The notes below the pieces were generated by a model. It was not told the DNA's origin. It saw nothing but the letters and a program-made list of their open reading frames with translations, and searched no databases. Of a DNA stretch of 64,000 nt, positions 1-64,000 are shown piece after piece. How positions within the stretch are numbered: position 1 is the first letter of the stretch; every line of letters starts with the position of its first letter. The position numbers and the translations under genes are program-made. This DNA comes from Luteibacter sp. 9135 (lineage in GTDB: Bacteria; Pseudomonadota; Gammaproteobacteria; Xanthomonadales; Rhodanobacteraceae): contig NZ_JQNB01000001.1 of the NCBI RefSeq assembly GCF_000745005.1, forward strand, positions 2,225,501 to 2,289,500. The letters are read 5' to 3'.

Positions 1-116
1 GGTCACGTCCCGGCGCGTGAAGCGGCAGGGCACATAGCCACCCCGCGACCATCGGTGCGGCCCTCGTTTCGGAGGAGGGATATCCCTTATGATTCAACGA
101 CCAAAGGGGAGTTATC

Positions 117-977
117 TTGAGCCGTATAAGTATCATCCTGCCCGCCAAGAACGAGGCGGCCGCCTTGAAAGACCTGCTTCCACGCCTGACGTCTGCCCAG
201 CCGGGGGCGGAGATCATCGTGGTGGACGACGGGTCGACGGATGAGACGCGTGCGGTGTGTGCGGCGGCGGGGGTTGTGTGTCTGTCGTCGCCGTATTCGA
301 TGGGGAATGGGGCGGCGATCAAGCGGGGGGCTAGGGCGGCTTCCGGGGATATCCTCGTTTTTATGGATGGGGATGGGCAGCATGATCCTGCGGATGTCCA
401 ACGCCTGCTAGCTCGCCTCGATCAGGGCTTCGACATGGTCGTGGGCGCGCGCGATTGGGAAAGCCAGGCGGGTGTGGGGCGAGGTGTGGCTAATACGGTC
501 TACAACTGGTTGGCCAGCAGGATGACCGGCCATGTCGTTGCCGATCTGACATCCGGGTTTCGAGTTGCGCGGGCGTTGCGGTTCCGCGAGTTTCTTCACC
601 TGCTCCCGAACGGATTTTCGTATCCGACCACAAGCACCATGGCTTTCTTTCGCAGCGCTTACGGCGTGGCTTACGAGCCGATCAAGGCCGGGCAGCGGCT
701 TGGGAAGAGCCACATCAAGCCGCTGAAGGATGGGATTCGCTTTCTGCTCATCATCTTCAAGATCGCGACACTGTATTCGCCCTTGAAGCTATTTTTTCCT
801 GCGAGCGCGCTGTTCTTTCTCTTGGGCTGCGCGAATTACGCGCGGACGTTCCTGGCCGAGGGGCGCCTCACGAACGGCAGTGCGCTGATGTGGAGCGCTG
901 CCGTGATCGTGTTCCTTATTGGCTTGGTCTCGGAACAGATCACTGCATTAACGTACCGACCTTTCGGGGATAAATGA
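117..977 (+). CDS. Polyprenyl-phosphate glycosyltransferase-like protein, family GT2
   Basis: Predicted family 2 glycosyltransferase of the DPM1/ArnC/GtrB type, which loads a sugar from a nucleotide donor onto polyprenyl phosphate at the cytoplasmic face. The GT-A domain (about residues 3-215) begins SIILPAKNEAAAL and has VVDDGSTDET and the metal-binding run MDGDGQHDP. Two hydrophobic segments follow near residues 223-243 and 255-275. The TTG start is preceded by GGGGAG about six bases upstream, while the ATG at 89 is in another frame. The stop overlaps the next start as ATGA, so this is the first of six tightly packed plus-strand genes. The sugar and the lipid acceptor are not known. An open frame ending at base 37 may be the tail of an upstream gene. 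Confidence 0.85.
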   Translation: MSRISIILPAKNEAAALKDLLPRLTSAQPGAEIIVVDDGSTDETRAVCAAAGVVCLSSPYSMGNGAAIKRGARAASGDILVFMDGDGQHDPADVQRLLARLDQGFDMVVGARDWESQAGVGRGVANTVYNWLASRMTGHVVADLTSGFRVARALRFREFLHLLPNGFSYPTTSTMAFFRSAYGVAYEPIKAGQRLGKSHIKPLKDGIRFLLIIFKIATLYSPLKLFFPASALFFLLGCANYARTFLAEGRLTNGSALMWSAAVIVFLIGLVSEQITALTYRPFGDK

Positions 978-2125
978 TGCCGCGCCGCCCCCGGCTTTTG
1001 CTGGTGACGCGCAACCTTCCGCCGCTACGCGGCGGAATGGAGCGGCTCAACGCGCAATTGGCTGTGGAAATGTCACTGGTCTACGATGTAACCGTGCTGG
1101 CGCCGAAAGGCAGCCATCAACTTGGTGAGGGAGTTACCTTGCGCACAAGCCCGATGGGTGGCCTCGCTGGCTTCCTATTGTGGGCAATGTTCACCTCCAT
1201 TTTAGAAGCAGTAACTCGGCGGCCTGCGTGGGTGTTAGGGGGAAGCGGCTTAGTGGCACCTGTTGTCTGGATAGCCGCACGACTGTCGCGAGCACGGGCT
1301 GCGCTCTATGTTCATGGGCTTGATCTTGTCGTCGATAATGCCGTTTATCGGGCTGGTTGGTTACCTTTCGTAAGGCGCGCGGACCGCATTATTGCTAATA
1401 GTCGAAACACAGCTGCCCTTGCGGTAGCTGTAGGCGTCCCCGCCTCGCACACGATTATCGTCAACCCTGGCACGTCGCTGCCCGAAGCCACGGTATCGCC
1501 CAAAGTAGCTGCGGCGTTCCGCGAGAAACACGGCTTTGTTGGAAGTAAGATCCTTCTATCGGTCGGGCGTCTCACAGCTCGTAAAGGTCTTGCTAACTTT
1601 ATCGATCATGTCTTGCCAGGCATTGTTCAAACTCACTCCCCTGCAATTCTCGTCGTGATTGGCGACGATGCCCAGGACGCACTCGCGGGCGGTGATACTT
1701 CGCAGCGATCTCAGGCGCGAGCCGCTGCTATCCGCCGTGGCCTGGATGACTGCGTACATTTTTTGGGTCCGGTAAACGAAGATGAGTTACTTGCAGCGTA
1801 TGCCGCGAGCGACGTCCATGTATTTCCCATACGTGATGTACGCGGCGATGTGGAAGGCTTCGGTATGGTCGCGATCGAAGCTGCTGCAAACGGCCTTCCC
1901 ACCGTAGCGACCGCCGTGGGTGGCGTGACCGATGCTGTTGCAGAAAATGTATCGGGCCATCTTGTGCCTTGCGATGATAACGTTGCCTTTATCCGAGCCG
2001 TGAGTGCCGTGCTTGATAAAGGTCGTGGCGCTTTTGAGACGAAGGCTCGCACTTTTGCGCTTGGGTTTGCATGGGATCGTTTCGGCAAGGGAGTGCGCAG
2101 CGCGTTGGAGGATGTCCATGACTGA
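974..2125 (+). CDS. Glycosyltransferase family 4
   Basis: Retaining GT-B glycosyltransferase (383 residues) expected to extend a glycan in the cytoplasm from a nucleotide-sugar donor. The N-terminal acceptor domain has the glycine-rich PLRGGMERL motif. The C-terminal donor domain has LSVGRLTARKG, and near residues 295-310 the EX7E-type stretch EGFGMVAIEAAANGLP that binds the donor in GT4 enzymes. It overlaps the preceding gene by four bases. The following methyltransferase starts inside its last codons, so translation is probably coupled. Donor and linkage cannot be read from sequence. Confidence 0.87.
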   Translation: MMPRRPRLLLVTRNLPPLRGGMERLNAQLAVEMSLVYDVTVLAPKGSHQLGEGVTLRTSPMGGLAGFLLWAMFTSILEAVTRRPAWVLGGSGLVAPVVWIAARLSRARAALYVHGLDLVVDNAVYRAGWLPFVRRADRIIANSRNTAALAVAVGVPASHTIIVNPGTSLPEATVSPKVAAAFREKHGFVGSKILLSVGRLTARKGLANFIDHVLPGIVQTHSPAILVVIGDDAQDALAGGDTSQRSQARAAAIRRGLDDCVHFLGPVNEDELLAAYAASDVHVFPIRDVRGDVEGFGMVAIEAAANGLPTVATAVGGVTDAVAENVSGHLVPCDDNVAFIRAVSAVLDKGRGAFETKARTFALGFAWDRFGKGVRSALEDVHD

Positions 2126-2861
2126 CGTATCGGGGCGTCGTGGGCACGCCGTGCGCGATCTTCCTTCGCGCCGACACAAGGGCGAAAAAATCGAGCGTTT
2201 ACTTGAGATGGATGATGCGTCGACCTACGACGTTCTCGAAGTGGGGACCGGATCCGGGGGTATTGCGCATTACTTTGCCACGCAGGCGCGCGCACGTTGC
2301 CGCGTGACCTCAGTGGACGTAGAAGATGCCCGGATGGTGTGTGACGGGTACACTTTTCGTCGTGTGGAATCCACCAAGCTGCCATTTCCCGAAGGTAGCT
2401 TCGATGTTGTGATTACGAATCACGTGATAGAACATGTCGGGGATAGGGTGGCCCAGGCTGAACACCTTGCAGAGATCCTGCGCGTCCTTCGCCCTGCTGG
2501 TGTTGTCTATCTAGCAGTGCCGAATCGTTGGATGCTGGTGGAACCGCATTACAAACTTGCATTCCTGAGCTGGCTGCCGCATGGCCTTCGTACGCCTTGG
2601 CTCAAGCTTTGGCGCAAGGGAACGTTTTACGATTGCGAGCCTCTGCAGCTTGGGGAGCTGGAGGCGCTTGCGCGTAATGCCGGGTTCTATCCGGCCAACA
2701 GATCGGCCTGTGCATTTCGGCTGACATTGGCCATAGAGGGCGCCAGCGGCAGTCTCGCGCGCCTCATCTCCTCGTTGCCCGATAGAGTGATTGACGGCCT
2801 CCGGCGGATTATCCCAACGCATATTTACATCCTCCGGCCTGTTGCGAGTAGTGACTCGTGA
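2118..2861 (+). CDS. Class I SAM-dependent methyltransferase
   Basis: Putative methyltransferase of about 247 residues in the glycan operon. Motif I is VLEVGTGSGG, followed by an acidic SVDVED strand end and the ITNHVIEHV stretch common in Methyltransf_11 proteins. The reading frame stays open upstream into the glycosyltransferase gene. The ATG at 2118 is preferred because TTGGAGG ends at 2111, seven bases before it; an ATG at 2112 is too close to that site. It probably methylates the sugar chain or its lipid-linked form, but this comes only from context. The stop overlaps the next GTG. Confidence 0.8.
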   Translation: MTDVSGRRGHAVRDLPSRRHKGEKIERLLEMDDASTYDVLEVGTGSGGIAHYFATQARARCRVTSVDVEDARMVCDGYTFRRVESTKLPFPEGSFDVVITNHVIEHVGDRVAQAEHLAEILRVLRPAGVVYLAVPNRWMLVEPHYKLAFLSWLPHGLRTPWLKLWRKGTFYDCEPLQLGELEALARNAGFYPANRSACAFRLTLAIEGASGSLARLISSLPDRVIDGLRRIIPTHIYILRPVASSDS

Positions 2862-3991
2862 CGAGGGGTGGCCACGAACAAGCCCATGGTTCTGAAGGTG
2901 CTAGCCACTGGACCGGGGGCTCGACCGTCCGAGTACATGCCTGTCCGGCATGTGGTAGCCGCGTGCGGGAAATCCACGCCTCTGATGTCTTCGATCATCT
3001 TGACCCTCGAAGAGCTGATTGCTGGAATGTCTGGCGTTGTTGTGCGTGCGAAAGCCTTTATCCCGACCCGCGCCCGTCCGATGAATCGATTGGGGCGGCA
3101 TACGCTGGCTACTACACCCATGCGGCCGACCCGGAGTCCAGCGGGCGAACCGGTCTTCGTGGTCGACCTGCCGCCTACGTAAACGACTATCTCAATCGCC
3201 GGTTCGGTGTTCATCTGACGCCAGCCCTCTGGCCTGGATACGCATTGCTTTCCTTGTTCGAGCCTTGGCGGTTGAAGCTGGACTATTTCGGTGCCCACCT
3301 GTTTCTCTCATCCGGGGCAAACCAGCGCCATGTTCTCGACGTGGGGTGTGGCAATGGTGTCTTTCTTCGACGGGCCATGTCATTGGGCTGGAAGGCAACG
3401 GGTCTGGATCCTGATGCTTCCGCCGTTGCCGCCGCCCGATTGCAGGGTCTGGACGTGCACTTGGGGTTCATCGATAGCGAAGCGGTTCATGTAGAACCTG
3501 TTTTCGACGCCATAGTGTTCCGTCACAGCATCGAGCACATGGTCGATATCCAGGCTAATCTGAATTGCGCTCGCCAACGGCTGCGACCTGGCGGAATGAT
3601 CTGGCTTGCATGGCCAAATCCGCAGGGACCTGGTGCAAGGTATTTTCGCGAATCGTGGCGCGGCTTGGAGGTGCCTCGACACCTATGTATTCCGAGCCGA
3701 GCTGCGATGATGCGCTTGCTGATAGATGCGGGGTTCGAGCGGCCAGTGCCTCGTCGGCGCGGGCAACATGCACGCGAGATCATACGTGAAAGCGCGGCGA
3801 TTGCTCTGCAACGCGGGGGCGCTCTTAATGAGAAGAGGGCGGCCGGTTCGAGTTGGGTCCGACGTTGGGCAAACTTCGTCGCGACGCTGGTCGCCGGAGC
3901 CGGCGAAGAGCTTGTCATGGTGGCGTACGCGCCTGTATCGGACCTCGGTAGTGAAACTGACCGTTTGCGTGAGAGTTCGGTAGATGGGTAG
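2858..3991 (+). CDS. Methyltransferase with N-terminal zinc ribbon
   Basis: Predicted SAM-dependent methyltransferase (377 residues). An N-terminal zinc-ribbon-like module has CPAC at residues 29-32 and CCAC at 61-64, then YAGYYTH. The Rossmann domain starts with VLDVGCGNGVFL near residue 160, and FRHSIEHM follows. This architecture is common among methyltransferases in surface-polysaccharide and secondary-metabolite clusters, where sugars are methylated. The GTG start overlaps the preceding stop as GTGA. The end overlaps the next glycosyltransferase by eight bases. Substrate unknown. Confidence 0.8.
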   Translation: MTRGGHEQAHGSEGASHWTGGSTVRVHACPACGSRVREIHASDVFDHLDPRRADCWNVWRCCACESLYPDPRPSDESIGAAYAGYYTHAADPESSGRTGLRGRPAAYVNDYLNRRFGVHLTPALWPGYALLSLFEPWRLKLDYFGAHLFLSSGANQRHVLDVGCGNGVFLRRAMSLGWKATGLDPDASAVAAARLQGLDVHLGFIDSEAVHVEPVFDAIVFRHSIEHMVDIQANLNCARQRLRPGGMIWLAWPNPQGPGARYFRESWRGLEVPRHLCIPSRAAMMRLLIDAGFERPVPRRRGQHAREIIRESAAIALQRGGALNEKRAAGSSWVRRWANFVATLVAGAGEELVMVAYAPVSDLGSETDRLRESSVDG

Positions 3992-5021
3992 TCGCTCACT
4001 CAGGGTTTGGCTACCTGCTCTTCGGACCCGAAGTGGCGCTGACGTCTTCACAATGCGCCTGGCTGATGGCCTTCTTCGTATGGGTCACAAGCCTATTGTC
4101 CAGTGGCTTTCTCATGAATGGGAATTTGCGAGCTGGATGTTGCGGCCACTGCGCATGCCAACTGGCATCGACATCATTCATGCATCTGCGGGCATCGGTC
4201 ACGCGTTCGCTAGACGGGGTGTACCTCTGCTAGTGACAGAGCACCAGTACGTTCGCCACCCTGCTTTTATCCCGTGGAGGAGCCGAGCGCAGGCGATCTA
4301 CCAGACGCTGGTGACGGGACCTGCATCCGACCGATCAATCCAACTAGCCGATGGCGTCACGACGGTAAGTCACCATGCTGCGAGTGCCATTTTTTCCGTA
4401 ACTGGGCGACGGGTCGAAGTCGTCTACAACTGGGTGGATACCGACCTTTTTCGCCCTTTGACTACGGGTGCGAAACCTTCCGATGAAGTGATTCGGCTGA
4501 TCTTTATCGGGAATCCGTCAGCATGGAAGGGTGTCGACATCCTTCCCGAACTAGCGGCGATGCTGGGAGAAGGCTTCGAGATTCATTGCATGGGCGGCCT
4601 CCGCAAGGCTTTTCCCTCTGAGTTTGGTGCGCACCGTGGAATCAAGCTGCTTCCAGGCAGGCCGGTCTCCGATATGCCCTCACTTTATAGAAAATACGAT
4701 ATTGCGTTGGTGCCTACTCGTTACGAAGCATTTGGCTACGTGGCCCTTGAAGCCATGGCGAGTGGGCTGCCCGTCGCCGGATTCAACACGACGGGTACGG
4801 CCGAGGTTTGCGTCAATGGAGAGACCGCCCTATTGGTCGCACGTGATGATGTGCCTGCTCTGGCGGAAAGCATACGGCGACTAAGGGACCCGGCGCTTCG
4901 CTCTGAGTTGGGCGCAGCGGGCCGCGGCCGCGCTGTCACCATGTTCAACGAGTCACGTAGTATCCAGGCTTACGTAAATATTTATCTATCGCTGCTAGGT
5001 GAGCGCGTTGACTGCAACTAG
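3984..5021 (+). CDS. Glycosyltransferase family 4
   Basis: Second GT-B glycosyltransferase of the operon (345 residues). The N-terminal domain carries the RSGADVFTMRLADGL acceptor-side motif. The C-terminal domain has GNPSAWKGVDILPELA, and then VPTRYEAFGYVALEAMASGL with the two glutamates of the EX7E donor-binding motif. It is less than 30 percent identical by eye to the first GT4 gene, so it probably adds a different sugar. The gene overlaps both neighbours (8 bases upstream, 23 downstream), which supports a single transcript. Confidence 0.86.
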   Translation: MGSRSLRVWLPALRTRSGADVFTMRLADGLLRMGHKPIVQWLSHEWEFASWMLRPLRMPTGIDIIHASAGIGHAFARRGVPLLVTEHQYVRHPAFIPWRSRAQAIYQTLVTGPASDRSIQLADGVTTVSHHAASAIFSVTGRRVEVVYNWVDTDLFRPLTTGAKPSDEVIRLIFIGNPSAWKGVDILPELAAMLGEGFEIHCMGGLRKAFPSEFGAHRGIKLLPGRPVSDMPSLYRKYDIALVPTRYEAFGYVALEAMASGLPVAGFNTTGTAEVCVNGETALLVARDDVPALAESIRRLRDPALRSELGAAGRGRAVTMFNESRSIQAYVNIYLSLLGERVDCN

Positions 5022-5877
5022 TCATGTGAAGGTGGTCGCAATCATCCTTAGCTACCGGGATGCCCCCCGTACTCAACGCTGCGTTCTATCGGCACTGGAT
5101 GAGGGAGTCGATGGCGTGGTTATTTGGGATAACTCCGACGATGGCGGTGAATCAGCGGGATCGATCGAAGTTTGCGATCCCCGCGTCGAACTAATTGTCA
5201 GTCCGAGAAATCTAGGCTTCGGCGCCGGTGTTAATGCAGCCCTGGCTTATATGCAAACGCGATGGCCGGGAGCGGCAGCGTTGCTACTCAATAATGATGC
5301 CACCCTGCGTCCAGGGGGGCTGTCTGACATGCTTGCACACTTGCGTGCTGATACCGTGGTGGCGCCAGGGATCAATCATGCGGGCGAGGCCGTGTTTCTG
5401 CGTTATATGCATCGATGCTCGGGCGCTCAACTTGTCCGGCCGATGACGGGTGCTTTTGCGTTCCCGAGCGGAGCTTGTCTCTTGCTTCCTCCTTCGCTTT
5501 CAGTAGGGCCGCTATTTGACGAAGCATTCTTCATGTACGGAGAAGATGTCGATCTCGGTTGGCGACTTCTTCGATCAAGGCATTGGCACGTTAAATCCAC
5601 GGGCACTGTACTTGTCGATCATGAAGTAGCGGCCAGTAGTGGAAGGCGTACGCACTTCTATGAAACGCATGTAGCTGCTTCCCATTGGTTACTTGCAACC
5701 CGCTTGGCAACCGGGCCCTTGGACCGTGTGTTTCTGAAGTTATGTAGAGGCATTTACTTGCTTGCGCGAGCACTGGTCCGATCCCTTCGCGAACATAGTG
5801 CGATGCCGTGGCGCGGGCTTTGGTCAGGCTACCGGCTGGCAGTCGTTCGAGATCGGGAGCACCGTCGCGGGTTGTAA
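4999..5877 (+). CDS. Glycosyltransferase family 2, rhamnosyltransferase-like
   Basis: GT-A fold glycosyltransferase (292 residues) resembling WbbL/RfbN-type rhamnosyltransferases. It shows VVAIILSYRD at the N terminus, SPRNLGFGAGVN, LLLNNDATL in place of a DXD motif, and MYGEDVDLGWRL near residue 180, the usual catalytic-base region of this group. A GTG start at 4999 gives a 23-base overlap with the upstream gene; TTG 5008 is also possible. Last gene of the plus-strand operon; it ends 24 bases before the convergent flippase gene. Rhamnose as donor is only a family-based guess. Confidence 0.83.
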   Translation: MSALTATSHVKVVAIILSYRDAPRTQRCVLSALDEGVDGVVIWDNSDDGGESAGSIEVCDPRVELIVSPRNLGFGAGVNAALAYMQTRWPGAAALLLNNDATLRPGGLSDMLAHLRADTVVAPGINHAGEAVFLRYMHRCSGAQLVRPMTGAFAFPSGACLLLPPSLSVGPLFDEAFFMYGEDVDLGWRLLRSRHWHVKSTGTVLVDHEVAASSGRRTHFYETHVAASHWLLATRLATGPLDRVFLKLCRGIYLLARALVRSLREHSAMPWRGLWSGYRLAVVRDREHRRGL

Positions 5878-5901
5878 TGACGGGATATGGGCTGCGACTA
5901 G

Positions 5902-7125
5902 CTAAGGATGAGCGCGGGCGACGAGGATCCAGCCGATGCCCGCCATCAGCATCTCAGCGGCTGCCAAGCCCAAGGACATTCCCCTAAGGCCTCCCGCTTC
6001 CGCACCAACTCCAAGAAAGATCACTAAGAAGCCTATTCCCGTAAGTTCAAACGCCATGCGGTGCATCGGTTTGCCCAAGGCTACAAGAATCGTTCCTGCG
6101 GCGAGACGAAGGCACATGAACGGCGCCGCGGCGGCCACCCACGGCATAATTAACGCAGTTTCAGTGAATCGTGGGCCAAGTAGGTGCGGCAGCAAGGATG
6201 AGCATGATACCAACACTAATCCGCTCGCTAATCCCCAACTTGTGCTGACAAGAGCAATGACCCGGATCAACCGTATTCCCTGCGCTTTCGGATTTGCGCC
6301 GTGTTGGAATAGTGCTTGCTGCGACGCCACCAGGACTCCGGTAACCGGGGTGATGGCTGCGTTTAGTACCCGCGCCGTAGCTGAGTAAATGCCCGCAGCA
6401 TGCTCACCTAAGAATCTGATGGCGAGCACCTTGTCGAGTTCGGCTGGGTTTGCCGCAACAACGTTCATGGCTGCATACGCGGATCCGCTACGCAGTTCGT
6501 GCCCTGAAGGCCATCGGGGGCGCCATGACAAATGGGTCGACCGCGATGTCATGACAGTACCCGCGAGCAATCCCAAGCCAGCGGCCGTTAAATGTAAGAT
6601 GACGAAGCCGCTTAAAGATATGTCAATGATTGCTGTTGTGCATATGACGGTGACGAAAAGGCGCATACCAAGCGGAAGCCACTGTATTAGCTGGCCCTTA
6701 GCCGCTTGGTGGCTAGCCTGCAGCGCGGCGTTGCAGGTCATCAGGATAGGCGTTACGAAAAGTTCGGTGGCGCCGATGATGAACAGAGCAGATGCTGAGA
6801 AGGCGTTCCCGCCTATGCGCGCTGCGGCAAGTGGGAAAAGCACGGAAAGTATGCTACTTAGCGCCAGCGTTAGTGGCCACGCGTAGCCTGTGACATCCTT
6901 TCCCGTTCCAGGAGTTCGTGCTTCTCGCGACATCAATACGAACCCGGCTCCTAGGCTGGGAATCAATGATGCGACCATCGCGAGCGACGCGGCAGCTGTG
7001 TACTGACCGAATACGGCAGGGCCCATCCAGCGCGTTAAAAGGATAAGGTTGCACGCCTGCGTCATAAGGCGGATGCCAAGCATCGCAGTGGTGTGGATGC
7101 TGCCGCGCGTTAGGGTGCCCGGCAT
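5902..7125 (-). CDS. Wzx-like polysaccharide/lipid-linked glycan flippase
   Basis: Integral membrane protein (407 residues) of the MOP/PST superfamily with about twelve hydrophobic segments. It is expected to flip an undecaprenyl-linked glycan across the inner membrane. The start of the chain, TLTRGSIHTTAMLGIRL, matches the first amphipathic turn and helix of Wzx proteins. The ATG at 7125 lies one base after the stop of the upstream gene; a GTG at 7164 would add 13 residues and overlap it. Neither has a strong Shine-Dalgarno. It is the last gene of the minus-strand block and meets the glycosyltransferase operon tail to tail, which fits a role in exporting that operon's product. Confidence 0.82.
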   Translation of the reverse strand: MPGTLTRGSIHTTAMLGIRLMTQACNLILLTRWMGPAVFGQYTAAASLAMVASLIPSLGAGFVLMSREARTPGTGKDVTGYAWPLTLALSSILSVLFPLAAARIGGNAFSASALFIIGATELFVTPILMTCNAALQASHQAAKGQLIQWLPLGMRLFVTVICTTAIIDISLSGFVILHLTAAGLGLLAGTVMTSRSTHLSWRPRWPSGHELRSGSAYAAMNVVAANPAELDKVLAIRFLGEHAAGIYSATARVLNAAITPVTGVLVASQQALFQHGANPKAQGIRLIRVIALVSTSWGLASGLVLVSCSSLLPHLLGPRFTETALIMPWVAAAAPFMCLRLAAGTILVALGKPMHRMAFELTGIGFLVIFLGVGAEAGGLRGMSLGLAAAEMLMAGIGWILVARAHP

Positions 7126-7126
7126 A

Positions 7127-9088
7127 TTACGGATGATCGTCGTAGGCCGAGCGGGTCTTGCCACTCTTCGACGAAATGAGCGCGGTCAACGATGCAATGT
7201 CTGGGGAGAGACGTCCCCCCAGATTATTAGCTTTGAGGATGGCTAGTTCTGTATTAGCGGTTTCGACGTCGCCACTGGCGACTGCCATCCGGCAAAGTAC
7301 CACGTGGTACGCCATCTCGGTGGGCGCCTTTTTCACTGCATCACGTTGCAGGGTAAGTCCCAGTAGCCGATCCTCCAGCGTATTCCAGGCAAAGCCAGCA
7401 TACATTGCAAGCATTCGTGCGCTGGGGTTCGGATGCCCCATGGCAGTAACGAACGCGTCAAGTAGGTCTGTTTCCTTGAACTTGCATGACCCGGTACGCA
7501 AGCAGTCAGCCAGTGAGCCGAGGGAGCTTTCGTCCTGAACTGTAGCAGGGCGTCTCTGAAGCTTCGTTCGAATGCTTCGCCACCAGGTGGGATCAACCGT
7601 CCTATCCATGCGCGAGTTAAGGAAGATGAGTGCCTGTTCTGGGAGTATCGAGGAACCTGGGAGGGACATCGCGCGTACTAATGGTGCGTAGGCGAGCGCC
7701 GTGAACGGCGATTCCTTCCGATACCCGCCAAGGATGATGTAAGTGCGGCCCAGTTCGTACTGAGCACGGGGCGAGTCGGGCGCCCGAATGGCAAGTTCCC
7801 TGGCCAGTGACAAATTGCTGTTCCAGGCCCGCGCCGTCGTTGCCGTGACCAATGTCGCAAGCCCAACCGTACTTGCCAGTACCACGGTCCGCACCAGTAC
7901 ACGCTGGGCGGTGTGGACGGATCGTTGGCAAACGGCCCTGGCGCCCGTTATCAAGGCGAGCAACGCGCCGAAGCTGGCGAAGTAATTGCGGTGCTCGTAA
8001 ACCAGTTCCAGCGGGAGCACCGTGGCGGTGAGTACATGCCCCATCAGAAACAACGCTATTCCCAGCGAGACGATAGGGGTACGGAAACGAACCTGGAAGC
8101 ATGTGGCAATCAGAAGTACGATCAATGCAAACGCGGGTAGCGTTGTCCATGGATGCCATGGACTAGTCGAGATGGCCAAGTCGTCGTAGTAAAAAGGCAG
8201 AGACGACGGAAGAGGAAGTACGATCGAGGAGAGGTATGAAGCGATAACGCGAGGCTCGGTCAGTAGACGCGTTCCCAAGCTGAAGTCGCGGCGGTCCCAT
8301 GTAACTGGATCAAATACGGTAGGTGCCAGCCATGAAGCGCCGACGACGAGAGGTATCGCGAAGATGACGATGAAAACGCCGATCAGCCGACGGTCGACGC
8401 CAGACCGTTGACGTCCACGCGCCCAGCGGAAAATTATGCACTCGATGAGGAATGCATAAGGCACCACCATCACGGCCGTCTCTTTTGCTAAAACACCTAG
8501 GGCGGCCGTAAAAAGTAGAGCGGCAATAGCGAAAAAAAGTCCATGCTGCCCGTCTTTCATCCGGCGCCGCGCGCGAACATAGCCAATCAGTCCGAGCAGT
8601 ACCGCCAGATTAGCCATGCTTTCCATGCGCTGGACGACATAAAGTACCGCCGTAAGGTTGATTGGTGCGAGTAACCAAGCTGCGGTAACCCACAGGGCAG
8701 TCTTATCGTCGCCTGGTCTCTGGTCATGTTCTGCGCCCAGCAACATTCGCGTCAGCAGGAATACCAGGACACCATTCAAAAGATGAATGACGATATTGGT
8801 TACCTTCATCGCCGCTGGATCAAGTCCTGTGAATAAATAATTTACGGCAAAGCTCAGTGAAGCCAGTGGCCGTTTGAATTCGCTGGCTGGGGATGAGAGT
8901 GCGGCGCTGATTAAGTTTGGCAAACTAGCCGACTCCGGCTGCACGCCCGCGTTGTCGACAATGTTGGGAAAATCGTCAAACACATATCCGCCGCTTACAC
9001 CCATGCCATAAACGGCGGCTGTGAGTGCAAGTATGCCGAGCAAGAAAAACCATCGGCAGGGTATAAGCATTCGCGGGGGCGTCATCAT
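7127..9088 (-). CDS. TMTC-like multi-spanning membrane protein with TPR-like C-terminal domain
   Basis: Protein of 653 residues with about ten hydrophobic helices in the first 420 residues and a soluble helical-repeat C-terminal third. The first extracytoplasmic loop holds YVFDDFPNI, an acidic pair typical of GT-C lipid-sugar transferases. Further shared points are FKRPLASLSF, HLLNG, LYVVQR and YEHRNYF. It is nearly the same length as its upstream neighbour and shares all these points, so the two are paralogues. The start overlaps the upstream stop as ATGA. The layout recalls eukaryotic TMTC O-mannosyltransferases and bacterial TPR membrane proteins found beside pilin genes. Glycan transfer to pilin is an inference. 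Confidence 0.72.
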   Translation of the reverse strand: MMTPPRMLIPCRWFFLLGILALTAAVYGMGVSGGYVFDDFPNIVDNAGVQPESASLPNLISAALSSPASEFKRPLASLSFAVNYLFTGLDPAAMKVTNIVIHLLNGVLVFLLTRMLLGAEHDQRPGDDKTALWVTAAWLLAPINLTAVLYVVQRMESMANLAVLLGLIGYVRARRRMKDGQHGLFFAIAALLFTAALGVLAKETAVMVVPYAFLIECIIFRWARGRQRSGVDRRLIGVFIVIFAIPLVVGASWLAPTVFDPVTWDRRDFSLGTRLLTEPRVIASYLSSIVLPLPSSLPFYYDDLAISTSPWHPWTTLPAFALIVLLIATCFQVRFRTPIVSLGIALFLMGHVLTATVLPLELVYEHRNYFASFGALLALITGARAVCQRSVHTAQRVLVRTVVLASTVGLATLVTATTARAWNSNLSLARELAIRAPDSPRAQYELGRTYIILGGYRKESPFTALAYAPLVRAMSLPGSSILPEQALIFLNSRMDRTVDPTWWRSIRTKLQRRPATVQDESSLGSLADCLRTGSCKFKETDLLDAFVTAMGHPNPSARMLAMYAGFAWNTLEDRLLGLTLQRDAVKKAPTEMAYHVVLCRMAVASGDVETANTELAILKANNLGGRLSPDIASLTALISSKSGKTRSAYDDHP

Positions 9089-11049
9089 GATCCAGATGCT
9101 ACGTGATGGGAAAGCTTCGCGCGAAGGTTGTTTAATTCATTTGTCCAGAACCCTTGCCTATCATCGAGCCGGTTGCGGAGCCACGACATTCCTGCGCCGA
9201 TAGAGGGGGGCGGTGGCTTTGGCAATGTGTCGAAGTATTCCAGATGTTGGAGTCCGAGCGAAGGCTCGCCAGCATCGCCCAATAGTGCAGCTTCATTCAG
9301 GGCTACTTCTGGTTTTGGATCTTCCAGCAGCGCTTTCCTGAAGTAGCTTGCTGCTCGTGTCGGAGCATTGGCCGCAAGCTCCACCACGCCAGATAGATGG
9401 GCGATGTCCTGCCTGCGGCCGGGCAAGATGTTGATTCGCGGATTGGCACTCGCCATGCTGATCCAGAGGCGTACAAGGTCGGGGTCAACGCCGGTGCATG
9501 AGCGCGCTTTCGCCCTGTCTATGGCGTGGGCCATCCACTGACTGAGTAGCGCTCCGGGATCGCGTTGCGTATGTTCCAGTGCTCTACCGACAACGCTGGC
9601 GTCGCCGGGTTGTAAGCTGCCCTCGGTACAATGTATATCGACAAGCGCAAAGGCGACTTGCGGCTCGTCGGGGAAAAGACGCGCGGCGGCTTCAATGCGT
9701 AATCTCGCAGCTTCGGGATGGCCGCTGACAGCTTCGATCTGGGCAGCATAAGCCTGGGCACGAGGTGACTCGGGCTGTGTCGAGGCCCAATACACCGCCT
9801 GCTTCGCCGGGTCGGCCCAGAGCAGGACATTTTGGTAAGTGAGGGTAGCTGCGGCGGCTAAGACAACAAGCGCGATCGCTCGGCGTGCCATATAGCTGTG
9901 GGTCGACGAAATAGCCAGCCCCAAGGGCCAGAACAGAAGCATCGAAGGCAGGTAGTTTCGATGTTCGAAATAAAGCTCGAGCGGGATGGCAGTGGATTCC
10001 ATGGCGTGGCCGACAAAGAAAAACAATACTGCCAGCGCTGCAGCTGGAGCCCGACGTCGACACATCCACGCGCCAGCTACCAGAGCTATGTAGGCAAGGA
10101 TGGCTGGCAACGTGAACCAAGGGTCGAGCAGGTTTCTGGCTGCCTGGTACTGGTCATGGAAGACACTGGCGGGTGACGGAACGACAAGGGCCAGTTGTCC
10201 GATGTACTCCATCAGGATGGATGGCTCCGTTATCAAACGCTGCGCAGCGGACCAGCCACGTACTGGGTTTACGCCCCGCAGCAACTCGTGCGTGCTTAGC
10301 GCAAGCAGGCCGACTGTGACCACGACAGTGCCAGGAATCGCTACGACCCATGTCCAGCGCTTGGCTCGCTGTGCGTTACGGTTGCTGGCCTTGAATAGTG
10401 CGGCTTCAGATATAAGGACCAAGGCGGGACAAAGCAGCCCGTTCGGCTTGCTTAATGCGGCCGCCGCGAAAAAGCACCAGATACCGAGTATGTGAGTCAG
10501 GCCTGCATTGCCTCCCCGTTCGATACGGGCACGCGCTCGGAGCCAGGTGAGCATAGCCAGAAGGCAGAACGTCGCCGGAAGCATGGCCTCGCGCTGCACG
10601 ACGTACAGCACGGTGGAGACGAGAAGTGGATGAAGCATCCAGGCGCCGGCGCCAAACAAGGCGGCGATCGTCGAGCGGCCTGCTTCGATGTTGATAGCCC
10701 TCCCCAAGTCACGCAGTAACAAGGCGAGGAGGCACCCGTTAAGCAGATGCAGTATCAGGTTGTCGCGTTTGAATGGATAGGATGGTGCCGGCCAGTCGCG
10801 CGCATCCACAAGGAATGACGCCACGGACATGGGGCGGCCCGTGGGGTCCGCGTTCCCGGAGACGAGATAACGTACAAGGGCTTGGCCGTTGTCGATAGGC
10901 CCCTGAGCACCCAGCGACGGCAGGTTCGCGAAGTCGTCGAACATAAAGGGCCCATGCAGGCCCGGCGCGTATATCAGCGCCGTTACGGCGAGCAAGAAGG
11001 CAAGGCCGGTGGCAAACCAGGCGATGGGATTCCGCGAAAGGTTGCGCAT
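9085..11049 (-). CDS. TMTC-like multi-spanning membrane protein with TPR-like C-terminal domain
   Basis: Paralogue of the next gene (654 residues). The N-terminal helix WFATGLAFLLAVTALIYA is followed by a loop with FMFDDFANLPSL, then RPMSVASF, HLLNG, LYVVQREAM and ELYFEHRNYLPSM; from about residue 430 a soluble helical domain begins. The reading frame is open upstream as far as 11292, but that part lies over a terminator and the end of the pilin gene. The ATG at 11049, just after the terminator, is therefore the start. Its position right behind pilA resembles that of pilO/tfpO pilin glycosyltransferase genes in Pseudomonas and Acinetobacter, though the sequence family is different. Confidence 0.72.
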   Translation of the reverse strand: MRNLSRNPIAWFATGLAFLLAVTALIYAPGLHGPFMFDDFANLPSLGAQGPIDNGQALVRYLVSGNADPTGRPMSVASFLVDARDWPAPSYPFKRDNLILHLLNGCLLALLLRDLGRAINIEAGRSTIAALFGAGAWMLHPLLVSTVLYVVQREAMLPATFCLLAMLTWLRARARIERGGNAGLTHILGIWCFFAAAALSKPNGLLCPALVLISEAALFKASNRNAQRAKRWTWVVAIPGTVVVTVGLLALSTHELLRGVNPVRGWSAAQRLITEPSILMEYIGQLALVVPSPASVFHDQYQAARNLLDPWFTLPAILAYIALVAGAWMCRRRAPAAALAVLFFFVGHAMESTAIPLELYFEHRNYLPSMLLFWPLGLAISSTHSYMARRAIALVVLAAAATLTYQNVLLWADPAKQAVYWASTQPESPRAQAYAAQIEAVSGHPEAARLRIEAAARLFPDEPQVAFALVDIHCTEGSLQPGDASVVGRALEHTQRDPGALLSQWMAHAIDRAKARSCTGVDPDLVRLWISMASANPRINILPGRRQDIAHLSGVVELAANAPTRAASYFRKALLEDPKPEVALNEAALLGDAGEPSLGLQHLEYFDTLPKPPPPSIGAGMSWLRNRLDDRQGFWTNELNNLRAKLSHHVASGS

Positions 11050-11060
11050 GCGGATACCGC

Positions 11061-11093
11061 AAAAAAAGAAGGAGCCGATTATCGGCTCCTTCT
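11061..11093 (-). terminator. Rho-independent terminator behind pilin 1
   Basis: Read leftwards, GAAGGAGCCGAT pairs with ATCGGCTCCTTC and is followed by seven T. It starts about 20 bases after the pilin stop and ends 12 bases before the ATG of the TMTC-like gene, so it should limit read-through from the strong pilin transcript into the membrane-protein genes. Confidence 0.9.
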
Positions 11094-11113
11094 CGTTGAT
11101 CGGTAAAGCGATA

Positions 11114-11557
11114 TTAGGAGCGGCAAGCTGTCGGCAGGTAAGCATCCGGCACATTGGTACCAGCGACCGACTTGCAGTTCCAGCTAATCGAGCCGCCCTG
11201 ATCATAAGCCGAAAGAACGACGACCGATGAAAGGATCTTGGAGTTGGCTTCCTTGCCGAACGTGGCAATGATCTTGCCCGCGGTGGTGCCAACGTTGACC
11301 TTCGTCACGTACTTGCCGTTGATCGAATCAGCAGGAGCGAGACCAGCCGACTTGTTTGCCGGCGGAAAACGTCCGGTATTGTTATAGAACTCGGAGACGG
11401 CCGTCTTTGCGCCATCAGCCAGGTTCATCCCTTCCGACACTTGGCTGCGAATGATGTAGTTCTGGTACTGCGGGATGGCGATGGCAGCCAGAATCGCGAT
11501 GATGGCGACCACGATCATCAGTTCGATGAGCGTGAAGCCCTTCTGGACGTTCTTCAT
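11114..11557 (-). CDS. pilA: Type IV pilin, major-pilin type
   Basis: Type IVa prepilin of 147 residues. A seven-residue leader MKNVQKG is cut before Phe8, giving mature [20 protein letters not shown] with the conserved Glu at +5 and a hydrophobic N-terminal helix that packs into the fibre core. The C-terminal disulfide loop is probably Cys128-Cys145. The last residue is a serine two positions after the second cysteine. GAGGA sits seven bases before the ATG. A sigma-54 promoter lies upstream at 11694-11709 and a terminator downstream. No pilB, pilC or pilD is nearby. The adjacent second pilin shares the N terminus and the spacing of the cysteines. Confidence 0.93.
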
Positions 11558-11693
11558 GGAAATTCCTCGTTACTGTTGACTAACCGAAAAAAGTGATGCC
11601 CCCTGAGCCCTAGCACCTTGCCCAGTCCCCCGGGTTCGGACGCCCCCTCACTTGCTTTTGGTCAGGAACGACCAGGAAGCTCGCCGCAAAGCC

Positions 11694-11709
11694 TGCATTG
11701 TCCATGCCA
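11694..11709 (-). promoter_or_regulatory. Sigma-54 (RpoN) promoter of pilin 1
   Basis: On the minus strand TGGCATGGACAATGCA keeps the invariant GG and GC ten bases apart and matches most of the -24/-12 consensus TGGCACG-N4-TTGCA. Transcription would start near 11683, giving a leader of roughly 125 bases before the ATG at 11557. RpoN control of pilA is established in Pseudomonas; here it is a sequence-based prediction. Confidence 0.72.
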
Positions 11710-11763
11710 TGGCCCCCGCGACCGGCGTATTTCCGCATAGACGCCGGTGCGACGATTGTGCCT

Positions 11764-11852
11764 CTTGTCACACTTATGGAGCAACTGGAAAATTTCGCGA
11801 ATTCAGTGAATTGGGATGGGTTGGAGGTGACGACTTTTGTCACAAGGTGACA
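11764..11852 (-). promoter_or_regulatory. TGTCAC boxes, possible PilR-type activator sites
   Basis: Upstream of the -24 element are a perfect palindrome TGTCAC-AAG-GTGACA at 11838-11852 and a further TTGTCACAC at 11765-11773. P. aeruginosa PilR binds repeats containing C/G-TGTC at a similar distance from the pilA promoter. Binding here is inferred. Confidence 0.4.
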
Positions 11853-11859
11853 CTTTGCG

Positions 11860-12300
11860 TCAATTTGCTCTGCAGGAAGTGGGCAAGTATCGGTCCGACA
11901 AGGTAGAACTGCATTTCCAGCCAATACTCCCAAAGTTGTCGATGGGAGAAAGGGTCAACGTTTGTCCCTGTAGATTCTTGTTACTTTCAGCACGGGCATA
12001 AGCAACCAGGATCTTGCCGGAGGTCAGCTTGACCGACGAAACATATTTGCCGCTTATTGAATCGGCCGCAGCGAGTCCGGCGGATTGATTCGAGGCGGGA
12101 AAACGGCCGGTATTATTTCGGAACTCCCATACGGCGGTCTTGCTGCCCGCAGCGGTCTCGAGACCTTCTGCAACTTGGCTGCGGATAAGATAATCCTGAT
12201 ACTGCGGTATCGCGATAGCGGCGAGAATCGCGATAATCGCGACGACAATCATTAATTCAATGAGCGTGAAGCCTGACGTGCGACGTTCGAAGTTGCTCAT
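11860..12300 (-). CDS. Type IV pilin, second copy
   Basis: Type IVa prepilin of 146 residues. The ten-residue leader [10 protein letters not shown] is cleaved before Phe11, followed by [20 protein letters not shown], identical over this helix to pilin 1. Cysteines at about 130 and 143 form the C-terminal loop; the chain ends CRAN, so it lacks the terminal serine of pilin 1. The frame remains open to a GTG at 12360 that has a fair Shine-Dalgarno, but the sigma-54 promoter at 12334-12350 lies between the two, so ATG 12300 is chosen. That leader is short and without a clear ribosome site. It may be a co-pilin or an alternative major pilin. Confidence 0.9.
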
Positions 12301-12333
12301 GGTAAGTGGCCATAGTGGGACAAGCCAACCAAA

Positions 12334-12350
12334 AGCACGCTTCGTACCAA
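12334..12350 (-). promoter_or_regulatory. Sigma-54 (RpoN) promoter of pilin 2
   Basis: On the minus strand TTGGTACGAAGCGTGCT has GG and GC separated by ten bases and matches TTGGCACG-N4-TTGCT at all but three positions. The predicted start is near 12323, giving a leader of about 23 bases before ATG 12300. It rules out the longer GTG start for this pilin. Confidence 0.72.
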
Positions 12351-12388
12351 TAAGGCTCACTGCATCTCCATTGCCGAATTGGTGCGGC

Positions 12389-13720
12389 CTACGTTTTGTC
12401 TATGGAGCGTTTATGCAGTTTCCGGCGCTGCAAGGTACGGCCGATGGCGTGCACCGCCACCGCGGCAAGTAGCCATTCGATGCCGCGATAGGGGGTTGAG
12501 TAGCGGGCATCGCATTGCAACGTTGTGAATGTCAAGGTGATGACTGTCGCTGTAACTGCAGCCAGCCCGAGCGCTGCCGGCATGTGTTTGCGGTCTACCG
12601 CTAAAACGACGACGCCGGCAGCGGCAAGCATGAGGATGATCGGTGATACGAAGAACAATGCGTCCGTGGTTATACGAAGCGCTCCAGTGCTCGATAGGGG
12701 CGAATAGTAAGTTGGAAAAACATATATATCTCCCATACCTATGCCGATCTGCCACCCCCATAGCTCGGCGGGTTTACGTAGGTACCACGTGGTGTACCTC
12801 AGGGGCTGAGACATCAGCCTTGCCGCCAGGACCGACAGCCCCTCAAGGCGGCCGCGATGGAAGGCTGCATATTCAGCATCCATTTTTTCCATCACGGCTT
12901 TGCTCGACGGGTCTCCCAGGAGAGCATCTCGCCACGCGTCGTGATACTCGGGCCACGACCCTTGTACGAGGTTCATCACGACTCTGTCGCCCGCTGATTG
13001 CCCGGCAGGCAGAGTCATGGCTCGGTACGTCCAAGCGGCCATGGGGAGTAGTGATGCCATCAGGAAAACGACCCACAATCTACGCGCGGGCGCGTTCTTC
13101 CAGAAAGCGATCACCCCAAAAATGAATGGAATAGGTGCGAATGTCGCATTGGTTAGCGCAGCCATGCCAAGGCATGCTCCTGCCGCAGCGAAGAGAGTCC
13201 AGTGGTTGCGTTGAGCAGCAAAATTCGTCAGCCACAGGCCTGTAGCAAAAAGGAAGCCCATAAGCGTTTCGCTTAGGAGGTAACCGGCTAGCGTTATCGT
13301 GTGCGGCCAGAATACGAGCCCAATGCCAACAGCGATCGCCGTGCGCGGCCCAAGCCACTGGCGTGCAAGCAATGCGTAAATGGCCACGGTAAGCCCTGAC
13401 AGCACGGCCTGGACCTCAAGGGTAGCGATATAAAAAACTTGTCCACGACCGAACATCGCGACAAGCAAGGCCAGAAACGCAGGGTAGCCCGGGTCGCGGA
13501 ACCCATCAGGAAGCGGCGATCCTCCCGGTGGCGCAAGCGAGAAAACATGGTGATCGACAAGGTTTAGTGCGTATGCGAAATACTGGATCGTGTCCCCGCG
13601 GAGCGGATGGTCGACGACCGCCGTGTGTACGTAATAAAGGCGTACCGCGATGGCCGCCGCTGCAACCAGAACAAACATGGCGAACTGAAAGCGTGTCCAT
13701 CGCGCCGTGTCACTTTTCAT
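12389..13720 (-). CDS. GT39-like (ArnT/PMT-type) membrane glycosyltransferase
   Basis: Polytopic protein of 443 residues resembling dolichyl/undecaprenyl-phosphate-sugar transferases of the GT-C superfamily. The first periplasmic loop has [14 protein letters not shown] with the acidic residue expected to act in catalysis, then [13 protein letters not shown], as in ArnT and PMT proteins. About eleven hydrophobic helices follow, with a short charged C-terminal tail. The frame is open further upstream, but ATG 13720 overlaps the preceding stop as ATGA and is the natural start. Together with the upstream paralogue it could add sugars from polyprenyl-phosphate donors to a glycan or directly to pilin. 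It ends 89 bases before the second pilin. Confidence 0.75.
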
Positions 13721-15078
13721 CGATTCAATACCGGTAGTCGAGGGTTGCGCTTTCTTGCGTACTGGACGGCCGCCCACACGGTGACGCATGCGAGAGAGAT
13801 TTCCGCCGTGCGGTAAGGGATCGAGTAGCGAGAGTCGGACTGCAATATCCAATAGACCAAGGTGACCCATGCACAACTAACAGCGAGGAACAACAATTCG
13901 GCGGGCGAGCGGCGATTCGACATGACAAGTAACAATCCGGCCAAAGCGGCTATCGCGAGGACTCCGTTTAGCATGTACGCAATTGCCTCAGTTGCTCGCA
14001 TGAACGGGTTTGTGATGTAGGGTGAATGGCGAGTGGGATATGCGTAGATATCACCGGCTCCGAGCCCAATTTCCCATCCCCAAAGAAGAGCGGGCTTTCT
14101 CAGGTACCACATTGCATACGCCCAAGGGGTCCTGCTCATTCTGTCCGCCATAACCCTGAGGCCAAGGACGCGATCAGCGCGCAAGATCGCAATTTCATCG
14201 GAAATAGCATCCATCGTCTGCATGCCTACGGGATCGTGATGCCCCCATAGTTGTGCGGCCGCGTGATACGTAGGCCAAGAACCTTGCACAAGGTTGATGT
14301 CTGCCCGCAGTGATGCGGATGTCGCACCGTGGATCAAACTTCCGCGAATATTCCATGCAAGGAGCGGCATGAGCGTAATGGCGGCTAGCAATAGCAAGTT
14401 GCGCCACGGCATCGACTTCTTCCAGGCAAGGGTAATCACTAGTGGAAAAATGAGAGGTGCGAGCACAGCATTCGTAAGTGCGGCGGCAGCGAGTGAAAGG
14501 CCTGCGACCACCGTCCATGCCTTTGAGACGCGGCGCGACGCTTCTGCGAGAGCGAGTGCTGCAAGTGCGCAGCAAAGTGCTGTGAGGTTTTCGGTCAGCA
14601 CATAGGCCGTTATGCTCACAAGATGAGGCCAAAACGCCATGACAATTGCGGCGAAGGCGAGCAACCATGTGGGAAATGCGTGGCGCATCGCCAGAACTGC
14701 AAATGTGACTGTGGCGCCGCCGAGAAGGGCATGACTCAGTAGCACGAATGCGTACCACTGGTCGTAATTGCTGGTTGCCCACATGAAGAGGGCGAGGTAG
14801 GTAGGATAGGCGGGGTCACGGTAGCTGTCGGACAATGGATGGGCCGTACCCGCGATATCGCCTGAAAAAAGTCCGTGATGAACTAAGTTCCACGCGTAAC
14901 GATAGTACTCTGAGGCGTCGCCCCAACCACCCGCGTCGTATAGGGGGGCCATGACCTGAGCCCTTGTGACGAAGTACCATCGAATGAGCAAAGCCAGCAG
15001 GCCACCGAGCAGGGCGACCCATACCGCGGCCCTGCTCGAAGTGACCTGCGGGGTCGACAACAAGCTTTCCTTGAACAT
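13717..15078 (-). CDS. GT39-like (ArnT/PMT-type) membrane glycosyltransferase
   Basis: Paralogue of the following gene (453 residues). The chain starts MFKESLLSTPQ, has a first helix WVALLGGLLALLIRWYFV, and the loop GGWGDASEYYRYAWNLVHHG with an acidic residue matching that of the paralogue, then SYRDPAYPTYLALF. GGGGG lies four to nine bases before the ATG at 15078; the frame is open further upstream but that part is not conserved in style. It is the promoter-proximal gene of the minus-strand block and is divergent from the S9 peptidase. Substrate not determinable. Confidence 0.75.
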   Translation of the reverse strand: MFKESLLSTPQVTSSRAAVWVALLGGLLALLIRWYFVTRAQVMAPLYDAGGWGDASEYYRYAWNLVHHGLFSGDIAGTAHPLSDSYRDPAYPTYLALFMWATSNYDQWYAFVLLSHALLGGATVTFAVLAMRHAFPTWLLAFAAIVMAFWPHLVSITAYVLTENLTALCCALAALALAEASRRVSKAWTVVAGLSLAAAALTNAVLAPLIFPLVITLAWKKSMPWRNLLLLAAITLMPLLAWNIRGSLIHGATSASLRADINLVQGSWPTYHAAAQLWGHHDPVGMQTMDAISDEIAILRADRVLGLRVMADRMSRTPWAYAMWYLRKPALLWGWEIGLGAGDIYAYPTRHSPYITNPFMRATEAIAYMLNGVLAIAALAGLLLVMSNRRSPAELLFLAVSCAWVTLVYWILQSDSRYSIPYRTAEISLACVTVWAAVQYARKRNPRLPVLNR

Positions 15079-15249
15079 TGAACCCCCATTTATAACGCGC
15101 AGCGGCGCGCTGTATTTCAACCGCCGAGAATACGCGATCCCGCACCGCTGGTGATGCTGTGCGCCGCAACATCCGGTTGGCTGGCGGCTTGCGTAAGGCG
15201 TGTGACCTACGTACCGTCCCTTCCCGAGCACAACCTAAAGGGAATCCCC

Positions 15250-17343
15250 GTGAGACCTCTATTCGCAGCGCTGATCTTGGCACTAGCATCCAGCCCCGCC
15301 CTGTCCGCCGACGCCGACACCGCCGCCCCTCACCCCTTCTCCATCCGCGACCTCGTCATGATGGACCGGGTGTCCGATCCCCAGCTCTCCCCAGACGGCC
15401 GCTACGCACTCTTCACCGTGCGCTCCACCGACTACGCCGCGAACAAGGGAACGACCTCCATCTACATGATGGACCTCAACAAACCGCCCCAGCCGGTCAA
15501 GGTTGTGGACAAGGGCTCTTCCCCGCGTTGGGCCCCCGATGGCCAGTCCATCTACTATTCCGCCCCGAAGGACGGGGTAGCTCAGGTCTGGTATCGCACG
15601 TTCGATGCAGATAATGGCAAGGGCCTGTCCCTGACCGTCCGAGCTGGCGATGCCGTGACCGACGCCCAGCTCGACGTCGGCTCCTTCAAGCTTTCCCCTG
15701 ACGGCTCCAAGCTGCTGCTCAGCTACGAGGTCTTTACCGACTGCCCGGACCTGGCCTGCACCAAGGAGCGCCTCGACGGCCGCGAGAAGGACAAATCCAC
15801 CGGCACCGTCTACGACAAGCTCTTCGTCCGCCACTGGGATACATGGGCCGACGGTCGCCGCAACCAGCTCTACATCGCTGACGCAGCCGGCCCCTCCCAG
15901 CCGCTTCTGCTAAGCCGCGGCATCGACGGCGACGTCCCCAGCAAGCCCTTTGGCGGCGAGGACGAGTTCACTTTCTCCCCGGACGGCAAGACGGTTTATT
16001 TCGACGCGCGCATCGCCGGCACCACTGAGCCTTGGTCCACCAACTTCGACATCTACAGCGTTCCGACCGACGGCTCGGCGGCACCTACCAATCTCACGGC
16101 CGACAATCTGGCCTGGGATGCCAATCCGCTGGTCTCCCCGGATGGCAAGACACTCTTCTATACAGCCATGAAGGAGCCCGGCTCCGAGGCCGACCGCTTC
16201 GGTATCTGGGCCCTGGACCTCGCCTCCGGCCAGAAGCGCGAGGTGGACCCGTCATGGGATCGCTCGGCGGGCGCGCTGCAGGCATCGCCGGACGGCAAGA
16301 CCCTCTACACAACCACCGACGACAATGGCCAGCATCCGCTGTTCGCCATGGACGTGGCGACCGGCAAGGCGACGATGCTGGTCACCGATGGCGCCGTGGG
16401 TGGCTTCGCACTTTCGGCAAAGAAGATCCTGCTGACCCGCGACGACCTCAAGCGACCGGCCGACCTGTACACGGCGGACCTGAGAGGGAAGGGCCTGAAG
16501 CAGGTCTCTCACTTCAACGCCAAGCGCATAAAGGGCGCGCAGACCGGCGACTTCGAGTTCTACACCTTCAAGGGTGCGAACGGCGACACCGTGCAGGGCT
16601 ATGTGGTCAAGCCCGTGGGCTACAAGAAAGGCAAGACCTATCCCGTTGCCTTCATCATCCACGGCGGCCCGCAGGGCGCCATGACCAATAGCTGGAGCTA
16701 TCGCTGGAACGCGCAGACTTATGCGGGCCAGGGCTTCGCCGTGGTCACGGTCAACTTCCACGGTTCTACGGGTTATGGGCAGAAGTTCACAGACGCCATC
16801 TCCGGCGATTGGGGCGGCAAACCGCTGGAAGACCTGAAGCTCGGTTGGAGTGCCGCGCTGTCGAAGTACAACTTCCTGGACGGCGACCGGGCCTGTGCCC
16901 TGGGCGCCAGCTACGGCGGCTACATGGTCTACTGGATCGCCGGTGTCTGGAACCAGCCCTGGAAGTGCCTCGTCGATCACGACGGCGTCTTCGATGCGCG
17001 TGCCATGTATTACGACACCGAGGAGCTATGGTTCGAAGAGAAGGAGAATGGCGGCACGCAGTTCGACCATCCGGAAAACTACGAGCGCTTCAATCCGATC
17101 AACCACGTGAAGGACTGGCGCGTACCGATGTTGGTCATCCACGGCGGCAAGGACTTCCGCATTCCCGAGACACAGGGGATGGGTGCATTTACAGCCCTGC
17201 AGCGTCGCGGTATCCCGAGCAAGCTGCTGCATTTCCCGGACGAAAACCACTGGGTGCTCAAGCCGCAGAACAGTGTGCAGTGGCATGAGACGGTGAATGC
17301 GTGGTTAAAGGAGTGGACGGCTCCTACGGCCGGCGCGAAGTAG
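15250..17343 (+). CDS. Exported prolyl oligopeptidase family (S9) peptidase
   Basis: Secreted serine peptidase (697 residues) of family S9, near dipeptidyl/acylaminoacyl peptidases. The GTG start is preceded by AAAGGGA and gives a clean signal peptide, RPLFAALILALASSPALSA, with cleavage near residue 20. The first two thirds form a WD40-like propeller (repeats of LSPDG and ASPDGKTLY). The C-terminal alpha/beta hydrolase has GASYGGYM with nucleophile Ser554, Asp635 in HGGKDFRIP and His667 in DENHWVL. It likely trims peptides in the periplasm. It stands alone, divergent from the glycosyltransferase genes. Confidence 0.92.
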   Translation: MRPLFAALILALASSPALSADADTAAPHPFSIRDLVMMDRVSDPQLSPDGRYALFTVRSTDYAANKGTTSIYMMDLNKPPQPVKVVDKGSSPRWAPDGQSIYYSAPKDGVAQVWYRTFDADNGKGLSLTVRAGDAVTDAQLDVGSFKLSPDGSKLLLSYEVFTDCPDLACTKERLDGREKDKSTGTVYDKLFVRHWDTWADGRRNQLYIADAAGPSQPLLLSRGIDGDVPSKPFGGEDEFTFSPDGKTVYFDARIAGTTEPWSTNFDIYSVPTDGSAAPTNLTADNLAWDANPLVSPDGKTLFYTAMKEPGSEADRFGIWALDLASGQKREVDPSWDRSAGALQASPDGKTLYTTTDDNGQHPLFAMDVATGKATMLVTDGAVGGFALSAKKILLTRDDLKRPADLYTADLRGKGLKQVSHFNAKRIKGAQTGDFEFYTFKGANGDTVQGYVVKPVGYKKGKTYPVAFIIHGGPQGAMTNSWSYRWNAQTYAGQGFAVVTVNFHGSTGYGQKFTDAISGDWGGKPLEDLKLGWSAALSKYNFLDGDRACALGASYGGYMVYWIAGVWNQPWKCLVDHDGVFDARAMYYDTEELWFEEKENGGTQFDHPENYERFNPINHVKDWRVPMLVIHGGKDFRIPETQGMGAFTALQRRGIPSKLLHFPDENHWVLKPQNSVQWHETVNAWLKEWTAPTAGAK

Positions 17344-17352
17344 CTACCTATG

Positions 17353-17384
17353 GAAGCGGCGGCCGGTTTGCCGGGCGCCGCTTC
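17353..17384. terminator. Hairpin between convergent genes
   Basis: GAAGCGGCG and CGCCGCTTC form a perfect 9-base stem ten bases after the peptidase stop, with an inner GCCGG/CCGG pairing. No T-run follows, so it is a terminator-like or transcript-stabilising hairpin rather than a classical terminator. Confidence 0.45.
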
Positions 17385-17459
17385 TCGGGTTCCGCGGATG
17401 GTTCGATTCAATACAGGTGGATCATCGGGATAATCCGCAATAGCCCCGGTTTAGTTGAA

Positions 17460-19148
17460 TCAGTCTCTGGATTCGCAGAGCGCACCCACCCAAATCGCCA
17501 CCGCCACAGCCCCACCATCCGCAATCCCCATCACCCGCTCACCAAGATAAGCCGCACGCCCCGCATTAGCACGCAACGTCGCAGTCTCATCAGCCCCCCG
17601 ACTCGCACCGGCATGCATCGCCTCCAGCGCTTGCGATGCACTCATCCCCGCATCCAGGGCCTCCTTGTAACCCCGCGCAGCCGGATACAACGCATCCAGC
17701 ATCGTGCGATCCCCAGCCTTCGCCCCACCCAGTTCCGCGATGGCATTCGTAGCCGCCAATAACGCGTCATGCCACTGCAACGGCTGCGGGTCATCGACAC
17801 CGTCAAGCTCCCTGGCCGCGCGCATCAGGCCCGTGGCATAGAACGGCCCTGAGCTTCCCCCGATAGCTTTCCGCACGGCATCTGCCATGTTCCGCAAAGC
17901 CATCGCCGGCGTGTGCCAGGCATGGTCGGGTAGTTCCAGGATCGCCTCGGCGCCACGCCGCAGGCTGGCCCCCAGATCGCCATCGCCTGCCTTGGTATCC
18001 AGTTCGGTCAGTTCGTCTTCGGCGGCCAGCAACGCGCGTGCCGCAGCATGGCTGGCTTTTCGAACGGCATCCCCCATCGGCGTGGGTGCGGTTATCGCCA
18101 GCGCTTCATCAGGTGCATGTTCTACCTGCAATACGGGCGCATCATTGAGCTTACCGCCGCCTGGCCATGCGGGCGCCGACGCCGGCGCATCGAGCAAGGC
18201 AAGCAGTTCGTCGTCCACCTTCATCAGCGACAGCGATGCGCCCGGCATATCCAGCGCCGTGAGGAAATTGCCGCACCACGCCCGGGCGACCTCCATGCCC
18301 CTGGCCTCAAGAAAACGCAGCGCGCTACGAAGCAGAATGTCTAGTTCCATCGGCGGTGTTGCACCCAAACCGTTCACCAGCAGCGCAACCTGCTGGCCGC
18401 GAGTAAGAGCAAGGTCGTCGATGATGGCCGCAAGCACGGTATCCGCCAAGCCGTCGGCCGTCGCGATGGGTCCCTTGCGAACCCCGGGCTCGCCATGGAT
18501 ACCCAGGCCATATTCGACCTCCTGCTCGCCCAGTTCGAAGCCGGGTCGGCCGGCGGCGGGCACGGTACACGAGCCGAGCGCCACGCCCATCGAGCCCAGG
18601 CCGGCGGCCGCCCGACGGCCCGACGCAGCCACCTCGGCAAGAGGCTTGCCGGCCGCCGATGCCGCACCGACCACCTTGTGTATCAACACCGTGCCTGCGA
18701 TGCCACGGCGCTTGTCCGGCGTCACCGTATCCCGCAAGGCAACATCGTCGGCGACGGTGACAACCTCCACCGGGATGCCCTCGCTCCGCGCGATCTCCGC
18801 GGCAAGGCCGAAATTGAGTCGGTCGCCGGTGTAGTTCTTGACGACCAGCACGGCACCCGCAGGACCACCGACGACGCGAAGGGCGGCGAGCACCGCATCG
18901 ACGCTGGGGGAGGTGAAGACGTCTCCCGCGATCGCCGCCGCCAGCAGTCCTTCGCCGACATAGCCCGCATGCGCCGGCTCGTGCCCGCTGCCGCCACCGG
19001 AAAGGATCGCCACCGTAGAATCACCATCGTTCCGCTTGCGCACCACGACGTTCTGGTCGGAGAGCAGGGCTTGCCCCGGTGAGCGGGACACCGCGCCCTC
19101 GAGCATCTCGCGGACGACATGGCGTGGATCGTTGATGATCTTCTTCAT
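17460..19148 (-). CDS. Dihydroxyacetone kinase, single chain (DhaK-DhaL fusion)
   Basis: ATP-dependent dihydroxyacetone (glycerone) kinase, 562 residues. The N-terminal DhaK domain has GGGSGHEPAHAGYVG at 51-65 and the substrate-binding His218 in GLGIHGEPG. The C-terminal DhaL domain (from about 350) has DTKAGDGDLGASL, whose aspartates bind Mg-ATP, and a glycine-rich GGSSGPFY. Fused K-L chains use ATP, unlike the PTS-linked split enzymes. ATG 19148 matches the family start; the open frame upstream to 19313 is not conserved in type. No glycerol dehydrogenase or aldolase gene adjoins it, so its pathway role here is open. Confidence 0.92.
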   Translation of the reverse strand: MKKIINDPRHVVREMLEGAVSRSPGQALLSDQNVVVRKRNDGDSTVAILSGGGSGHEPAHAGYVGEGLLAAAIAGDVFTSPSVDAVLAALRVVGGPAGAVLVVKNYTGDRLNFGLAAEIARSEGIPVEVVTVADDVALRDTVTPDKRRGIAGTVLIHKVVGAASAAGKPLAEVAASGRRAAAGLGSMGVALGSCTVPAAGRPGFELGEQEVEYGLGIHGEPGVRKGPIATADGLADTVLAAIIDDLALTRGQQVALLVNGLGATPPMELDILLRSALRFLEARGMEVARAWCGNFLTALDMPGASLSLMKVDDELLALLDAPASAPAWPGGGKLNDAPVLQVEHAPDEALAITAPTPMGDAVRKASHAAARALLAAEDELTELDTKAGDGDLGASLRRGAEAILELPDHAWHTPAMALRNMADAVRKAIGGSSGPFYATGLMRAARELDGVDDPQPLQWHDALLAATNAIAELGGAKAGDRTMLDALYPAARGYKEALDAGMSASQALEAMHAGASRGADETATLRANAGRAAYLGERVMGIADGGAVAVAIWVGALCESRD

Positions 19149-19314
19149 GGTTTTGCGGGCCTTTTGACTGGAAGTGATTAGTGCCTGAGCATATGCCCGG
19201 TCACAACCGAAGTGCAGGGCTTTTCCGTTATCGGCAGAATCGGGAAGCTTTGGATGCCTTTGAGGCAGTGACTCCCAGCTTTTTATGGAATTAATTGATG
19301 AATGAAAGAGCATT

Positions 19315-19857
19315 ATGAAGGGTCAAATGAAACCGGGTAGCGATAACTATCTGATGCTGAAATGGGTTAGGCTTGTATCCATATGCCTGATTGTCACACT
19401 TGCATCTGTGGCAGCTGTCTTCAGTTTGCTCGCGCTTACGGTTGGCGCTGAATTCTGGGTGTCACCGCTAATTTCAACGTTTGCATGGCTGCCGCTCCAT
19501 CGACTTTCGAGTGGTTCTGAGTTCGGCACCGCCGGCTTGGTGAATGCCCTTTTTAGCGCCTTTGCAGTTCTGCCCGCTTTCACTGGAAGCGTCGCGCACA
19601 TAATGCTGACATATCGACCGAAGTGGTGTGCCCCAGTCGAACTGCGGACAAGGGCTAAAGGAATTATTGGATCGATGGTTTTGATTTCGATCCCAATCTT
19701 GTTGCTCATCACATGGAATGGCGGAGACGTTCGCATCGTCAAATTTGGATCTTCGCTGTTGTGCATGGTGCTTCTGGGATGGGCTCCTTATGCCTTTTTT
19801 GGAGCCATTTTTGCATACGGAACTGTCGGTCTGTGGAAATCCATTACGAATGATTGA
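19315..19857 (+). CDS. Hypothetical four-helix membrane protein
   Basis: No family recognised. The 180-residue product has four hydrophobic segments near residues 18-41, 69-99, 114-132 and 146-172, with short loops and no obvious catalytic motif; a Cys at about 104 and the loop RTRAKG are the only polar landmarks. The base composition is more A+T-rich than the flanking genes, and the gene is isolated between a divergent kinase and a 474-base gap. A second ATG at 19327 follows GAAGGG and could be the real start. It looks like acquired DNA, but no mobility gene or repeat borders it. Confidence 0.6.
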   Translation: MKGQMKPGSDNYLMLKWVRLVSICLIVTLASVAAVFSLLALTVGAEFWVSPLISTFAWLPLHRLSSGSEFGTAGLVNALFSAFAVLPAFTGSVAHIMLTYRPKWCAPVELRTRAKGIIGSMVLISIPILLLITWNGGDVRIVKFGSSLLCMVLLGWAPYAFFGAIFAYGTVGLWKSITND

Positions 19858-20331
19858 TGTGTAAGAAATCTTGGGTGCGAGGGCGTAGAGAAAAGTATGT
19901 TTAATTTCATGGCGAGCGAGAGATTTTAAGAATTCGCAATTTGGCCAGGCGCTTTAACGGTGGTCGCGGATAGGATGCGGTCTGTTATGTCGTCAGGGGC
20001 AATTGAGTATGTGCCTTCGCAGCAAAAGGTGCGCTGTCTCACGACCATCTCGATTTGTATCGACAGGACGGATCCACTTAGCTGGCCGCCAGCCACGTCG
20101 AACGATCGTCACTCCAAAAAAGAGTAGATGGCCTTGACCTGCATGTGCGTTTGTGTAACTTCTGAAGCCCAGATAATAAAAACTATCCGCGATCTACGGT
20201 CACCTATGTTTCGATAGTTTCTGCTGAGTCATTACGATGCGCGTCGGGATGACGATAATGTTGGCGCTGGGGGCCATGAGAGAACTTGCTTATCTAGTCA
20301 AGATCAGCGGGCTTGAGCGTTAGAGAACTGA
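19858..20331. other. A+T-rich gap without a convincing gene
   Basis: Composition is lower in GC than both flanks. The only frame of note is leftward from a GTG at 20112 to a stop at 19993 (39 residues, many arginines), preceded by an 11-codon frame whose stop overlaps it; neither has a clear ribosome site or recognisable product. No tRNA, repeat or strong hairpin was seen. Confidence 0.5.
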
Positions 20332-21456
20332 TCAAAGTCCCCGGCACATCAACCCACCTAACCGTTCGTCCGCAGCAACCGCTTCCTCCTCCGCCACCTC
20401 CCCCGACACGGCAAGATCCTCCGTCGCCAGCGCCTCCGTGAACTCCACCACCGCCAAAACATCCAGCACCGCGCCGAACGGCACCAGCAACGCGAGCACC
20501 TTCGCCAGCGGTGACGTCTCCGCCTGACTCTCCCGCACCAGCCCGGCCTGTCGTCGAAATGCTTCGTTGTACCAGGCGTATACAGCGCGGTCGTTCGCAT
20601 CGACGAAGCACGCCGGCTCCTGCGTCGGGTCCAGGCTGGCCACGCCTTCCCGGTAGCGGAAATCGTCCGTGCAAGGTGGCGCGACGTACGACTGGTTGTC
20701 CCTGTATGCCGCCGCCACGCGTGCGATGCGAAACGGCGTGGCGATCTCGCGGATGCCACGGAAGGACGCGCGTCCCACGGTGTGTCGATTGATTTCGGAC
20801 TCAAGCAAGGCACCGAGGTACTGGGCATCGTAAGCGTCCAGTGGGCTGCCTTCGGGCAGGCTCATGAAGCGCGCCAGCACCTCGGGTTCGACGTTGCGCA
20901 CCTCGCGCTTGTCCTCCGGTGTCGCAGCGATGCGTTCGCGCAGGATCTGCGCCGCCACCGCGTATTTGGCGGCAAACGTGCTGTGTGCATTGTCGAAGAG
21001 TGCGAGCGACTGCCGGAAGATGTCGGCTTCCACGCCGGCCTTGATCGCGTTCAGCGCCGCCTGTTCACTGCCCCAGTCGTCGGTTGTGTGGGGCAGCCTC
21101 ACGTCCTCTGGGCGCGCCTTAGTGAAACCCAGGTCCCACTGGAGCATCCTCCAGGCCTCGTGCAGGTAGATCAGGCGTGTCGGGCTGTCGAGTCGTGCGG
21201 CGGCGGACCTGAACGTGTCGTCGATGCGCTGGCTGTCATAAGCGGCCGGCTCCGTATACGCGTGCGGTGGCAGGTGACTGGGTACCTGCAAAAGCTGTGA
21301 CCAGTGGGTGTCGCTGAGCACCTGGCTATCGGCATGGTCGTGGCGTTCGGCAAGGTAGGCCTTGAGAAAATCGACGGGTGGCAAGTCGTTCGCAACCACG
21401 ATACGCGGCAAGGCAAGTAGCAGCCATAGCGACGCCTTGAGAGCATGGGCATCCAT
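20332..21456 (-). CDS. Hypothetical exported protein
   Basis: Unrecognised protein of 374 residues with a probable signal peptide (residues 1-22, ALKASLWLLLALPRIVVA). The body is helical and charged, with a region around 100-200 rich in tryptophan and acidic residues (WGSEQAALNAIKAGVEAD) and a CTDDFRYREG segment near 275. A hydrophobic helix near 325-350 (AKVLALLVPFGAVLDVLAVV) is followed by an acidic tail. It lies 60 bases downstream of the deaminase-like gene on the same strand, so the two are probably cotranscribed. It may be a partner or processing factor; nothing in it shows an enzyme active site. Confidence 0.65.
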   Translation of the reverse strand: MDAHALKASLWLLLALPRIVVANDLPPVDFLKAYLAERHDHADSQVLSDTHWSQLLQVPSHLPPHAYTEPAAYDSQRIDDTFRSAAARLDSPTRLIYLHEAWRMLQWDLGFTKARPEDVRLPHTTDDWGSEQAALNAIKAGVEADIFRQSLALFDNAHSTFAAKYAVAAQILRERIAATPEDKREVRNVEPEVLARFMSLPEGSPLDAYDAQYLGALLESEINRHTVGRASFRGIREIATPFRIARVAAAYRDNQSYVAPPCTDDFRYREGVASLDPTQEPACFVDANDRAVYAWYNEAFRRQAGLVRESQAETSPLAKVLALLVPFGAVLDVLAVVEFTEALATEDLAVSGEVAEEEAVAADERLGGLMCRGL

Positions 21457-21516
21457 GTCGTGTGGTTCTCCGATAAAGTCGGTTGGGGCGTCGTGCGACG
21501 CAGGCGAGGCGAGGGC

Positions 21517-22338
21517 CTAGGAGCGAACGCACTGCGGTGCATCTGGCACCGTCCGCTCGTTCGACACCCGTTGGTGGAAATGACGCAGCATCCTGTTTTT
21601 CGTCATCTGCAGCAGGCGAAACACCTGCGGCGAATCCTGCGCAGGTGCGGGAAGATGAAACACGTGGATGTCCAGATCGTAGGCATCGGCCACGATCTGC
21701 ATGGCACGCCGACACACCGGGCAAGGCGGGCTGGACGTCCACATGCTCACGCGGCCGCCCGGCGTCAGCTGGTTTTGCACGATGTCACGCTCGAGCGTGC
21801 GCAGCCCGCGCATTTCCGCGTCGAACCGATGTCCCACACCCGCCGTTTCGCCGGGTAGTCGAAAATCCTCGATGGCATCCAGTACGGACGGCTCGTTCTC
21901 GACCACATGCGCATAGACGCTGGGGTTGCGCTCCCGGTAATAACGTTGCCAGTCCGGCATGACGTAGGCCGCATCGCCTTGCGCTTCACCGACGCCCATG
22001 GCGGCCGGCGGCGCCTTGCCCGACAGGGCGTGGTACAGCGTGGTGCGTGATTGCCCCGTCGCGTTGCGCCACTGGTACTTCAGCTGGGCGACGTTGGCAC
22101 GTGACCACTGCGCCGCGAACGGATCGAAATCCGCCTGCGTCGTCAGCCGTGTTTGTGTGGCCGCGTAGCGCTGTGCACCGCGAAGGTTGAACTTGAATGA
22201 CTCGATGAGGCGCTGCCCGGCATCATAGGCATCGCTGGTGTCGACCTGGGTGAACTGCACCGTGCCCGCCTCGGCGGGGCGCCATGAGGTACCCGCTATC
22301 AGCAGTAAGGCGACGGCAAGGCGTGGGTGGTTGACCAT
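21517..22338 (-). CDS. Exported protein with C-terminal deaminase-like domain
   Basis: Protein of 273 residues with a signal peptide (1-24, LAVALLLIAGTSWRPAEA). The last 105 residues look like a cytidine-deaminase fold: FDAEMRGLRTLE (Asp173-Ala-Glu175) is the H/C-A-E position, followed by a strand and SSPPCPVCRRAM with Cys206 and Cys209 of the PCxxC zinc motif, then a helix and strand DIHVFHL. Aspartate in place of the first zinc ligand is unusual but seen in some toxin-type deaminases. The N-terminal 160 residues match nothing known to me. A secreted nucleobase or nucleic-acid deaminase is possible; no immunity gene is evident. Confidence 0.6.
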   Translation of the reverse strand: MVNHPRLAVALLLIAGTSWRPAEAGTVQFTQVDTSDAYDAGQRLIESFKFNLRGAQRYAATQTRLTTQADFDPFAAQWSRANVAQLKYQWRNATGQSRTTLYHALSGKAPPAAMGVGEAQGDAAYVMPDWQRYYRERNPSVYAHVVENEPSVLDAIEDFRLPGETAGVGHRFDAEMRGLRTLERDIVQNQLTPGGRVSMWTSSPPCPVCRRAMQIVADAYDLDIHVFHLPAPAQDSPQVFRLLQMTKNRMLRHFHQRVSNERTVPDAPQCVRS

Positions 22339-22469
22339 CAGAGGGGCGCCGTGTCGGTGTCTCCGGGGAGACGGGGCGCCTATTTGGCCCGAGCGGAGCC
22401 GTCGGGTCTGTCAGTCCCTGCCGCTCATCACGCGAGGCAGGGCGAGGCCATGCACGTCGGCGCGACCAC

Positions 22470-23495
22470 TCAGAACCACTTGTTCCGCTTCAGGGCAATG
22501 AAAATCCCACCCACGATACACGCCACCAGACAGGTGATGGCCGGATACGCCCAGGGCTTGTCCAGCTCCGGCATATGCACGAAGTTCATTCCGTACCAGC
22601 TGGTGATCAATGTCGGTGCCGCCAGCATGGCCGCCCAGCCGGCCAGCTTCTTCATCACCTCGTTCTGCCCGAACGTCACCAGCGCCAGGTTCACGCTGAT
22701 CGCGGCCCCCAGCATCTCGCGCATGGCGGAAATCGACTCGTTGACACGGAACACGTGATCGTAGATGTCGCGGAAGTACGCGCGCAGTTCGTCGTGGATC
22801 AGATGCGGGTGCAGTCGTACCAGCTGCGCCACGATGTCCTGCAATGGCACCACCGCCAGCCGCAGCGTCATCAGTTCGCGCTGCATGTCGTACAGCCGCT
22901 TGATGGTCAGCCGGTTGTACGTCTCGGCGAAGATGTCGTTTTCCAGCTCGTGCAGTTCCTCGCGGAAGTCGCGAACGATCGGCAGGAAGTTGTCGACGAT
23001 GAAATCCAGTACGGAATACAGCGCGTAGCTGGGCCCCATGCGCAGCAGCTCCGGCGACTGCTCACAGGTGCGCCGCGCCGGTGCGTACGAGAGGGACGCC
23101 CCGTGGCGCACCGTCACGAAGTAGCGCTGCCCGACGAAGATCTGCGTCTCGCCGAAAGCAATGTTGCCGCCAACCAGTTGCGCGGTCTGGGCGACGATGA
23201 ACAGGGAGTCGCCGTAGGTCTCGATCTTGGTGCGCTGGTGGGCCAGCTGTGCATCCTCGATGGCCAGGTCGTGCAGGTTGAACTCTTCCTGCAGTTTCAG
23301 CAGCAGCGGCTCGTCCGGTTCGTGCAGCCCTACCCAGACGAAGGTGTCGGGTTCCTTGAGGACATCGCTGATCGCGTCGAGGCTGATGTCGCCGATCCGG
23401 CGACCGTCGGTGCGGTAAGCGACGCAGTTGACCACCATGCCGCCGGAGGCAACGTAGGTGGGCGCGGATTCGGGGAGGATCGAGACAGAGGCCAT
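22470..23495 (-). CDS. corA: CorA family Mg2+/divalent metal transporter
   Basis: Inner-membrane CorA-type channel (about 341 residues). The large N-terminal cytoplasmic domain includes FVWVGLHEPDEPLL and long helices around FREELHELENDIF. Two transmembrane helices lie at the C terminus; the first ends in the signature YGMNFVHMPE that forms the selectivity filter. The chain ends ALKRNKWF, typical of the family's basic tail. Several in-frame starts exist (23531, 23504, 23495) with no decisive ribosome site; MASVSILPES is preferred as closest to family length. Mg2+ uptake is the usual role, Co2+ and Ni2+ being secondary. Confidence 0.92.
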   Translation of the reverse strand: MASVSILPESAPTYVASGGMVVNCVAYRTDGRRIGDISLDAISDVLKEPDTFVWVGLHEPDEPLLLKLQEEFNLHDLAIEDAQLAHQRTKIETYGDSLFIVAQTAQLVGGNIAFGETQIFVGQRYFVTVRHGASLSYAPARRTCEQSPELLRMGPSYALYSVLDFIVDNFLPIVRDFREELHELENDIFAETYNRLTIKRLYDMQRELMTLRLAVVPLQDIVAQLVRLHPHLIHDELRAYFRDIYDHVFRVNESISAMREMLGAAISVNLALVTFGQNEVMKKLAGWAAMLAAPTLITSWYGMNFVHMPELDKPWAYPAITCLVACIVGGIFIALKRNKWF

Positions 23496-23574
23496 GGGCG
23501 GCATGATGCCGGGCCATGTGTGACGGGGCAATGTTACGCGGGGGCCATCGAGCGACTCCGCAAGAACGTGCGGA

Positions 23575-24783
23575 TCAGTCGTGCCGGCGACAGAACGTCA
23601 CGAACAGCGCGGCCCAGCAGGGCAATGCGAACAGCAGCCAGGGCATGTTGCGCTGGGGAAAGTCCGGCCACAGGTGCAGCAGCATCCCGATCACCGCGGC
23701 GGCGAACGAGAGGGCCGCGATGCGTGGCGCGAAGCGTCCCATGGGGCGGCCAGCACGGCGCAGGCGCCAGATGCCGGGTATCAGCAGGAAGGCCAGTGGC
23801 TGGTACGCCAGCAGGTTGAAGTTACCCCAGGCCGAGCGATGCAGGGTCAGGGTCCACAGGCCCAGCATGAACAGCCCGGCGAGGCCGGCGAACACCGTGA
23901 AAAGCGTGCCCGCGGCAACGAAGACACCGCGTGCCACGCGATGCCGGCTGAAGGCGGGCAGGGCGAGCGGGATCGCCAGCAGCAGGCCGGCCAGGAGCAG
24001 CGGCCAGCGCAGGTCGGGGGCCTGTTCCGGGGGCGGCACGAGGCGGGCTTCCGCGAGGGTGGTCTCGCCATCCACCAGCGGCCGGGCGTCGTCGCCTTCG
24101 CCGATACGCACGTGGCGTATCTCGTCTTCCAGCACCATCGGCAGGAAGGCTTCCTTCCAGGCTGTCATCGGCTGGTCGGCGTAGGGCCCCAGGCCCAGGT
24201 CCATGCCCAGCATCAGCCAGGCCTGGTTGCTCATCAACCGGGCGGTCTGTTCGCGATACGTCATGCCGCCTTCGCGGGCGCCCAGCTGGCGACCGAGTGC
24301 GCCGCCCAGCGCCGCGTCCAGTGCATCGCGCACGCGGGTGGTGCAGTTGTCCGCGTAGTAGTCGTAGTGGTAGCCGGCGTTTTCGGGCCGGACGTTCCAG
24401 AGCATGAAGCGACGCAGGTCGTCCTTCTGCGCATCGTCCAGGCTGAGGTGCTGGCGACGCACGTAGCGCCCCTCACCCGCGTAGAAATCCACGTCCGATT
24501 GCGTGGTTTCGGCATCCATGCGGTAGGCCATGATGCCGCGCGCGAAATTGAGGATGAAGCCCTTCTGGTCGAAGTCGAATACGCCATAGTTGAAGGCAAT
24601 GGCCTCGCCGCTCACCCGGTCGCGTACCTCCAGCGCATCGTGGCCGAAGCGCTCCCAGTAGATGTCGCCGGGGCCGTAGGTCATCAGCGAGATGTCCAGG
24701 TCCGAGGCCGGCGCATCGACGATGCCGGCGCGGGACAGGGGAGCGAAGCACAGGGCGAGCAGGAGGATCAGGGCGTGGCGCAT
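23575..24783 (-). CDS. DUF4105 domain protein, exported/membrane
   Basis: Protein of 402 residues with a signal peptide (MRHALILLLALCFAPLSRA). The periplasmic domain, up to about residue 170, is DUF4105 (Lnb N-terminal type): it has SLMTYGPGDIYWERFGHDAL, FNYGVFDFD and YYADNCTTRVRDAL, the conserved Tyr-Asn-Cys-Thr block with a possible catalytic Cys. Three to four hydrophobic helices follow in the C-terminal third. The frame is open upstream to 24921, but the signal peptide fixes ATG 24783. Related proteins occur as bacterial lipoprotein/peptidoglycan-associated factors without a settled function. It follows corC on the same strand. Confidence 0.8.
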   Translation of the reverse strand: MRHALILLLALCFAPLSRAGIVDAPASDLDISLMTYGPGDIYWERFGHDALEVRDRVSGEAIAFNYGVFDFDQKGFILNFARGIMAYRMDAETTQSDVDFYAGEGRYVRRQHLSLDDAQKDDLRRFMLWNVRPENAGYHYDYYADNCTTRVRDALDAALGGALGRQLGAREGGMTYREQTARLMSNQAWLMLGMDLGLGPYADQPMTAWKEAFLPMVLEDEIRHVRIGEGDDARPLVDGETTLAEARLVPPPEQAPDLRWPLLLAGLLLAIPLALPAFSRHRVARGVFVAAGTLFTVFAGLAGLFMLGLWTLTLHRSAWGNFNLLAYQPLAFLLIPGIWRLRRAGRPMGRFAPRIAALSFAAAVIGMLLHLWPDFPQRNMPWLLFALPCWAALFVTFCRRHD

Positions 24784-24853
24784 GGTCGGGCTGGAATCCT
24801 TGCCCGCAGGCATGGCTGTCAGGAACCGCCGGCCCGGAGGCCGGCGGCAGACG

Positions 24854-25705
24854 TCAGGCTGCGCGGTTGGCGCGTGCGACGTGGAACTGCTGGACGCGGC
24901 GGTCGTCCGCTTCCGTGACACGGAACAGGAAGTCGCCCACGGCGATCTCTTCCCCGGCGGCCGGCAGGTGACCGAACTCCGAGGTGATCATGCCGCCGAC
25001 GGTGTCGAATTCCTCGTCGGAGAAATGGGCGCCGGCGATCTCGTTGAAATCGGCGATGGGAGTCAGCGCGCTCACGGCGAAACCGCCGTCTTCCAGCGCC
25101 TGCACCAGTACCGGATCTTCCTCGTCGTCGTGCTCGTCGTCGATCTCGCCGACGATCTGTTCCAGCACGTCCTCGATGGTGATCAGGCCGGCCACGCCGC
25201 CGTATTCGTCCACCACCAGCGCCATGTGGTTGCGTGTGAGGCGGAACTCCGCCAGCAGCACGTTCAGGCGCATGGACTCGGGAATGAGCACGGCGGGACG
25301 GAGCAGGGCACGCACGTCGCCCCCTTCGCTCTGGCCGTAGTATTTCAGCAGGTCCTTGGCCAGCAGGATGCCCAGCACTTCGTCCTTGTCCTCACCATGC
25401 ACCGGAAAGCGCGAGTGGCCGGATTCGACGACGGCGGACAGGATCTCGGGGAGGGAGGCATCGGCCGGCAGGCTGACGATCTGGGCGCGGGGCACCATGA
25501 CATCGTCGACGCTGAGTTCGGTCACCTTGATGGCACCCTCGACCATGGTCAGGGTGTCGTTGGAGAGCAGGCCGTTGGCCTGGGCGGTCCGCAGTTCCTC
25601 GATCAGTTCGTCGCGGTTGCGTGGCTCGCCGGAAAACATATGGCCCAGACGGTCCCACCAGGATCGGTGGGTCGGGCCATGGGTACTGCCAGGGTCCTCG
25701 TTCAT
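24854..25705 (-). CDS. corC: CorC-like CBS-domain protein (Mg2+/Co2+ efflux accessory)
   Basis: Cytoplasmic protein of 283 residues. Two CBS domains (about 60-190) bind adenine nucleotides, beginning VDDVMVPRAQIVSLP and including SRFPVHGEDKDEVLGILLAKDLL. The CorC_HlyC domain follows (about 200-275, with FNEIAGAHF and DTVGGMITSEFGHLP). ATG 25705 starts the family-typical MNEDPGSTHG; the open frame before it runs across the palindromic repeat at 25785-25892. It is part of the conserved order miaB-phoH-ybeY-corC seen in many gammaproteobacteria, where corC is linked to metal homeostasis. Confidence 0.92.
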   Translation of the reverse strand: MNEDPGSTHGPTHRSWWDRLGHMFSGEPRNRDELIEELRTAQANGLLSNDTLTMVEGAIKVTELSVDDVMVPRAQIVSLPADASLPEILSAVVESGHSRFPVHGEDKDEVLGILLAKDLLKYYGQSEGGDVRALLRPAVLIPESMRLNVLLAEFRLTRNHMALVVDEYGGVAGLITIEDVLEQIVGEIDDEHDDEEDPVLVQALEDGGFAVSALTPIADFNEIAGAHFSDEEFDTVGGMITSEFGHLPAAGEEIAVGDFLFRVTEADDRRVQQFHVARANRAA

Positions 25706-25784
25706 CACTCTTTGCGTTTCTGCCCGGAAGGGCGGAACGGCCAGTCTAGCGGAATTCTTATGACGGTTCAGGCCGACCCCACCC

Positions 25785-25892
25785 GTAGGAGCGCACGCTC
25801 GTGCGCGACATCTCTTGAGGCCGACGCGTGGAGCTGGCGCGTGAATCCATAGGCATGGCGAAAAGATGTCGCGCACGGGCGTGCGCTCCTAC
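25785..25892. repeat. Inverted pair of GTAGGAGCGCAC palindromes (REP/BIME-like)
   Basis: One copy at 25785-25812 (GTAGGAGCGCAC...GTGCGCGACATC) faces an inverted copy at 25865-25892 across a 52-base spacer, like a BIME. Each copy is itself an imperfect palindrome around GCGCAC/GTGCGC. It lies between ybeY and corC. The same element recurs at 30153 and at 41343-41552. Confidence 0.85.
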
Positions 25893-25916
25893 CCAGGGGG
25901 TCGTGCCGTGGCGGCT

Positions 25917-26387
25917 CTATGCCACCGGTTCGTAGGGGTTGGCAATGCCCAGCCCCGCCAGGATGCGCGTTTCCAGGGCCTCCATCGCGTCGGCTTCGCC
26001 GTCGTCGATGTGGTCGTAGCCCAGCAGGTGCAGGATGCCGTGCACCGTGAGGTGGGCCCAGTGGTCGGCGGGCTTCTTGCCCTGTTCGGCGGCCTCGCGG
26101 GCGACCACGGGGGCGCAGATGACCAGGTCGCCGATCAGGGGCAGGGTCACGCCGGGTGGCAGTTCCACGGGGAAGGAGAGCACGTTGGTGGCGTAGTCGC
26201 GGCCGCGGTATTGCAGGTTCAGCGTCTGGCCTTCCTCGGCATCGACGATGCGGATCGACACCTCGGCGGCCTTGCGGCGGCGTGCGCCCTTCAGCGCGGC
26301 CTCCACCCAGCGGCGGAAGCTGGCGGAGGCGGGCACGCCCTTGCGTGAAGCGGCCGCGTAGCCGACCGCGACATCCACGGGGATCAA
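25917..26387 (-). CDS. ybeY: Endoribonuclease YbeY (16S rRNA maturation)
   Basis: Zinc-dependent endoribonuclease of 156 residues for 16S rRNA 3'-end maturation and 70S quality control. It contains [13 protein letters not shown] and the signature [11 protein letters not shown] near residues 115-125, whose three histidines bind the metal. It overlaps phoH by four bases (ATGA) and the pair is widely coupled. It ends about 25 bases before the repeat element. Confidence 0.95.
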
Positions 26388-27367
26388 CGCGGCGGGTCCT
26401 GCTTGTCCTCGAACGCCTCGTAGGCCCGCACGATCTTGGCCACCAGCGGGTGGCGGACTACGTCGCGCGAGGTGAAGAAGGTGAAGCTGATACCGTCCAC
26501 GCCGCGCAGCACCTCGATCGCGTGGCGCAGGCCCGAGCGAATGTGGCGTGGCAGGTCCACCTGCGAGACGTCGCCGGTGATGACCGCCACCGAGCCGAAG
26601 CCGATGCGGGTCAGGAACATCTTCATCTGCTCGACGGTGGTGTTCTGCGCCTCGTCGAGGATCACGTACGAATCGTTGAGCGTGCGGCCGCGCATGTAGG
26701 CCAGCGGGGCGATCTCTATGACGTTGCGCTCGATCAGCTTGCCGACCTTCTCGAAGCCGACCATCTCGTACAGCGCGTCGTACAGCGGGCGCAGGTAGGG
26801 GTCGATCTTTTGGCTGAGGTCGCCGGGCAGGAAACCCAGTTTCTCGCCGGCTTCCACCGCCGGACGCACCAGCAGCACGCGCTGCACGCGGTTGGCTTCC
26901 AGGGCCTCGATGGCGCTGGCCACCGCGAGGTAGGTCTTGCCGGTGCCGGCCGGGCCCACGCCGAAGTTGATGTCGTGGGTGGTGATGGCGTGCAGGTAGC
27001 GGGCCTGGTTGGCGCCGCGGCCCTTGATCACGCCGCGCTTCACCTTGATCACCACTTCCTGTGCGGATTCGGCAGCCTGGTCGTTGAGCGCGTCGATACC
27101 CGATTCCGCCAGGCGCAGGTGAATGGCCTGGCCGTTGAGGATCTCCGTCTCGGTGGCGGCATACAGCGCGCGGATCACCTGCTCGCCGGCGCGTGCCGAG
27201 GCCTCGTCACCGATGACGCGGAAGATGGCGCCGCGATGATCCACTTCCACGCCCAGGCGCAGTTCGATCTGCCGGACATGTTCGTCCAGCGGACCGCACA
27301 GGTTGGCGAGACGGGTGTTGTCCTCGGGATCGAGGGCGAAATCGCGTTGGATAGGGCCTGTGGTCAT
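26384..27367 (-). CDS. phoH: PhoH-like ATPase (PhoH/YbeZ)
   Basis: P-loop ATPase of 327 residues of the YbeZ type that works with YbeY. Walker A is GPAGTGKT around residue 140; Walker B is [11 protein letters not shown], and [11 protein letters not shown] is the sensor-like motif. An N-terminal KH-like region (about 25-105) precedes the core. Its stop overlaps the ybeY start. Role in RNA metabolism rests on family data. It follows miaB by 32 bases and is probably cotranscribed. Confidence 0.95.
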
Positions 27368-27399
27368 AGGGTTCGGTGCGTCACGTTAGGGGCGAGGGC

Positions 27400-28749
27400 T
27401 CACGACGCCAGCGCGACCTCGTCGGCCAGGCGCACGCGGCCACGCAGCGAGTTGCTCATGGCTTCGGTGATCGTGACGTCGACGAACTGGCCGATCATGC
27501 GGGCGTGGCCGGGGAAATTGACGTACCGCATGTTTTCGGTGCGGCCGCTCATCTCGTTGGGGTCGCGGCGGCTGGGTTTTTCCACCAGCACGCGCTGCAC
27601 GCTGCCGACCATGGCCTGGTTGATCCGGCGCGCGTTCTCGTTGATAGCCGCCTGCAAGCGGGCAAGCCGGGCGTTCTTCACCTCGGCCGGCGTGTCGTCG
27701 GCCAGGCTGGCGGCCGGGGTGCCGGGCCGCGAGGAAAACACGAACGAGAAACTCTGGTCGAAACCGATGTCGTCGATCAGTTTCATGGTCTTTTCAAAGT
27801 CGTCGTCGGTCTCGCCGGGGAAGCCGACGATGAAATCCGACGACACGCAGATGTCCGGACGCACGGCGCGCAGCTTGCGGATGCGCTGCTTGAATTCCAG
27901 GGCGGTGTAGCCACGCTTCATGGCCGCCAGGATGCGGTCCGAGCCCGCCTGCACGGGCAGGTGCAGGTAGTTGGCCAGCTGCGGCACATTGGCGTAGGCC
28001 TCGATCAGCGAGTCGGAAAACTCCAGCGGATGCGAGGTGGTGAAACGGATGCGACCGATACCGTCGATCTGCGCGATGGCGTGGATCAGCACCGATAGGT
28101 CGGCCACGTCGCCATCGTGCATCGGACCGCGGTACGCGTTGACGTTCTGGCCAAGCAGGTTGACCTCGCGCACGCCCTGTTCGGCGAGCTGCGCCACCTC
28201 GACGATCACGTCGTCGAACGGGCGGCTGATTTCCTCGCCACGAGTGTAGGGCACCACGCAGTAGGAGCAGTATTTCGAACAGCCTTCCATGATCGAGACG
28301 AAGGCGGTGGGGCCTTCGGCGCGCGGCTCCGGCATGCGGTCGAACTTCTCGATCTCCGGAAAGCTGATGTCCACCTGCGACTTGCCCGTGGCGCGCTGGG
28401 CTTCGATCATCTGCGGCAGGCGGTGCAGTGTCTGCGGACCGAACACCAGGTCCACATGCGGGGCGCGCTTGAGGATGGCGTCGCCCTCCTGCGAGGCGAC
28501 GCAACCGCCCACGCCGATCAGCACCGGCTTGCCGTTGGCCTTGTGGGCCTTCCAGCGGCCGAGCTGGCTGAAGACCTTTTCCTGGGCTTTTTCGCGGATG
28601 GAGCAGGTGTTGACCAGGATGACGTCCGCGTCGTCCTCGTTCTGCGTCAGCTCCAGGCCATGGGAGGCGAGCAGCACGTCGGCCATCTTGGCCGAGTCGT
28701 ACTCGTTCATCTGGCAGCCGTGGGTCTTGATGAAAAGCTTGCCGCTCAT
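27400..28749 (-). CDS. miaB: tRNA-2-methylthio-N6-dimethylallyladenosine synthase MiaB
   Basis: Radical-SAM methylthiotransferase that adds a methylthio group to i6A37 in tRNAs. In order: an N-terminal UPF0004 domain with [17 protein letters not shown] and [10 protein letters not shown], whose three cysteines bind an auxiliary 4Fe-4S cluster; the radical-[11 protein letters not shown]; and a C-terminal TRAM domain. Length 449 residues, as expected. ATG 28749 matches the family start [12 protein letters not shown]. An open frame extends upstream to 28908, but that part has no family match. It heads miaB-phoH-ybeY-corC. Confidence 0.95.
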
Positions 28750-28906
28750 GCGCCGGGGTACCGTGATTCGTGGGAGTTGCCGAACCGCGCAGTTTACGCC
28801 CCCGCCGGGGTGCGTGCCAGTTGCCCGCAGCGGATCAATGACTTGCGTGACGATCGTCGGCATCGAGCCCTTGGCAGGAAAAGGGGGCTCGGGCACACTC
28901 GCGCCC

Positions 28907-30121
28907 ATGGTTCACGACGCGACGCCAGGGGAAAGCGCCGGCCATCGCGCCCGCCGTTTTCATCCTTCCGGCACGGCTCTGCGCAGGGCCGCGGGTACGT
29001 GCGCGCTCCTTTTGATAGGCCTGATGGCCGGCCCGGCCGCCGCGGGCTCGCTGTATCGCTGCACCGGTTCCACGGGCGAGACGGTGTTTTCGGGTACCAC
29101 GGCCGGCTACAAGGACTGCAAGCGCATCGGCAGCACCGGGCCCTCGCGTCCGGCCCGCTCGATCGCGACAGTCGCTCCCGCCGCCCAGGCACGGTTGCCC
29201 GCGTCGCCGTCCGGCCAGACCCGTTCCAACAACGGCCAGTCGTCTTCCGCCCCGGCCGCCGTGTTCGAGCCGGTCGCCGGGCCGCCCTCGCTCAAGGGGG
29301 TGATCGGGTCCGTGGCCCTGGCCCCCACCGTAGCCGGCCCCTCGCTGGCCGGCATCACGGGGGGCGTGGTCGGCGGAATGGAAGGTAATGCCCAGGAGCC
29401 GCTGGTCCTGCCTGCCGTGACGGCGGCGACCCCGTCCCCCGCGGTGCCGAAGGGGCAATGGGATTACAAGGAATCGGCCAGCTCGGACCTGATGGCCGCC
29501 GTTGCACCCGAGACGCCGAAGGGTTCACGGGTGCTACGCGGGGCGGTCTATCGCATCACGCGGGCGGACGGCGGGGTGGAATACACCAACATCCCGCAGG
29601 GCGGTGGCGGCGGGAAGGGCGGCACCGTCAAGATGCTCTTTACCTATATCGCCACCTGCGCCGCCTGCGATGTCCATTCGAAGGTCGACTGGAACAGCGT
29701 CACCCTCAACGTGGCCGCCTATGGCGACGCGATCCGCGCGGCCAGCAGCGAGTTCAGCGTGGACGAGGCCCTGCTGCGGGCCGTTATCCATGCCGAAAGT
29801 GCGTTCAATCCGCGGGCACTGTCGGTGGCCGGCGCCCAGGGCCTGATGCAGTTGATCCCCGGCACCGCACGGGACATGGGTGTCATGGATGCGTTCGACG
29901 CCGGCCAGAACATCCGCGGCGGCGCCCGCTACCTGGCCCTGCTGCTGCGCACCTTCAACGGCAACGAGCGCCTGGCCGCAGCGGCCTACAACGCCGGCCC
30001 CGGCGCCGTGCAGAAGTACAACGGCGTGCCCCCCTACGACGAAACCCAGGTCTACGTCGAACGCGTCGGCGTCCTCCGCAAACGCTACAACGACCTCCTG
30101 AAGCCCCACGCCGCGCTGTAA
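28907..30121 (+). CDS. Exported lytic transglycosylase (SLT) with DUF4124-like N terminus
   Basis: Exported peptidoglycan-cleaving enzyme, 404 residues. A basic N terminus precedes a hydrophobic signal core at about 31-46, ending GPAAAG. Residues 48-75 form a DUF4124-like segment with two cysteines ([22 protein letters not shown]). A proline/serine-rich linker follows to about 185, then [16 protein letters not shown] and [12 protein letters not shown]. The SLT domain (about 265-400) has HAESAFNP with catalytic Glu297, [13 protein letters not shown] and [10 protein letters not shown]. No good ribosome site is seen at ATG 28907, so the start is uncertain. It is divergent from miaB. Confidence 0.85.
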
Positions 30122-30152
30122 CGGCCGTACCGCGCCCAACGTCACGCCGCGT

Positions 30153-30176
30153 GTAGGAGCGCACGCACGTGCGCGA
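30153..30176 (+). repeat. Single GTAGGAGCGCAC palindrome
   Basis: One copy of the same element as at 25785-25892, here GTAGGAGCGCACGCACGTGCGCGA, in the short gap between convergent genes, where it could act as a transcript end. Confidence 0.75.
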
Positions 30177-30182
30177 ATCGTG

Positions 30183-31367
30183 CTACCTCAACGCCTGCAT
30201 AGGCGCCGTAGGCGGCCGCTGCGTTGGCGTTACCGTGGTCGCGAACGCCGCCCCATTACGCAGCCCGGACACCTTCACCGCCACGCCCGGCTTCAGCGAG
30301 GCCTCGTGCCGCCGTAAATCGGACGGGTCGAGGATGTCCTCGTCGCCGATGCGCAGCAGTACGTCGCGTTGCTGGATGCCGGCCAGCGCGGCGGGGCCGC
30401 CGGGCGAGACCTCGTTCACCACCACCCCGCGGGCCGCGGAGGGCAGGCCGCTGTCGGCGGAGATGGGCACCGCACCGTAATCCGCGCCGATCCAGCCGCG
30501 CACCACGTGGCCTGTCTGGATGATCTGGTCCAGCACCTCGCGGGCGCTCTGCACGGGAATGGCGAAGCCGATGCCCTCGGCGCCCACGGCCTGACCGATC
30601 AGCGAGGTGTTGATGCCGACCAGTTCGCCGTGCGCGTTGACCAGCGCGCCGCCGGAATTGCCGAAGTTGATCGCGGCGTCCGTCTGGATGAAGTTCTCCA
30701 GGCTGGACAGGTTGAGCTGGCGACCGATGGCGCTGACGATACCCATGGTCACGGTCTGGCCGATGCCGAAGGGGTTGCCGATGGCCAGCACCACGTCGCC
30801 GACCCGGGGCCGGCTTTCGGCGTCGGTCATGTGGATGGCGGGCAGGTTGCCCGCATCCACCTTGAGCACGGCCAGGTCGGTTTCATCGTCCGAGCCCACC
30901 ACGCGGGCCTTGGCGACGCGGCCGTCGTAGAGCAGCAGCTGGATGTCGTCGGCGTTGGCGATCACGTGGTTGTTGGTCAGGACGTAGCCGTCTTCGCGAA
31001 CGATCACGCCCGAGCCCAGGTTCTGCTGGCGGCGGGTACGGGCCGGGCCGGTGGGCACGCTGAAGATGCGTTGTAGCACCGGGTCCGAATACAGTTCGCG
31101 CGGCTGCTCGGTCACCATCTTGTTGGCGTAGATGTTGACCACGGCCGGCGCGGCCTTGGCCACGGCATCCGCGTAGGAGGCGGGCGCGCCGGCGGCCGGG
31201 GCCTCGTTGTCGGCGCTGGCGGCGGCAGGCTGGGTGGCCGGGGGGGTGAAGCGCTGGCGCAGGAAAGCGCCGCTGCCCGGCCAGAACAGGCCCACCACGA
31301 AGGCGACGGCCAGGCCGAGCACGACGAAGCGGGCAACGAAGGCGAGCGTGCGTGCGGCGTGGTTCAT
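30183..31367 (-). CDS. DegS/AlgW-like serine protease with one PDZ domain
   Basis: Trypsin-like periplasmic protease of the HtrA family, 394 residues. An uncleaved N-terminal helix (about 10-30) anchors it in the inner membrane. The catalytic triad is His134 in TNNHVI, Asp164 in ETDLAVL and Ser238 in NFGNSGGALV. A single PDZ domain (about 285-375) ends the chain. One PDZ plus an anchor fits DegS/AlgW, which start sigma-E signalling by cutting RseA, rather than DegP with two PDZ domains. It is divergent from petA with a 250-base intergenic region. Confidence 0.9.
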   Translation of the reverse strand: MNHAARTLAFVARFVVLGLAVAFVVGLFWPGSGAFLRQRFTPPATQPAAASADNEAPAAGAPASYADAVAKAAPAVVNIYANKMVTEQPRELYSDPVLQRIFSVPTGPARTRRQQNLGSGVIVREDGYVLTNNHVIANADDIQLLLYDGRVAKARVVGSDDETDLAVLKVDAGNLPAIHMTDAESRPRVGDVVLAIGNPFGIGQTVTMGIVSAIGRQLNLSSLENFIQTDAAINFGNSGGALVNAHGELVGINTSLIGQAVGAEGIGFAIPVQSAREVLDQIIQTGHVVRGWIGADYGAVPISADSGLPSAARGVVVNEVSPGGPAALAGIQQRDVLLRIGDEDILDPSDLRRHEASLKPGVAVKVSGLRNGAAFATTVTPTQRPPTAPMQALR

Positions 31368-31505
31368 GGATTAACGAGGGGTCCTGTCGTCGTCGCGTCG
31401 CCTTGCCCGGGGGAATCCGGGCAGCCGGTGGTGCCGGATTTTCCGCTTCCTGGCGGATTCGTGACCGTCCCACCCGTCATGGAGCACAGGGGGTGGTTCA
31501 GTTTA

Positions 31506-31535
31506 TTGTACGTGGGTGGTGCCTGCCGTTACACT
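31506..31535 (+). promoter_or_regulatory. Sigma-70-type promoter of petABC
   Basis: TTGTAC at 31506-31511 and TACACT at 31530-31535 are separated by 18 bases. Transcription would begin near 31542, about 77 bases before petA. Confidence 0.5.
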
Positions 31536-31618
31536 GACTTGATATAGCGGAAGCCGATTTCCGAACGAACCGGCGATAGGGGTCCGCATTCTCAATGGCA
31601 TAAGTTCCGGAGAGCCTG

Positions 31619-32218
31619 ATGGCGAACGAAGTCGTCGATCACGGGCGCCGTCGCTTCCTCACCACCACGACCGCGGTCGTGGGCGGTGTCGGAGTGGTCA
31701 CGGCGGTCGTGCCCTTCATCAAGTCGTGGGAACCGAGCGCAAGGGCAAAGGCAGCGGGAGCGCCTGTCACGGTCGACATCAGCACCATCGAGGCGGGCCA
31801 GAAGGTCACCTTCGCCTGGCGCAGTCTGCCGGTCTTCGTGGTCAACCGGACCAAGGACCAGCTGGCCCAGCTGAAGGGCCTCGAGCCCCGCCTGCTGGAT
31901 CCGCAGTCCTCGGACGCAGGCCAGCAGCCGAAGTACGCCACCAACGAGAACCGCTCGATCAAGCCCGAGTGGCTGGTCGTCATTGGCCTGTGCACCCACC
32001 TGGGCTGCGTGCCGGACTTCGTGCCCGACATCAAGCCCGAGCCGTTCGACGCCAACTGGAAGGGCGGTTTCTACTGCCCCTGTCACAAGTCGCGCTACGA
32101 CCTGTCCGGGCGCGTCTTCGCCGGCGTGCCCGCGCCGAAGAACCTGGCCGTGCCGCAGTACCACTTCCTGGATGACTCGCACATCCAGATCGGTGTCGAT
32201 CCGGAGGGGAAAGGCTGA
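31619..32218 (+). CDS. petA: Ubiquinol-cytochrome c reductase iron-sulfur (Rieske) subunit
   Basis: Rieske subunit of the bc1 complex, 199 residues, anchored in the inner membrane with its cluster domain in the periplasm. The N terminus DHGRRRFLTTTT is a twin-arginine-type signal followed by an anchor helix (about 17-35). The 2Fe-2S cluster is bound by CTHLGC (near 135) and CPCHKS (near 155), two Cys and two His. First gene of petABC; GGAGAG precedes the ATG, and the stop overlaps the next start as TGATG. Confidence 0.97.
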   Translation: MANEVVDHGRRRFLTTTTAVVGGVGVVTAVVPFIKSWEPSARAKAAGAPVTVDISTIEAGQKVTFAWRSLPVFVVNRTKDQLAQLKGLEPRLLDPQSSDAGQQPKYATNENRSIKPEWLVVIGLCTHLGCVPDFVPDIKPEPFDANWKGGFYCPCHKSRYDLSGRVFAGVPAPKNLAVPQYHFLDDSHIQIGVDPEGKG

Positions 32219-33507
32219 TGGCCAGCATCTTCGATTGGGTCAACGAACGCGCGCCGAACCTGGCGCCGACGTTCCGCAAGCACATGACCGAGTACTACGC
32301 GCCGAAGAACTTCAACCTCTGGTACTACTTCGGTTCGCTCGCCCTGCTGGTCCTGGTCAACCAGATCGTGACCGGCATCTTCCTCACCATGAACTACAAG
32401 ACGAGTGCGCTGGAAGCGTTCAACTCGGTCGAGTACATCATGCGCGACGTGGAGTGGGGCTGGCTGATCCGCTACATGCACTCCACGGGCGCCTCGCTGT
32501 TCTTCGTGGTGGTGTTCCTGCACATGTTCCGCGGCATCATGTACGGCTCGTTCAAGCGTCCGCGCGAGCTGGTCTGGATCCTGGGCATGCTGATCTTCCT
32601 CGTGCTGATGGCCGAGGCGTTCATGGGCTACGTGCTGCCGTGGGGCAACATGTCGTTCTGGGGCGCGAAGGTGATCATCTCGCTGTTCGGCACCATCCCC
32701 TACATCGGCTCGTCGCTGGTGGAGTGGATCATGGGCGACTTCCTGCCCGCCGACGCCACGCTGAACCGCTTCTTCGCGCTGCACGTCATCGCGCTGCCGC
32801 TGGTGCTCCTGCTGCTGGTGGTGCTGCACCTGGCGGCCCTGCACGAAGTGGGCTCGAACAACCCCGACGGCGTCGACGTCAAGCACGGCCCGAAGGGCAA
32901 CCGCTGGGATGCGAGCAAGCCCATCGACGCCATCCCGTTCCACCCGTACTACACGGTGAAGGACCTGGTGGGCGTCGGCTTCTTCATGACCATCGCCGCG
33001 TTCATCATCTTCTTCGCGCCCACCTTCGGCGGCTGGTTCCTGGAGCACGACAACTTCACCCCGGCCAACAACCTGGTGACGCCGAGCCACATCAAGCCGT
33101 CGTGGTACTTCACCCCCTTCTACGCGATCCTGCGCATGATCCCATCGTTCTTCGGCACGGCGATCTGGGGTGTCATCGGCATGTTCGGTTCCATCCTGCT
33201 GCTGGCGCTGCTGCCGTGGCTGGACCAGGGCGCCGTGCGTTCGGTGCGGTACCGTGGCATGGGCTACCGCATCGCCCTCGGCGTGCTGGTGGTGTCCTTC
33301 CTGTCGCTGGGCGCGGTGGGCGCCGGCGTCACCGCCGAGCTGATCCCCGAATGGTTCCCGCATGCGGACGTCACCACCTGGGAGAACGCCTTCGGCCGGT
33401 TGATGACGCTGTGTTACTTCGGCTTCTTCGTATTCGTATGGGTCTACACGCGCTTCGGTTTCGAGAAGACCAAGCCGGTTCCGGAACGGGTGACGACGCA
33501 TGATTAA
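32218..33507 (+). CDS. petB: Ubiquinol-cytochrome c reductase cytochrome b subunit
   Basis: Cytochrome b of the bc1 complex, 429 residues with about eight transmembrane helices. Haem-ligand histidines lie in RYMHSTGASLFFVVVFLHMFR and in the helix FFALHVIALPLVLLLLVVLH. The Qo motif reads PSWY (residues 294-297) instead of the common PEWY; proteobacterial variants at this Glu are known. Starts one base into the petA stop and overlaps petC by eight bases. GC is high and codon use normal. Confidence 0.97.
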   Translation: MASIFDWVNERAPNLAPTFRKHMTEYYAPKNFNLWYYFGSLALLVLVNQIVTGIFLTMNYKTSALEAFNSVEYIMRDVEWGWLIRYMHSTGASLFFVVVFLHMFRGIMYGSFKRPRELVWILGMLIFLVLMAEAFMGYVLPWGNMSFWGAKVIISLFGTIPYIGSSLVEWIMGDFLPADATLNRFFALHVIALPLVLLLLVVLHLAALHEVGSNNPDGVDVKHGPKGNRWDASKPIDAIPFHPYYTVKDLVGVGFFMTIAAFIIFFAPTFGGWFLEHDNFTPANNLVTPSHIKPSWYFTPFYAILRMIPSFFGTAIWGVIGMFGSILLLALLPWLDQGAVRSVRYRGMGYRIALGVLVVSFLSLGAVGAGVTAELIPEWFPHADVTTWENAFGRLMTLCYFGFFVFVWVYTRFGFEKTKPVPERVTTHD

Positions 33508-34264
33508 GCGCTATCTTTATTCCGCCGCCCTCGCGCTGGGCCTGTTCGTCGCCGCGTTGCCCGCCATGGCCGCCGAAGGTGGCGAGGGACTTCCGTCCGC
33601 CGGTACCAACGTGAACGACCAGGCCGCGCTGCAGCGCGGCGCCAAGCTGTTCTTCAACTACTGCGTCGGCTGTCATTCGCTGAAGTACGTGCGCTACTCG
33701 CGCCTGGCTTCCGACCTGGGCCTGTCCGAAGACGAGGTGATGACCAACCTCAACTTCACGGGTGCCAAGTTCGGCGAGCCGGTGATCTCGCACATGCCGG
33801 TCGACGGGGCCAAGGCCTGGTTCGGCAAGGATCCACCCGACCTGTCGCTCGAGGCGCGGGCCAAGGGCGTGGATTTCATCTTCAATTACCTGAACTCGTT
33901 CTACCTCGACCCCACACGGCCGGTCGGCTGGAACAACACGGTGTTCCCCAACGCCTCCATGCCCAATCCCCTGTGGGAACTGCAGGGCCTGCAGGTGGCC
34001 GTGCACGGCGAGGCCAAGCCGGGCCAGGAAGCCACGGTGGAGAAGCTCGAGTTGCAGCGCCCGGGCCGGATGACGCCCGAGGAGTTCAAGGCGGCCACGC
34101 GCGACATCACCACCTTCCTCGAGTACACGGCCGAGCCGGCCGCCCTCGAGCGCCAGTCGGTGGGCGTATGGGTCATCCTGTTCCTGGCCGGCCTGACCTT
34201 CCTGCTGTACCTCGTGAAGCAGGAGTACTGGAAGGACGTGCACGAACAACACGACGAGCACTGA
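33500..34264 (+). CDS. petC: Cytochrome c1
   Basis: Cytochrome c1 of the bc1 complex, 254 residues. A signal peptide (MIKRYLYSAALALGLFVAALPAMA) is followed by the covalent haem motif CVGCH near residue 53; the Met ligand is probably in the PNASMPNPLW region. A C-terminal helix (about 222-240) anchors it so the haem faces the periplasm. Overlaps petB by eight bases; a terminator follows at 34276. Confidence 0.97.
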   Translation: MIKRYLYSAALALGLFVAALPAMAAEGGEGLPSAGTNVNDQAALQRGAKLFFNYCVGCHSLKYVRYSRLASDLGLSEDEVMTNLNFTGAKFGEPVISHMPVDGAKAWFGKDPPDLSLEARAKGVDFIFNYLNSFYLDPTRPVGWNNTVFPNASMPNPLWELQGLQVAVHGEAKPGQEATVEKLELQRPGRMTPEEFKAATRDITTFLEYTAEPAALERQSVGVWVILFLAGLTFLLYLVKQEYWKDVHEQHDEH

Positions 34265-34275
34265 CCGATGCCCCG

Positions 34276-34304
34276 CGGGCGGCCCACGGCCGCCCGTTTC
34301 GTTT
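34276..34304 (+). terminator. Rho-independent terminator of petABC
   Basis: CGGGCGGCC and GGCCGCCCG form a 9-base GC stem with a three-base loop, then TTTCGTTT, starting 12 bases after the petC stop. Confidence 0.85.
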
Positions 34305-34356
34305 CGGGGACGGGTGGGGTTAGAGTTCCGAACACCGTAAACAGGGAGATCGACGC

Positions 34357-35001
34357 ATGGTCCAGAGTGCTCGTTCGCGTGCGGGGCTGACGCTTTACAC
34401 CAGCGCCGACGATATCCATTGCCACCGGACGCGCCTGGTGCTGGCGGCGAAGGGGGTGGCCTATGACCGGATCATCCTCAAGCCGGATCGCCCAACGGCC
34501 GATCTGCTCGACCTCAACCCCTACGGCACCCTGCCGACCCTGGTCGATCGCGACCTCTGTCTCTACGACCCCCTCGTGGTGGTCGAATACCTCGATGAGC
34601 GTTATCCGCATCCGCCGTTGATGCCCATCGACCCGCTGTCACGGGCGCGCCTGCGCCTGGCCACCTGGCGCGTCGAAAACGACTGGCTACCTGAGATCGA
34701 GGCGATTGCAGAGGGCGGCAAGGAGGCTGCCGGTGCCCGCAAGCGCCTGCGCGAGCAGCTGTTGTTGTCCGAGCCGCTGTTCCGGGCGTCGCGTTTCTTC
34801 CTCAATCCGGAGATGAGCCTGATCGACTGCCTGGTGGCCCCCGTGGTCTGGCGGCTGCCACACCTGGGCGTGGACCTGGGTCGGGACGGCAAGGCCATCG
34901 TCGATTACGGCGAGCGCCTGTTTCACAGCCAGGGCTTTGCCCGCAGCCTCACCCCCGAGGAGCGCGACATGCGCCCGGATTTCAATTTCAGCCCCGGTTA
35001 G
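34357..35001 (+). CDS. sspA: Stringent starvation protein A (GST-like)
   Basis: RNA-polymerase-associated SspA, 214 residues, with a thioredoxin-like GST N-terminal domain (LTLYTSADDIHCHRTRLVLA, NPYGTLPTLVDRDL, YLDERYP) and an alpha-helical C-terminal domain. SspA lacks GST catalysis and binds sigma-70 RNA polymerase in starvation and acid stress. GGGAGA lies close before the ATG. It follows the bc1 operon, and sspB is 100 bases downstream, an order widely kept in beta- and gammaproteobacteria. Confidence 0.94.
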   Translation: MVQSARSRAGLTLYTSADDIHCHRTRLVLAAKGVAYDRIILKPDRPTADLLDLNPYGTLPTLVDRDLCLYDPLVVVEYLDERYPHPPLMPIDPLSRARLRLATWRVENDWLPEIEAIAEGGKEAAGARKRLREQLLLSEPLFRASRFFLNPEMSLIDCLVAPVVWRLPHLGVDLGRDGKAIVDYGERLFHSQGFARSLTPEERDMRPDFNFSPG

Positions 35002-35101
35002 CGTCGGATGCCGCCTATCCCTTAAACTGTCCTTTCGACCTTGCCCAGCCGGGGCTTTGGTGATCCCCGACCTACCGGCGGGAACGACGAGGACAGCATC
35101 C

Positions 35102-35569
35102 ATGGATACGAACGAAAGCGCGGGCATGACTTCCAATCGCCCGTACCTGCTCCGCGCCATCTACGACTGGATCAGCGACAACGGCCTGACCCCCTACGTG
35201 CTGGTGGACGCCGCCCAGCCCGGGGTCAAGGTGCCCGCCCATGTGGTGAAGAACGGCCAGGTGGTGCTCAACCTGGCCATGCGCGCGGTGGCCAACCTCG
35301 ACCTGGGCAACGAAAAGATCGGCTTCCAGGCCCGTTTCTCGGGTGTCAGCCAGCAGATCGTGATCCCCGTGCCGGCCGTGCTGGCGCTGTACGCGCAGGA
35401 AAACGGGCAGGGCATGATGTTCCCGGCCGACGAAAACGACGGTTCCGAGCCATCGCCCTCGTCCGGTCCGATGGAAGTGGTGGAAAACAGCGAGCCCCCA
35501 CCGCCCTCGGCCGGTGGTGATGACGACCGCCCGAAGCGCGGCGCACCGCACCTGCGCGTCGTCAAGTAG
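35102..35569 (+). CDS. sspB: ClpXP protease specificity-enhancing factor SspB
   Basis: ClpXP adaptor (155 residues) that hands ssrA-tagged proteins to ClpX. The fold region begins RPYLLRAIYDWISDNGLTPY and includes VNLAMRAVANLDLGNEKIGFQARFSG (read in parts). A flexible acidic and proline-rich linker ends in RGAPHLRVVK, the ClpX-binding tail. GAGGA sits eight bases upstream of ATG 35102; a later ATG at 35126 is less likely. Cotranscription with sspA is likely. Confidence 0.95.
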   Translation: MDTNESAGMTSNRPYLLRAIYDWISDNGLTPYVLVDAAQPGVKVPAHVVKNGQVVLNLAMRAVANLDLGNEKIGFQARFSGVSQQIVIPVPAVLALYAQENGQGMMFPADENDGSEPSPSSGPMEVVENSEPPPPSAGGDDDRPKRGAPHLRVVK

Positions 35570-35627
35570 GCTCCCGCCGCCCCTTCGGGGGCTTGTGGAC
35601 GTCCCGGATCGGCCACACACTGCCACC

Positions 35628-36023
35628 ATGGCATCCTTCAGCGATCTTTTCTGGCTCCTTGTCCTCGCCGGCGGTATCGCGAGTTGGTACAGGCTGACGC
35701 GTGCGCGCGAGGTTGCCGCACGCGCCGCCGCGGGGCTGTGCAAGCGCTATGGCCTCCAGTTGCTGGATCAGTCGGTCGGCCTGCGCGCCATGCGCCTCCA
35801 GGGCGTGGATGGCGTGCGTCGGCTGGAGCGCTGCTACGGCTTCGAAGTGAGCCTGGATGGCCAGTCACGCCAGTCGGCACGCCTGTGGATGGCGGGGCAC
35901 GACATCGCCAGTTATTCCCTGCCGGGAGCCGACGCGCCCGACCTGGAAACCGTGGTGGCCACCGATCCCTTGATTCACGGCAGCAACGTCATCTCACTGG
36001 CCGACCGGCGCCGCCTGCACTAA
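35628..36023 (+). CDS. DUF3301 family protein
   Basis: Small protein of 131 residues with one N-terminal transmembrane segment (FWLLVLAGGIASWY, about 7-22) followed by a soluble domain that includes CKRYGLQLLDQSVGLRAMRL and RCYGFEVSLDG, which fits the DUF3301 family. No function is known. The open frame upstream to 35514 overlaps sspB; MASFSDLFW is preferred. It overlaps nadC tail to tail by four bases. Confidence 0.78.
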   Translation: MASFSDLFWLLVLAGGIASWYRLTRAREVAARAAAGLCKRYGLQLLDQSVGLRAMRLQGVDGVRRLERCYGFEVSLDGQSRQSARLWMAGHDIASYSLPGADAPDLETVVATDPLIHGSNVISLADRRRLH

Positions 36024-36901
36024 GCGCCCCCCGGCTGCACGTCGAGCCGCAGGGAAAGATCGATGGCACGTACATGCTTGGTCAGCGCGCCGCTGGAAAT
36101 AAAATCTACGCCTGTCTCGGCGATGTCGCGGAGCGTGGCCAGTTCCACATTGCCCGACACTTCGAGCGACATCCTGCCGTCGGTATAGCTCACGGCCTCG
36201 GCCAGCATCGCCGGGGTGAAGTTGTCGAGCAGCGCGCGGTCCGCCCCGGCGTCGATCGCCTCGGCCAGTTCGGCCATCGTCTCCACTTCCACGATCAATG
36301 GCAGCGCCGGATGGATACGCCGCGCCGCCTTCACGGCCGGACGAATGCCGCCCGCGGCGATGATGTGGTTTTCCTTGAGCATCATGGCGTCGAACAGGCC
36401 GATGCGATGGTTGGTGCCGCCACCGCAGCGCACGGCGTACTTCTGCGCGCGGCGCAGGCCCGGCAGGGTCTTGCGCGTGTCGAGGATGCGCGTGCGCGTG
36501 CCCGTCAGGGCATCGGCATAACATGCGGTAACGGTGGCGGTGGACGACAGCAGCTGCAGGAAGTTGAGCGCGGTACGTTCGGCGGTGACCAGGGCGCGCG
36601 CCTTGCCGGCGAGACGGCAGATGGCGCTGCCGGCGGCGACGCGGTCGCCATCGTGGAGCGACCATGCGATGTCCACGTTCGGGTCCAGCGTGCGGAACGC
36701 CGCGTCGAACCAGGCCGTGCCGCAAAGTACGGCATCCTCGCGACAGGTGAGCACGGCGGTGGCGGTGGCGGCTGCATCGAGCAGGTCGGCGGTGGCGTCG
36801 CCCGGGCCGATGTCCTCGTTCAGGGCGCGATCGACATCGGCTTGTATCTCGACGGCCGGCGGCAGCGCGTCGGCCAGGGATTGCGACTCGTTGGAAGTCA
36901 T
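36020..36901 (-). CDS. nadC: Nicotinate-nucleotide pyrophosphorylase (quinolinate phosphoribosyltransferase)
   Basis: NAD biosynthesis enzyme, 293 residues, which converts quinolinate and PRPP to nicotinate mononucleotide, CO2 and PPi. The family block is TRKTLPGLRRAQKYAVRCGG (about 143-162), with basic residues that bind quinolinate and phosphate, followed by NHRIGLFDAMMLKENHI. The C-terminal barrel has AVSYTDGRMSLEVSGNV and ISSGALTKH. nadA and nadB are not in the window. The start at 36901 is 42 bases from the DUF1631 gene. Confidence 0.95.
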   Translation of the reverse strand: MTSNESQSLADALPPAVEIQADVDRALNEDIGPGDATADLLDAAATATAVLTCREDAVLCGTAWFDAAFRTLDPNVDIAWSLHDGDRVAAGSAICRLAGKARALVTAERTALNFLQLLSSTATVTACYADALTGTRTRILDTRKTLPGLRRAQKYAVRCGGGTNHRIGLFDAMMLKENHIIAAGGIRPAVKAARRIHPALPLIVEVETMAELAEAIDAGADRALLDNFTPAMLAEAVSYTDGRMSLEVSGNVELATLRDIAETGVDFISSGALTKHVRAIDLSLRLDVQPGGA

Positions 36902-36944
36902 CGTGGGGATGCGCCCAGGGAAGAGGGCGCTACCTTAGCAAACC

Positions 36945-39218
36945 TCAGGCACCCGGATCCGGTGTGCGCAGGCGTTCCACGATGGCGTCCATGGCGCGGT
37001 CGAACAGCAGTGCGGAATCGAGCAGCCGCGCCGTGCCGTTGGCAAAGCCCTGGGCCAGGCCGGCAAGACTATGGTCGGCCACCTTGAGGCCGCGACGGTT
37101 CACGAACAGGTAGCGACCGCTGATCGGGCTGATCCAGGAGAGCTTGGCGCGGTCGGTGCTGCCGTCCTCGCTGGTGAATTCCAGCCACTGGCCGACCCTC
37201 AGCTCGCGGGCCTGGGCGAGGTTGCGCTCGTCGAAGGCCTCGTCCGGCAGGGATTCGTCCTCGGGCACCGGCTCGACGATCGGTTCGTCGATCGCCTGGA
37301 TGGCGTCGGGCAGCGGCGTCACGCTGGCGATGAGCGTGCCCGATCCGGTCTCCGGTACCAACTCGCCCAGCTGCTGCCGGTAGAACGCGTGCAACTGTGC
37401 CAGCAACTGTTCGGTGTCGGCATCCTGGAACGCCACGGCGGCCAGTCCGCGGCGCAGCGTCTGCTCCACCGAGGGCAGCAAAGCACGCAGGTCGCGTCGC
37501 CCGTTGAGGTCGTAGACCGGACGGGCGCTGGCGATGAAATCGTCGACGAAGCGCAGCGATTCGCGGAATTCGGGCGATTCCTCGCCTTGGCGCAGCAGGG
37601 TGAGCACGATGTAGTTGGCCCAGGCCCGGGTCAGCACGCCATGGATCAGCGGCGGCAACGCGGCACCGCCGACCCGGCTGACGATTTCCTCCGCGGCGCG
37701 CCGACGGGCGTGCTCCAGTTTTTCTCGGCCGCGGGTGGATTCGGCCACGCGCTGCTCGGCCAGCTCCGCACGCTTGCGGCTGATGTCGAGGAAATCCTGC
37801 AACTCCGTCGCCAGGCGGTTGAAGAGATCCACGTCGTCGTCGAAATCGCGCAGCAGCCGTTCGACGATGGTCCGGGTCTTGTCGAACAGGCGGCCGTCGC
37901 GGTCGGATTCGGCCGACCAGCCCTTGGCCGCATCGGCCATGGCATCCAGCAGCTGGCGCGCCGGGTGGGACTTGTGCGCGAACAGGCGCCGGTCGAGCAG
38001 GGCGACCTTCAGGTAGGGAATCTGCAGGCGCGCCAGCATCACCTGCATCTCGGCGGGCAGGTTGCGGTCTTCGAGGATGAACTCGAACAACATGCCCACG
38101 AGATCGATCGTGTCCTCGTCCACGCCCGACACGTGCGCGGTCTGTTGCCCGCGCAGCTGGCCGATCTGGACGAGCAACTGTTCCTTCAGCTGGGCCACGT
38201 CGCGGGTGACGTCGGCCTGTGTCGCCAGCGGTGCGGTATGGCTGGGCAGGCTGGCGATCTGGCTTTGCAGCAAGGTCAGCGCACCGAGCATTTCCGCCGC
38301 GCTGGGCAACGGACCGATCGGCAGCGCCTGGCCGCCGCCGGTGGCCGTGCCCGCCAGGGCGGAGATCGCGCCGCGACGCGCGGAGAACATGGCGTGCAAC
38401 GACTGCATGAACTCCGCGGCGGCCGCGTCGGTGACCGGGGCCGTCGTCTGCGCCGTTGTCGTGGCCGAGGACGCCGGGCCGGTAGGGGCGGGCGCGTCGC
38501 TGCGGCGCGTGGCGATCTCGTGGCGCAACTGCGGGAGCACGCCGGCCGCGGCCAGTTCGTTGTTGATGTCGTCGTACAGCTCGTCGATGCCGGCGAGCAC
38601 ATAGCGGTCGAAAAGCTTGTAGATGATCAGCTTGACCCGGACCTCCACCACCAGCTCGCGCATGGCCTGGCGGAAGGCCCCGGCCAGCGAGGCGGGGCCG
38701 ACCGGGTTGGAGGCGTCGTCCATGCGGGCGCCGCCGCAGATCACCGACAGGCGCTGGTTCACGGCGAACAGGGCGCGGGCGAGGCGTTGCTCGTTCTTGC
38801 CGATCATGCTGGTGATCGCCAGCGATTCTTCCAGTTCGTTCTCGCCGACGAGGCTGAGTTCGATGTTCGCCAGGGGGCGGGCGTGCGCGTCGGCCTCGGG
38901 CGCGCGCGTGCGGCCGGCGGAGAAGTCGGCCAGGTCGCGGGCCACCTGGCCCAGGAAACTGCGTTCGACGATCGCGCGCTTCTTGCGCACCTCGCGCATG
39001 CCGTCGAAGAACTGGGTTTGCGCGGCGTTGTTCTCGGCCTTCTCGGCCAGGTCGAACAGGGCGTCGTCGATGTTCTCGAACATGTTGGTGGCCAGCGCGT
39101 GCAGCCGCTTGGTGGCCAGCCCGCGCACCGTGACGAGGAGCGCACCCACACTTTCGATGCGAGGGTCCATTCGATGGCTGAGATCGACGACGTTCGACGG
39201 CTCGTTCGCGTTATTCAT
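36945..39218 (-). CDS. DUF1631 family protein
   Basis: Large cytoplasmic protein of 757 residues, helical and rich in Ala, Arg and Leu, with a family-type C-terminal segment LRVGQWLEFTSEDG, KLSWISPISGRYLFVNRRGL. DUF1631 proteins are found in beta- and gammaproteobacteria and have no settled role (once labelled thymidine phosphorylase by error). The N terminus has a coil region with ENIDDALFDLAEKAENN, and residues 240-270 form a Thr/Ala-rich linker. A long open frame on the opposite strand reflects GC skew, not a gene. Downstream of the Trm112-like gene by 76 bases. Confidence 0.82.
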   Translation of the reverse strand: MNNANEPSNVVDLSHRMDPRIESVGALLVTVRGLATKRLHALATNMFENIDDALFDLAEKAENNAAQTQFFDGMREVRKKRAIVERSFLGQVARDLADFSAGRTRAPEADAHARPLANIELSLVGENELEESLAITSMIGKNEQRLARALFAVNQRLSVICGGARMDDASNPVGPASLAGAFRQAMRELVVEVRVKLIIYKLFDRYVLAGIDELYDDINNELAAAGVLPQLRHEIATRRSDAPAPTGPASSATTTAQTTAPVTDAAAAEFMQSLHAMFSARRGAISALAGTATGGGQALPIGPLPSAAEMLGALTLLQSQIASLPSHTAPLATQADVTRDVAQLKEQLLVQIGQLRGQQTAHVSGVDEDTIDLVGMLFEFILEDRNLPAEMQVMLARLQIPYLKVALLDRRLFAHKSHPARQLLDAMADAAKGWSAESDRDGRLFDKTRTIVERLLRDFDDDVDLFNRLATELQDFLDISRKRAELAEQRVAESTRGREKLEHARRRAAEEIVSRVGGAALPPLIHGVLTRAWANYIVLTLLRQGEESPEFRESLRFVDDFIASARPVYDLNGRRDLRALLPSVEQTLRRGLAAVAFQDADTEQLLAQLHAFYRQQLGELVPETGSGTLIASVTPLPDAIQAIDEPIVEPVPEDESLPDEAFDERNLAQARELRVGQWLEFTSEDGSTDRAKLSWISPISGRYLFVNRRGLKVADHSLAGLAQGFANGTARLLDSALLFDRAMDAIVERLRTPDPGA

Positions 39219-39294
39219 CGCGCATCTCTGGATTCACCGGCCCCCGCCTGAGGGGCCATTGTGCGGGATCGAATGCTTTAAAGTGTGACTCGGG

Positions 39295-39585
39295 TCACGG
39301 ATTCTGCGCGAGACCGCTTTCCGGCGTAAAGCCGGTGAGCTGCAGCGTGCCGATGCCGGCTTCCGGCAGCATCACGGGGATGCCGTCCTCGACGCGATAG
39401 ACCAGCTGGCCGTCGGTGGTGATCAGGCCTTCGGCCAGGACATCGGTGACTTTATCGCCGGCTACGGTGTCGACCGAGCCCGCGCGGATGGCACTGTTGA
39501 GGGTGTCGCGCTCGGCCGCCGTCAAGGGGCGCAGGGGGCGCTTGCTGACAGGGCAGCAGAGGATGTCGAGAAGTCGCTTGTCCAT
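39295..39585 (-). CDS. Trm112-like small protein
   Basis: Protein of 96 residues of the Trm112/YcaR family, with LLDILCCPVSKRPLRPL at the N terminus and LVYRVEDGIPVMLPEAG in the typical position. In eukaryotes Trm112 activates methyltransferases; in bacteria the role is unknown. Only the first Cys pair of the zinc site is present. The frame is open to 39627; MDKRLLDIL is preferred. Divergent from purE, with about 70 bases between. Confidence 0.85.
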   Translation of the reverse strand: MDKRLLDILCCPVSKRPLRPLTAAERDTLNSAIRAGSVDTVAGDKVTDVLAEGLITTDGQLVYRVEDGIPVMLPEAGIGTLQLTGFTPESGLAQNP

Positions 39586-39657
39586 GGAGAGCGGCCGTGC
39601 CGGCCAACCTGTAGATCGGGAATGCACTTACAATAGCGACTTTTGGGTGGCCGGGCC

Positions 39658-40173
39658 ATGATTTCCAACGAAGGTAACGGAGCGGGCGCCGCGCGCGTGG
39701 GCGTGGTGATGGGCTCGCGATCGGACTGGGAAACGATGGAGCATGCCTCCGCCACGCTGACCCGCCTTGGCATCGTCCACGAGGTGCAGGTGGTTTCGGC
39801 CCACCGCACGCCCGATCTCTTGTTCGGCTATGCCGACGGCGCGCGCGGCCGCGGTATCCAGGTGATCATCGCCGGCGCCGGCGGCGCGGCCCACCTGCCG
39901 GGCATGATCGCGGCGAAAACGGCCCTGCCGGTGTTCGGCGTACCCGTGCAGTCCAAGGCCCTGAACGGCATGGATTCCCTGCTTTCCATCGCGCAGATGC
40001 CTGCGGGCATCCCCGTGGGCACCCTGGCGATCGGCCGCGCCGGTGCGACCAACGCCGCCTTGCTGGCCGCCTCCGTGCTCGCCTTGCACGATCCCGCCGT
40101 GGCCAGCGCGCTGGATGCCTTCCGCGCCGAGCAGACCCGCAACGTCCTTGACAACCCGGACCCGCGTACGTGA
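39658..40173 (+). CDS. purE: N5-carboxyaminoimidazole ribonucleotide mutase PurE
   Basis: Purine enzyme, 171 residues, that converts N5-CAIR to [34 protein letters not shown] and [15 protein letters not shown] are the signature stretches. It forms the second step of the PurK-PurE pair. The ATG at 39658 follows GGGTGG; an upstream in-frame start at 39643 is less likely. It overlaps purK by four bases (GTGA). Confidence 0.96.
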
Positions 40174-41324
40174 GCCGCACGCTCCCCACCGTAGGCATCC
40201 TGGGCGGCGGCCAGCTGGCGCGCATGCTGACCCTGGCTGCGGCGCCGCTGGGCATTCGCACCCTCGTGGTGGATGCGTCGCCCGACGCCTGCGCCGGCCA
40301 GGTGGCCGAGCTGGTGGTGGCCGACTGGTCCGACGAGGCCGCGCTGGCCGCGTTTGCCGCCCGGGTGGACGTGGTCACCTTCGACTTCGAGAACGTGCCC
40401 GCCGCCGTCGCCGAGCGCCTGGCCGGGCAGGTCGACGTGTTCCCGAATCCGCGGGCCCTGGCCGTGGCGCAGGATCGTCTCAGCGAGAAAACCCTGTTCC
40501 GCGAGGCGGGCCTGGATACGCCCGACTTCGAGACCGTGGACACACGCGACGACCTGGTTCGCGCGGTCGGCCGGATCGGCACCCCGGCCATCCTGAAGAC
40601 GCGGCGGCTCGGCTACGACGGCAAGGGGCAGTTCCGCCTGAAGTCGGACGGCGATATCGACGCGGCCTGGGCGGCGCTCGGCGATGCCGCCGGCCAGCAC
40701 GGGCTGATCCTGGAAGCCTTCGTGCCGTTCGACAGGGAGTTGTCGGTCGTGGCCGTGCGAGGTCGCGACGGTGCCTTTCGGGCCTGGCCGCTGACGCGTA
40801 ACTGGCATGTCGACGGCGTGCTGTCGCTCAGCCTCGCCCCCGCGCCGGGCACGTCCGACGACATGGATCGCGCCGCCATCGCGCATGCGCGCACCATCGC
40901 GGAAAAACTGGATTACGTGGGTGTGTTCGCGCTGGAGCTGTTCGTCCGCGGCGGCGACCTGCTCGGCAACGAAATGGCCCCGCGCGTGCACAACTCCGGT
41001 CACTGGACCATCGAGGGCGCGTACACCAGCCAGTTCGAGAACCATATCCGCGCCGTGCTGGGCCTGGCGTTGGGCGACACGGGTGTCCGTGGTGCCAGCG
41101 CCATGCTCAACTGGATCGGCGACCTGCCGGACCCGGCGCCGGTGTTATCGGTGGCCGACGGTCATTGGCACGATTACGGAAAGGAAGCGCGCGCGGGTCG
41201 CAAGGTCGGCCACGCGACGATCTGCGCCGCCGATGCCGGCAGCCTGCGTGCGAAGCTTGCCGAGGTGGGTGCATCGCTGGGTCGTGATGACCAGGTGGCG
41301 CCGGCTGTCGAGTTGCTGGGCTGA
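40170..41324 (+). CDS. purK: N5-carboxyaminoimidazole ribonucleotide synthase PurK
   Basis: ATP-grasp enzyme, 384 residues, which carboxylates AIR to N5-CAIR using ATP and bicarbonate. It begins [17 protein letters not shown], with [16 protein letters not shown] as the ATP-grasp loop and [16 protein letters not shown] near 275 in the C-terminal part. GTG start inside the purE stop. The repeat cluster begins about 20 bases after the stop. Confidence 0.96.
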
Positions 41325-41342
41325 CGCCACTCCGCTACCCGC

Positions 41343-41552
41343 GTAGGAGCGCGCGATGCGCGCGACATCTTTTCGCGGCAATCCGCAACCTGGCGCGCGA
41401 GGCCAGGCGCTCGGCCCCAACACATGTCGCGCACATCGTGCGCTCCTACACGGGCCTGGTGTCGCGCACATCGTGCGCTCCTACATGGCCTGATATCGCG
41501 CACATCGTGCGCTCCTACGGGTCGGTTGTAGGAGCGCACGATGTGCGCGATC
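41343..41552. repeat. Cluster of five GTAGGAGCGCAC palindromes
   Basis: Copies in order: 41343-41369 (direct), 41423-41449 (inverted), 41460-41484 (inverted), 41495-41518 (inverted), 41528-41552 (direct). Most read CGCGCACATCGTGCGCTCCTAC or its complement. It fills most of the gap between purK and sodB. Irregular spacing, mixed orientation and internal palindromes mark it as REP-type DNA, not CRISPR. Confidence 0.85.
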
Positions 41553-41600
41553 TCGGTGCGTCACAACGCGCGATAACGCGGTGCAACGCACCGACAAACC

Positions 41601-42179
41601 TCAGGCGAGGTTCTTCGCCGCAAAATCCCAGTTGACCAGGTTCCAGAAAGCTTCCAGGTACTTCGGGCGGGCGTTGCGGTAGTCGATGTAGTAAGCGTGT
41701 TCCCACACGTCCGCAGTGAACAGCGGCTTGTCGCTGCCGGTGATCGGCGTGGCGGCGTTGGATGTGTTGACGATGGCGAGCGAGCCATCCGGGCGCTGCA
41801 CCAGCCAGGTCCAGCCGGAGCCGAAGTTGGCGGCGGCCTGCTTGGCGAATTCTTCCTTGAACTTGTCCACGCCACCGAAGGCTTTGGTCAGCGCGTCGGC
41901 GAGCTTGGCCGGCGGCTCGGCGCCGCCCGGGGCACGCATGGAGTGCCAGTAGAAGGTGTGGTTCCAGATCTGGGCGGCGTTGTTGAAGATACCGCCCGAG
42001 GACGACTTGACGATATCCTCAAGGCTCTTGTCCTCGAATTCCGTACCCTTGACCAGGTTATTGAGGTTGGTCACGTAGGTCTGGTGGTGCTTGCCGTAGT
42101 GAAACTCCAGCGTTTCGGCGGAGATGTGCGGCTCGAGTGCATTCTTTTCGTACGGAAGCGGGGGAAGTTCGAACGCCAT
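41601..42179 (-). CDS. sodB: Superoxide dismutase, iron type
   Basis: Cytoplasmic superoxide dismutase, 192 residues. Metal ligands are the His of [10 protein letters not shown], the His of [10 protein letters not shown], and Asp and His in [24 protein letters not shown] before the second ligand and the AGP-free loop fit the iron enzyme; manganese cannot be excluded from sequence alone. Divergent from grxD with about 108 bases between. Confidence 0.96.
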
Positions 42180-42287
42180 GAGGGAGCTCCTTAGCGGTGG
42201 CTGGGGGGAAGGGCGTCAACAGAGGGCGCGGCGGCCCACGCTGTTACACTACGCAACTAATCGCATTCTAATGATGAAACCCGACCT

Positions 42288-42611
42288 ATGGACGTCGTAG
42301 ACGAGATCAAGGCCATCGTGGCGGCCCATCCGATCGTGCTTTTCATGAAAGGCACGCCGGACTACCCCACCTGCGGATTCTCCGATCGCGCGGTCAAGGC
42401 GCTGGCAGCGGCGGGCGCCACCTTCTTCACCGTCAACGTCCTGGCCGATCCGCGCGTCCGGGCGGGCCTGCCGCACTATTCCAACTGGCCCACCTTTCCC
42501 CAGTTGTTCCTACTGGGTGAGTTCATCGGTGGCTGCGATATCGTCGAAGACCTGCACTCGGCCGGTGAGCTGAAGCGCATGGCCGCCGATGTGGCGGAGG
42601 CCAATTCGTGA
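42288..42611 (+). CDS. grxD: Monothiol glutaredoxin, Grx4 family
   Basis: 107-residue monothiol glutaredoxin with the single-Cys motif CGFS in DYPTCGFSDRAV, and WPTFPQLFLLGEFIGGCDI. Such proteins carry 2Fe-2S clusters with glutathione and pass them to Fe-S assembly. Placed beside iron superoxide dismutase, both linked to iron and oxidative stress. It overlaps the next gene by four bases. Confidence 0.94.
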   Translation: MDVVDEIKAIVAAHPIVLFMKGTPDYPTCGFSDRAVKALAAAGATFFTVNVLADPRVRAGLPHYSNWPTFPQLFLLGEFIGGCDIVEDLHSAGELKRMAADVAEANS

Positions 42612-43381
42612 GCTCCCTGCCGTCGGCGCGCCTGCCTGCCTCCTGGACCTCCACCCCCGGCCTGCTCGACGGGCGGGTAGTGGTGGTCACCGGGGTCACG
42701 GGCGGCCTGGGCGGCGAGACGGCGAAGGCGGCGGTGCGTGCCGGCGCTACGGTGGTCATCACAGGGCGCAAGGTGCGCGTTCTGGAAAAATACTACGACG
42801 AGCTGGTGGCGCTGGGCGGTGCCCAGCCGGTGATCCATCCGCTGGACCTGGAAAGCGCCACCCCGAACGACTACACGGCGCTGGCCGAGGGCATCGAAAA
42901 GGAATTCGGTCGCCTCGACGGCCTCGTGCACGCCGCGGCGCACTTCAACGAATTGACACCGCTGGCCATGCACAAGCCGGATGACTGGCTGCGCGCCATG
43001 CAGGTCAACGTGTCGGCGCCGTTCGCACTGACCCAGGCCTGCATGCCCTTGATGGGCAAGGCCGCGGACAGCGCGGTGGTCTTCGTCCTGGACGATCCCG
43101 ACCTGCTCTCGCGTGCGCACTGGGGCGGCTACGGGGTATCCAAGGCGGCCCTGGAGCGCCTTGCCACCGTGCTGCACGCCGAAAACGGCCGCGGCCCCCT
43201 GCGCGTCCACGCGTTGCTGCCGGCGCCGATGCGCACGGCCCTGCGCCGCTCGGCGTATTACGGCGAGAACACGCTCGACCGGCCGCTGCCCGCGGCAACG
43301 GCCGAGGCCGTCGTCTACCTGCTTTCAGACGCGGGGTCTGCCGCGCGCGGCAGCGTGCTCGACCTTCGTCCCGCCCCTTGA
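42608..43381 (+). CDS. Short-chain dehydrogenase/reductase, YciK-like
   Basis: NAD(P)-dependent SDR of 257 residues. The Rossmann motif is VTGVTGGLGGETA (TGxxxGxG-type, about 29-41), followed by an arginine-containing GRKVR; the catalytic pair lies in GYGVSKAALERL (Tyr-x3-Lys). HAAAHFNELTP corresponds to the NNAG region. The family's substrate is unknown. GTG start within the grxD stop. Confidence 0.87.
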   Translation: MSSLPSARLPASWTSTPGLLDGRVVVVTGVTGGLGGETAKAAVRAGATVVITGRKVRVLEKYYDELVALGGAQPVIHPLDLESATPNDYTALAEGIEKEFGRLDGLVHAAAHFNELTPLAMHKPDDWLRAMQVNVSAPFALTQACMPLMGKAADSAVVFVLDDPDLLSRAHWGGYGVSKAALERLATVLHAENGRGPLRVHALLPAPMRTALRRSAYYGENTLDRPLPAATAEAVVYLLSDAGSAARGSVLDLRPAP

Positions 43382-43401
43382 ACGTCGTATAGGAGTTATC
43401 C

Positions 43402-44010
43402 ATGGAAGCGCAGATGACGACGTTGTCGGCAGGCATCCTGCTGTTCCTCATCATGGACCCGCTGGGCAACATCCCGCTGTTCCTGGCCTTGCTCAAGGAC
43501 GTGCCGCCGCAGCGGCGGCGCAAGGTCATGATTCGCGAGCTGCTGATCGCCCTGGGCGTGCTGGTCGGGTTCCTGCTGGGCGGCCAGTACATCCTCAAGG
43601 TGCTGCAGCTGCGCCAGGAGTCGGTGAGCATCGCCGGCGGCATCGTGCTGTTCCTGATCGGCATCCGCATGGTTTTTCCGCCCGTCGAGGGCGGCGTATT
43701 CGGCAAGCCGGGGGAGGGCGAGCCCTTCATCGTGCCCATGGCCATTCCCGGCGTGGCGGGCCCGTCGGCCATGGCGGCACTGCTCCTGCTGACCAACTCC
43801 CAGCCGGGTCGTACCGCCGAATGGGGCATCGCCCTGTTCCTGGCCTGGCTGGCCACCGCGGTGATCCTGCTCAGTTCCACCTTCCTGTTCAAATGGCTGG
43901 GTGAGAGCGTACTGACCGCGCTGGAGCGCCTGATGGGCATGCTGCTGATCGCCCTGTCGGTGCAGATGTTCCTCACCGGGCTCTCGGCCTACCTCCATAT
44001 CGCGGTCTGA
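43402..44010 (+). CDS. MarC family integral membrane protein
   Basis: Six-helix inner-membrane protein, 202 residues, of the MarC/YhgN/UPF0056 family: FLIMDPLGNIPLFLALL near the N terminus, and PMAIPGVAGPSAMAALLLL in the middle, are family signatures. Originally tied to multiple antibiotic resistance by name only; transport role unproven. It starts 20 bases after the SDR gene. Confidence 0.88.
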   Translation: MEAQMTTLSAGILLFLIMDPLGNIPLFLALLKDVPPQRRRKVMIRELLIALGVLVGFLLGGQYILKVLQLRQESVSIAGGIVLFLIGIRMVFPPVEGGVFGKPGEGEPFIVPMAIPGVAGPSAMAALLLLTNSQPGRTAEWGIALFLAWLATAVILLSSTFLFKWLGESVLTALERLMGMLLIALSVQMFLTGLSAYLHIAV

Positions 44011-44080
44011 CCCAGTCTTTCGGGTCTCCGCCCGCAGGAACGTACGCAACGGTAGGGTTGCTGTCATAATTGACGGCGAG

Positions 44081-44115
44081 CATGCACCGGGCGGACACCG
44101 TCCGTCCGGTGCATG
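44081..44115. repeat. Strong 35-base hairpin upstream of the acyltransferase
   Basis: CATGCACCGG pairs with CCGGTGCATG and CGGAC with GTCCG around a three-base loop, with one mismatch (G opposite T) inside. No T-run follows. It lies between marC and the acyltransferase gene and could be a transcript end or leader RNA structure. Confidence 0.55.
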
Positions 44116-44228
44116 TGTCCGATGCCCGGCGAGGGGCACTTGAGGATGTTCGAAGGCTTATGAGAAACCACGACTCCGTACCGGCCCCGTTCGGTTTGAA
44201 CCGTTCGACGTCAAGGGGAGCCTGAACC

Positions 44229-45935
44229 ATGCTCAGCATCGATCAGACACTGATGGAGCGCCTGCCCTGGCTGGCGCAGCACCCGCTGATCCGCAAGCCG
44301 CTGGTCGGCATGCTGGAAAAGCTGGCCCACGAGACCCGCTTCAACCAGACGCTGGATCACGCCGGAACGGCGCTGGGCTTCGATTTCTGCGAGCGCACCC
44401 TGGATTACCTGGGCGTCAGCTGCCGGATCACCGAGCGCGAGCGCGAGAACATTCCGGTCGAAGGGCCGCTCATCGTCGTGGCCAATCACCCCTTGGGCAT
44501 GGTGGACGCGATCGCCCTGCTGCAGATGATCGGCACGGTGCGCCGGGATGTCCGCATCCTGGGCAACGACGTGCTGGCCGCCGTGCCCCAGCTGGGGCCG
44601 TTGCTGCTGCCCGTGGACGTGTTTGGCAAGGGTGCTGCCTCGCGCATGCGCAACATCTTCCGCGCCATCCAGGCCGGCGAAGTGCTGGTCATGTTCCCCG
44701 CAGGTGAAGTGTCCCGCGTGGGGCCCTCGGGCGTGCGCGACGGCAAGTGGTCCGACGGTTTCGCCCGCATCGCCATGAAAGCCGGCGTGCCGGTGCTACC
44801 CGTGCACATCGCCGCGCGTAATTCGGTCGCCTTCTATGGCCTGTCGATGCTGGCCAAGCCGCTCAGCACGGCCATGCTGCCGCGCGAGGCCACGTCCGGC
44901 CGCCAGCGCGTCGGTTTCCGCATCGGCAAGCTGGTGGACGCCGACGAACTGAAACAGGTCAGCGGTGGTTCCGCGGAGCAGGCCGCACGCCTGATGCGCC
45001 GCCATGTCTACCGTGTGGGCCGTGGTCGCGACCTGGTGTTCGGTGGCCAGACGCCGCTTGCGCACCCCGAACCCGTGGAGCGTGTTTCCGCGGAGCTTGA
45101 CCAGGCCGAGTTGCTGGCCTCGCTGCCGGACGGCAAGCGCATCGTGCTGCTGCAAGGCTCGCAGGACAGCTATGCGATGCGCGAGATCGGCCGGCTGCGC
45201 GAACTGACTTTCCGTCGCGTGGGCGAGGGCACCGGCAAACGCCGCGACCTGGACGCCTACGATCCCCATTACGAGCACCTCGTGCTGTGGGACGCCAAGG
45301 CCCTGCGCATCGTGGGCGCCTATCGTTTCGGTCATGGCGGCCGGCTGATCGCCGCACGCGGCATGGCGTCCCTTTACACGTCCAGCCTGTTCGACTATTC
45401 GCCGGCGCTCGAGTCGCGACTGGCCCAGGGGTTGGAACTCGGTCGCAGCTTCATTACCCCCGCCTACTGGCGTTCCCGCGCACTCGACCAGCTCTGGCAG
45501 GGCATCGGCCTCTACCTGCAGCGCAACGCGGATGTGCGTTACCTGTTCGGTCCGGTCAGCATGTCCGTCAGCATGCCCCGCGAAGCACGCGAATGGATCG
45601 CAGCGGCGCACCAGCATTTCTTCGGCGTGCAGGGTCTTGCGGCGGCACGCCAGCCGTTCGTCATCCCGGATGCCACCATCGCCTCCGTACGCGCCGAACT
45701 GGAAGGGCTGGACGCGGCCAGTGGCCTGGGCCGGCTGAAGCATCGCCTGGACGCGCTGGGCGTGACGCTGCCGGTGCTCTACCGGCAGTACGTGGACCTG
45801 GTGGAGCCGACCGGCGTGCAGTTCCTGGCCTTCGGCGAAGATCCGGATTTCTCCGGTTGCGTGGATGGCCTGGTGCTGCTCGACCTGGCCGCGTTGAAGC
45901 CGTCCAAGCGGTCGCGTTACCTGGGCAAGGGGTGA
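44229..45935 (+). CDS. Two-domain acyltransferase, OlsF-like (ornithine lipid synthesis)
   Basis: Fused enzyme of 568 residues. The N-terminal PlsC-like domain (about 60-250) carries NHPLGMVD, the HX5D variant of this group, and MFPAGEVSR. The C-terminal GNAT-like part (about 285-500) belongs to Acetyltransf_5/OlsB type with YDPHYEHLVLWD and VGAYRFG. This order matches bifunctional OlsF acyltransferases, which make ornithine lipids by N- and then O-acylation. An alternative is a haemolysin-like acyltransferase. Substrate specificity is not shown by sequence. Confidence 0.82.
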   Translation: MLSIDQTLMERLPWLAQHPLIRKPLVGMLEKLAHETRFNQTLDHAGTALGFDFCERTLDYLGVSCRITERERENIPVEGPLIVVANHPLGMVDAIALLQMIGTVRRDVRILGNDVLAAVPQLGPLLLPVDVFGKGAASRMRNIFRAIQAGEVLVMFPAGEVSRVGPSGVRDGKWSDGFARIAMKAGVPVLPVHIAARNSVAFYGLSMLAKPLSTAMLPREATSGRQRVGFRIGKLVDADELKQVSGGSAEQAARLMRRHVYRVGRGRDLVFGGQTPLAHPEPVERVSAELDQAELLASLPDGKRIVLLQGSQDSYAMREIGRLRELTFRRVGEGTGKRRDLDAYDPHYEHLVLWDAKALRIVGAYRFGHGGRLIAARGMASLYTSSLFDYSPALESRLAQGLELGRSFITPAYWRSRALDQLWQGIGLYLQRNADVRYLFGPVSMSVSMPREAREWIAAAHQHFFGVQGLAAARQPFVIPDATIASVRAELEGLDAASGLGRLKHRLDALGVTLPVLYRQYVDLVEPTGVQFLAFGEDPDFSGCVDGLVLLDLAALKPSKRSRYLGKG

Positions 45936-45984
45936 CAGCGCCACGGAAGTCTGCTCTTGCGCGGATTGCCGCTTACGCCCATAC

Positions 45985-46021
45985 ACGGACACGCCAGCGG
46001 GTATCGCTGGCGTGTCCGTTT
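45985..46021 (+). terminator. Rho-independent terminator behind the acyltransferase
   Basis: CGGACACGCCAGC and GCTGGCGTGTCCG make a 13-base perfect stem with a seven-base loop, followed by TTTCC, about 50 bases after the stop. Confidence 0.7.
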
Positions 46022-46350
46022 CCGGTAATGGCGTGAGGCCTGTAGCCTTCCCAAACCCGCGCCCTCATCGTTAAACTGTCATAACGCGGCGATAAGGTTG
46101 CCCCTTGTCTGCTGGACCGTTCATCTGTTTCCCAACGTATTGACCCACCTGCATTTGCGGGTCATTCGCCGTGCCCGGAGATAACGTTTTTTCTTGCGTA
46201 GAACGTAATAAATATCGGTTTGCAGATAATCGATATCAATTGCGGGAAGGGTATTAAAAGCCGATTCAAAAGAATAAATAGCTGCCTCGAAAGAGGCCGG
46301 CCACGGACGGCTTTGGCATGACCTCAACCCAGTGTTTCAGGAAAACCTCC
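46022..46350. other. A+T-rich upstream region of the TonB-dependent receptor
   Basis: No gene is seen. The last 170 bases are A+T-rich (TAATAAATATCGG, AATCGATATCAATT, GGTATTAAAAG), as expected for a promoter and leader, but no hexamer pair was clear enough to call. A weak hairpin TGACCC/GGGTCA lies at about 46141-46164. Confidence 0.4.
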
Positions 46351-48813
46351 ATGATCCGCAACTCCCTCTCGGGCGCCATCGCCTTGACCCTCTTCGCGGC
46401 CGCCAGTGTCGTGTCGGCGCAGGATAGCCAGGGCACGCAGGCCGCCGAGGCGCAGCGCGTCCGCAGTGCCGCCGCCAGCACCTCGAATACCACGAACGAC
46501 AACGCCACCCGCCGCGCTACCCAGCAGATGGAATCGGTGCAGGTGAAGGCGGATTCGCTGTCGCTCGGCGCGGGCCTGATGTCCGTCCAGGACGCGCCCA
46601 AGGCCGTGTCCACCGTGTCGCGCGAGGCCATCATCCGCGCCGCGCCCGGCATCAATTTCACCCAGGCGATCGACTCGATCCCCGGCGTCACGGCGTCGAC
46701 CGACGACTACACGGGCCTCAACGACGGCAACGCCTCGATCCGCGGCTTCAGCCTCGACGAGATCGGCGTGACGGTGAATGGCGCCCCGATCAACGACAGC
46801 GGCAACTACAAGATCTACGCGACCGAATACGGTGACAGCGAGAACATGGGCGACGTGACCGTGCAGCCCGGGTTCCCCGAGAACGGCACGCCGATCTCCG
46901 GCGCCGCGGGCGGTTCCATCGCGTGGGTCACGGTCGATCCGTCGCACACCGCCGGTCTGGACGTCAGCCAGTCCGGCGGCGGCAACAGTTATCACCGCAC
47001 GTTCTTTCGCTTGAACACCGGTGACACCGGCCCGGTCCGCTCGTGGATTTCCTATTCCAACAACGAGACCAACCTGTGGCGCGGCCGCGGCAAGGCCAAG
47101 GTCACCAAGGTCGACGAGAAAACCGTCTGGCAGATCGACGACAAGAACTCGGTCGCGTTCTCGGTGCAGTACAACCGCTTGATCAAGACCAACTACGAGT
47201 CGCTGACCAAGGCCCAGGCGGCCCAGCAATACGACCAGAGCTACCTGGGCACATACACGCCCGGCAGCACCAGCAGCAACTACTACGCGCTGCACCAGAA
47301 CCCGTTCCGCAACTACCTGGCCAGCATGGACGGCGAGTTCACGCTGTCCGACAACCTGCGCCTGTCGGTGGTGCCGTATTTCCAGTACGGCTACGGCGGT
47401 GGCGGCTCGGGCAGCACCTTCACCGAGAACGCGAAGGCCAACGGCAACTACTACAGGACGGTGGCGTACGACCTCAACGGCGACGGCAAGATCGGCGGCA
47501 CCCAGCTGGTCAACTCGTACAGCTACTCGACGACCTACCGGCCCGGCATCATCGCCAAGTTCAACCAGGACTTGAGCGACAGCAACAGCCTGGAATACGG
47601 GGTGTGGGCCGAGCGCCCCCGCCAGCAGCAGGGCCAGGCGTTCGTGCCCGTGGATTACGCCACCGGCGTGCCCATCGATACGTGGGCCGCCAAGGGCTCG
47701 CGCATCGCCTATCCGGACGGCACATCGCAGAAGGCTTACAGCCAGTACACCACGACCACCAATGCCAAGGCGTTCGTCACCGACAACTGGAACCCGACCG
47801 ACAAGCTCACCCTTACGGGCAGCGTCGCCTATGTCTGGTCCAAGCGTGATGGCGAGGTCGCCGAATACCCGGATTCCGCCGGCGCGATCAATGCGGCCGG
47901 CAAGGTGACGGTGACGCCGACCAACATCGGCTACGGCGCCTCACCGGTGGACACGTACCACAAGTGGACGCCCACGGCGGGTGCGAAGTACCAGCTGGAT
48001 GCCGAGAACCAGATCTACTTCGGGATCGGCAAGACGTTCCGTGCCCCGATCAACGGCGCGGTGCTGAGCAACGCCCTGTACGGCTACGGCACGGCCCAGG
48101 CCGGCGCGCTGCCGAACAAGCCGGAAACCTCGACCAGTGCCGACCTGGGCTGGCGCTACTACGGCGAGCGCGCGTCGCTCAGCGTCGATGCGTTCGCGGC
48201 CAACTTCAACAACAAGCAGGTTTCCGGCTACGACGAGGCCACCGGCCTGAGCGTGTATACGCAGCTGGGCAAGGTGCATAACCGCGGCATGAGTGCCGAG
48301 GGCAGCTTCAGCTTCGACCCCCAGTGGTCGGTGTACGGCAACTACACCTACTTGCAGTCGCGCATGGAGGACAACCTCGATTCCCTCGGCGACGGCATCT
48401 ACAACACCCGCGGCAAGACCCTGCTCAACGCACCGCGCAACTCGGGATATGTGGAACTCAGCTACAAGAACGGGCCGTTCTGGGCCGGACTGAACGCCAA
48501 GTACCAGGGTTCCATCTGGGGCGACTGGTCGAATACGGAGCGTGTCGGCGGCTACACCACGCTGAACCTCAATGCGGGCTGGGATTTCCCGGACTTCTCG
48601 TCGACCTTCCGCAAGCCGTACATCAAGGTCAACGTGTTCAACCTCACCGATCGCAAGGCGCTGACCAATGCGAACAACACCTCGGCCTTCCTGGCGAGCA
48701 ACCCCGGCAAGATCAAGGACGCCAACGGGGTGACCCTGTTCACATCGGCGCCTTACTACTCGGTGCTGGAGGAACGGACGTTCATGGTGACCTTCGGAGC
48801 CTCGTTCTTCTGA
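46351..48813 (+). CDS. TonB-dependent outer membrane receptor
   Basis: Outer-membrane beta-barrel transporter of 820 residues. A signal peptide, IRNSLSGAIALTLFAAASVVSAQ, is followed by a plug domain (about 70-190) with QAIDSIPGVTASTDDYTG, SIRGFSLDEIGVTVNGAPIN and then the barrel; the final residue is Phe, as needed for BAM insertion. AGGAAAA precedes ATG 46351. No FecA-type signalling extension is seen. Ligand unknown; a short stretch resembles catecholate-receptor types. A terminator follows. Confidence 0.88.
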   Translation: MIRNSLSGAIALTLFAAASVVSAQDSQGTQAAEAQRVRSAAASTSNTTNDNATRRATQQMESVQVKADSLSLGAGLMSVQDAPKAVSTVSREAIIRAAPGINFTQAIDSIPGVTASTDDYTGLNDGNASIRGFSLDEIGVTVNGAPINDSGNYKIYATEYGDSENMGDVTVQPGFPENGTPISGAAGGSIAWVTVDPSHTAGLDVSQSGGGNSYHRTFFRLNTGDTGPVRSWISYSNNETNLWRGRGKAKVTKVDEKTVWQIDDKNSVAFSVQYNRLIKTNYESLTKAQAAQQYDQSYLGTYTPGSTSSNYYALHQNPFRNYLASMDGEFTLSDNLRLSVVPYFQYGYGGGGSGSTFTENAKANGNYYRTVAYDLNGDGKIGGTQLVNSYSYSTTYRPGIIAKFNQDLSDSNSLEYGVWAERPRQQQGQAFVPVDYATGVPIDTWAAKGSRIAYPDGTSQKAYSQYTTTTNAKAFVTDNWNPTDKLTLTGSVAYVWSKRDGEVAEYPDSAGAINAAGKVTVTPTNIGYGASPVDTYHKWTPTAGAKYQLDAENQIYFGIGKTFRAPINGAVLSNALYGYGTAQAGALPNKPETSTSADLGWRYYGERASLSVDAFAANFNNKQVSGYDEATGLSVYTQLGKVHNRGMSAEGSFSFDPQWSVYGNYTYLQSRMEDNLDSLGDGIYNTRGKTLLNAPRNSGYVELSYKNGPFWAGLNAKYQGSIWGDWSNTERVGGYTTLNLNAGWDFPDFSSTFRKPYIKVNVFNLTDRKALTNANNTSAFLASNPGKIKDANGVTLFTSAPYYSVLEERTFMVTFGASFF

Positions 48814-48875
48814 GTCTTGTCCGGTCACGGTAGGGGAGGCCCTCTCGGTCGGCCCTGCCCATGCGCATGATCTTC

Positions 48876-48904
48876 AGGCCCCTCCTCGCGAGGGGCCTTT
48901 TTTT
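48876..48904 (+). terminator. Rho-independent terminator behind TonB receptor 1
   Basis: AGGCCCCTC and GAGGGGCCT form a 9-base stem with a four-base loop, followed by a run of T. Confidence 0.9.
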
Positions 48905-49310
48905 GTGTCGGCCGCGCAGGTATGCGCAGTATAGGCAACACAGGCTTGCGGCCCGCCATGCCGCTCGTCGACATCGCCGGTAGGGGTGGCTCTTACAGGA
49001 TCCGGTGACACGGGCGTTATCGGCAAAATATATACTTTAAAATCAATGGATTAATCGACAAAACCACCAACCGTCACGGAAGTGGTATTTATCAAACTGG
49101 CGTGAAAACGTTACAAATCTGTCATACAATGCCGTTAAAGTTGGCTTAACAACTGTCGCCACCGGTCGCAAGGATGTGAGCCGGGTCACATGAGACGACA
49201 CAGCCAGCGATTTGGGGAAAGTCCAGATGCGACGCTCCACCCGGCCCCGCGCCAGGTAGACCTTCGTCTGGAAAAAATTTTCGTATGCAAGCCACAGGGT
49301 CGACCACTAG
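48905..49310 (+). other. Intergenic leader before the Oar-like receptor
   Basis: 406 bases with no gene. A sigma-70-type promoter can be seen at 49102-49130; the 180 bases after it form a long 5' leader with no riboswitch recognised. The stretch 49020-49100 is A+T-rich. Confidence 0.5.
49102..49130 (+). promoter_or_regulatory. Sigma-70-type promoter of Oar-like receptor
   Basis: GTGAAA at 49102-49107 and TACAAT at 49125-49130 lie 17 bases apart. Predicted start near 49137, about 170 bases before the ATG. Confidence 0.45.
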
Positions 49311-52300
49311 ATGAATAGCCGCATCCGCGCCAAACTCCTGCCGCTGGCGATCGCCTCGCTGCTGACGGCACCTGCGTTCGCGCAGGAAACCTCGTCCACG
49401 ATCAGCGGCCGCGTCCTCGACGCCGCCGGCCAGCCGGTGGCCAATGCCACCGTCGTGATCGTGCATGAGCCGTCGGGCACGACGAAGACCACCACCACCG
49501 ATGCCAGCGGCCGTTACTCGGCCCAGGGCCTGCGCGTCGGCGGTCCGTTCGACGTGACCGCGACCAAGGATGGCGCCCCGTCGGCTCGCCAGGACAACGT
49601 CTACCTGCAGCTGGGCGCGGACACCGCGGTCAACCTGAGCTCCGGCGCCGCCGCCAATGCCGCCGATGCCACCGCGCTGAATGCGGTCACCGTGTCGGCC
49701 GTCTCCGGCCAGTTCTCGTCGGAGAACAAGGGCCTGGGCACTACCATTTCGCAGGCGCAGCTGAAGGCCACGCCGGCCCCGAGCCGCAACATCGCGGACA
49801 TCGCCCGTCTCGACCCGCGCGTCAACGTCGACCACGGCACCGGCGCGATCTCGGCCAACGGCCAGAATGCCCGTATGAACAGCATCAAGGTCGACGGCCT
49901 GGGCGTCGGCGACCCGTTCGGCCTGAACGGCACGGGCATGCCGACCGTCGGCTCGCCGGTCTCGATGGATACGATCGATTCGTTCAACATTTCGACGGCT
50001 AATTACGATGTCAGCTCCGACACGATCGGCGCGGATATCAATGCCGTCACCAAGTCGGGTACGAACGAGTTCCATGGTTCGGCTTACTACGGCTTCAAGA
50101 ACGCCAGCAGCATGGTCGGCAAGGCCGGCTGGCTCGACCAGGGCCGTGACTACACCGAGTTCGATCGTAACTGGGTGGCTGGCGCGACTGTCGGCGGTCC
50201 GATCATCAAGGACAAGCTGTTCTTCTTCGCCGGTTACGAGAAGGAAGAAGTGACCGGCCTGAGCTCGGGCGCCGTGAACGGCCTCGATCCTTCGCTGACC
50301 ACCTCGACGGTCAACAAGATCTCGCCGGCCGATCTTCAGCGCATCATCAACGGCGCGAACGCTCTCGGCATCGTGCCGGGCAGCACCGGTGCCAACGCCG
50401 GCACGCTGACCGACAAGCGCTACATCGCCAAGCTGGACTGGAACATCACGGACGGCCACCGCATGAACCTTGCGTACTCGCGTACCAAGGAAGTGAAGCC
50501 CAATCCGCAGGGTAACGGCACGTCGTCCGTCGGCCTGTCGAGCTACTGGTACACCGTCAATTCCGACATCAAGAACTACACGCTGCAGTCGTTCGACGAC
50601 TGGAACGACATCTTCTCGTCGGAAACCAAGATCGGTTACAGCGATTATTCGCTGAACCGTTCGGTCGATACGCAGCAGCCGATGCTGACCGTTCGCGCGA
50701 ACAACACGGCCTTCGGCACCAGCGCCACCGGCCCGACCGTCAACCTCGGCGAAGACCAGTTCAGCCATTACAACGTGGCTTCGGTGAAGACGCTCAACGC
50801 CATGTGGGCCGGCACCCTCTACCTCGGCGACCACACCATCAAGGGTGGCTTCGAGTGGGAGCGTAACCGTATCTACAACCTGTTCGGTCGTACCCAGTTC
50901 GGTTCGTACACCTTCGGCAACGACGGCGTTAACAACATTGGCCGGGGTCTGTACAGCAACTATTCGCTATACCAGCCGGCCGCGGGTTACTCGCTGGACG
51001 ATATCGCCGCCCAGTGGGAGCTGCGTCGTCACACCTTCTTCCTGCAGGACACCTGGCAGGCATCGGACAACCTGTCGGTGCAGTTCGGTTTCCGCGTCAA
51101 CAAGTACCTGACCGACGACAAGCCGCTGTACAACGCGACGTTCCAGTCGAAGTACGGCTTCAGCAATGCCAACACGATCAATGGTAGCCAGCTGGTCGAG
51201 CCGCGCCTGTCGTTCAACTACACCTTCGACAGCGAGTACAAGACGCAGCTGCGCGGTGGCGTTGGCCTGTTCCAGTCCGATCCCCCGACCGTGTGGATGA
51301 CCAACCCGTACCAGAACAACGGTATCAACGTCGCCACGTACTCTTACGACCGCCAGGCAAACGGCAGCTGCGTGCTGGGCGGGACACCGGTTGCCTGCCC
51401 GCTGTTCAGTCCCAATCCGCTCAACCAGCCCACCACGGGCGCCGGGACCATTCCGCAGCAGGCTGTCGATACGGTCGACAAGAACTTCAAGCTGCCGAGC
51501 GTGTGGAAGTCCTCGATCGCCTTCGATCGTGAACTGCCGTGGCAGGGCATCATCGCCAGCATCGAGTACCAGCACCTCGACGTGCAGGACGGCATCCTCT
51601 ACCAGAACCTGAATCTTGGCGGTCCCACCGGCATCATGCCGGACGGTCGCTACACGTATAACGGCTGCATCGGTGGCTCGATCCCGGTCGGTGGCCCGAC
51701 GGGGGTCACCTGTACGGGTGCGAACCTCACCGGTTCCAGCACGGCCGGCACGCTTGCTCGCGCTCGCCGCGACAACCGCTTCGCCCAGGGTGTCACCTAC
51801 CTGACCAACACCTCGAAGGGTGGGGCTGACACCGTCACGCTGTCGTTCTCGAAGCCGATGGCGGATGGCTGGTCGTGGAGCGTCGCGGCCACCGGCGGTC
51901 ATTCGACCGAAGTGAACCCGGGCACCTCGAGCCAGGCCACGTCGAACTATTCGAACAGTGCCTGGACCAACCCGAACGAAGATGTCGCATCCACGGCCAA
52001 TACGAACATCGCGAAGCGCCTGAACGCCTCGCTTACGTGGCAGCACAACTTCTTCGGCGACTACGCCACGACGATCAGCGCGTTCTATGACGGTCACTCC
52101 GGCGTGCCGTACAGCTGGATCTTCGGCAACGATTCGAACGGCGACAGCTACTCGAAGGACCTGGCGTACATCCCGACCCGCAATGACGGCACCGTGTTCC
52201 GCAATGCCGCCGGTACGGCAGCGGCCTCGCAGCAGCTGGTGAACCAGTTCTACGACTACATCAATGGTGACAGCTACCTGCGCAAGCAGCAGGGCAAGAT

Positions 52301-52667
52301 TGCCAAGCGTAACGGTGCCACGTCCGCCTGGGTCAACCAGATCGACCTGAGCATGAGCCAGGAAATTCCCGGCATCTTCAAGGGCAACAAGGGCGAGATC
52401 CGCCTGGACGTGTACAACTTCCTGAACCTCGTGAACAAGAAGTGGGGCCAGCAGTCGTATGTCGGCTTCCCGTACACCCGTACCCTGGCCAACTTCGGTG
52501 GCGTCAACGCGCAGGGCGAGTACATCTACAACCTGCCGACGGATGCCAACGGCAACTTCCAGCCGGGCCTGAAGGGCATCTACGACGCCCCGACCGACAA
52601 CAGCGCGACCAAGATCAACCCGGTCTCGCGTTGGTCCGCCATGCTGACGGTTCGCTACACGTTCTAA
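49311..52667 (+). CDS. Oar-like TonB-dependent receptor with carboxypeptidase-regulatory-like domain
   Basis: Outer-membrane protein of 1118 residues. A signal peptide (MNSRIRAKLLPLAIASLLTA) precedes a CarboxypepD_reg-like domain (about 28-110, TISGRVLDAAGQPVANATV), then a plug (about 130-260, KATPAPSRNIADIARLDPRV) and a large barrel with SSDTIGADINAVTKSGTNEF, ending LTVRYTF. The family includes Myxococcus Oar and many Xanthomonadales receptors, thought to move large or peptide-like substrates or to aid protein secretion. Terminator at 52691. Confidence 0.9.
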   Translation: MNSRIRAKLLPLAIASLLTAPAFAQETSSTISGRVLDAAGQPVANATVVIVHEPSGTTKTTTTDASGRYSAQGLRVGGPFDVTATKDGAPSARQDNVYLQLGADTAVNLSSGAAANAADATALNAVTVSAVSGQFSSENKGLGTTISQAQLKATPAPSRNIADIARLDPRVNVDHGTGAISANGQNARMNSIKVDGLGVGDPFGLNGTGMPTVGSPVSMDTIDSFNISTANYDVSSDTIGADINAVTKSGTNEFHGSAYYGFKNASSMVGKAGWLDQGRDYTEFDRNWVAGATVGGPIIKDKLFFFAGYEKEEVTGLSSGAVNGLDPSLTTSTVNKISPADLQRIINGANALGIVPGSTGANAGTLTDKRYIAKLDWNITDGHRMNLAYSRTKEVKPNPQGNGTSSVGLSSYWYTVNSDIKNYTLQSFDDWNDIFSSETKIGYSDYSLNRSVDTQQPMLTVRANNTAFGTSATGPTVNLGEDQFSHYNVASVKTLNAMWAGTLYLGDHTIKGGFEWERNRIYNLFGRTQFGSYTFGNDGVNNIGRGLYSNYSLYQPAAGYSLDDIAAQWELRRHTFFLQDTWQASDNLSVQFGFRVNKYLTDDKPLYNATFQSKYGFSNANTINGSQLVEPRLSFNYTFDSEYKTQLRGGVGLFQSDPPTVWMTNPYQNNGINVATYSYDRQANGSCVLGGTPVACPLFSPNPLNQPTTGAGTIPQQAVDTVDKNFKLPSVWKSSIAFDRELPWQGIIASIEYQHLDVQDGILYQNLNLGGPTGIMPDGRYTYNGCIGGSIPVGGPTGVTCTGANLTGSSTAGTLARARRDNRFAQGVTYLTNTSKGGADTVTLSFSKPMADGWSWSVAATGGHSTEVNPGTSSQATSNYSNSAWTNPNEDVASTANTNIAKRLNASLTWQHNFFGDYATTISAFYDGHSGVPYSWIFGNDSNGDSYSKDLAYIPTRNDGTVFRNAAGTAAASQQLVNQFYDYINGDSYLRKQQGKIAKRNGATSAWVNQIDLSMSQEIPGIFKGNKGEIRLDVYNFLNLVNKKWGQQSYVGFPYTRTLANFGGVNAQGEYIYNLPTDANGNFQPGLKGIYDAPTDNSATKINPVSRWSAMLTVRYTF

Positions 52668-52690
52668 GCGAAGGATTCGCTGTTTTATCC

Positions 52691-52727
52691 GAAGGCCGGC
52701 ATCCGTGAGGGTGCCGGCCTTCTTTTT
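52691..52727 (+). terminator. Rho-independent terminator behind Oar-like receptor
   Basis: GAAGGCCGGCA and TGCCGGCCTTC form an 11-base stem with a loop of about ten bases, followed by TTTTT. Confidence 0.9.
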
Positions 52728-52844
52728 GCCACGGCCGGCGCCGGTCTTGACCCCCCGGCGCCGTCCGCGTGATCCTAGGCGGTCCGCTCCCGATCCGGAG
52801 CGGGGTTCGCCGCTAATCCGCGGTCGTAAAGGACGAGTAACTCC

Positions 52845-54242
52845 ATGAATGCCATCCATTTCGGGGACCCGGTCAACGGCAAGACCGTGAGTGCCCGCGT
52901 ATCGCCGGCCGGCGGCCTCGACATCCTCTCCCGCAACGAAGTGGCGCGCCTGCGCGACGCCAGCGGGTCGGGCCTGCACCAGTTGCTGCGCCGTTGCGCG
53001 CTGGCGGTGCTGACCTCGGGCAACCTCTCGGACGATCCCGGCACGCTGTTCGAGCAATATCCCGATTTCGACATCCAGGTGCTGCAGGAAGATCGCGGCA
53101 TCAAGATCGAACTGAAGAATGCACCGGAGCAGGCCTTCGTCGACGGCCGCATCATCCGCGGCATCAATGAACTGCTGGTCGCAGTGGTGCGTGACATCGT
53201 CTACGTATCCACCCAGCTGGAAGCCGGCGCCTTCGATCTCGACGACACCGTGGGCATCACGCACGCCGTGTTCGAGATCCTGCGCAATTCCCGCATCCTG
53301 CGTCCGCAGGTGGACCCCAACCTGGTGGTCTGCTGGGGTGGTCATTCCATCTCTCGCGACGAATACGAGTACACCAAGCGGGTCGGTTACCAGCTCGGCC
53401 TGCGTGGCCTGGATATCTGCACGGGGTGTGGCCCGGGTGCGATGAAGGGCCCCATGAAGGGCGCGACCATCGCCCACGCCAAGCAGCGTCGCAAGGGCAA
53501 TCGCTATATCGGTGTGACCGAGCCGGGCATCATCGCCGCGGAGTCGCCCAACCCGATCGTCAACAACCTGGTCATCATGCCGGACATCGAGAAGCGTCTC
53601 GAGGCGTTCGTGCGGCTGGGCCACGGCATCATCGTCTTCCCAGGCGGCGTCGGCACTGCGGAAGAAATCCTCTACATGCTCGGCATCCTGCTGTTGCCGA
53701 AGAACAAGGGCATTCCGTTCCCGTTGATCTTCACCGGGCCGCAGCAGTCGGCCGCGTACTTCGAGCAGATCGACCGTTTCCTCCGCCTGACGCTCGGCGA
53801 CGACGTAGCCAAACACTACAAGATCATCGTCGACGATCCGGCGGCGGTCGCGCACGCCATGGTCGCGGGCATCGAGAAGGTGCGCAATCACCGGCTCGAC
53901 AACAAGGATGCCTTCTTCTTCAACTGGGCCCTGGACATCCCGCTGCCGTTCCAGCAGCCGTTCCGTCCCACGCACGAAGCCATGGCCGGCCTGGCGCTGC
54001 ATCGCGATCGCCCGAAGCACGAACTGGCGGCCGATCTTCGCCGTGCGTTCTCGGGCATCGTTGCCGGCAACGTCAAGGAGGAGGGCGTGCGCGCCATCGA
54101 ACAGTCCGGCCCGTTCGTGATCGACGGCGAGCCGGAGATCATGCGCGCCCTCGACGAGATGCTGAAAGCCTTCGTTGCGCAACACCGCATGAAGCTGCCC
54201 GGCGGCACGGCGTACGAGCCGTGCTACGTGGTGCGTACCTGA
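52845..54242 (+). CDS. ppnN: Pyrimidine/purine nucleotide 5'-monophosphate nucleosidase PpnN
   Basis: LOG-family nucleosidase of 465 residues (YgdH/PpnN), which splits nucleoside 5'-monophosphates into base and ribose 5-phosphate and is regulated by (p)ppGpp in E. coli. The DUF4478 N-terminal domain (about 1-140) precedes the LOG core with ICTGCGPGAMKGPMKGATIA and FPGGVGTAEEILY, followed by a DUF3412 C-terminal domain. TAAAGGA lies close upstream of the ATG. No operon partner. Confidence 0.93.
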   Translation: MNAIHFGDPVNGKTVSARVSPAGGLDILSRNEVARLRDASGSGLHQLLRRCALAVLTSGNLSDDPGTLFEQYPDFDIQVLQEDRGIKIELKNAPEQAFVDGRIIRGINELLVAVVRDIVYVSTQLEAGAFDLDDTVGITHAVFEILRNSRILRPQVDPNLVVCWGGHSISRDEYEYTKRVGYQLGLRGLDICTGCGPGAMKGPMKGATIAHAKQRRKGNRYIGVTEPGIIAAESPNPIVNNLVIMPDIEKRLEAFVRLGHGIIVFPGGVGTAEEILYMLGILLLPKNKGIPFPLIFTGPQQSAAYFEQIDRFLRLTLGDDVAKHYKIIVDDPAAVAHAMVAGIEKVRNHRLDNKDAFFFNWALDIPLPFQQPFRPTHEAMAGLALHRDRPKHELAADLRRAFSGIVAGNVKEEGVRAIEQSGPFVIDGEPEIMRALDEMLKAFVAQHRMKLPGGTAYEPCYVVRT

Positions 54243-54257
54243 GCAGCTTACTTAAGT

Positions 54258-54297
54258 AATGGCGGCCGGATCGGGTAGCCCGGTCCGGCTCGCCATT
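54258..54297. terminator. Hairpin after ppnN
   Basis: AATGGCG and CGCCATT flank an inner CCGGA/TCCGG pairing. No T-run is present, so it is a possible bidirectional end or stability element. Confidence 0.35.
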
Positions 54298-54394
54298 AGC
54301 TGAACGCCACGCGCAAACACGCACGATGCGTCACACCGTCTAGACGGCTCCACAAGCGAGGATGGCGCCCACGCATCCCGTCCGGAGAGTTTCC

Positions 54395-54550
54395 ATGCTC
54401 GTCACCATCCTGCTCGTCATCCTCGTCCTCGCGCTCATCGGCGGCCTGCCCACCTGGGGCTATTCCAGCTCGTGGGGTTACGGTCCCAGCGGCGGTATCG
54501 GCGTGGTCCTCGCCATCGTGCTGATCTGCTGGCTGCTCGGCGTATTCTGA
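54395..54550 (+). CDS. DUF3309-like small membrane protein
   Basis: 51-residue hydrophobic protein starting MLVTILLVILVLALIGGLPTW, with two membrane helices linked by a glycine/serine/tyrosine loop (SSSWGYGPSGG). CCGGAGAG precedes ATG 54395. Members of the DUF3309 family are common in proteobacteria, often with stress-linked expression, and have no known function. It is 50 bases before the small proline-rich frame. Confidence 0.82.
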   Translation: MLVTILLVILVLALIGGLPTWGYSSSWGYGPSGGIGVVLAIVLICWLLGVF

Positions 54551-54600
54551 TTTATCCACGTTCCCGGTGACGCTCAGGCGCACCGGGAATGGAGCCCACC

Positions 54601-54735
54601 ATGACCCGACCGCATCGTCCCGTTCCCGCGACCGACAAGGTGCCGACAGGCACCGAGCCCGTGCCTCTCGACGAGTCGCCAGTGAATCGACCCGGCCCCG
54701 ATCCGGACACCGACGGCGATCCCGTGGAGACCTGA
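54601..54735 (+). CDS. Small proline/aspartate-rich protein
   Basis: 44-residue frame, MTRPHRPVPATDKVPTGTEP at its start and ending PDTDGDPVET, with no recognised family. A good ribosome site TGGAG lies about seven bases before the ATG. Its stop abuts the next gene's TTG at 54737, which suggests coupling. High in Pro, Asp and Thr, so probably disordered. It could be a real small gene or only coupling DNA; a homologue would settle it. Confidence 0.5.
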   Translation: MTRPHRPVPATDKVPTGTEPVPLDESPVNRPGPDPDTDGDPVET

Positions 54736-54736
54736 G

Positions 54737-55336
54737 TTGGCGCGTGTTGAATGGCCGGGCGATATCGTTCCCCGCAGCTTCTTTCATCGCGACGCGCGCG
54801 ATGTGGCCCCGCAGCTGCTGAACAAGTTGCTGGCATCGGCTGACGGACGGGTAGGGCGCATCGTGGAAGTCGAGGCTTATGTCGGCGCCATCGATCCTGC
54901 CGCACACACGTTCCGTGGCAAGACCAAACGCAATGCGGTGATGTTCGGGCCTCCCGGGCACATGTATGTGTACTTTACCTACGGCATGCACTGGTGTGCG
55001 AACACGGTGTGCGGTCACGAAGGCGAAGGTTCCGGCGTCCTCATGCGCGCGCTGGAACCTGTCGCGGGTATCGAAACGATGCGTGCAGCACGGCCACGTA
55101 TCCGGAAAGACCGCGATCTGTGCAGCGGTCCGGCCCGGCTGACCCAGGCCATGGGTATCACAGGCGCACAGAATGGCATCGACCTGGTGCGGGCGCGGGA
55201 TGGCTACACCATCCTTGATGACGGCATGCCGCCCCCCGATGAGGTGGTCGGCTCCGCGCGTATCGGCATCCGGGAAGGCACCGACCTCCTGTGGCGATGG
55301 TTCGTGGCAGGCAATCCCCACGTCTCACGCGCCTGA
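54737..55336 (+). CDS. 3-methyladenine DNA glycosylase, AAG/Mpg family
   Basis: Base-excision DNA glycosylase of 199 residues of the mammalian-type AAG family, which removes 3-methyladenine and other alkylated or deaminated purines. It shows EVEAYVGAIDPAAHTFRGKT, whose Glu is the catalytic-base region, and YVYFTYGMHWCANTVC. SGPARLTQAMGI fits the family. TTG start at 54737 preceded by GTGGAGA. Cytoplasmic, monomeric; DNA repair role by homology. Confidence 0.92.
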   Translation: MARVEWPGDIVPRSFFHRDARDVAPQLLNKLLASADGRVGRIVEVEAYVGAIDPAAHTFRGKTKRNAVMFGPPGHMYVYFTYGMHWCANTVCGHEGEGSGVLMRALEPVAGIETMRAARPRIRKDRDLCSGPARLTQAMGITGAQNGIDLVRARDGYTILDDGMPPPDEVVGSARIGIREGTDLLWRWFVAGNPHVSRA

Positions 55337-55422
55337 GTCCCGTGTGCTTCGCGGGGAGGGCAGATTGGCTTTACCGTTCCATGTGGCATAACCTCTCGCG
55401 CATACCCGACATGGAGGCTCGC

Positions 55423-55695
55423 ATGAAGCGCATCGTCACCGCTTTTGTTCTTACCGCCCTTTCCGTTGGCTTCGCCTCCGCGGATACCTATCGCTTCGGC
55501 TCCCAGGTCGTGACCACGGGCGACAGCGAAGGCCGCCTCCGCCAGATCGCCGGCAAGCCCGATCGTGAAACGCCGATCGAAACACCGCGTGGCGGCCTGG
55601 AGGGGTATCGGCTGGAGTATTTCGATCACGGTAAATCCGTGCAGATCGAGATCGTCGACGGGCGCATTCGCTCGATCACGCAACTGCAAAACTGA
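55423..55695 (+). CDS. DUF2845-like exported protein
   Basis: 90-residue exported protein: signal peptide MKRIVTAFVLTALSVGFASA, then DTYRFGSQVVTTGDSEGRLRQ, and GYRLEYFDHGKSVQIEIVDGRI near the C terminus, in the style of DUF2845. GGAGG lies seven bases before ATG 55423, which settles the start. Function unknown; it stands between the glycosylase and the SulP gene. Confidence 0.8.
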   Translation: MKRIVTAFVLTALSVGFASADTYRFGSQVVTTGDSEGRLRQIAGKPDRETPIETPRGGLEGYRLEYFDHGKSVQIEIVDGRIRSITQLQN

Positions 55696-55793
55696 CTCGC
55701 GAACGTCGATGGGTTATCATCGACCTCTCAACCCCATGTCCTGGATTCCCCCGGTGCTTACGCCACCCTGATCGTCACCCTTGTGTTCACAGG

Positions 55794-55811
55794 CTGCGGT
55801 AGCTACCGCAG
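55794..55811. promoter_or_regulatory. 18-base perfect palindrome before sulP
   Basis: CTGCGGTAGCTACCGCAG lies 55 bases before the SulP ATG. It could be an operator or a leader hairpin. No binding protein is known. Confidence 0.35.
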
Positions 55812-55865
55812 GACGATCGCGTGTCGGTTCCTTACCGACCGCCTATCCGTTTACCAGGACAATTC

Positions 55866-57350
55866 ATGAATACCTCTACTCGTTGGAGCCAGCAGTGGTT
55901 CTTCAACGTGCGTGGCGACGTGCTCTCGGGCCTTGTCGTCGCGCTCGCGCTCATTCCCGAAGCCATCGCGTTTTCCGTCATCGCCGGCGTGGACCCCAAG
56001 GTGGGTCTCTACGCATCGTTCTCGATGGCGGTGGTAATCGCTTTCACGGGCGGCCGGCCCGCCATGATTTCCGCCGCCACCGGGGCGATGGCCCTGCTGA
56101 TGGTGAGTATGGTCAAGACCCATGGCTTGCAGTACCTGCTGCTGACGACCATCGCGACGGGCCTGTTCCAGGTGCTGGCAGGCGCGCTACGGCTCGGCGG
56201 CCTCATGCGTTTCGTTTCGCGGTCCGTGGTCACCGGCTTCGTCAACGCATTGGCCATCCTTATCTTCATGGCGCAATTGCCCGAGCTTATCGGCGTATCG
56301 TGGATGGTCTATCCGATGACCGCCGGCGCGCTGGCTATCATCTACCTGTTTCCCTACGTCACGCGCGCTGTGCCATCGCCATTGGTGGCCATCGTGGTGA
56401 TGACGGTCATCGCCATCGTCTTCCGCATCGATATCCATCGTGTAGGCGACATGGGCGCATTGCCCGATTCGCTGCCGCATTTCCTGCTGCCGGACGTGCC
56501 GCTGAACTGGGAGACCGCGAAGATCGTGTTGCCCACGGCGGCGACGCTGGCGGTGGTGGGGCTACTCGAATCGATGATGACCTTGCAGATCGTCAACGAC
56601 ATGACCGATACGCGGTCGGACAAGAACCGCGAGTGCATGGGGCAGGGCTTCGCCAATATCGCGACCGGCTTCATCGGTGGCATGGCGGGCTGCGCCATGA
56701 TCGGCCAGTCGGTCATCAACGTACGCTCCGGCGGTCGCGGCCGGCTATCGACGCTTGTGGCCGGCGTGGTGCTGCTGATGCTGGTGGTGTTCGGCGCACC
56801 GTGGGTCAGTCAGATCCCCATGGCGGCCCTGGTGGCGGTGATGATCATGGTCTCGCTCAGCACGTTCAACTGGCGATCCCTCGCGGCGCTACGCATGCAC
56901 CCCACGTCCTCCAGCATCGTCATGCTGGGCACGGTCGTGGTGACCGTCTGGACGCATGACCTCGCACGTGGCGTGTTGACCGGCGTGATCCTCTCCGCGG
57001 TGTTCTTTGCCCGCAAGGTCGGTCGCATGCTCGACGTGGACAGCTCCCTCTCCGAGGAAGGCGTGCGCACCTATGTCGTCTCCGGCCAGGTGTTCTTTGC
57101 ATCGGCGGATACGTTCGGTGACTTCTTCGACGTGAAGGAAGAGGACCTGAGCGGCGTGGTGATCGATGTCACCGCGGCCCATTTCTGGGACCTGACCGCG
57201 ATCGGCGCGCTGGATCGCGTGGTACTCAAGTTCCGCCAGGCAGGCGTCACGGTGGACGTCGTGGGCCTGAACGCCGCTAGCCACGAACTGGTGCAGCGCC
57301 TGGGTACCCACCACCGGGAAGGCGCCTCACTGGATACCGGCGCTCACTGA
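55866..57350 (+). CDS. SulP family anion transporter with STAS domain
   Basis: Inner-membrane transporter of 494 residues with about 12 hydrophobic segments. LSGLVVALALIPEAIAFSVIAGVDPKVGLYA and GGRPAMISAATGAMALLM (both abridged here) are SulP signatures, and the cytoplasmic STAS domain (about 400-490, VVSGQVFFASADTFGDFF) ends the chain. AGGA precedes ATG 55866. The exact anion (sulfate, bicarbonate or dicarboxylate) cannot be told. The tRNA-Asn lies convergently downstream. Confidence 0.9.
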   Translation: MNTSTRWSQQWFFNVRGDVLSGLVVALALIPEAIAFSVIAGVDPKVGLYASFSMAVVIAFTGGRPAMISAATGAMALLMVSMVKTHGLQYLLLTTIATGLFQVLAGALRLGGLMRFVSRSVVTGFVNALAILIFMAQLPELIGVSWMVYPMTAGALAIIYLFPYVTRAVPSPLVAIVVMTVIAIVFRIDIHRVGDMGALPDSLPHFLLPDVPLNWETAKIVLPTAATLAVVGLLESMMTLQIVNDMTDTRSDKNRECMGQGFANIATGFIGGMAGCAMIGQSVINVRSGGRGRLSTLVAGVVLLMLVVFGAPWVSQIPMAALVAVMIMVSLSTFNWRSLAALRMHPTSSSIVMLGTVVVTVWTHDLARGVLTGVILSAVFFARKVGRMLDVDSSLSEEGVRTYVVSGQVFFASADTFGDFFDVKEEDLSGVVIDVTAAHFWDLTAIGALDRVVLKFRQAGVTVDVVGLNAASHELVQRLGTHHREGASLDTGAH

Positions 57351-57376
57351 GTGTATGGATGGGCGGGTTACCGCCC

Positions 57377-57410
57377 AAAAGAAAAGGGCCTGCATCGCTG
57401 CAGACCCTTT
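57377..57410 (-). terminator. Rho-independent terminator behind tRNA-Asn
   Basis: Read leftwards, AAAGGGTCTGCA pairs with TGCAGGCCCTTT around GCGA, followed by TCTTTT. It starts eight bases past the tRNA CCA. Confidence 0.75.
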
Positions 57411-57417
57411 CAAAACC

Positions 57418-57494
57418 TGGCGCCCGAAGTTGGACTCGAACCAACGACCCCCTGATTAACAGTCAAGTGCTCTAACCGGCTGAGCTATTCGGGC
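57418..57494 (-). tRNA. tRNA-Asn (GTT)
   Basis: Cloverleaf with acceptor GCCCGAA/TTCGGGC, D-stem after TA at 8-9, anticodon loop CTGTTAA flanked by TTGA/TCAG, and a T-arm with GGTTCGAGTCC. CCA is encoded. 77 bases with CCA. Confidence 0.95.
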
Positions 57495-57506
57495 GGGGAG
57501 CCACGT

Positions 57507-57535
57507 ATTGTGTTGATGTCGATGGGGGCTGTCAA
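57507..57535 (-). promoter_or_regulatory. Promoter of tRNA-Asn
   Basis: On the minus strand a perfect TTGACA (57530-57535) and CACAAT (57507-57512) are 17 bases apart, and the tRNA 5' end follows 13 bases later. It lies downstream of the FimT gene. Confidence 0.6.
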
Positions 57536-57541
57536 GCGGCT

Positions 57542-58081
57542 CTAGGCATTTTTTGCGCGGTGCCGGGCACACGCCGCCGCGATGTCGGCAGGGGCTGTTT
57601 CGCGACGGATACGGCCCGACCGCGCCAACACGATGCTGACAGCCGTATGGGCTTTGCCCCGAAGGCACAGGCTGATCCGCTGGTTATCGTGGTTGGCGGT
57701 GCCATCGGCCTGGAAGTTCACCGCGGATCGCCCGGCCGAGTGAACGATGTTGATGGCGCGGGGCACGGTATCCGACACATCGAACAGGGCTTTGGCCTGT
57801 TGGTCGCGGGCGATCCAGCCCAGGCTCCAGTCGACGGTTGCGGAGCACAGCCGTCCGTCTTCGCTGGGGCACACATAAGTAGGGTGGCCTCGGCGAATTG
57901 CCGTGGCGCGGGCCTTGTTCAGCGATGTGAAGAGTGCTTCCCCGGTGGCTTTCAACTGATATCGGGCCAGTGTCCCGGCAAGGGCCGGCAGGGCCATCAG
58001 CACCAGCATGCCGGTGATGACCAGGGTGGCGGTCAGGTCGGGCAGGGTGAAGCCGCCTGGGAGCCGTTGGCGTGTGGGCAT
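57542..58081 (-). CDS. GspH/FimT-like pseudopilin
   Basis: Minor pseudopilin of 179 residues. The leader [10 protein letters not shown] is cleaved before Phe, followed by [20 protein letters not shown]; the conserved +5 Glu is replaced by Asp and +4 is Pro. The C-terminal domain has [19 protein letters not shown], as in GspH/FimT. Such proteins sit at the pilus tip or prime assembly. It stands alone, far from the pilins at 11-12 kb. The frame is open to 58141; ATG 58081 gives the normal leader length. Confidence 0.83.
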
Positions 58082-58215
58082 GGGGGAGCGACCGGGGCAG
58101 GAAAGTCCTCGACCATCCTGACTCGGGCGAGCGCCATCCACTGTCGGGTTGGGACCTCACGCCCTGTAGGCGGCCGCCGTTTAAAATCGTCCTTTCAGCC
58201 AGCATATGGTCAACC

Positions 58216-60240
58216 ATGACCGATCGCTTCCAGCTCGTTTCGCCCTACAAGCCCGCCGGTGACCAGTCGGAGGCCATTCGCCGCCTGAGCGAGGGCTTCG
58301 AATCCGGCCTGGCCGCCCAGACCCTGCTCGGGGTAACCGGGTCCGGAAAGACCTTCACCATCGCCAACGTGGTGGAGCAGATCCAGAAGCCGACCATCGT
58401 GCTGGCGCCGAACAAGACGCTGGCCGCGCAGCTCTACGGCGAATTCAAGGAGTTTTTTCCGCACAACGCGGTGGAATACTTCGTCAGCTACTACGACTAC
58501 TACCAGCCGGAAGCCTACGTGGTGGCCTCGGATACCTTCATCGAGAAGGATTCCAGCATCAACGATCACATCGAGCAGATGCGTCTCGCGGCCACCAAGG
58601 CGCTGTTGTCGCGGCGCGACTCCCTGATCGTGGCCACCGTATCCGCGATCTACGGACTGGGTGATCCGGAGGACTACATGAGCCTCCGCCTTATCCTGTC
58701 GCGCGGGGAGCATATCCAGCAGCGCGCGCTGATCCGTCAGCTGACCGAACTGCAGTACGTGCGCAACGAAATGGATCTGCGGCGCGGTACGTACCGCGTA
58801 CGTGGCGAAGTGGTCGATGTGTTCCCGGCGGAGTCGGAGTCCGAGGCGCTGCGCATCGAGCTGTTCGACGGGGAAGTGGAAAACCTTTCGCTGTTCGATC
58901 CGCTCACTGGCGAAGTGCTGCGCAAGGTGCCCCGCTACACCGTGTACCCGAAAACCCACTACGCCAGCACGCGCCAGAGCGTTCTCAACGCGATGGAGAC
59001 GATCAAGGTCGAGCTGTCGGAACGGCTGGAGCAGCTGTACCGGGACAACAAGCTCGTCGAGGCGCAGCGCCTGGAGCAGCGCACCCGTTTCGACCTGGAA
59101 ATGATGGCGGAGGTGGGGTTCTGCCAGGGCATCGAGAATTATTCGCGGCACATGACCCGCCGCGGCCCGGGCGAGCCGCCGCCGACGCTTTTCGACTACC
59201 TGCCGCCGGACGCATTGATGGTGGTGGACGAGTCGCACGTGACCGTTCCCCAGCTGGGCGCCATGTACAAGGGTGACCGTTCGCGCAAGGAGACACTGGT
59301 GGAATTTGGTTTCCGCCTGCCGTCGGCCATGGACAACCGTCCCCTTCGCTTCGAGGAATGGGAGCGCCGTGCGCCACGTGCGATCTACGTGTCGGCCACG
59401 CCGGCGAAGTACGAACTCGAGCGTTCCATCGACAACGTGGTCGAGCTGGTCGTGCGTCCCACGGGCCTGATCGATCCCGAGGTGGAGGTGCGGCCGGTGC
59501 GTACCCAGGTCGACGATCTGCTAGGCGAGATCCACAAGCGCGTGGCGATAGGCGACCGCGTGCTGGTCACTACACTTACAAAGCGCATGGCGGAGAACCT
59601 GACGGATTACCTGTCCGAGCACGACGTGCGGGTACGCTACCTGCATGCGGACATCGACACGGTGGAGCGTACGGAGATCATCCGCGACCTGCGGCTGGGC
59701 GAATTCGACGTGCTGGTGGGTATCAACCTGCTGCGCGAGGGCCTGGACATGCCCGAGGTGTCGCTGGTGGCCATCCTCGATGCGGACAAGGAGGGGTTCT
59801 TGCGCTCCACGCGCTCCCTGATCCAGACCATTGGCCGCGCCGCCCGAAACGTACGTGGCAAGGCGATCCTGTACGGCGACACCATTACCGGCTCCATGAA
59901 GGACGCCATGGACGAGACGGCGCGACGCCGCGAGAAGCAGGTCGAGTACAACACGCTCCATGGCATCACGCCCACCACGGTCGTGCGTCGCATTGCGGAC
60001 ATCATGGAAGGCGCCCGCGCCGACGTGGGTTCCCGCGGGGGCAAGGGGCGCAAGGGCAAGGAAGCGAAGAAGGCTCAGGAAGAGCAGGCCGATTACGGCT
60101 CCCTGACCCCGGAGCAGGTCGGCTCCACGATCAAGAAGCTGGAGACGCGCATGTACAAGCACGCCCAGAACCTCGAGTTCGAGGAGGCGGGCAAGCTCCG
60201 CGACGAGATCCACCGGCTGCGGGACCGGGCCCTGCGCTGA
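58216..60240 (+). CDS. uvrB: UvrABC excision nuclease subunit B
   Basis: Nucleotide-excision repair helicase-like subunit (674 residues) that verifies damage delivered by UvrA and recruits UvrC. Walker A GVTGSGKT near residue 40; the beta-hairpin region [15 protein letters not shown]-type MVVDESHVT; helicase motif [14 protein letters not shown]; and a C-terminal UVR motif ([19 protein letters not shown]). ATG 58216 gives the family N terminus. No LexA-type site was clear upstream. Confidence 0.97.
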
Positions 60241-60275
60241 CACGGGCCGGCCCGGAAAAAAATCCGGCCGGGCTC

Positions 60276-60304
60276 TTGCAGCGGGGATCGGGCGCCGGTA
60301 AACT
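60276..60304 (+). promoter_or_regulatory. Promoter of tRNA-Val
   Basis: TTGCAG at 60276-60281 and TAAACT at 60299-60304 are 17 bases apart, and the tRNA starts 12 bases later. Confidence 0.6.
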
Positions 60305-60316
60305 GCGCAGCTCTTC

Positions 60317-60391
60317 GGGCGGTTAGCTCAGCGGTAGAGCACTACCTTGACATGGTAGGGGTCACAAGTTCGATCCTTGTACCGCCCACCA
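60317..60391 (+). tRNA. tRNA-Val (GAC)
   Basis: Acceptor GGGCGGT/ACCGCCC, D-arm GCTCAGCGGTAGAGC, anticodon loop TTGACAT between CTACC and GGTAG, T-arm AGTTCGATCC, discriminator A, CCA encoded. 75 bases. Confidence 0.95.
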
Positions 60392-60424
60392 CTTTCCCTC
60401 ACCGGGCGGTGGCACGAAGAAGCT

Positions 60425-60453
60425 GAAAAAAGGAGCCTGCGGCTCCTTTTTTT
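60425..60453 (+). terminator. Rho-independent terminator behind tRNA-Val
   Basis: AGGAGCC and GGCTCCT form the stem of AAAAAAGGAGCC-TGC-GGCTCC followed by seven T. Confidence 0.9.
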
Positions 60454-60625
60454 GTGCCCGGCATTTGGACGACATCCAGAGCGATCACCACTTACGCTTG
60501 ATGATGATCGGCGACCCGGTGCAAGCAGGGCGCGCGCTTGCCAGACTGGAGGCCCTGACGCGAATCGGTCCGGATTCTCACGACCCATCGCCTCGCGTCC
60601 CGGCACACTGAGGAGGATCAGCGCG

Positions 60626-61180
60626 ATGGAGTACGTCATGAAGAAGACGCGATACCCGGGACCAGGCCGGCCCGCGGGCTACGCCGGCTGCGTGCATCCC
60701 TCAGGTGCCGACCTGGCGGGCATCCTCGGCGGTATGCAGGAGCGATTGGGCCGGCTCGACGAGCGCACGGCCAGTATGAGTGTGCTCCTTGACCGGATGA
60801 TGCAGTGTCAGGACGCAAACGGTGCCCGTTTGGCGGCGGCAGAGGTCCGTACGGAGCAGCGTTTTTCGGAGGTGGAGCAGCGTTTTGCCGACGCTGAAGC
60901 CAGGTCGGAGCAGCGCGTAATCGCATCGGAAGCGCGATCCGATCAGCGTCTTGCGGCAACCGAAGCCCGACTCGTAAAGCGTCTGGATGCGAGCGACGAG
61001 CATGCCACGGCCGAAACAGCGCGCCTCGGCTTGCGACTGGATGGCGTGGAAACCAGGCTGGAACAGCTGATCGCCTGGAAACACCGCGTCGTGGGTGCGG
61101 TGGTGGCCGCCGGCGTGGCCGGTGGTGTTGCAAGCGTCGTGGCCGATGCCGCGTTTCGTCTGCTGGGCATCTCGCGGTAG
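60626..61180 (+). CDS. Hypothetical coiled-coil protein with C-terminal membrane anchor
   Basis: Unrecognised protein, 184 residues. After a basic N terminus (KKTRYPGPGRP) comes a long coil (about 35-150). In it, residues 91-123 are three near-copies of an 11-residue unit (EARSEQRVIAS, EARSDQRLAAT, EARLVKRLDAS), a hendecad pattern. A hydrophobic segment (about 154-178, Ala/Val/Gly-rich) anchors the end. GAGGAGG lies eight bases before ATG 60626, so this start is used, though the frame is open upstream to 60377 across the terminator. Possibly a membrane-linked spacer, but no function is known. Confidence 0.72.
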   Translation: MEYVMKKTRYPGPGRPAGYAGCVHPSGADLAGILGGMQERLGRLDERTASMSVLLDRMMQCQDANGARLAAAEVRTEQRFSEVEQRFADAEARSEQRVIASEARSDQRLAATEARLVKRLDASDEHATAETARLGLRLDGVETRLEQLIAWKHRVVGAVVAAGVAGGVASVVADAAFRLLGISR

Positions 61181-61267
61181 CCGCCATGAGGCCGCATGGT
61201 GGCCCAAGGTCCGCCAGCGTGCCGCAGAGTCGCTACACTCAGTGCTTTCCCGGTGGAGCGATATCCC

Positions 61268-61687
61268 GTGGGTTACCTGCTGATCAAGTCCCTGCACATC
61301 GTCTTCGTCATCGCCTGGATGGCAGCGGTCTTTTACCTGCCGCGGATACTGATCAATATCGTGGAAGCTGGCAACGAGGCCGCGGTCCGCGCACGGCTGA
61401 TCCTGATGGGTCGTCGTCTCTACCGGTTCGGGCACATCATGTTCGGGGTGGCGCTCGTTTTCGGTCTGGTCCTCTGGCTCTATTTCCACATCGCCGGCGG
61501 TTGGCTGCACGTGAAGCTGGCACTGGTTGCCGCGATGCTCGCCTACTACATCTGGACGGGCCGCCTGCTGAAACGCAGCGAGGCAGGCGGTTCGCTGCCG
61601 TCGTCCAAGGCCCTGCGGCTTTGCAACGAGTTGCCGGTACTGGTCCTGCTGGCCATCGTCTATCTCGTTGTCGGGAAGCCGTTCTGA
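61268..61687 (+). CDS. HemJ-like / CopD-family membrane protein
   Basis: Four-helix inner-membrane protein of 139 residues. GYLLIKSLHIVFVIAWMA near the N terminus (with the conserved His), YLPRILI, and GRRLYRFGHIMFG match HemJ/UPF0093 proteins, oxygen-independent-type protoporphyrinogen IX oxidases in haem synthesis. GTG 61268 follows GGTGGAG. The frame is open upstream to 61196 but without support. recC starts 70 bases downstream. Confidence 0.83.
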   Translation: MGYLLIKSLHIVFVIAWMAAVFYLPRILINIVEAGNEAAVRARLILMGRRLYRFGHIMFGVALVFGLVLWLYFHIAGGWLHVKLALVAAMLAYYIWTGRLLKRSEAGGSLPSSKALRLCNELPVLVLLAIVYLVVGKPF

Positions 61688-61757
61688 CGTCTCGATCCGT
61701 GCGACATGGGGCCGTCATCATCAACCGCATGATTCCCGAGTCCGCTGGAGCTCCGTG

Positions 61758-64000
61758 GTGACCACAGCGAACGACATCGCGCCTGGGCTCATGGTCCTGC
61801 ATGGCAACCGCCTGGAAGAACTGCGTGACGTCCTGGTGGCGTGGCTTCGCCGTGCGCCCTTGCAGCCCCTGGAAGACGAGTCGATCCTGGTGCAGTCCAA
61901 CGGCATCGCGCAGTGGTTCCGCCTGGCGCTGGCACGCTCGGAGGCCGACGGCGGCATGGGTATCGCCGCGGCCGTCGATGTGCAATTGCCGGGGCGTTTT
62001 CTCTGGATCGCCTACCGCGCTGTGCTCGGCAAGGATGCCGTGCCGCCGGAGTCGCCTTTCGACAAGTCCCGTCTGGTCTGGCGCCTGATGCGCCTGTTGC
62101 CATCCGTGGCGGCCGAAGAGGGCTTCGCATCGCTGAGCGCGTTCCTCGGCAAGGACGACGACGCGCGAAAGTGCCACCAGCTGGCCGAGCGGCTTGCCGA
62201 CCTCTACGACCAGTACCAGGTATACCGTGCCGACTGGCTTGACGATTGGGCGGCAGGGCGCGACGTGCTGCGGGACGCCCGCGGTGCGGCGCCCGACATG
62301 GCGGAAGACGATTGCTGGCAGGCGCGCCTGTGGCGTCGCTTACTGGACGATGTCGGCCCGGACGAGGCCGACGGTCACCGTGCCGCGGTGCACGAGCGCT
62401 TCCTGCGGGCCGTGGCCTCCGTGTCGGAGCGCCCGGCGGCCCTGTCGCGTCGCATCGTGGTGTTCGGCATGTCCTCGCTCCCGCGGCAAACGCTGGAGGC
62501 CCTGTCCGCGCTGGCACGCTGGTCGCAGGTGGTGCTGGTGGTGATGAATCCCTGTCGCCACTACTGGGCGGACATTGTCGACGACCGCGAGTTGCTGCGG
62601 GCCGAGCGGAGGCGTCAGGAAAGCAAGCCCGGCATGCCCCTGCTGCCTTCCGACGAGGACATGCACCTCTACGCCAACCCCCTGCTGGCCGCCTGGGGCA
62701 AGCAGGGTCGCGACTACATCCGCCTGCTCGACGAGTTCGACCATCCGGATACCTATCGCGAGCATTTCACCGCGTGGGACCAGCGCATCGACCTGTTCGC
62801 CGAGCCGACCGGCAACACGCTGCTCGGGCAGGTGCAGGCGGCCATCCTCGACCTGGAGCCCCTGCCGGAAGAACCGCGGCCGGTGGCGGCGGACGACACC
62901 TCCATCGTCTTCCATCTCGCGCACGGGCCGCAGCGCGAGGTGGAGATCCTGCACGACCAGCTGCTTGCCCGGTTCGAGGCATCAGCCCGCGACGGCCATC
63001 CCATCCTGCCTCGCGACGTGATCGTGATGGTGCCCGATATCGAAACCTACGGCCCGCACATCGACGCCGTCTTCGGCCGCGTGCCGCGCGACGACCCGCG
63101 ATTCATTCCGTTCAGCGTGGCGGATCGTGCGGCGCGTGGCACCGTTCCGCTGGTCATGGCGCTGGACATGCTGATGGGCATGACCGAGTCGCGGTTCACG
63201 GCCGGCGAGATGGCCGATCTGCTCGATGTCCCGGCGGTGCGCACGCGTTTCGGCCTGGCCGAGGACGACCTGCCCTTGCTGCATCGCTGGATCGGCGGCG
63301 CTGGTATCCGCTGGGGGCTGGATGCCACGCAGCGCGGTTCGCTGGGGCTGCCGGCCCTGGAGCAGAACACCTGGGCGTTCGGTCTGCGGCGCATGTTGCT
63401 GGGCTATGCCGTGGGGGAAGGGGAGGCATGGGGCGATATCGAGCCCTTCGACGAGGTGGGGGGGCTCGATGCGGCGCTGGTCGGCCCGTTGTCCGACCTC
63501 CTCGCCGCACTCGGTCGCCACTGGCAAGATATGGCCGACCCGGCGCCGGCAGCGGTATGGGGGGCACGCCTGCGCCGGCTGATCGACGATTTCTTCGATC
63601 GTTCGGACGCCGAGGATGCCAAGCAGTTGGAACGCCTCCTGGATGCCCTCGATACCTGGGAAGGCGCTTGCGCCGAAGCCCGGTTCGACGAGCCCTTGCC
63701 GGTCGATGTGGTGCGCGAGGCCTGGCTGGGTCAGTTCGACGACGCGGGACTCTCCAAGCGATTCCTCGCCGGTGCAGTCAGCTTCGGTACGCTGATGCCC
63801 ATGCGGGCCATCCCGTTCCGGGTGGTCTGCCTGCTGGGCATGAACGACGGCGACTACCCGCGTGCCCGTCCGCCCATGGATTTCGACCTGATGTCGCGGT
63901 CGGGTGCGTGGCGGCCGGGCGACCGCTCGCGTCGCGAGGACGATCGCTACCTTTTCCTCGAGGCCCTGCTGTCCGCGCGCGATGCACTGCATATCGGCTG
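61758..64000 (+). CDS. recC: Exodeoxyribonuclease V gamma subunit RecC (partial)
   Basis: N-terminal 747 codons of RecC, the Chi-recognising subunit of RecBCD; the frame is open to the window edge, so it is incomplete at the 3' end. The start reads LMVLHGNRLEELRDVLVAWL, then LVQSNGIAQWFRLALA. Later HLAHGPQREVEILHDQLL and the inactive-nuclease segment MNDGDYPRARPPMDFDLM are characteristic. Start at GTG 61758, with GGAG seven bases upstream (GTG 61755 also possible). recB and recD would be expected beyond the window. Confidence 0.95.
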   Translation, partial: MTTANDIAPGLMVLHGNRLEELRDVLVAWLRRAPLQPLEDESILVQSNGIAQWFRLALARSEADGGMGIAAAVDVQLPGRFLWIAYRAVLGKDAVPPESPFDKSRLVWRLMRLLPSVAAEEGFASLSAFLGKDDDARKCHQLAERLADLYDQYQVYRADWLDDWAAGRDVLRDARGAAPDMAEDDCWQARLWRRLLDDVGPDEADGHRAAVHERFLRAVASVSERPAALSRRIVVFGMSSLPRQTLEALSALARWSQVVLVVMNPCRHYWADIVDDRELLRAERRRQESKPGMPLLPSDEDMHLYANPLLAAWGKQGRDYIRLLDEFDHPDTYREHFTAWDQRIDLFAEPTGNTLLGQVQAAILDLEPLPEEPRPVAADDTSIVFHLAHGPQREVEILHDQLLARFEASARDGHPILPRDVIVMVPDIETYGPHIDAVFGRVPRDDPRFIPFSVADRAARGTVPLVMALDMLMGMTESRFTAGEMADLLDVPAVRTRFGLAEDDLPLLHRWIGGAGIRWGLDATQRGSLGLPALEQNTWAFGLRRMLLGYAVGEGEAWGDIEPFDEVGGLDAALVGPLSDLLAALGRHWQDMADPAPAAVWGARLRRLIDDFFDRSDAEDAKQLERLLDALDTWEGACAEARFDEPLPVDVVREAWLGQFDDAGLSKRFLAGAVSFGTLMPMRAIPFRVVCLLGMNDGDYPRARPPMDFDLMSRSGAWRPGDRSRREDDRYLFLEALLSARDALHIG

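Follow-up and report, generated by a model that had tools for sequence, protein, structure and literature searches.

The DNA analysed here is a type IV pilus locus of Luteibacter, a soil bacterium, and the full explanation that we consider quite probable is that the locus glycosylates its type IV pilin by a TMTC-like route. With similarly good confidence, the TMTC-like membrane proteins encoded there may be taken for pilin-dedicated glycosyltransferases. What is observed is the gene content, the protein folds, the catalytic-type residues, the linkage to pilins and the covariation of one of these proteins (TMTC-B) with the pilin; the chemistry, the carrier and the site are what we infer. A sequence-only reading of the same DNA had proposed that pilin is glycosylated here by way of a lipid-linked glycan, with no ligase of the Wzy_C type beside the pilins, and our analysis supports that proposal.

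Gene content of the pilus locus

pilB ends 57 bases before the first base of the window (the whole stretch of 64,000 nucleotides that was analysed) and then come pilC and pilD; since these three genes lie just beyond the window, the region is part of a Luteibacter type IV pilus locus. The GC content is 54-61% inside the island and mostly 62-70% outside. Genes were called from open reading frames and a Pfam search of the window proteins, and these calls confirm the inventory that had been drawn up from the letters alone: a polyprenyl-phosphate-type GT2, three further glycosyltransferases, two methyltransferases, a PST/Wzx-type flippase and two pilins and, with fold models added, two TMTC-like proteins and two PMT/ArnT-like proteins within positions 117-15078.

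The first gene, on the forward strand, encodes a DPM/AglJ-like GT2 of the polyprenyl-phosphate sugar synthase type, with hydrophobic segments at the C-terminus (120..977; Pfam, NCBIfam and PDB relatives). It is followed on the same strand by a variable glycan cassette, recognised by Pfam, which consists of a GT4 glycosyltransferase (974..2125), two SAM methyltransferases (2106..2861 and 2858..3991), a second GT4 glycosyltransferase (3984..5021) and a GT2 glycosyltransferase (4999..5877). The other island genes lie on the reverse strand. They encode the flippase (ORF and Polysacc_synt match; 5902..7164, with an uncertain start, the GTG at 7164 overlapping the neighbouring gene), TMTC-A (7127..9088), its pilin-proximal paralogue TMTC-B (9085..11049, with the ATG at 11049 as the start suggested by translation), type IVa pilins 1 (11114..11557) and 2 (11860..12300), and two PMT/ArnT-like, i.e., GT39-like, proteins. 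Accessory protein 1 (12389..13720) was recognised by a weak PMT_2 match and family alignment, with an ATG start suggested by translation; the gene of protein 2 (13717..15078) overlaps the next one by 4 bases. An S9 peptidase gene (15250..17343, forward strand), kept in 23/23 Luteibacter loci, forms the right border of the locus and stands outside its function.

Comparison of 22 Luteibacter genomes shows constant flanks and a constant DPM/AglJ-like GT2, with differing glycan genes in between. This GT2 (cluster c5) is present in all 22 pil loci with pilB, and 21 of the 22 also have a PST flippase, of the window's cluster or another; besides flippases, the cassettes contain glycosyltransferases, methyltransferases, DegT, epimerase and acyltransferases. 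Neither Wzy_C (PF04932) nor Bac_transf (PF02397) was matched near pilB in the 22 genomes with pilB, including that of the window, no Wzy_C/WaaL-type domain was found by Pfam in the scanned proteins of the window's locus, and the locus showed no initiating phosphoglycosyltransferase. The earlier statement that neither Wzy nor a WaaL/PglL-type ligase stands beside the pilins is thus borne out at the Wzy_C level. In genomes with a pilB match, all Luteibacter TMTC-like matches lie within ~19 kb of pilB; in draft G012, which gave no pilB match, the TMTC-like gene adjoins a pilin. Together with the GT39-like matches described below, this means that no member of either membrane pair was found away from pilB or a pilin in the genus; pairs lying apart from pilins, which the sequence-only reading had named as grounds for its refutation, were thus not seen in Luteibacter.

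TMTC-like proteins and their pilins

The sequence-only reading had described two paralogous pairs of membrane proteins, one of which might build the glycan and the other transfer it. Both pairs exist and the word paralogous is fair (34-38% identity between GT39-like proteins, 21-23% between TMTC-A and TMTC-B), but their standing differs. The TMTC-like proteins belong to the core, with two copies in 22 of 23 Luteibacter genomes, and are pilin-matched, whereas the GT39-like proteins are optional, being present in 15 of 23 genomes, with 0-4 copies per genome.

One member of each pair was modelled. The AlphaFold model of TMTC-A (pLDDT 93.1) has a GT-C fold at residues ~3-450 and a C-terminal TPR domain at ~424-643; its best fold matches include OST, AglB and PglB, and PilF and PilW are among the many TPR proteins that resemble the TPR domain. 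The model of PMT-like protein 2 has a GT-C fold of the ArnT/PMT type, and the labels "TMTC-like" and "GT39-like" are therefore right at the level of fold. Sequence searches gave less. The PMT_2 matches of the GT39-like proteins (18.7 bits, E 0.0021; 21.3 bits, E 0.00033) are below the gathering cut-off of 26.1, and the PDB matches of a GT39-like sequence were weak and seemingly unrelated. TMTC-B gave a single weak PDB match, LpoP; the best 60 of 209 PDB matches of the TMTC-like profile (A4) all fell in the C-terminal TPR part and included no GT-C enzyme. Neither TMTC-A nor TMTC-B matches a Pfam transmembrane family, 29 of 61 TMTC-like members match TPR_19 at E 0.01, and at this threshold the 61 together match 14 Pfam families, none of them DUF1736 (PF08409). 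A close kinship of TMTC-like and GT39-like proteins was also considered and is not supported (hhalign probability of A4 versus A5, 33%).

The seven TMTC motifs, M1-M7, as defined in the excerpted text of PMC7801869, can be followed through the 61 TMTC-like sequences. The DD of M1 is present in 61/61; M2 keeps R (61/61) and P (59/61) with the remainder lost; M3 keeps R (61/61), with an acid at 156 in 41/61; M4 keeps K (61/61) and E (46/61); M5 keeps D (60/61), without W; the first P of M6 is present in 51/61; and M7 keeps E (59/61) and Y (61/61), with R displaced by one. One TMTC sequence comparison excluded stretches shorter than 450 aa and duplicates.

In 21 Luteibacter genomes, the Mantel correlation with the pilin sequence was 0.87 for TMTC-B, 0.50 for TMTC-A and 0.02-0.09 for the flanks, and part of the covariation of TMTC-B with its adjacent pilin could be explained by gene linkage; G005, whose S9 gene is cut, and draft G012 were left out of both this test and the tree. 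TMTC-A varied slightly with flippase class (delta 0.025, p 0.0025; TMTC-B, p 0.069), an effect that linkage could produce because TMTC-A adjoins the flippase and that was not counted for function. By identity to the window's TMTC-B, a B1 type (>=0.43) and a B2 type (<=0.29) were distinguished, and the pilins adjoining B1-type TMTC-B carry Ser at the Neisseria Ser63 glycosylation position. In the window, this Ser is found in the NKSAGL of pilin 1, by alignment to Neisseria PilE, and in the NQSAGL of pilin 2; the two pilins are 63% identical and have the N_methyl and Pilin (PF00114) domains of type IVa pilins. A search for pilins in phages gave no match. An intrinsic-terminator-like hairpin (11066..11094, reverse strand) lies 3' of pilin 1 and ahead of TMTC-B, has a counterpart in 20 of 22 Luteibacter loci and, from its sequence, is likely an attenuator.

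Pilin linkage outside Luteibacter and alternative readings

Of the 222 gammaproteobacterial genera sampled, 68 have the TMTC-like family. Its neighbourhood with pilins is mostly kept there, with exceptions: a pilin is near the TMTC-like gene in 72/79, 70/80 and 22/29 loci of three locus sets, counts that are not independent because the named and unnamed sets share genomes. The window's own locus (L220) was excluded from the 29, one of 80 candidate places (G128) was dropped for overlap with another, L101 overlaps L117 within a single genome, and L154 has the same contig and map as L201. Some loci are trios of pilin, TMTC-like protein and GT2. Among the 29 class loci, 17 have the sugar-lipid-synthase-type GT2 immediately next to the TMTC-like gene, as do 12 of the 79 order loci. 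TMTC-like proteins beside pilus genes look like an overlooked enzyme family. Their displacement elsewhere by a TfpO-type ligase was also considered. Of 12 genomes with no or weak TMTC-like match, PF00114 pilins were found in 10 and Wzy_C proteins in 11, but Wzy_C never adjoins a pilin (closest spacing ~9 kb, G095 and G130), and thus these genomes give no sign of such replacement.

The window GT2 has AglJ (TIGR04182) as its best NCBIfam relative (E 3e-29; 102 bits, under the 325-bit cut-off) and ArnC and dolichol-P-mannose synthase as PDB relatives. Assembly of the oligosaccharide on a monophosphate carrier is, in our judgement, an even call. It is possible, though we lean against it, that pilin is glycosylated with a glycan built on polyprenyl diphosphate by a WecA/PF02397 enzyme encoded elsewhere and that the GT2 supplies only monosaccharide donors: PF00953 and PF02397 genes occur somewhere in 23/23 Luteibacter genomes, and OST, AglB and PglB are among the top fold matches. 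Against this stand the constancy of the GT2 in pil loci, its direct contact with the TMTC-like gene in the trio modules, and modules L113 and L120, where no further glycosyltransferase was seen among 10 proteins scanned, a subset of the ORFs.

The roles of the two membrane pairs might also be reversed, with PMT/ArnT-like proteins glycosylating pilin and TMTC-like proteins building or trimming the glycan in the periplasm. TfpW, described in the excerpted text of PMC11841053 as a GT-C enzyme that modifies the P. aeruginosa group IV pilin with which it is associated, offers a precedent; PMT-like 2 shares the fold, PMT-like genes directly precede the pilins, and all 24 GT39-like matches of the genus fall in the pil locus, within ~22 kb of pilB. 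We find this unlikely, as GT39-like proteins are missing from 8 of 23 Luteibacter genomes, while the TMTC-like pair is constant in the genus, and it is TMTC-B that sits after the pilin terminator and tracks the pilin sequence.

An O-antigen or exopolysaccharide locus merely placed between pilB and the pilins would suit a variable cassette inside conserved ends, but is highly improbable given the lack of Wzy_C and PF02397 matches near pilB and the attachment of TMTC-like proteins to pilins in most gammaproteobacterial loci. Just as improbable are non-enzymatic, TfpY-like factors of pilin assembly or stability, with TPR as in PilF and PilW, a role that the TPR matches and the accessory-gene position behind the pilin terminator would fit, because the GT-C catalytic-type residues are near-strictly kept in the 61 sequences and the GT2 so often adjoins.

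Proposed route and comparison with known systems

In the TMTC-like route, to judge from protein families, the DPM/AglJ-like GT2 would load the first sugar on polyprenyl phosphate, the GT2/GT4 enzymes and methyltransferases of the cassette would lengthen and decorate the glycan, and the PST flippase would bring it to the periplasmic side. The TMTC-like GT-C/TPR proteins may then move it from polyprenyl phosphate onto pilin Ser/Thr. TMTC-B would be the pilin-matched enzyme, with the B1 type probably acting at the Neisseria Ser63 position, and TMTC-A a second, less pilin-matched partner that serves a second site or forms a PMT-style heterodimer. Where encoded, the ArnT/PMT-like proteins may attach more sugars from polyprenyl-phosphate monosaccharides.

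We tentatively propose, rating it somewhat short of an even chance, that TMTC-like proteins constitute a large undescribed bacterial family of pilin-specific O-glycosyltransferases, distinct from the WaaL-type TfpO/TfpM/PglL, working together with a GT2 of the AglJ/DPM type in a bacterial parallel to the DPM-TMTC pair and, in Luteibacter, moving whole polyprenyl-monophosphate oligosaccharides as in haloarchaea. In the titles and abstract openings examined in the open literature (subscription papers and preprints being outside this scope), TMTC-like or TPR-bearing GT-C proteins are nowhere tied to pilins. If the proposal is true, the family would provide bacterial models for TMTC enzymes and pilin-matched transferases usable in glycan engineering. 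The varying cassette, for its part, may matter for surface variation and for the interaction of pili with phages.

TfpW is the arabinosyltransferase of the P. aeruginosa group IV pilin, uses a lipid-monophosphate sugar donor and is not known to have a TPR tail. It is likewise a GT-C, pilin-associated protein in the excerpted PMC11841053, and the Luteibacter locus adds an oligosaccharide cassette and a flippase. TfpO/PilO, TfpM, PglL and PglS O-glycosylate pilins, as proposed for Luteibacter, and TfpO, TfpM and PglS are often encoded close to their targets; all four carry WaaL-like/O-antigen-ligase domains (excerpt of PMC12645811), whereas none was found at the Luteibacter locus, and the GT-C/TPR family, if real, would be a second major route of pilin O-glycosylation beside this one. 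In haloarchaeal N-glycosylation (AglJ-AglG/I/E-AglR/Agl15-AglB-AglS), as excerpted from PMC3871713, AglJ starts on lipid monophosphate, and more glycosyltransferases, a methyltransferase, flipping, an STT3-family transferase and a second lipid-P-sugar enzyme follow. The route proposed for Luteibacter resembles this course, and AglJ is the best NCBIfam relative of the window GT2; AglB links the glycan N-wise to Asn, whereas in Luteibacter pilin Ser/Thr and a TMTC-like enzyme would take these places. Eukaryotic TMTC1-4 (CAZy GT105), which use dolichol-P-mannose, share with TMTC-like proteins the GT-C membrane domain, the TPR tail and DD, R-P, R, K-E, D and E...Y at matching places, and their partner DPM has its likeness in the DPM-type synthase GT2 of the locus. 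The TMTC-like proteins differ in giving no DUF1736 match in 61 members, in having EHRNY in place of ERxxY, and in being bacterial and linked to pilins.

Layout of the pil/glycan locus

The genome of Luteibacter sp. 9135 is a single contig of 4.49 Mb, of which the window covers bases 2,225,501-2,289,500; pilB, pilC and pilD lie immediately to its left on the minus strand. The sequence-only reading had assigned glycosyltransferases, methyltransferases, a flippase, paired GT-C membrane proteins and two pilins to 117-15078, and ORFs and Pfam matches bear this gene content out. On the left, pilB is followed by a GT2 gene (c5, AglJ/DPM-like, 120-977) and a glycan cassette, both on the plus strand. 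The right-hand part comprises a flippase, the TMTC-like GT-C/TPR proteins TMTC-A (7127-9088) and TMTC-B (9085-11049), pilin 1 (11114-11557), pilin 2 (11860-12300) and two PMT-like genes (12389-13720 and 13717-15078), all on the minus strand, and then a plus-strand S9 prolyl-oligopeptidase-family peptidase (15250-17343).

For comparison, the pil locus was taken from 22 Luteibacter genomes with a pilB match (the window's included), together with the TMTC contig of one draft. The GT2 is present in all 22 pilB loci, directly after pilB in 16; in the other six it is preceded by an MBOAT gene and a second gene, for a representative of which no Pfam match was found. The S9 peptidase is the right border of all 23 loci, and an extra GT39-like gene lies beyond it in two genomes (G009 and G022). 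The glycan genes between these borders vary from genome to genome: 20 representatives scanned include GT2/GT4, methyltransferases, an epimerase, a DegT aminotransferase, a PglD-like acyltransferase, FkbM, an IspD/SDR protein and glycerophosphotransferase-like proteins. A PST flippase occurs in 21/22 loci (the exception being G020); these flippases form four clusters when split at a 60-bit link, with Pfam run on one member per cluster. Mean protein distance within Luteibacter is 0.50 for TMTC-A, 0.62 for TMTC-B and 0.39 for the pilin, and lower for GT2 (0.157), S9 (0.147) and PilB (0.145). Every Luteibacter genome has initiating-type enzymes (PF02397 and PF00953) and ligases/polymerases (PF04932); judged by match positions, none of these three families has a match near pilB.

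A terminator-like hairpin of 13 pairs (11094-11066, minus strand) separates pilin 1 from TMTC-B and recurs at the equivalent place in 20/22 Luteibacter loci, weakly in G021, a count made without a shuffled control. A precedent is described in part of PMC11841053, where a terminator 3' of the major pilin gene attenuates accessory genes.

Elsewhere in the window, 17460-19313 encodes one protein with Dak1 and Dak2 domains, of the dihydroxyacetone kinase type, and 19315-19857, in the lowest-GC kilobase (51%), is an ORF without a Pfam match that gives the impression of a membrane protein. Two successive minus-strand ORFs at 20332-22338 also lack Pfam matches; the second carries an HRFDAE stretch followed by a CPVC motif and, by impression only, loosely resembles deaminase-like proteins. 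Outside the window, the same genome has a further pilin-like match (44% identity to pilin 1), more than 500 kb away at C1:2785270-2785659.

TMTC-like genes as pilin companions

In most loci examined, TMTC-like genes accompany pilins. A pilin lies within 3 kb of the TMTC-like gene in 72/79 order/family loci, within 1 kb in 70/80 named loci (the best 80 of at least 592 confirmed relatives) and within 1 kb in 22/29 class loci, where the flank is only about 1.5 kb; the three sets have genomes in common and contain two doubled stretches. Among the 24 loci without a nearby pilin, eight have less than 700 bases upstream and eight have 0.7-1.7 kb; a pilin is 3.6 kb away in L106 and 1.4 kb away in L211, and L090, L136, L137, L138, L139 and L181 show no pilin despite at least 2.8 kb of upstream sequence. 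In L239 a different type of prepilin-like protein is encoded.

There are two TMTC-like copies in 22/23 Luteibacter genomes. No match in the genus is farther than about 19 kb from pilB, apart from the draft G012, where the TMTC-like gene is next to a pilin. PMT-like genes are an optional component, present in 15/23 genomes, with 24/24 matches within about 22 kb of pilB. Profile searches found TMTC-likes in 72/78 same-family and 65/121 order-sample genomes (E <= 1e-10, weak matches counted) and in 82/274 class-sample genomes, or 68/222 genera (E <= 1e-40, with scoring limited to 4 candidates in each genome).

A GT2 directly adjoins the TMTC-like gene in 17/29 class, 12/79 order, 0/23 Luteibacter and 4/80 named loci, and the trio of pilin, TMTC-like gene and GT2 occurs in 15/29, 11/79, 0/23 and 0/80, respectively, the named loci again being the best 80 of at least 592. 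Two trio loci viewed more widely have nearby an LPG_synthase_TM protein, a possible flippase, and a sulfotransferase-family gene (L113, 6884-7753; L120, 6765-7727), and the pilin glycans there may be sulfated.

The order pilin-TMTC-pilin-TMTC, each TMTC-like gene having its own pilin upstream, was observed in L149, L101 and L151 and in Luteibacter G002, G014 and G019. Single stops interrupt TMTC-like matches in G038, G054, G066, G076 and G077, and frames are split in other genomes; the stops possibly reflect pseudogenes, sequencing errors or on/off switching. In G095 and G130, order-level genomes without a strong TMTC-like match, a pilin and a Wzy_C protein are encoded some 9 kb apart.

Covariation of TMTC-B with the pilin

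Distance matrices were compared across 21 Luteibacter genomes. Correlation with the pilin matrix is 0.873 for TMTC-B, 0.503 for TMTC-A, 0.313 for GT2, 0.088 for S9 and 0.020 for PilB; the TMTC-B correlation given TMTC-A is 0.826, and that of TMTC-A given TMTC-B is -0.07. By identity to the window's protein, TMTC-B falls into two types, B1 and B2, with which the type of the adjacent pilin agrees in 21/21 genomes. On the PilB+S9 tree the TMTC-B type and the pilin type each change 4 times; the independent pairs on supported branches agree in 3/3 (p 0.25), non-significant because there are just 3 of them. Since TMTC-B adjoins the pilin, linkage is a real confound for this matching.

In our alignment, B1-type pilins have a Ser opposite a Ser of PilE that, by our own residue count, is Ser63; part of PMC4569582 gives Ser63 as the conserved glycosylation site of class I Neisseria pilins. 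Over 165 labelled TMTC-likes, label changes number 16, against an average of 48.3 in 300 shuffles, none of which gave fewer than 38. One 60-member clade, picked after the labels were seen, has 50/59 Ser pilins, an enrichment behind which, given the clade's size, there may be few events.

Predicted pathway and known systems

In our reading, the TMTC-likes are probably the enzymes that transfer the glycan to the pilin, and the PMT-likes, where present, would add sugars in the periplasm. A literature search found no published account of a TMTC-like enzyme as a pilin glycosyltransferase; pilin glycosylation by enzymes associated with pilin genes, GT-C enzymes such as TfpW included, is already known. 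In the haloarchaeal scheme, as set out in part of PMC3871713, AglJ and further GTs act on one dolichol phosphate, flipping and transfer by AglB follow, and the final sugar comes from a second lipid-P-sugar. The parts list of the Luteibacter locus resembles the components of this Agl scheme, as far as that part of the source describes them.
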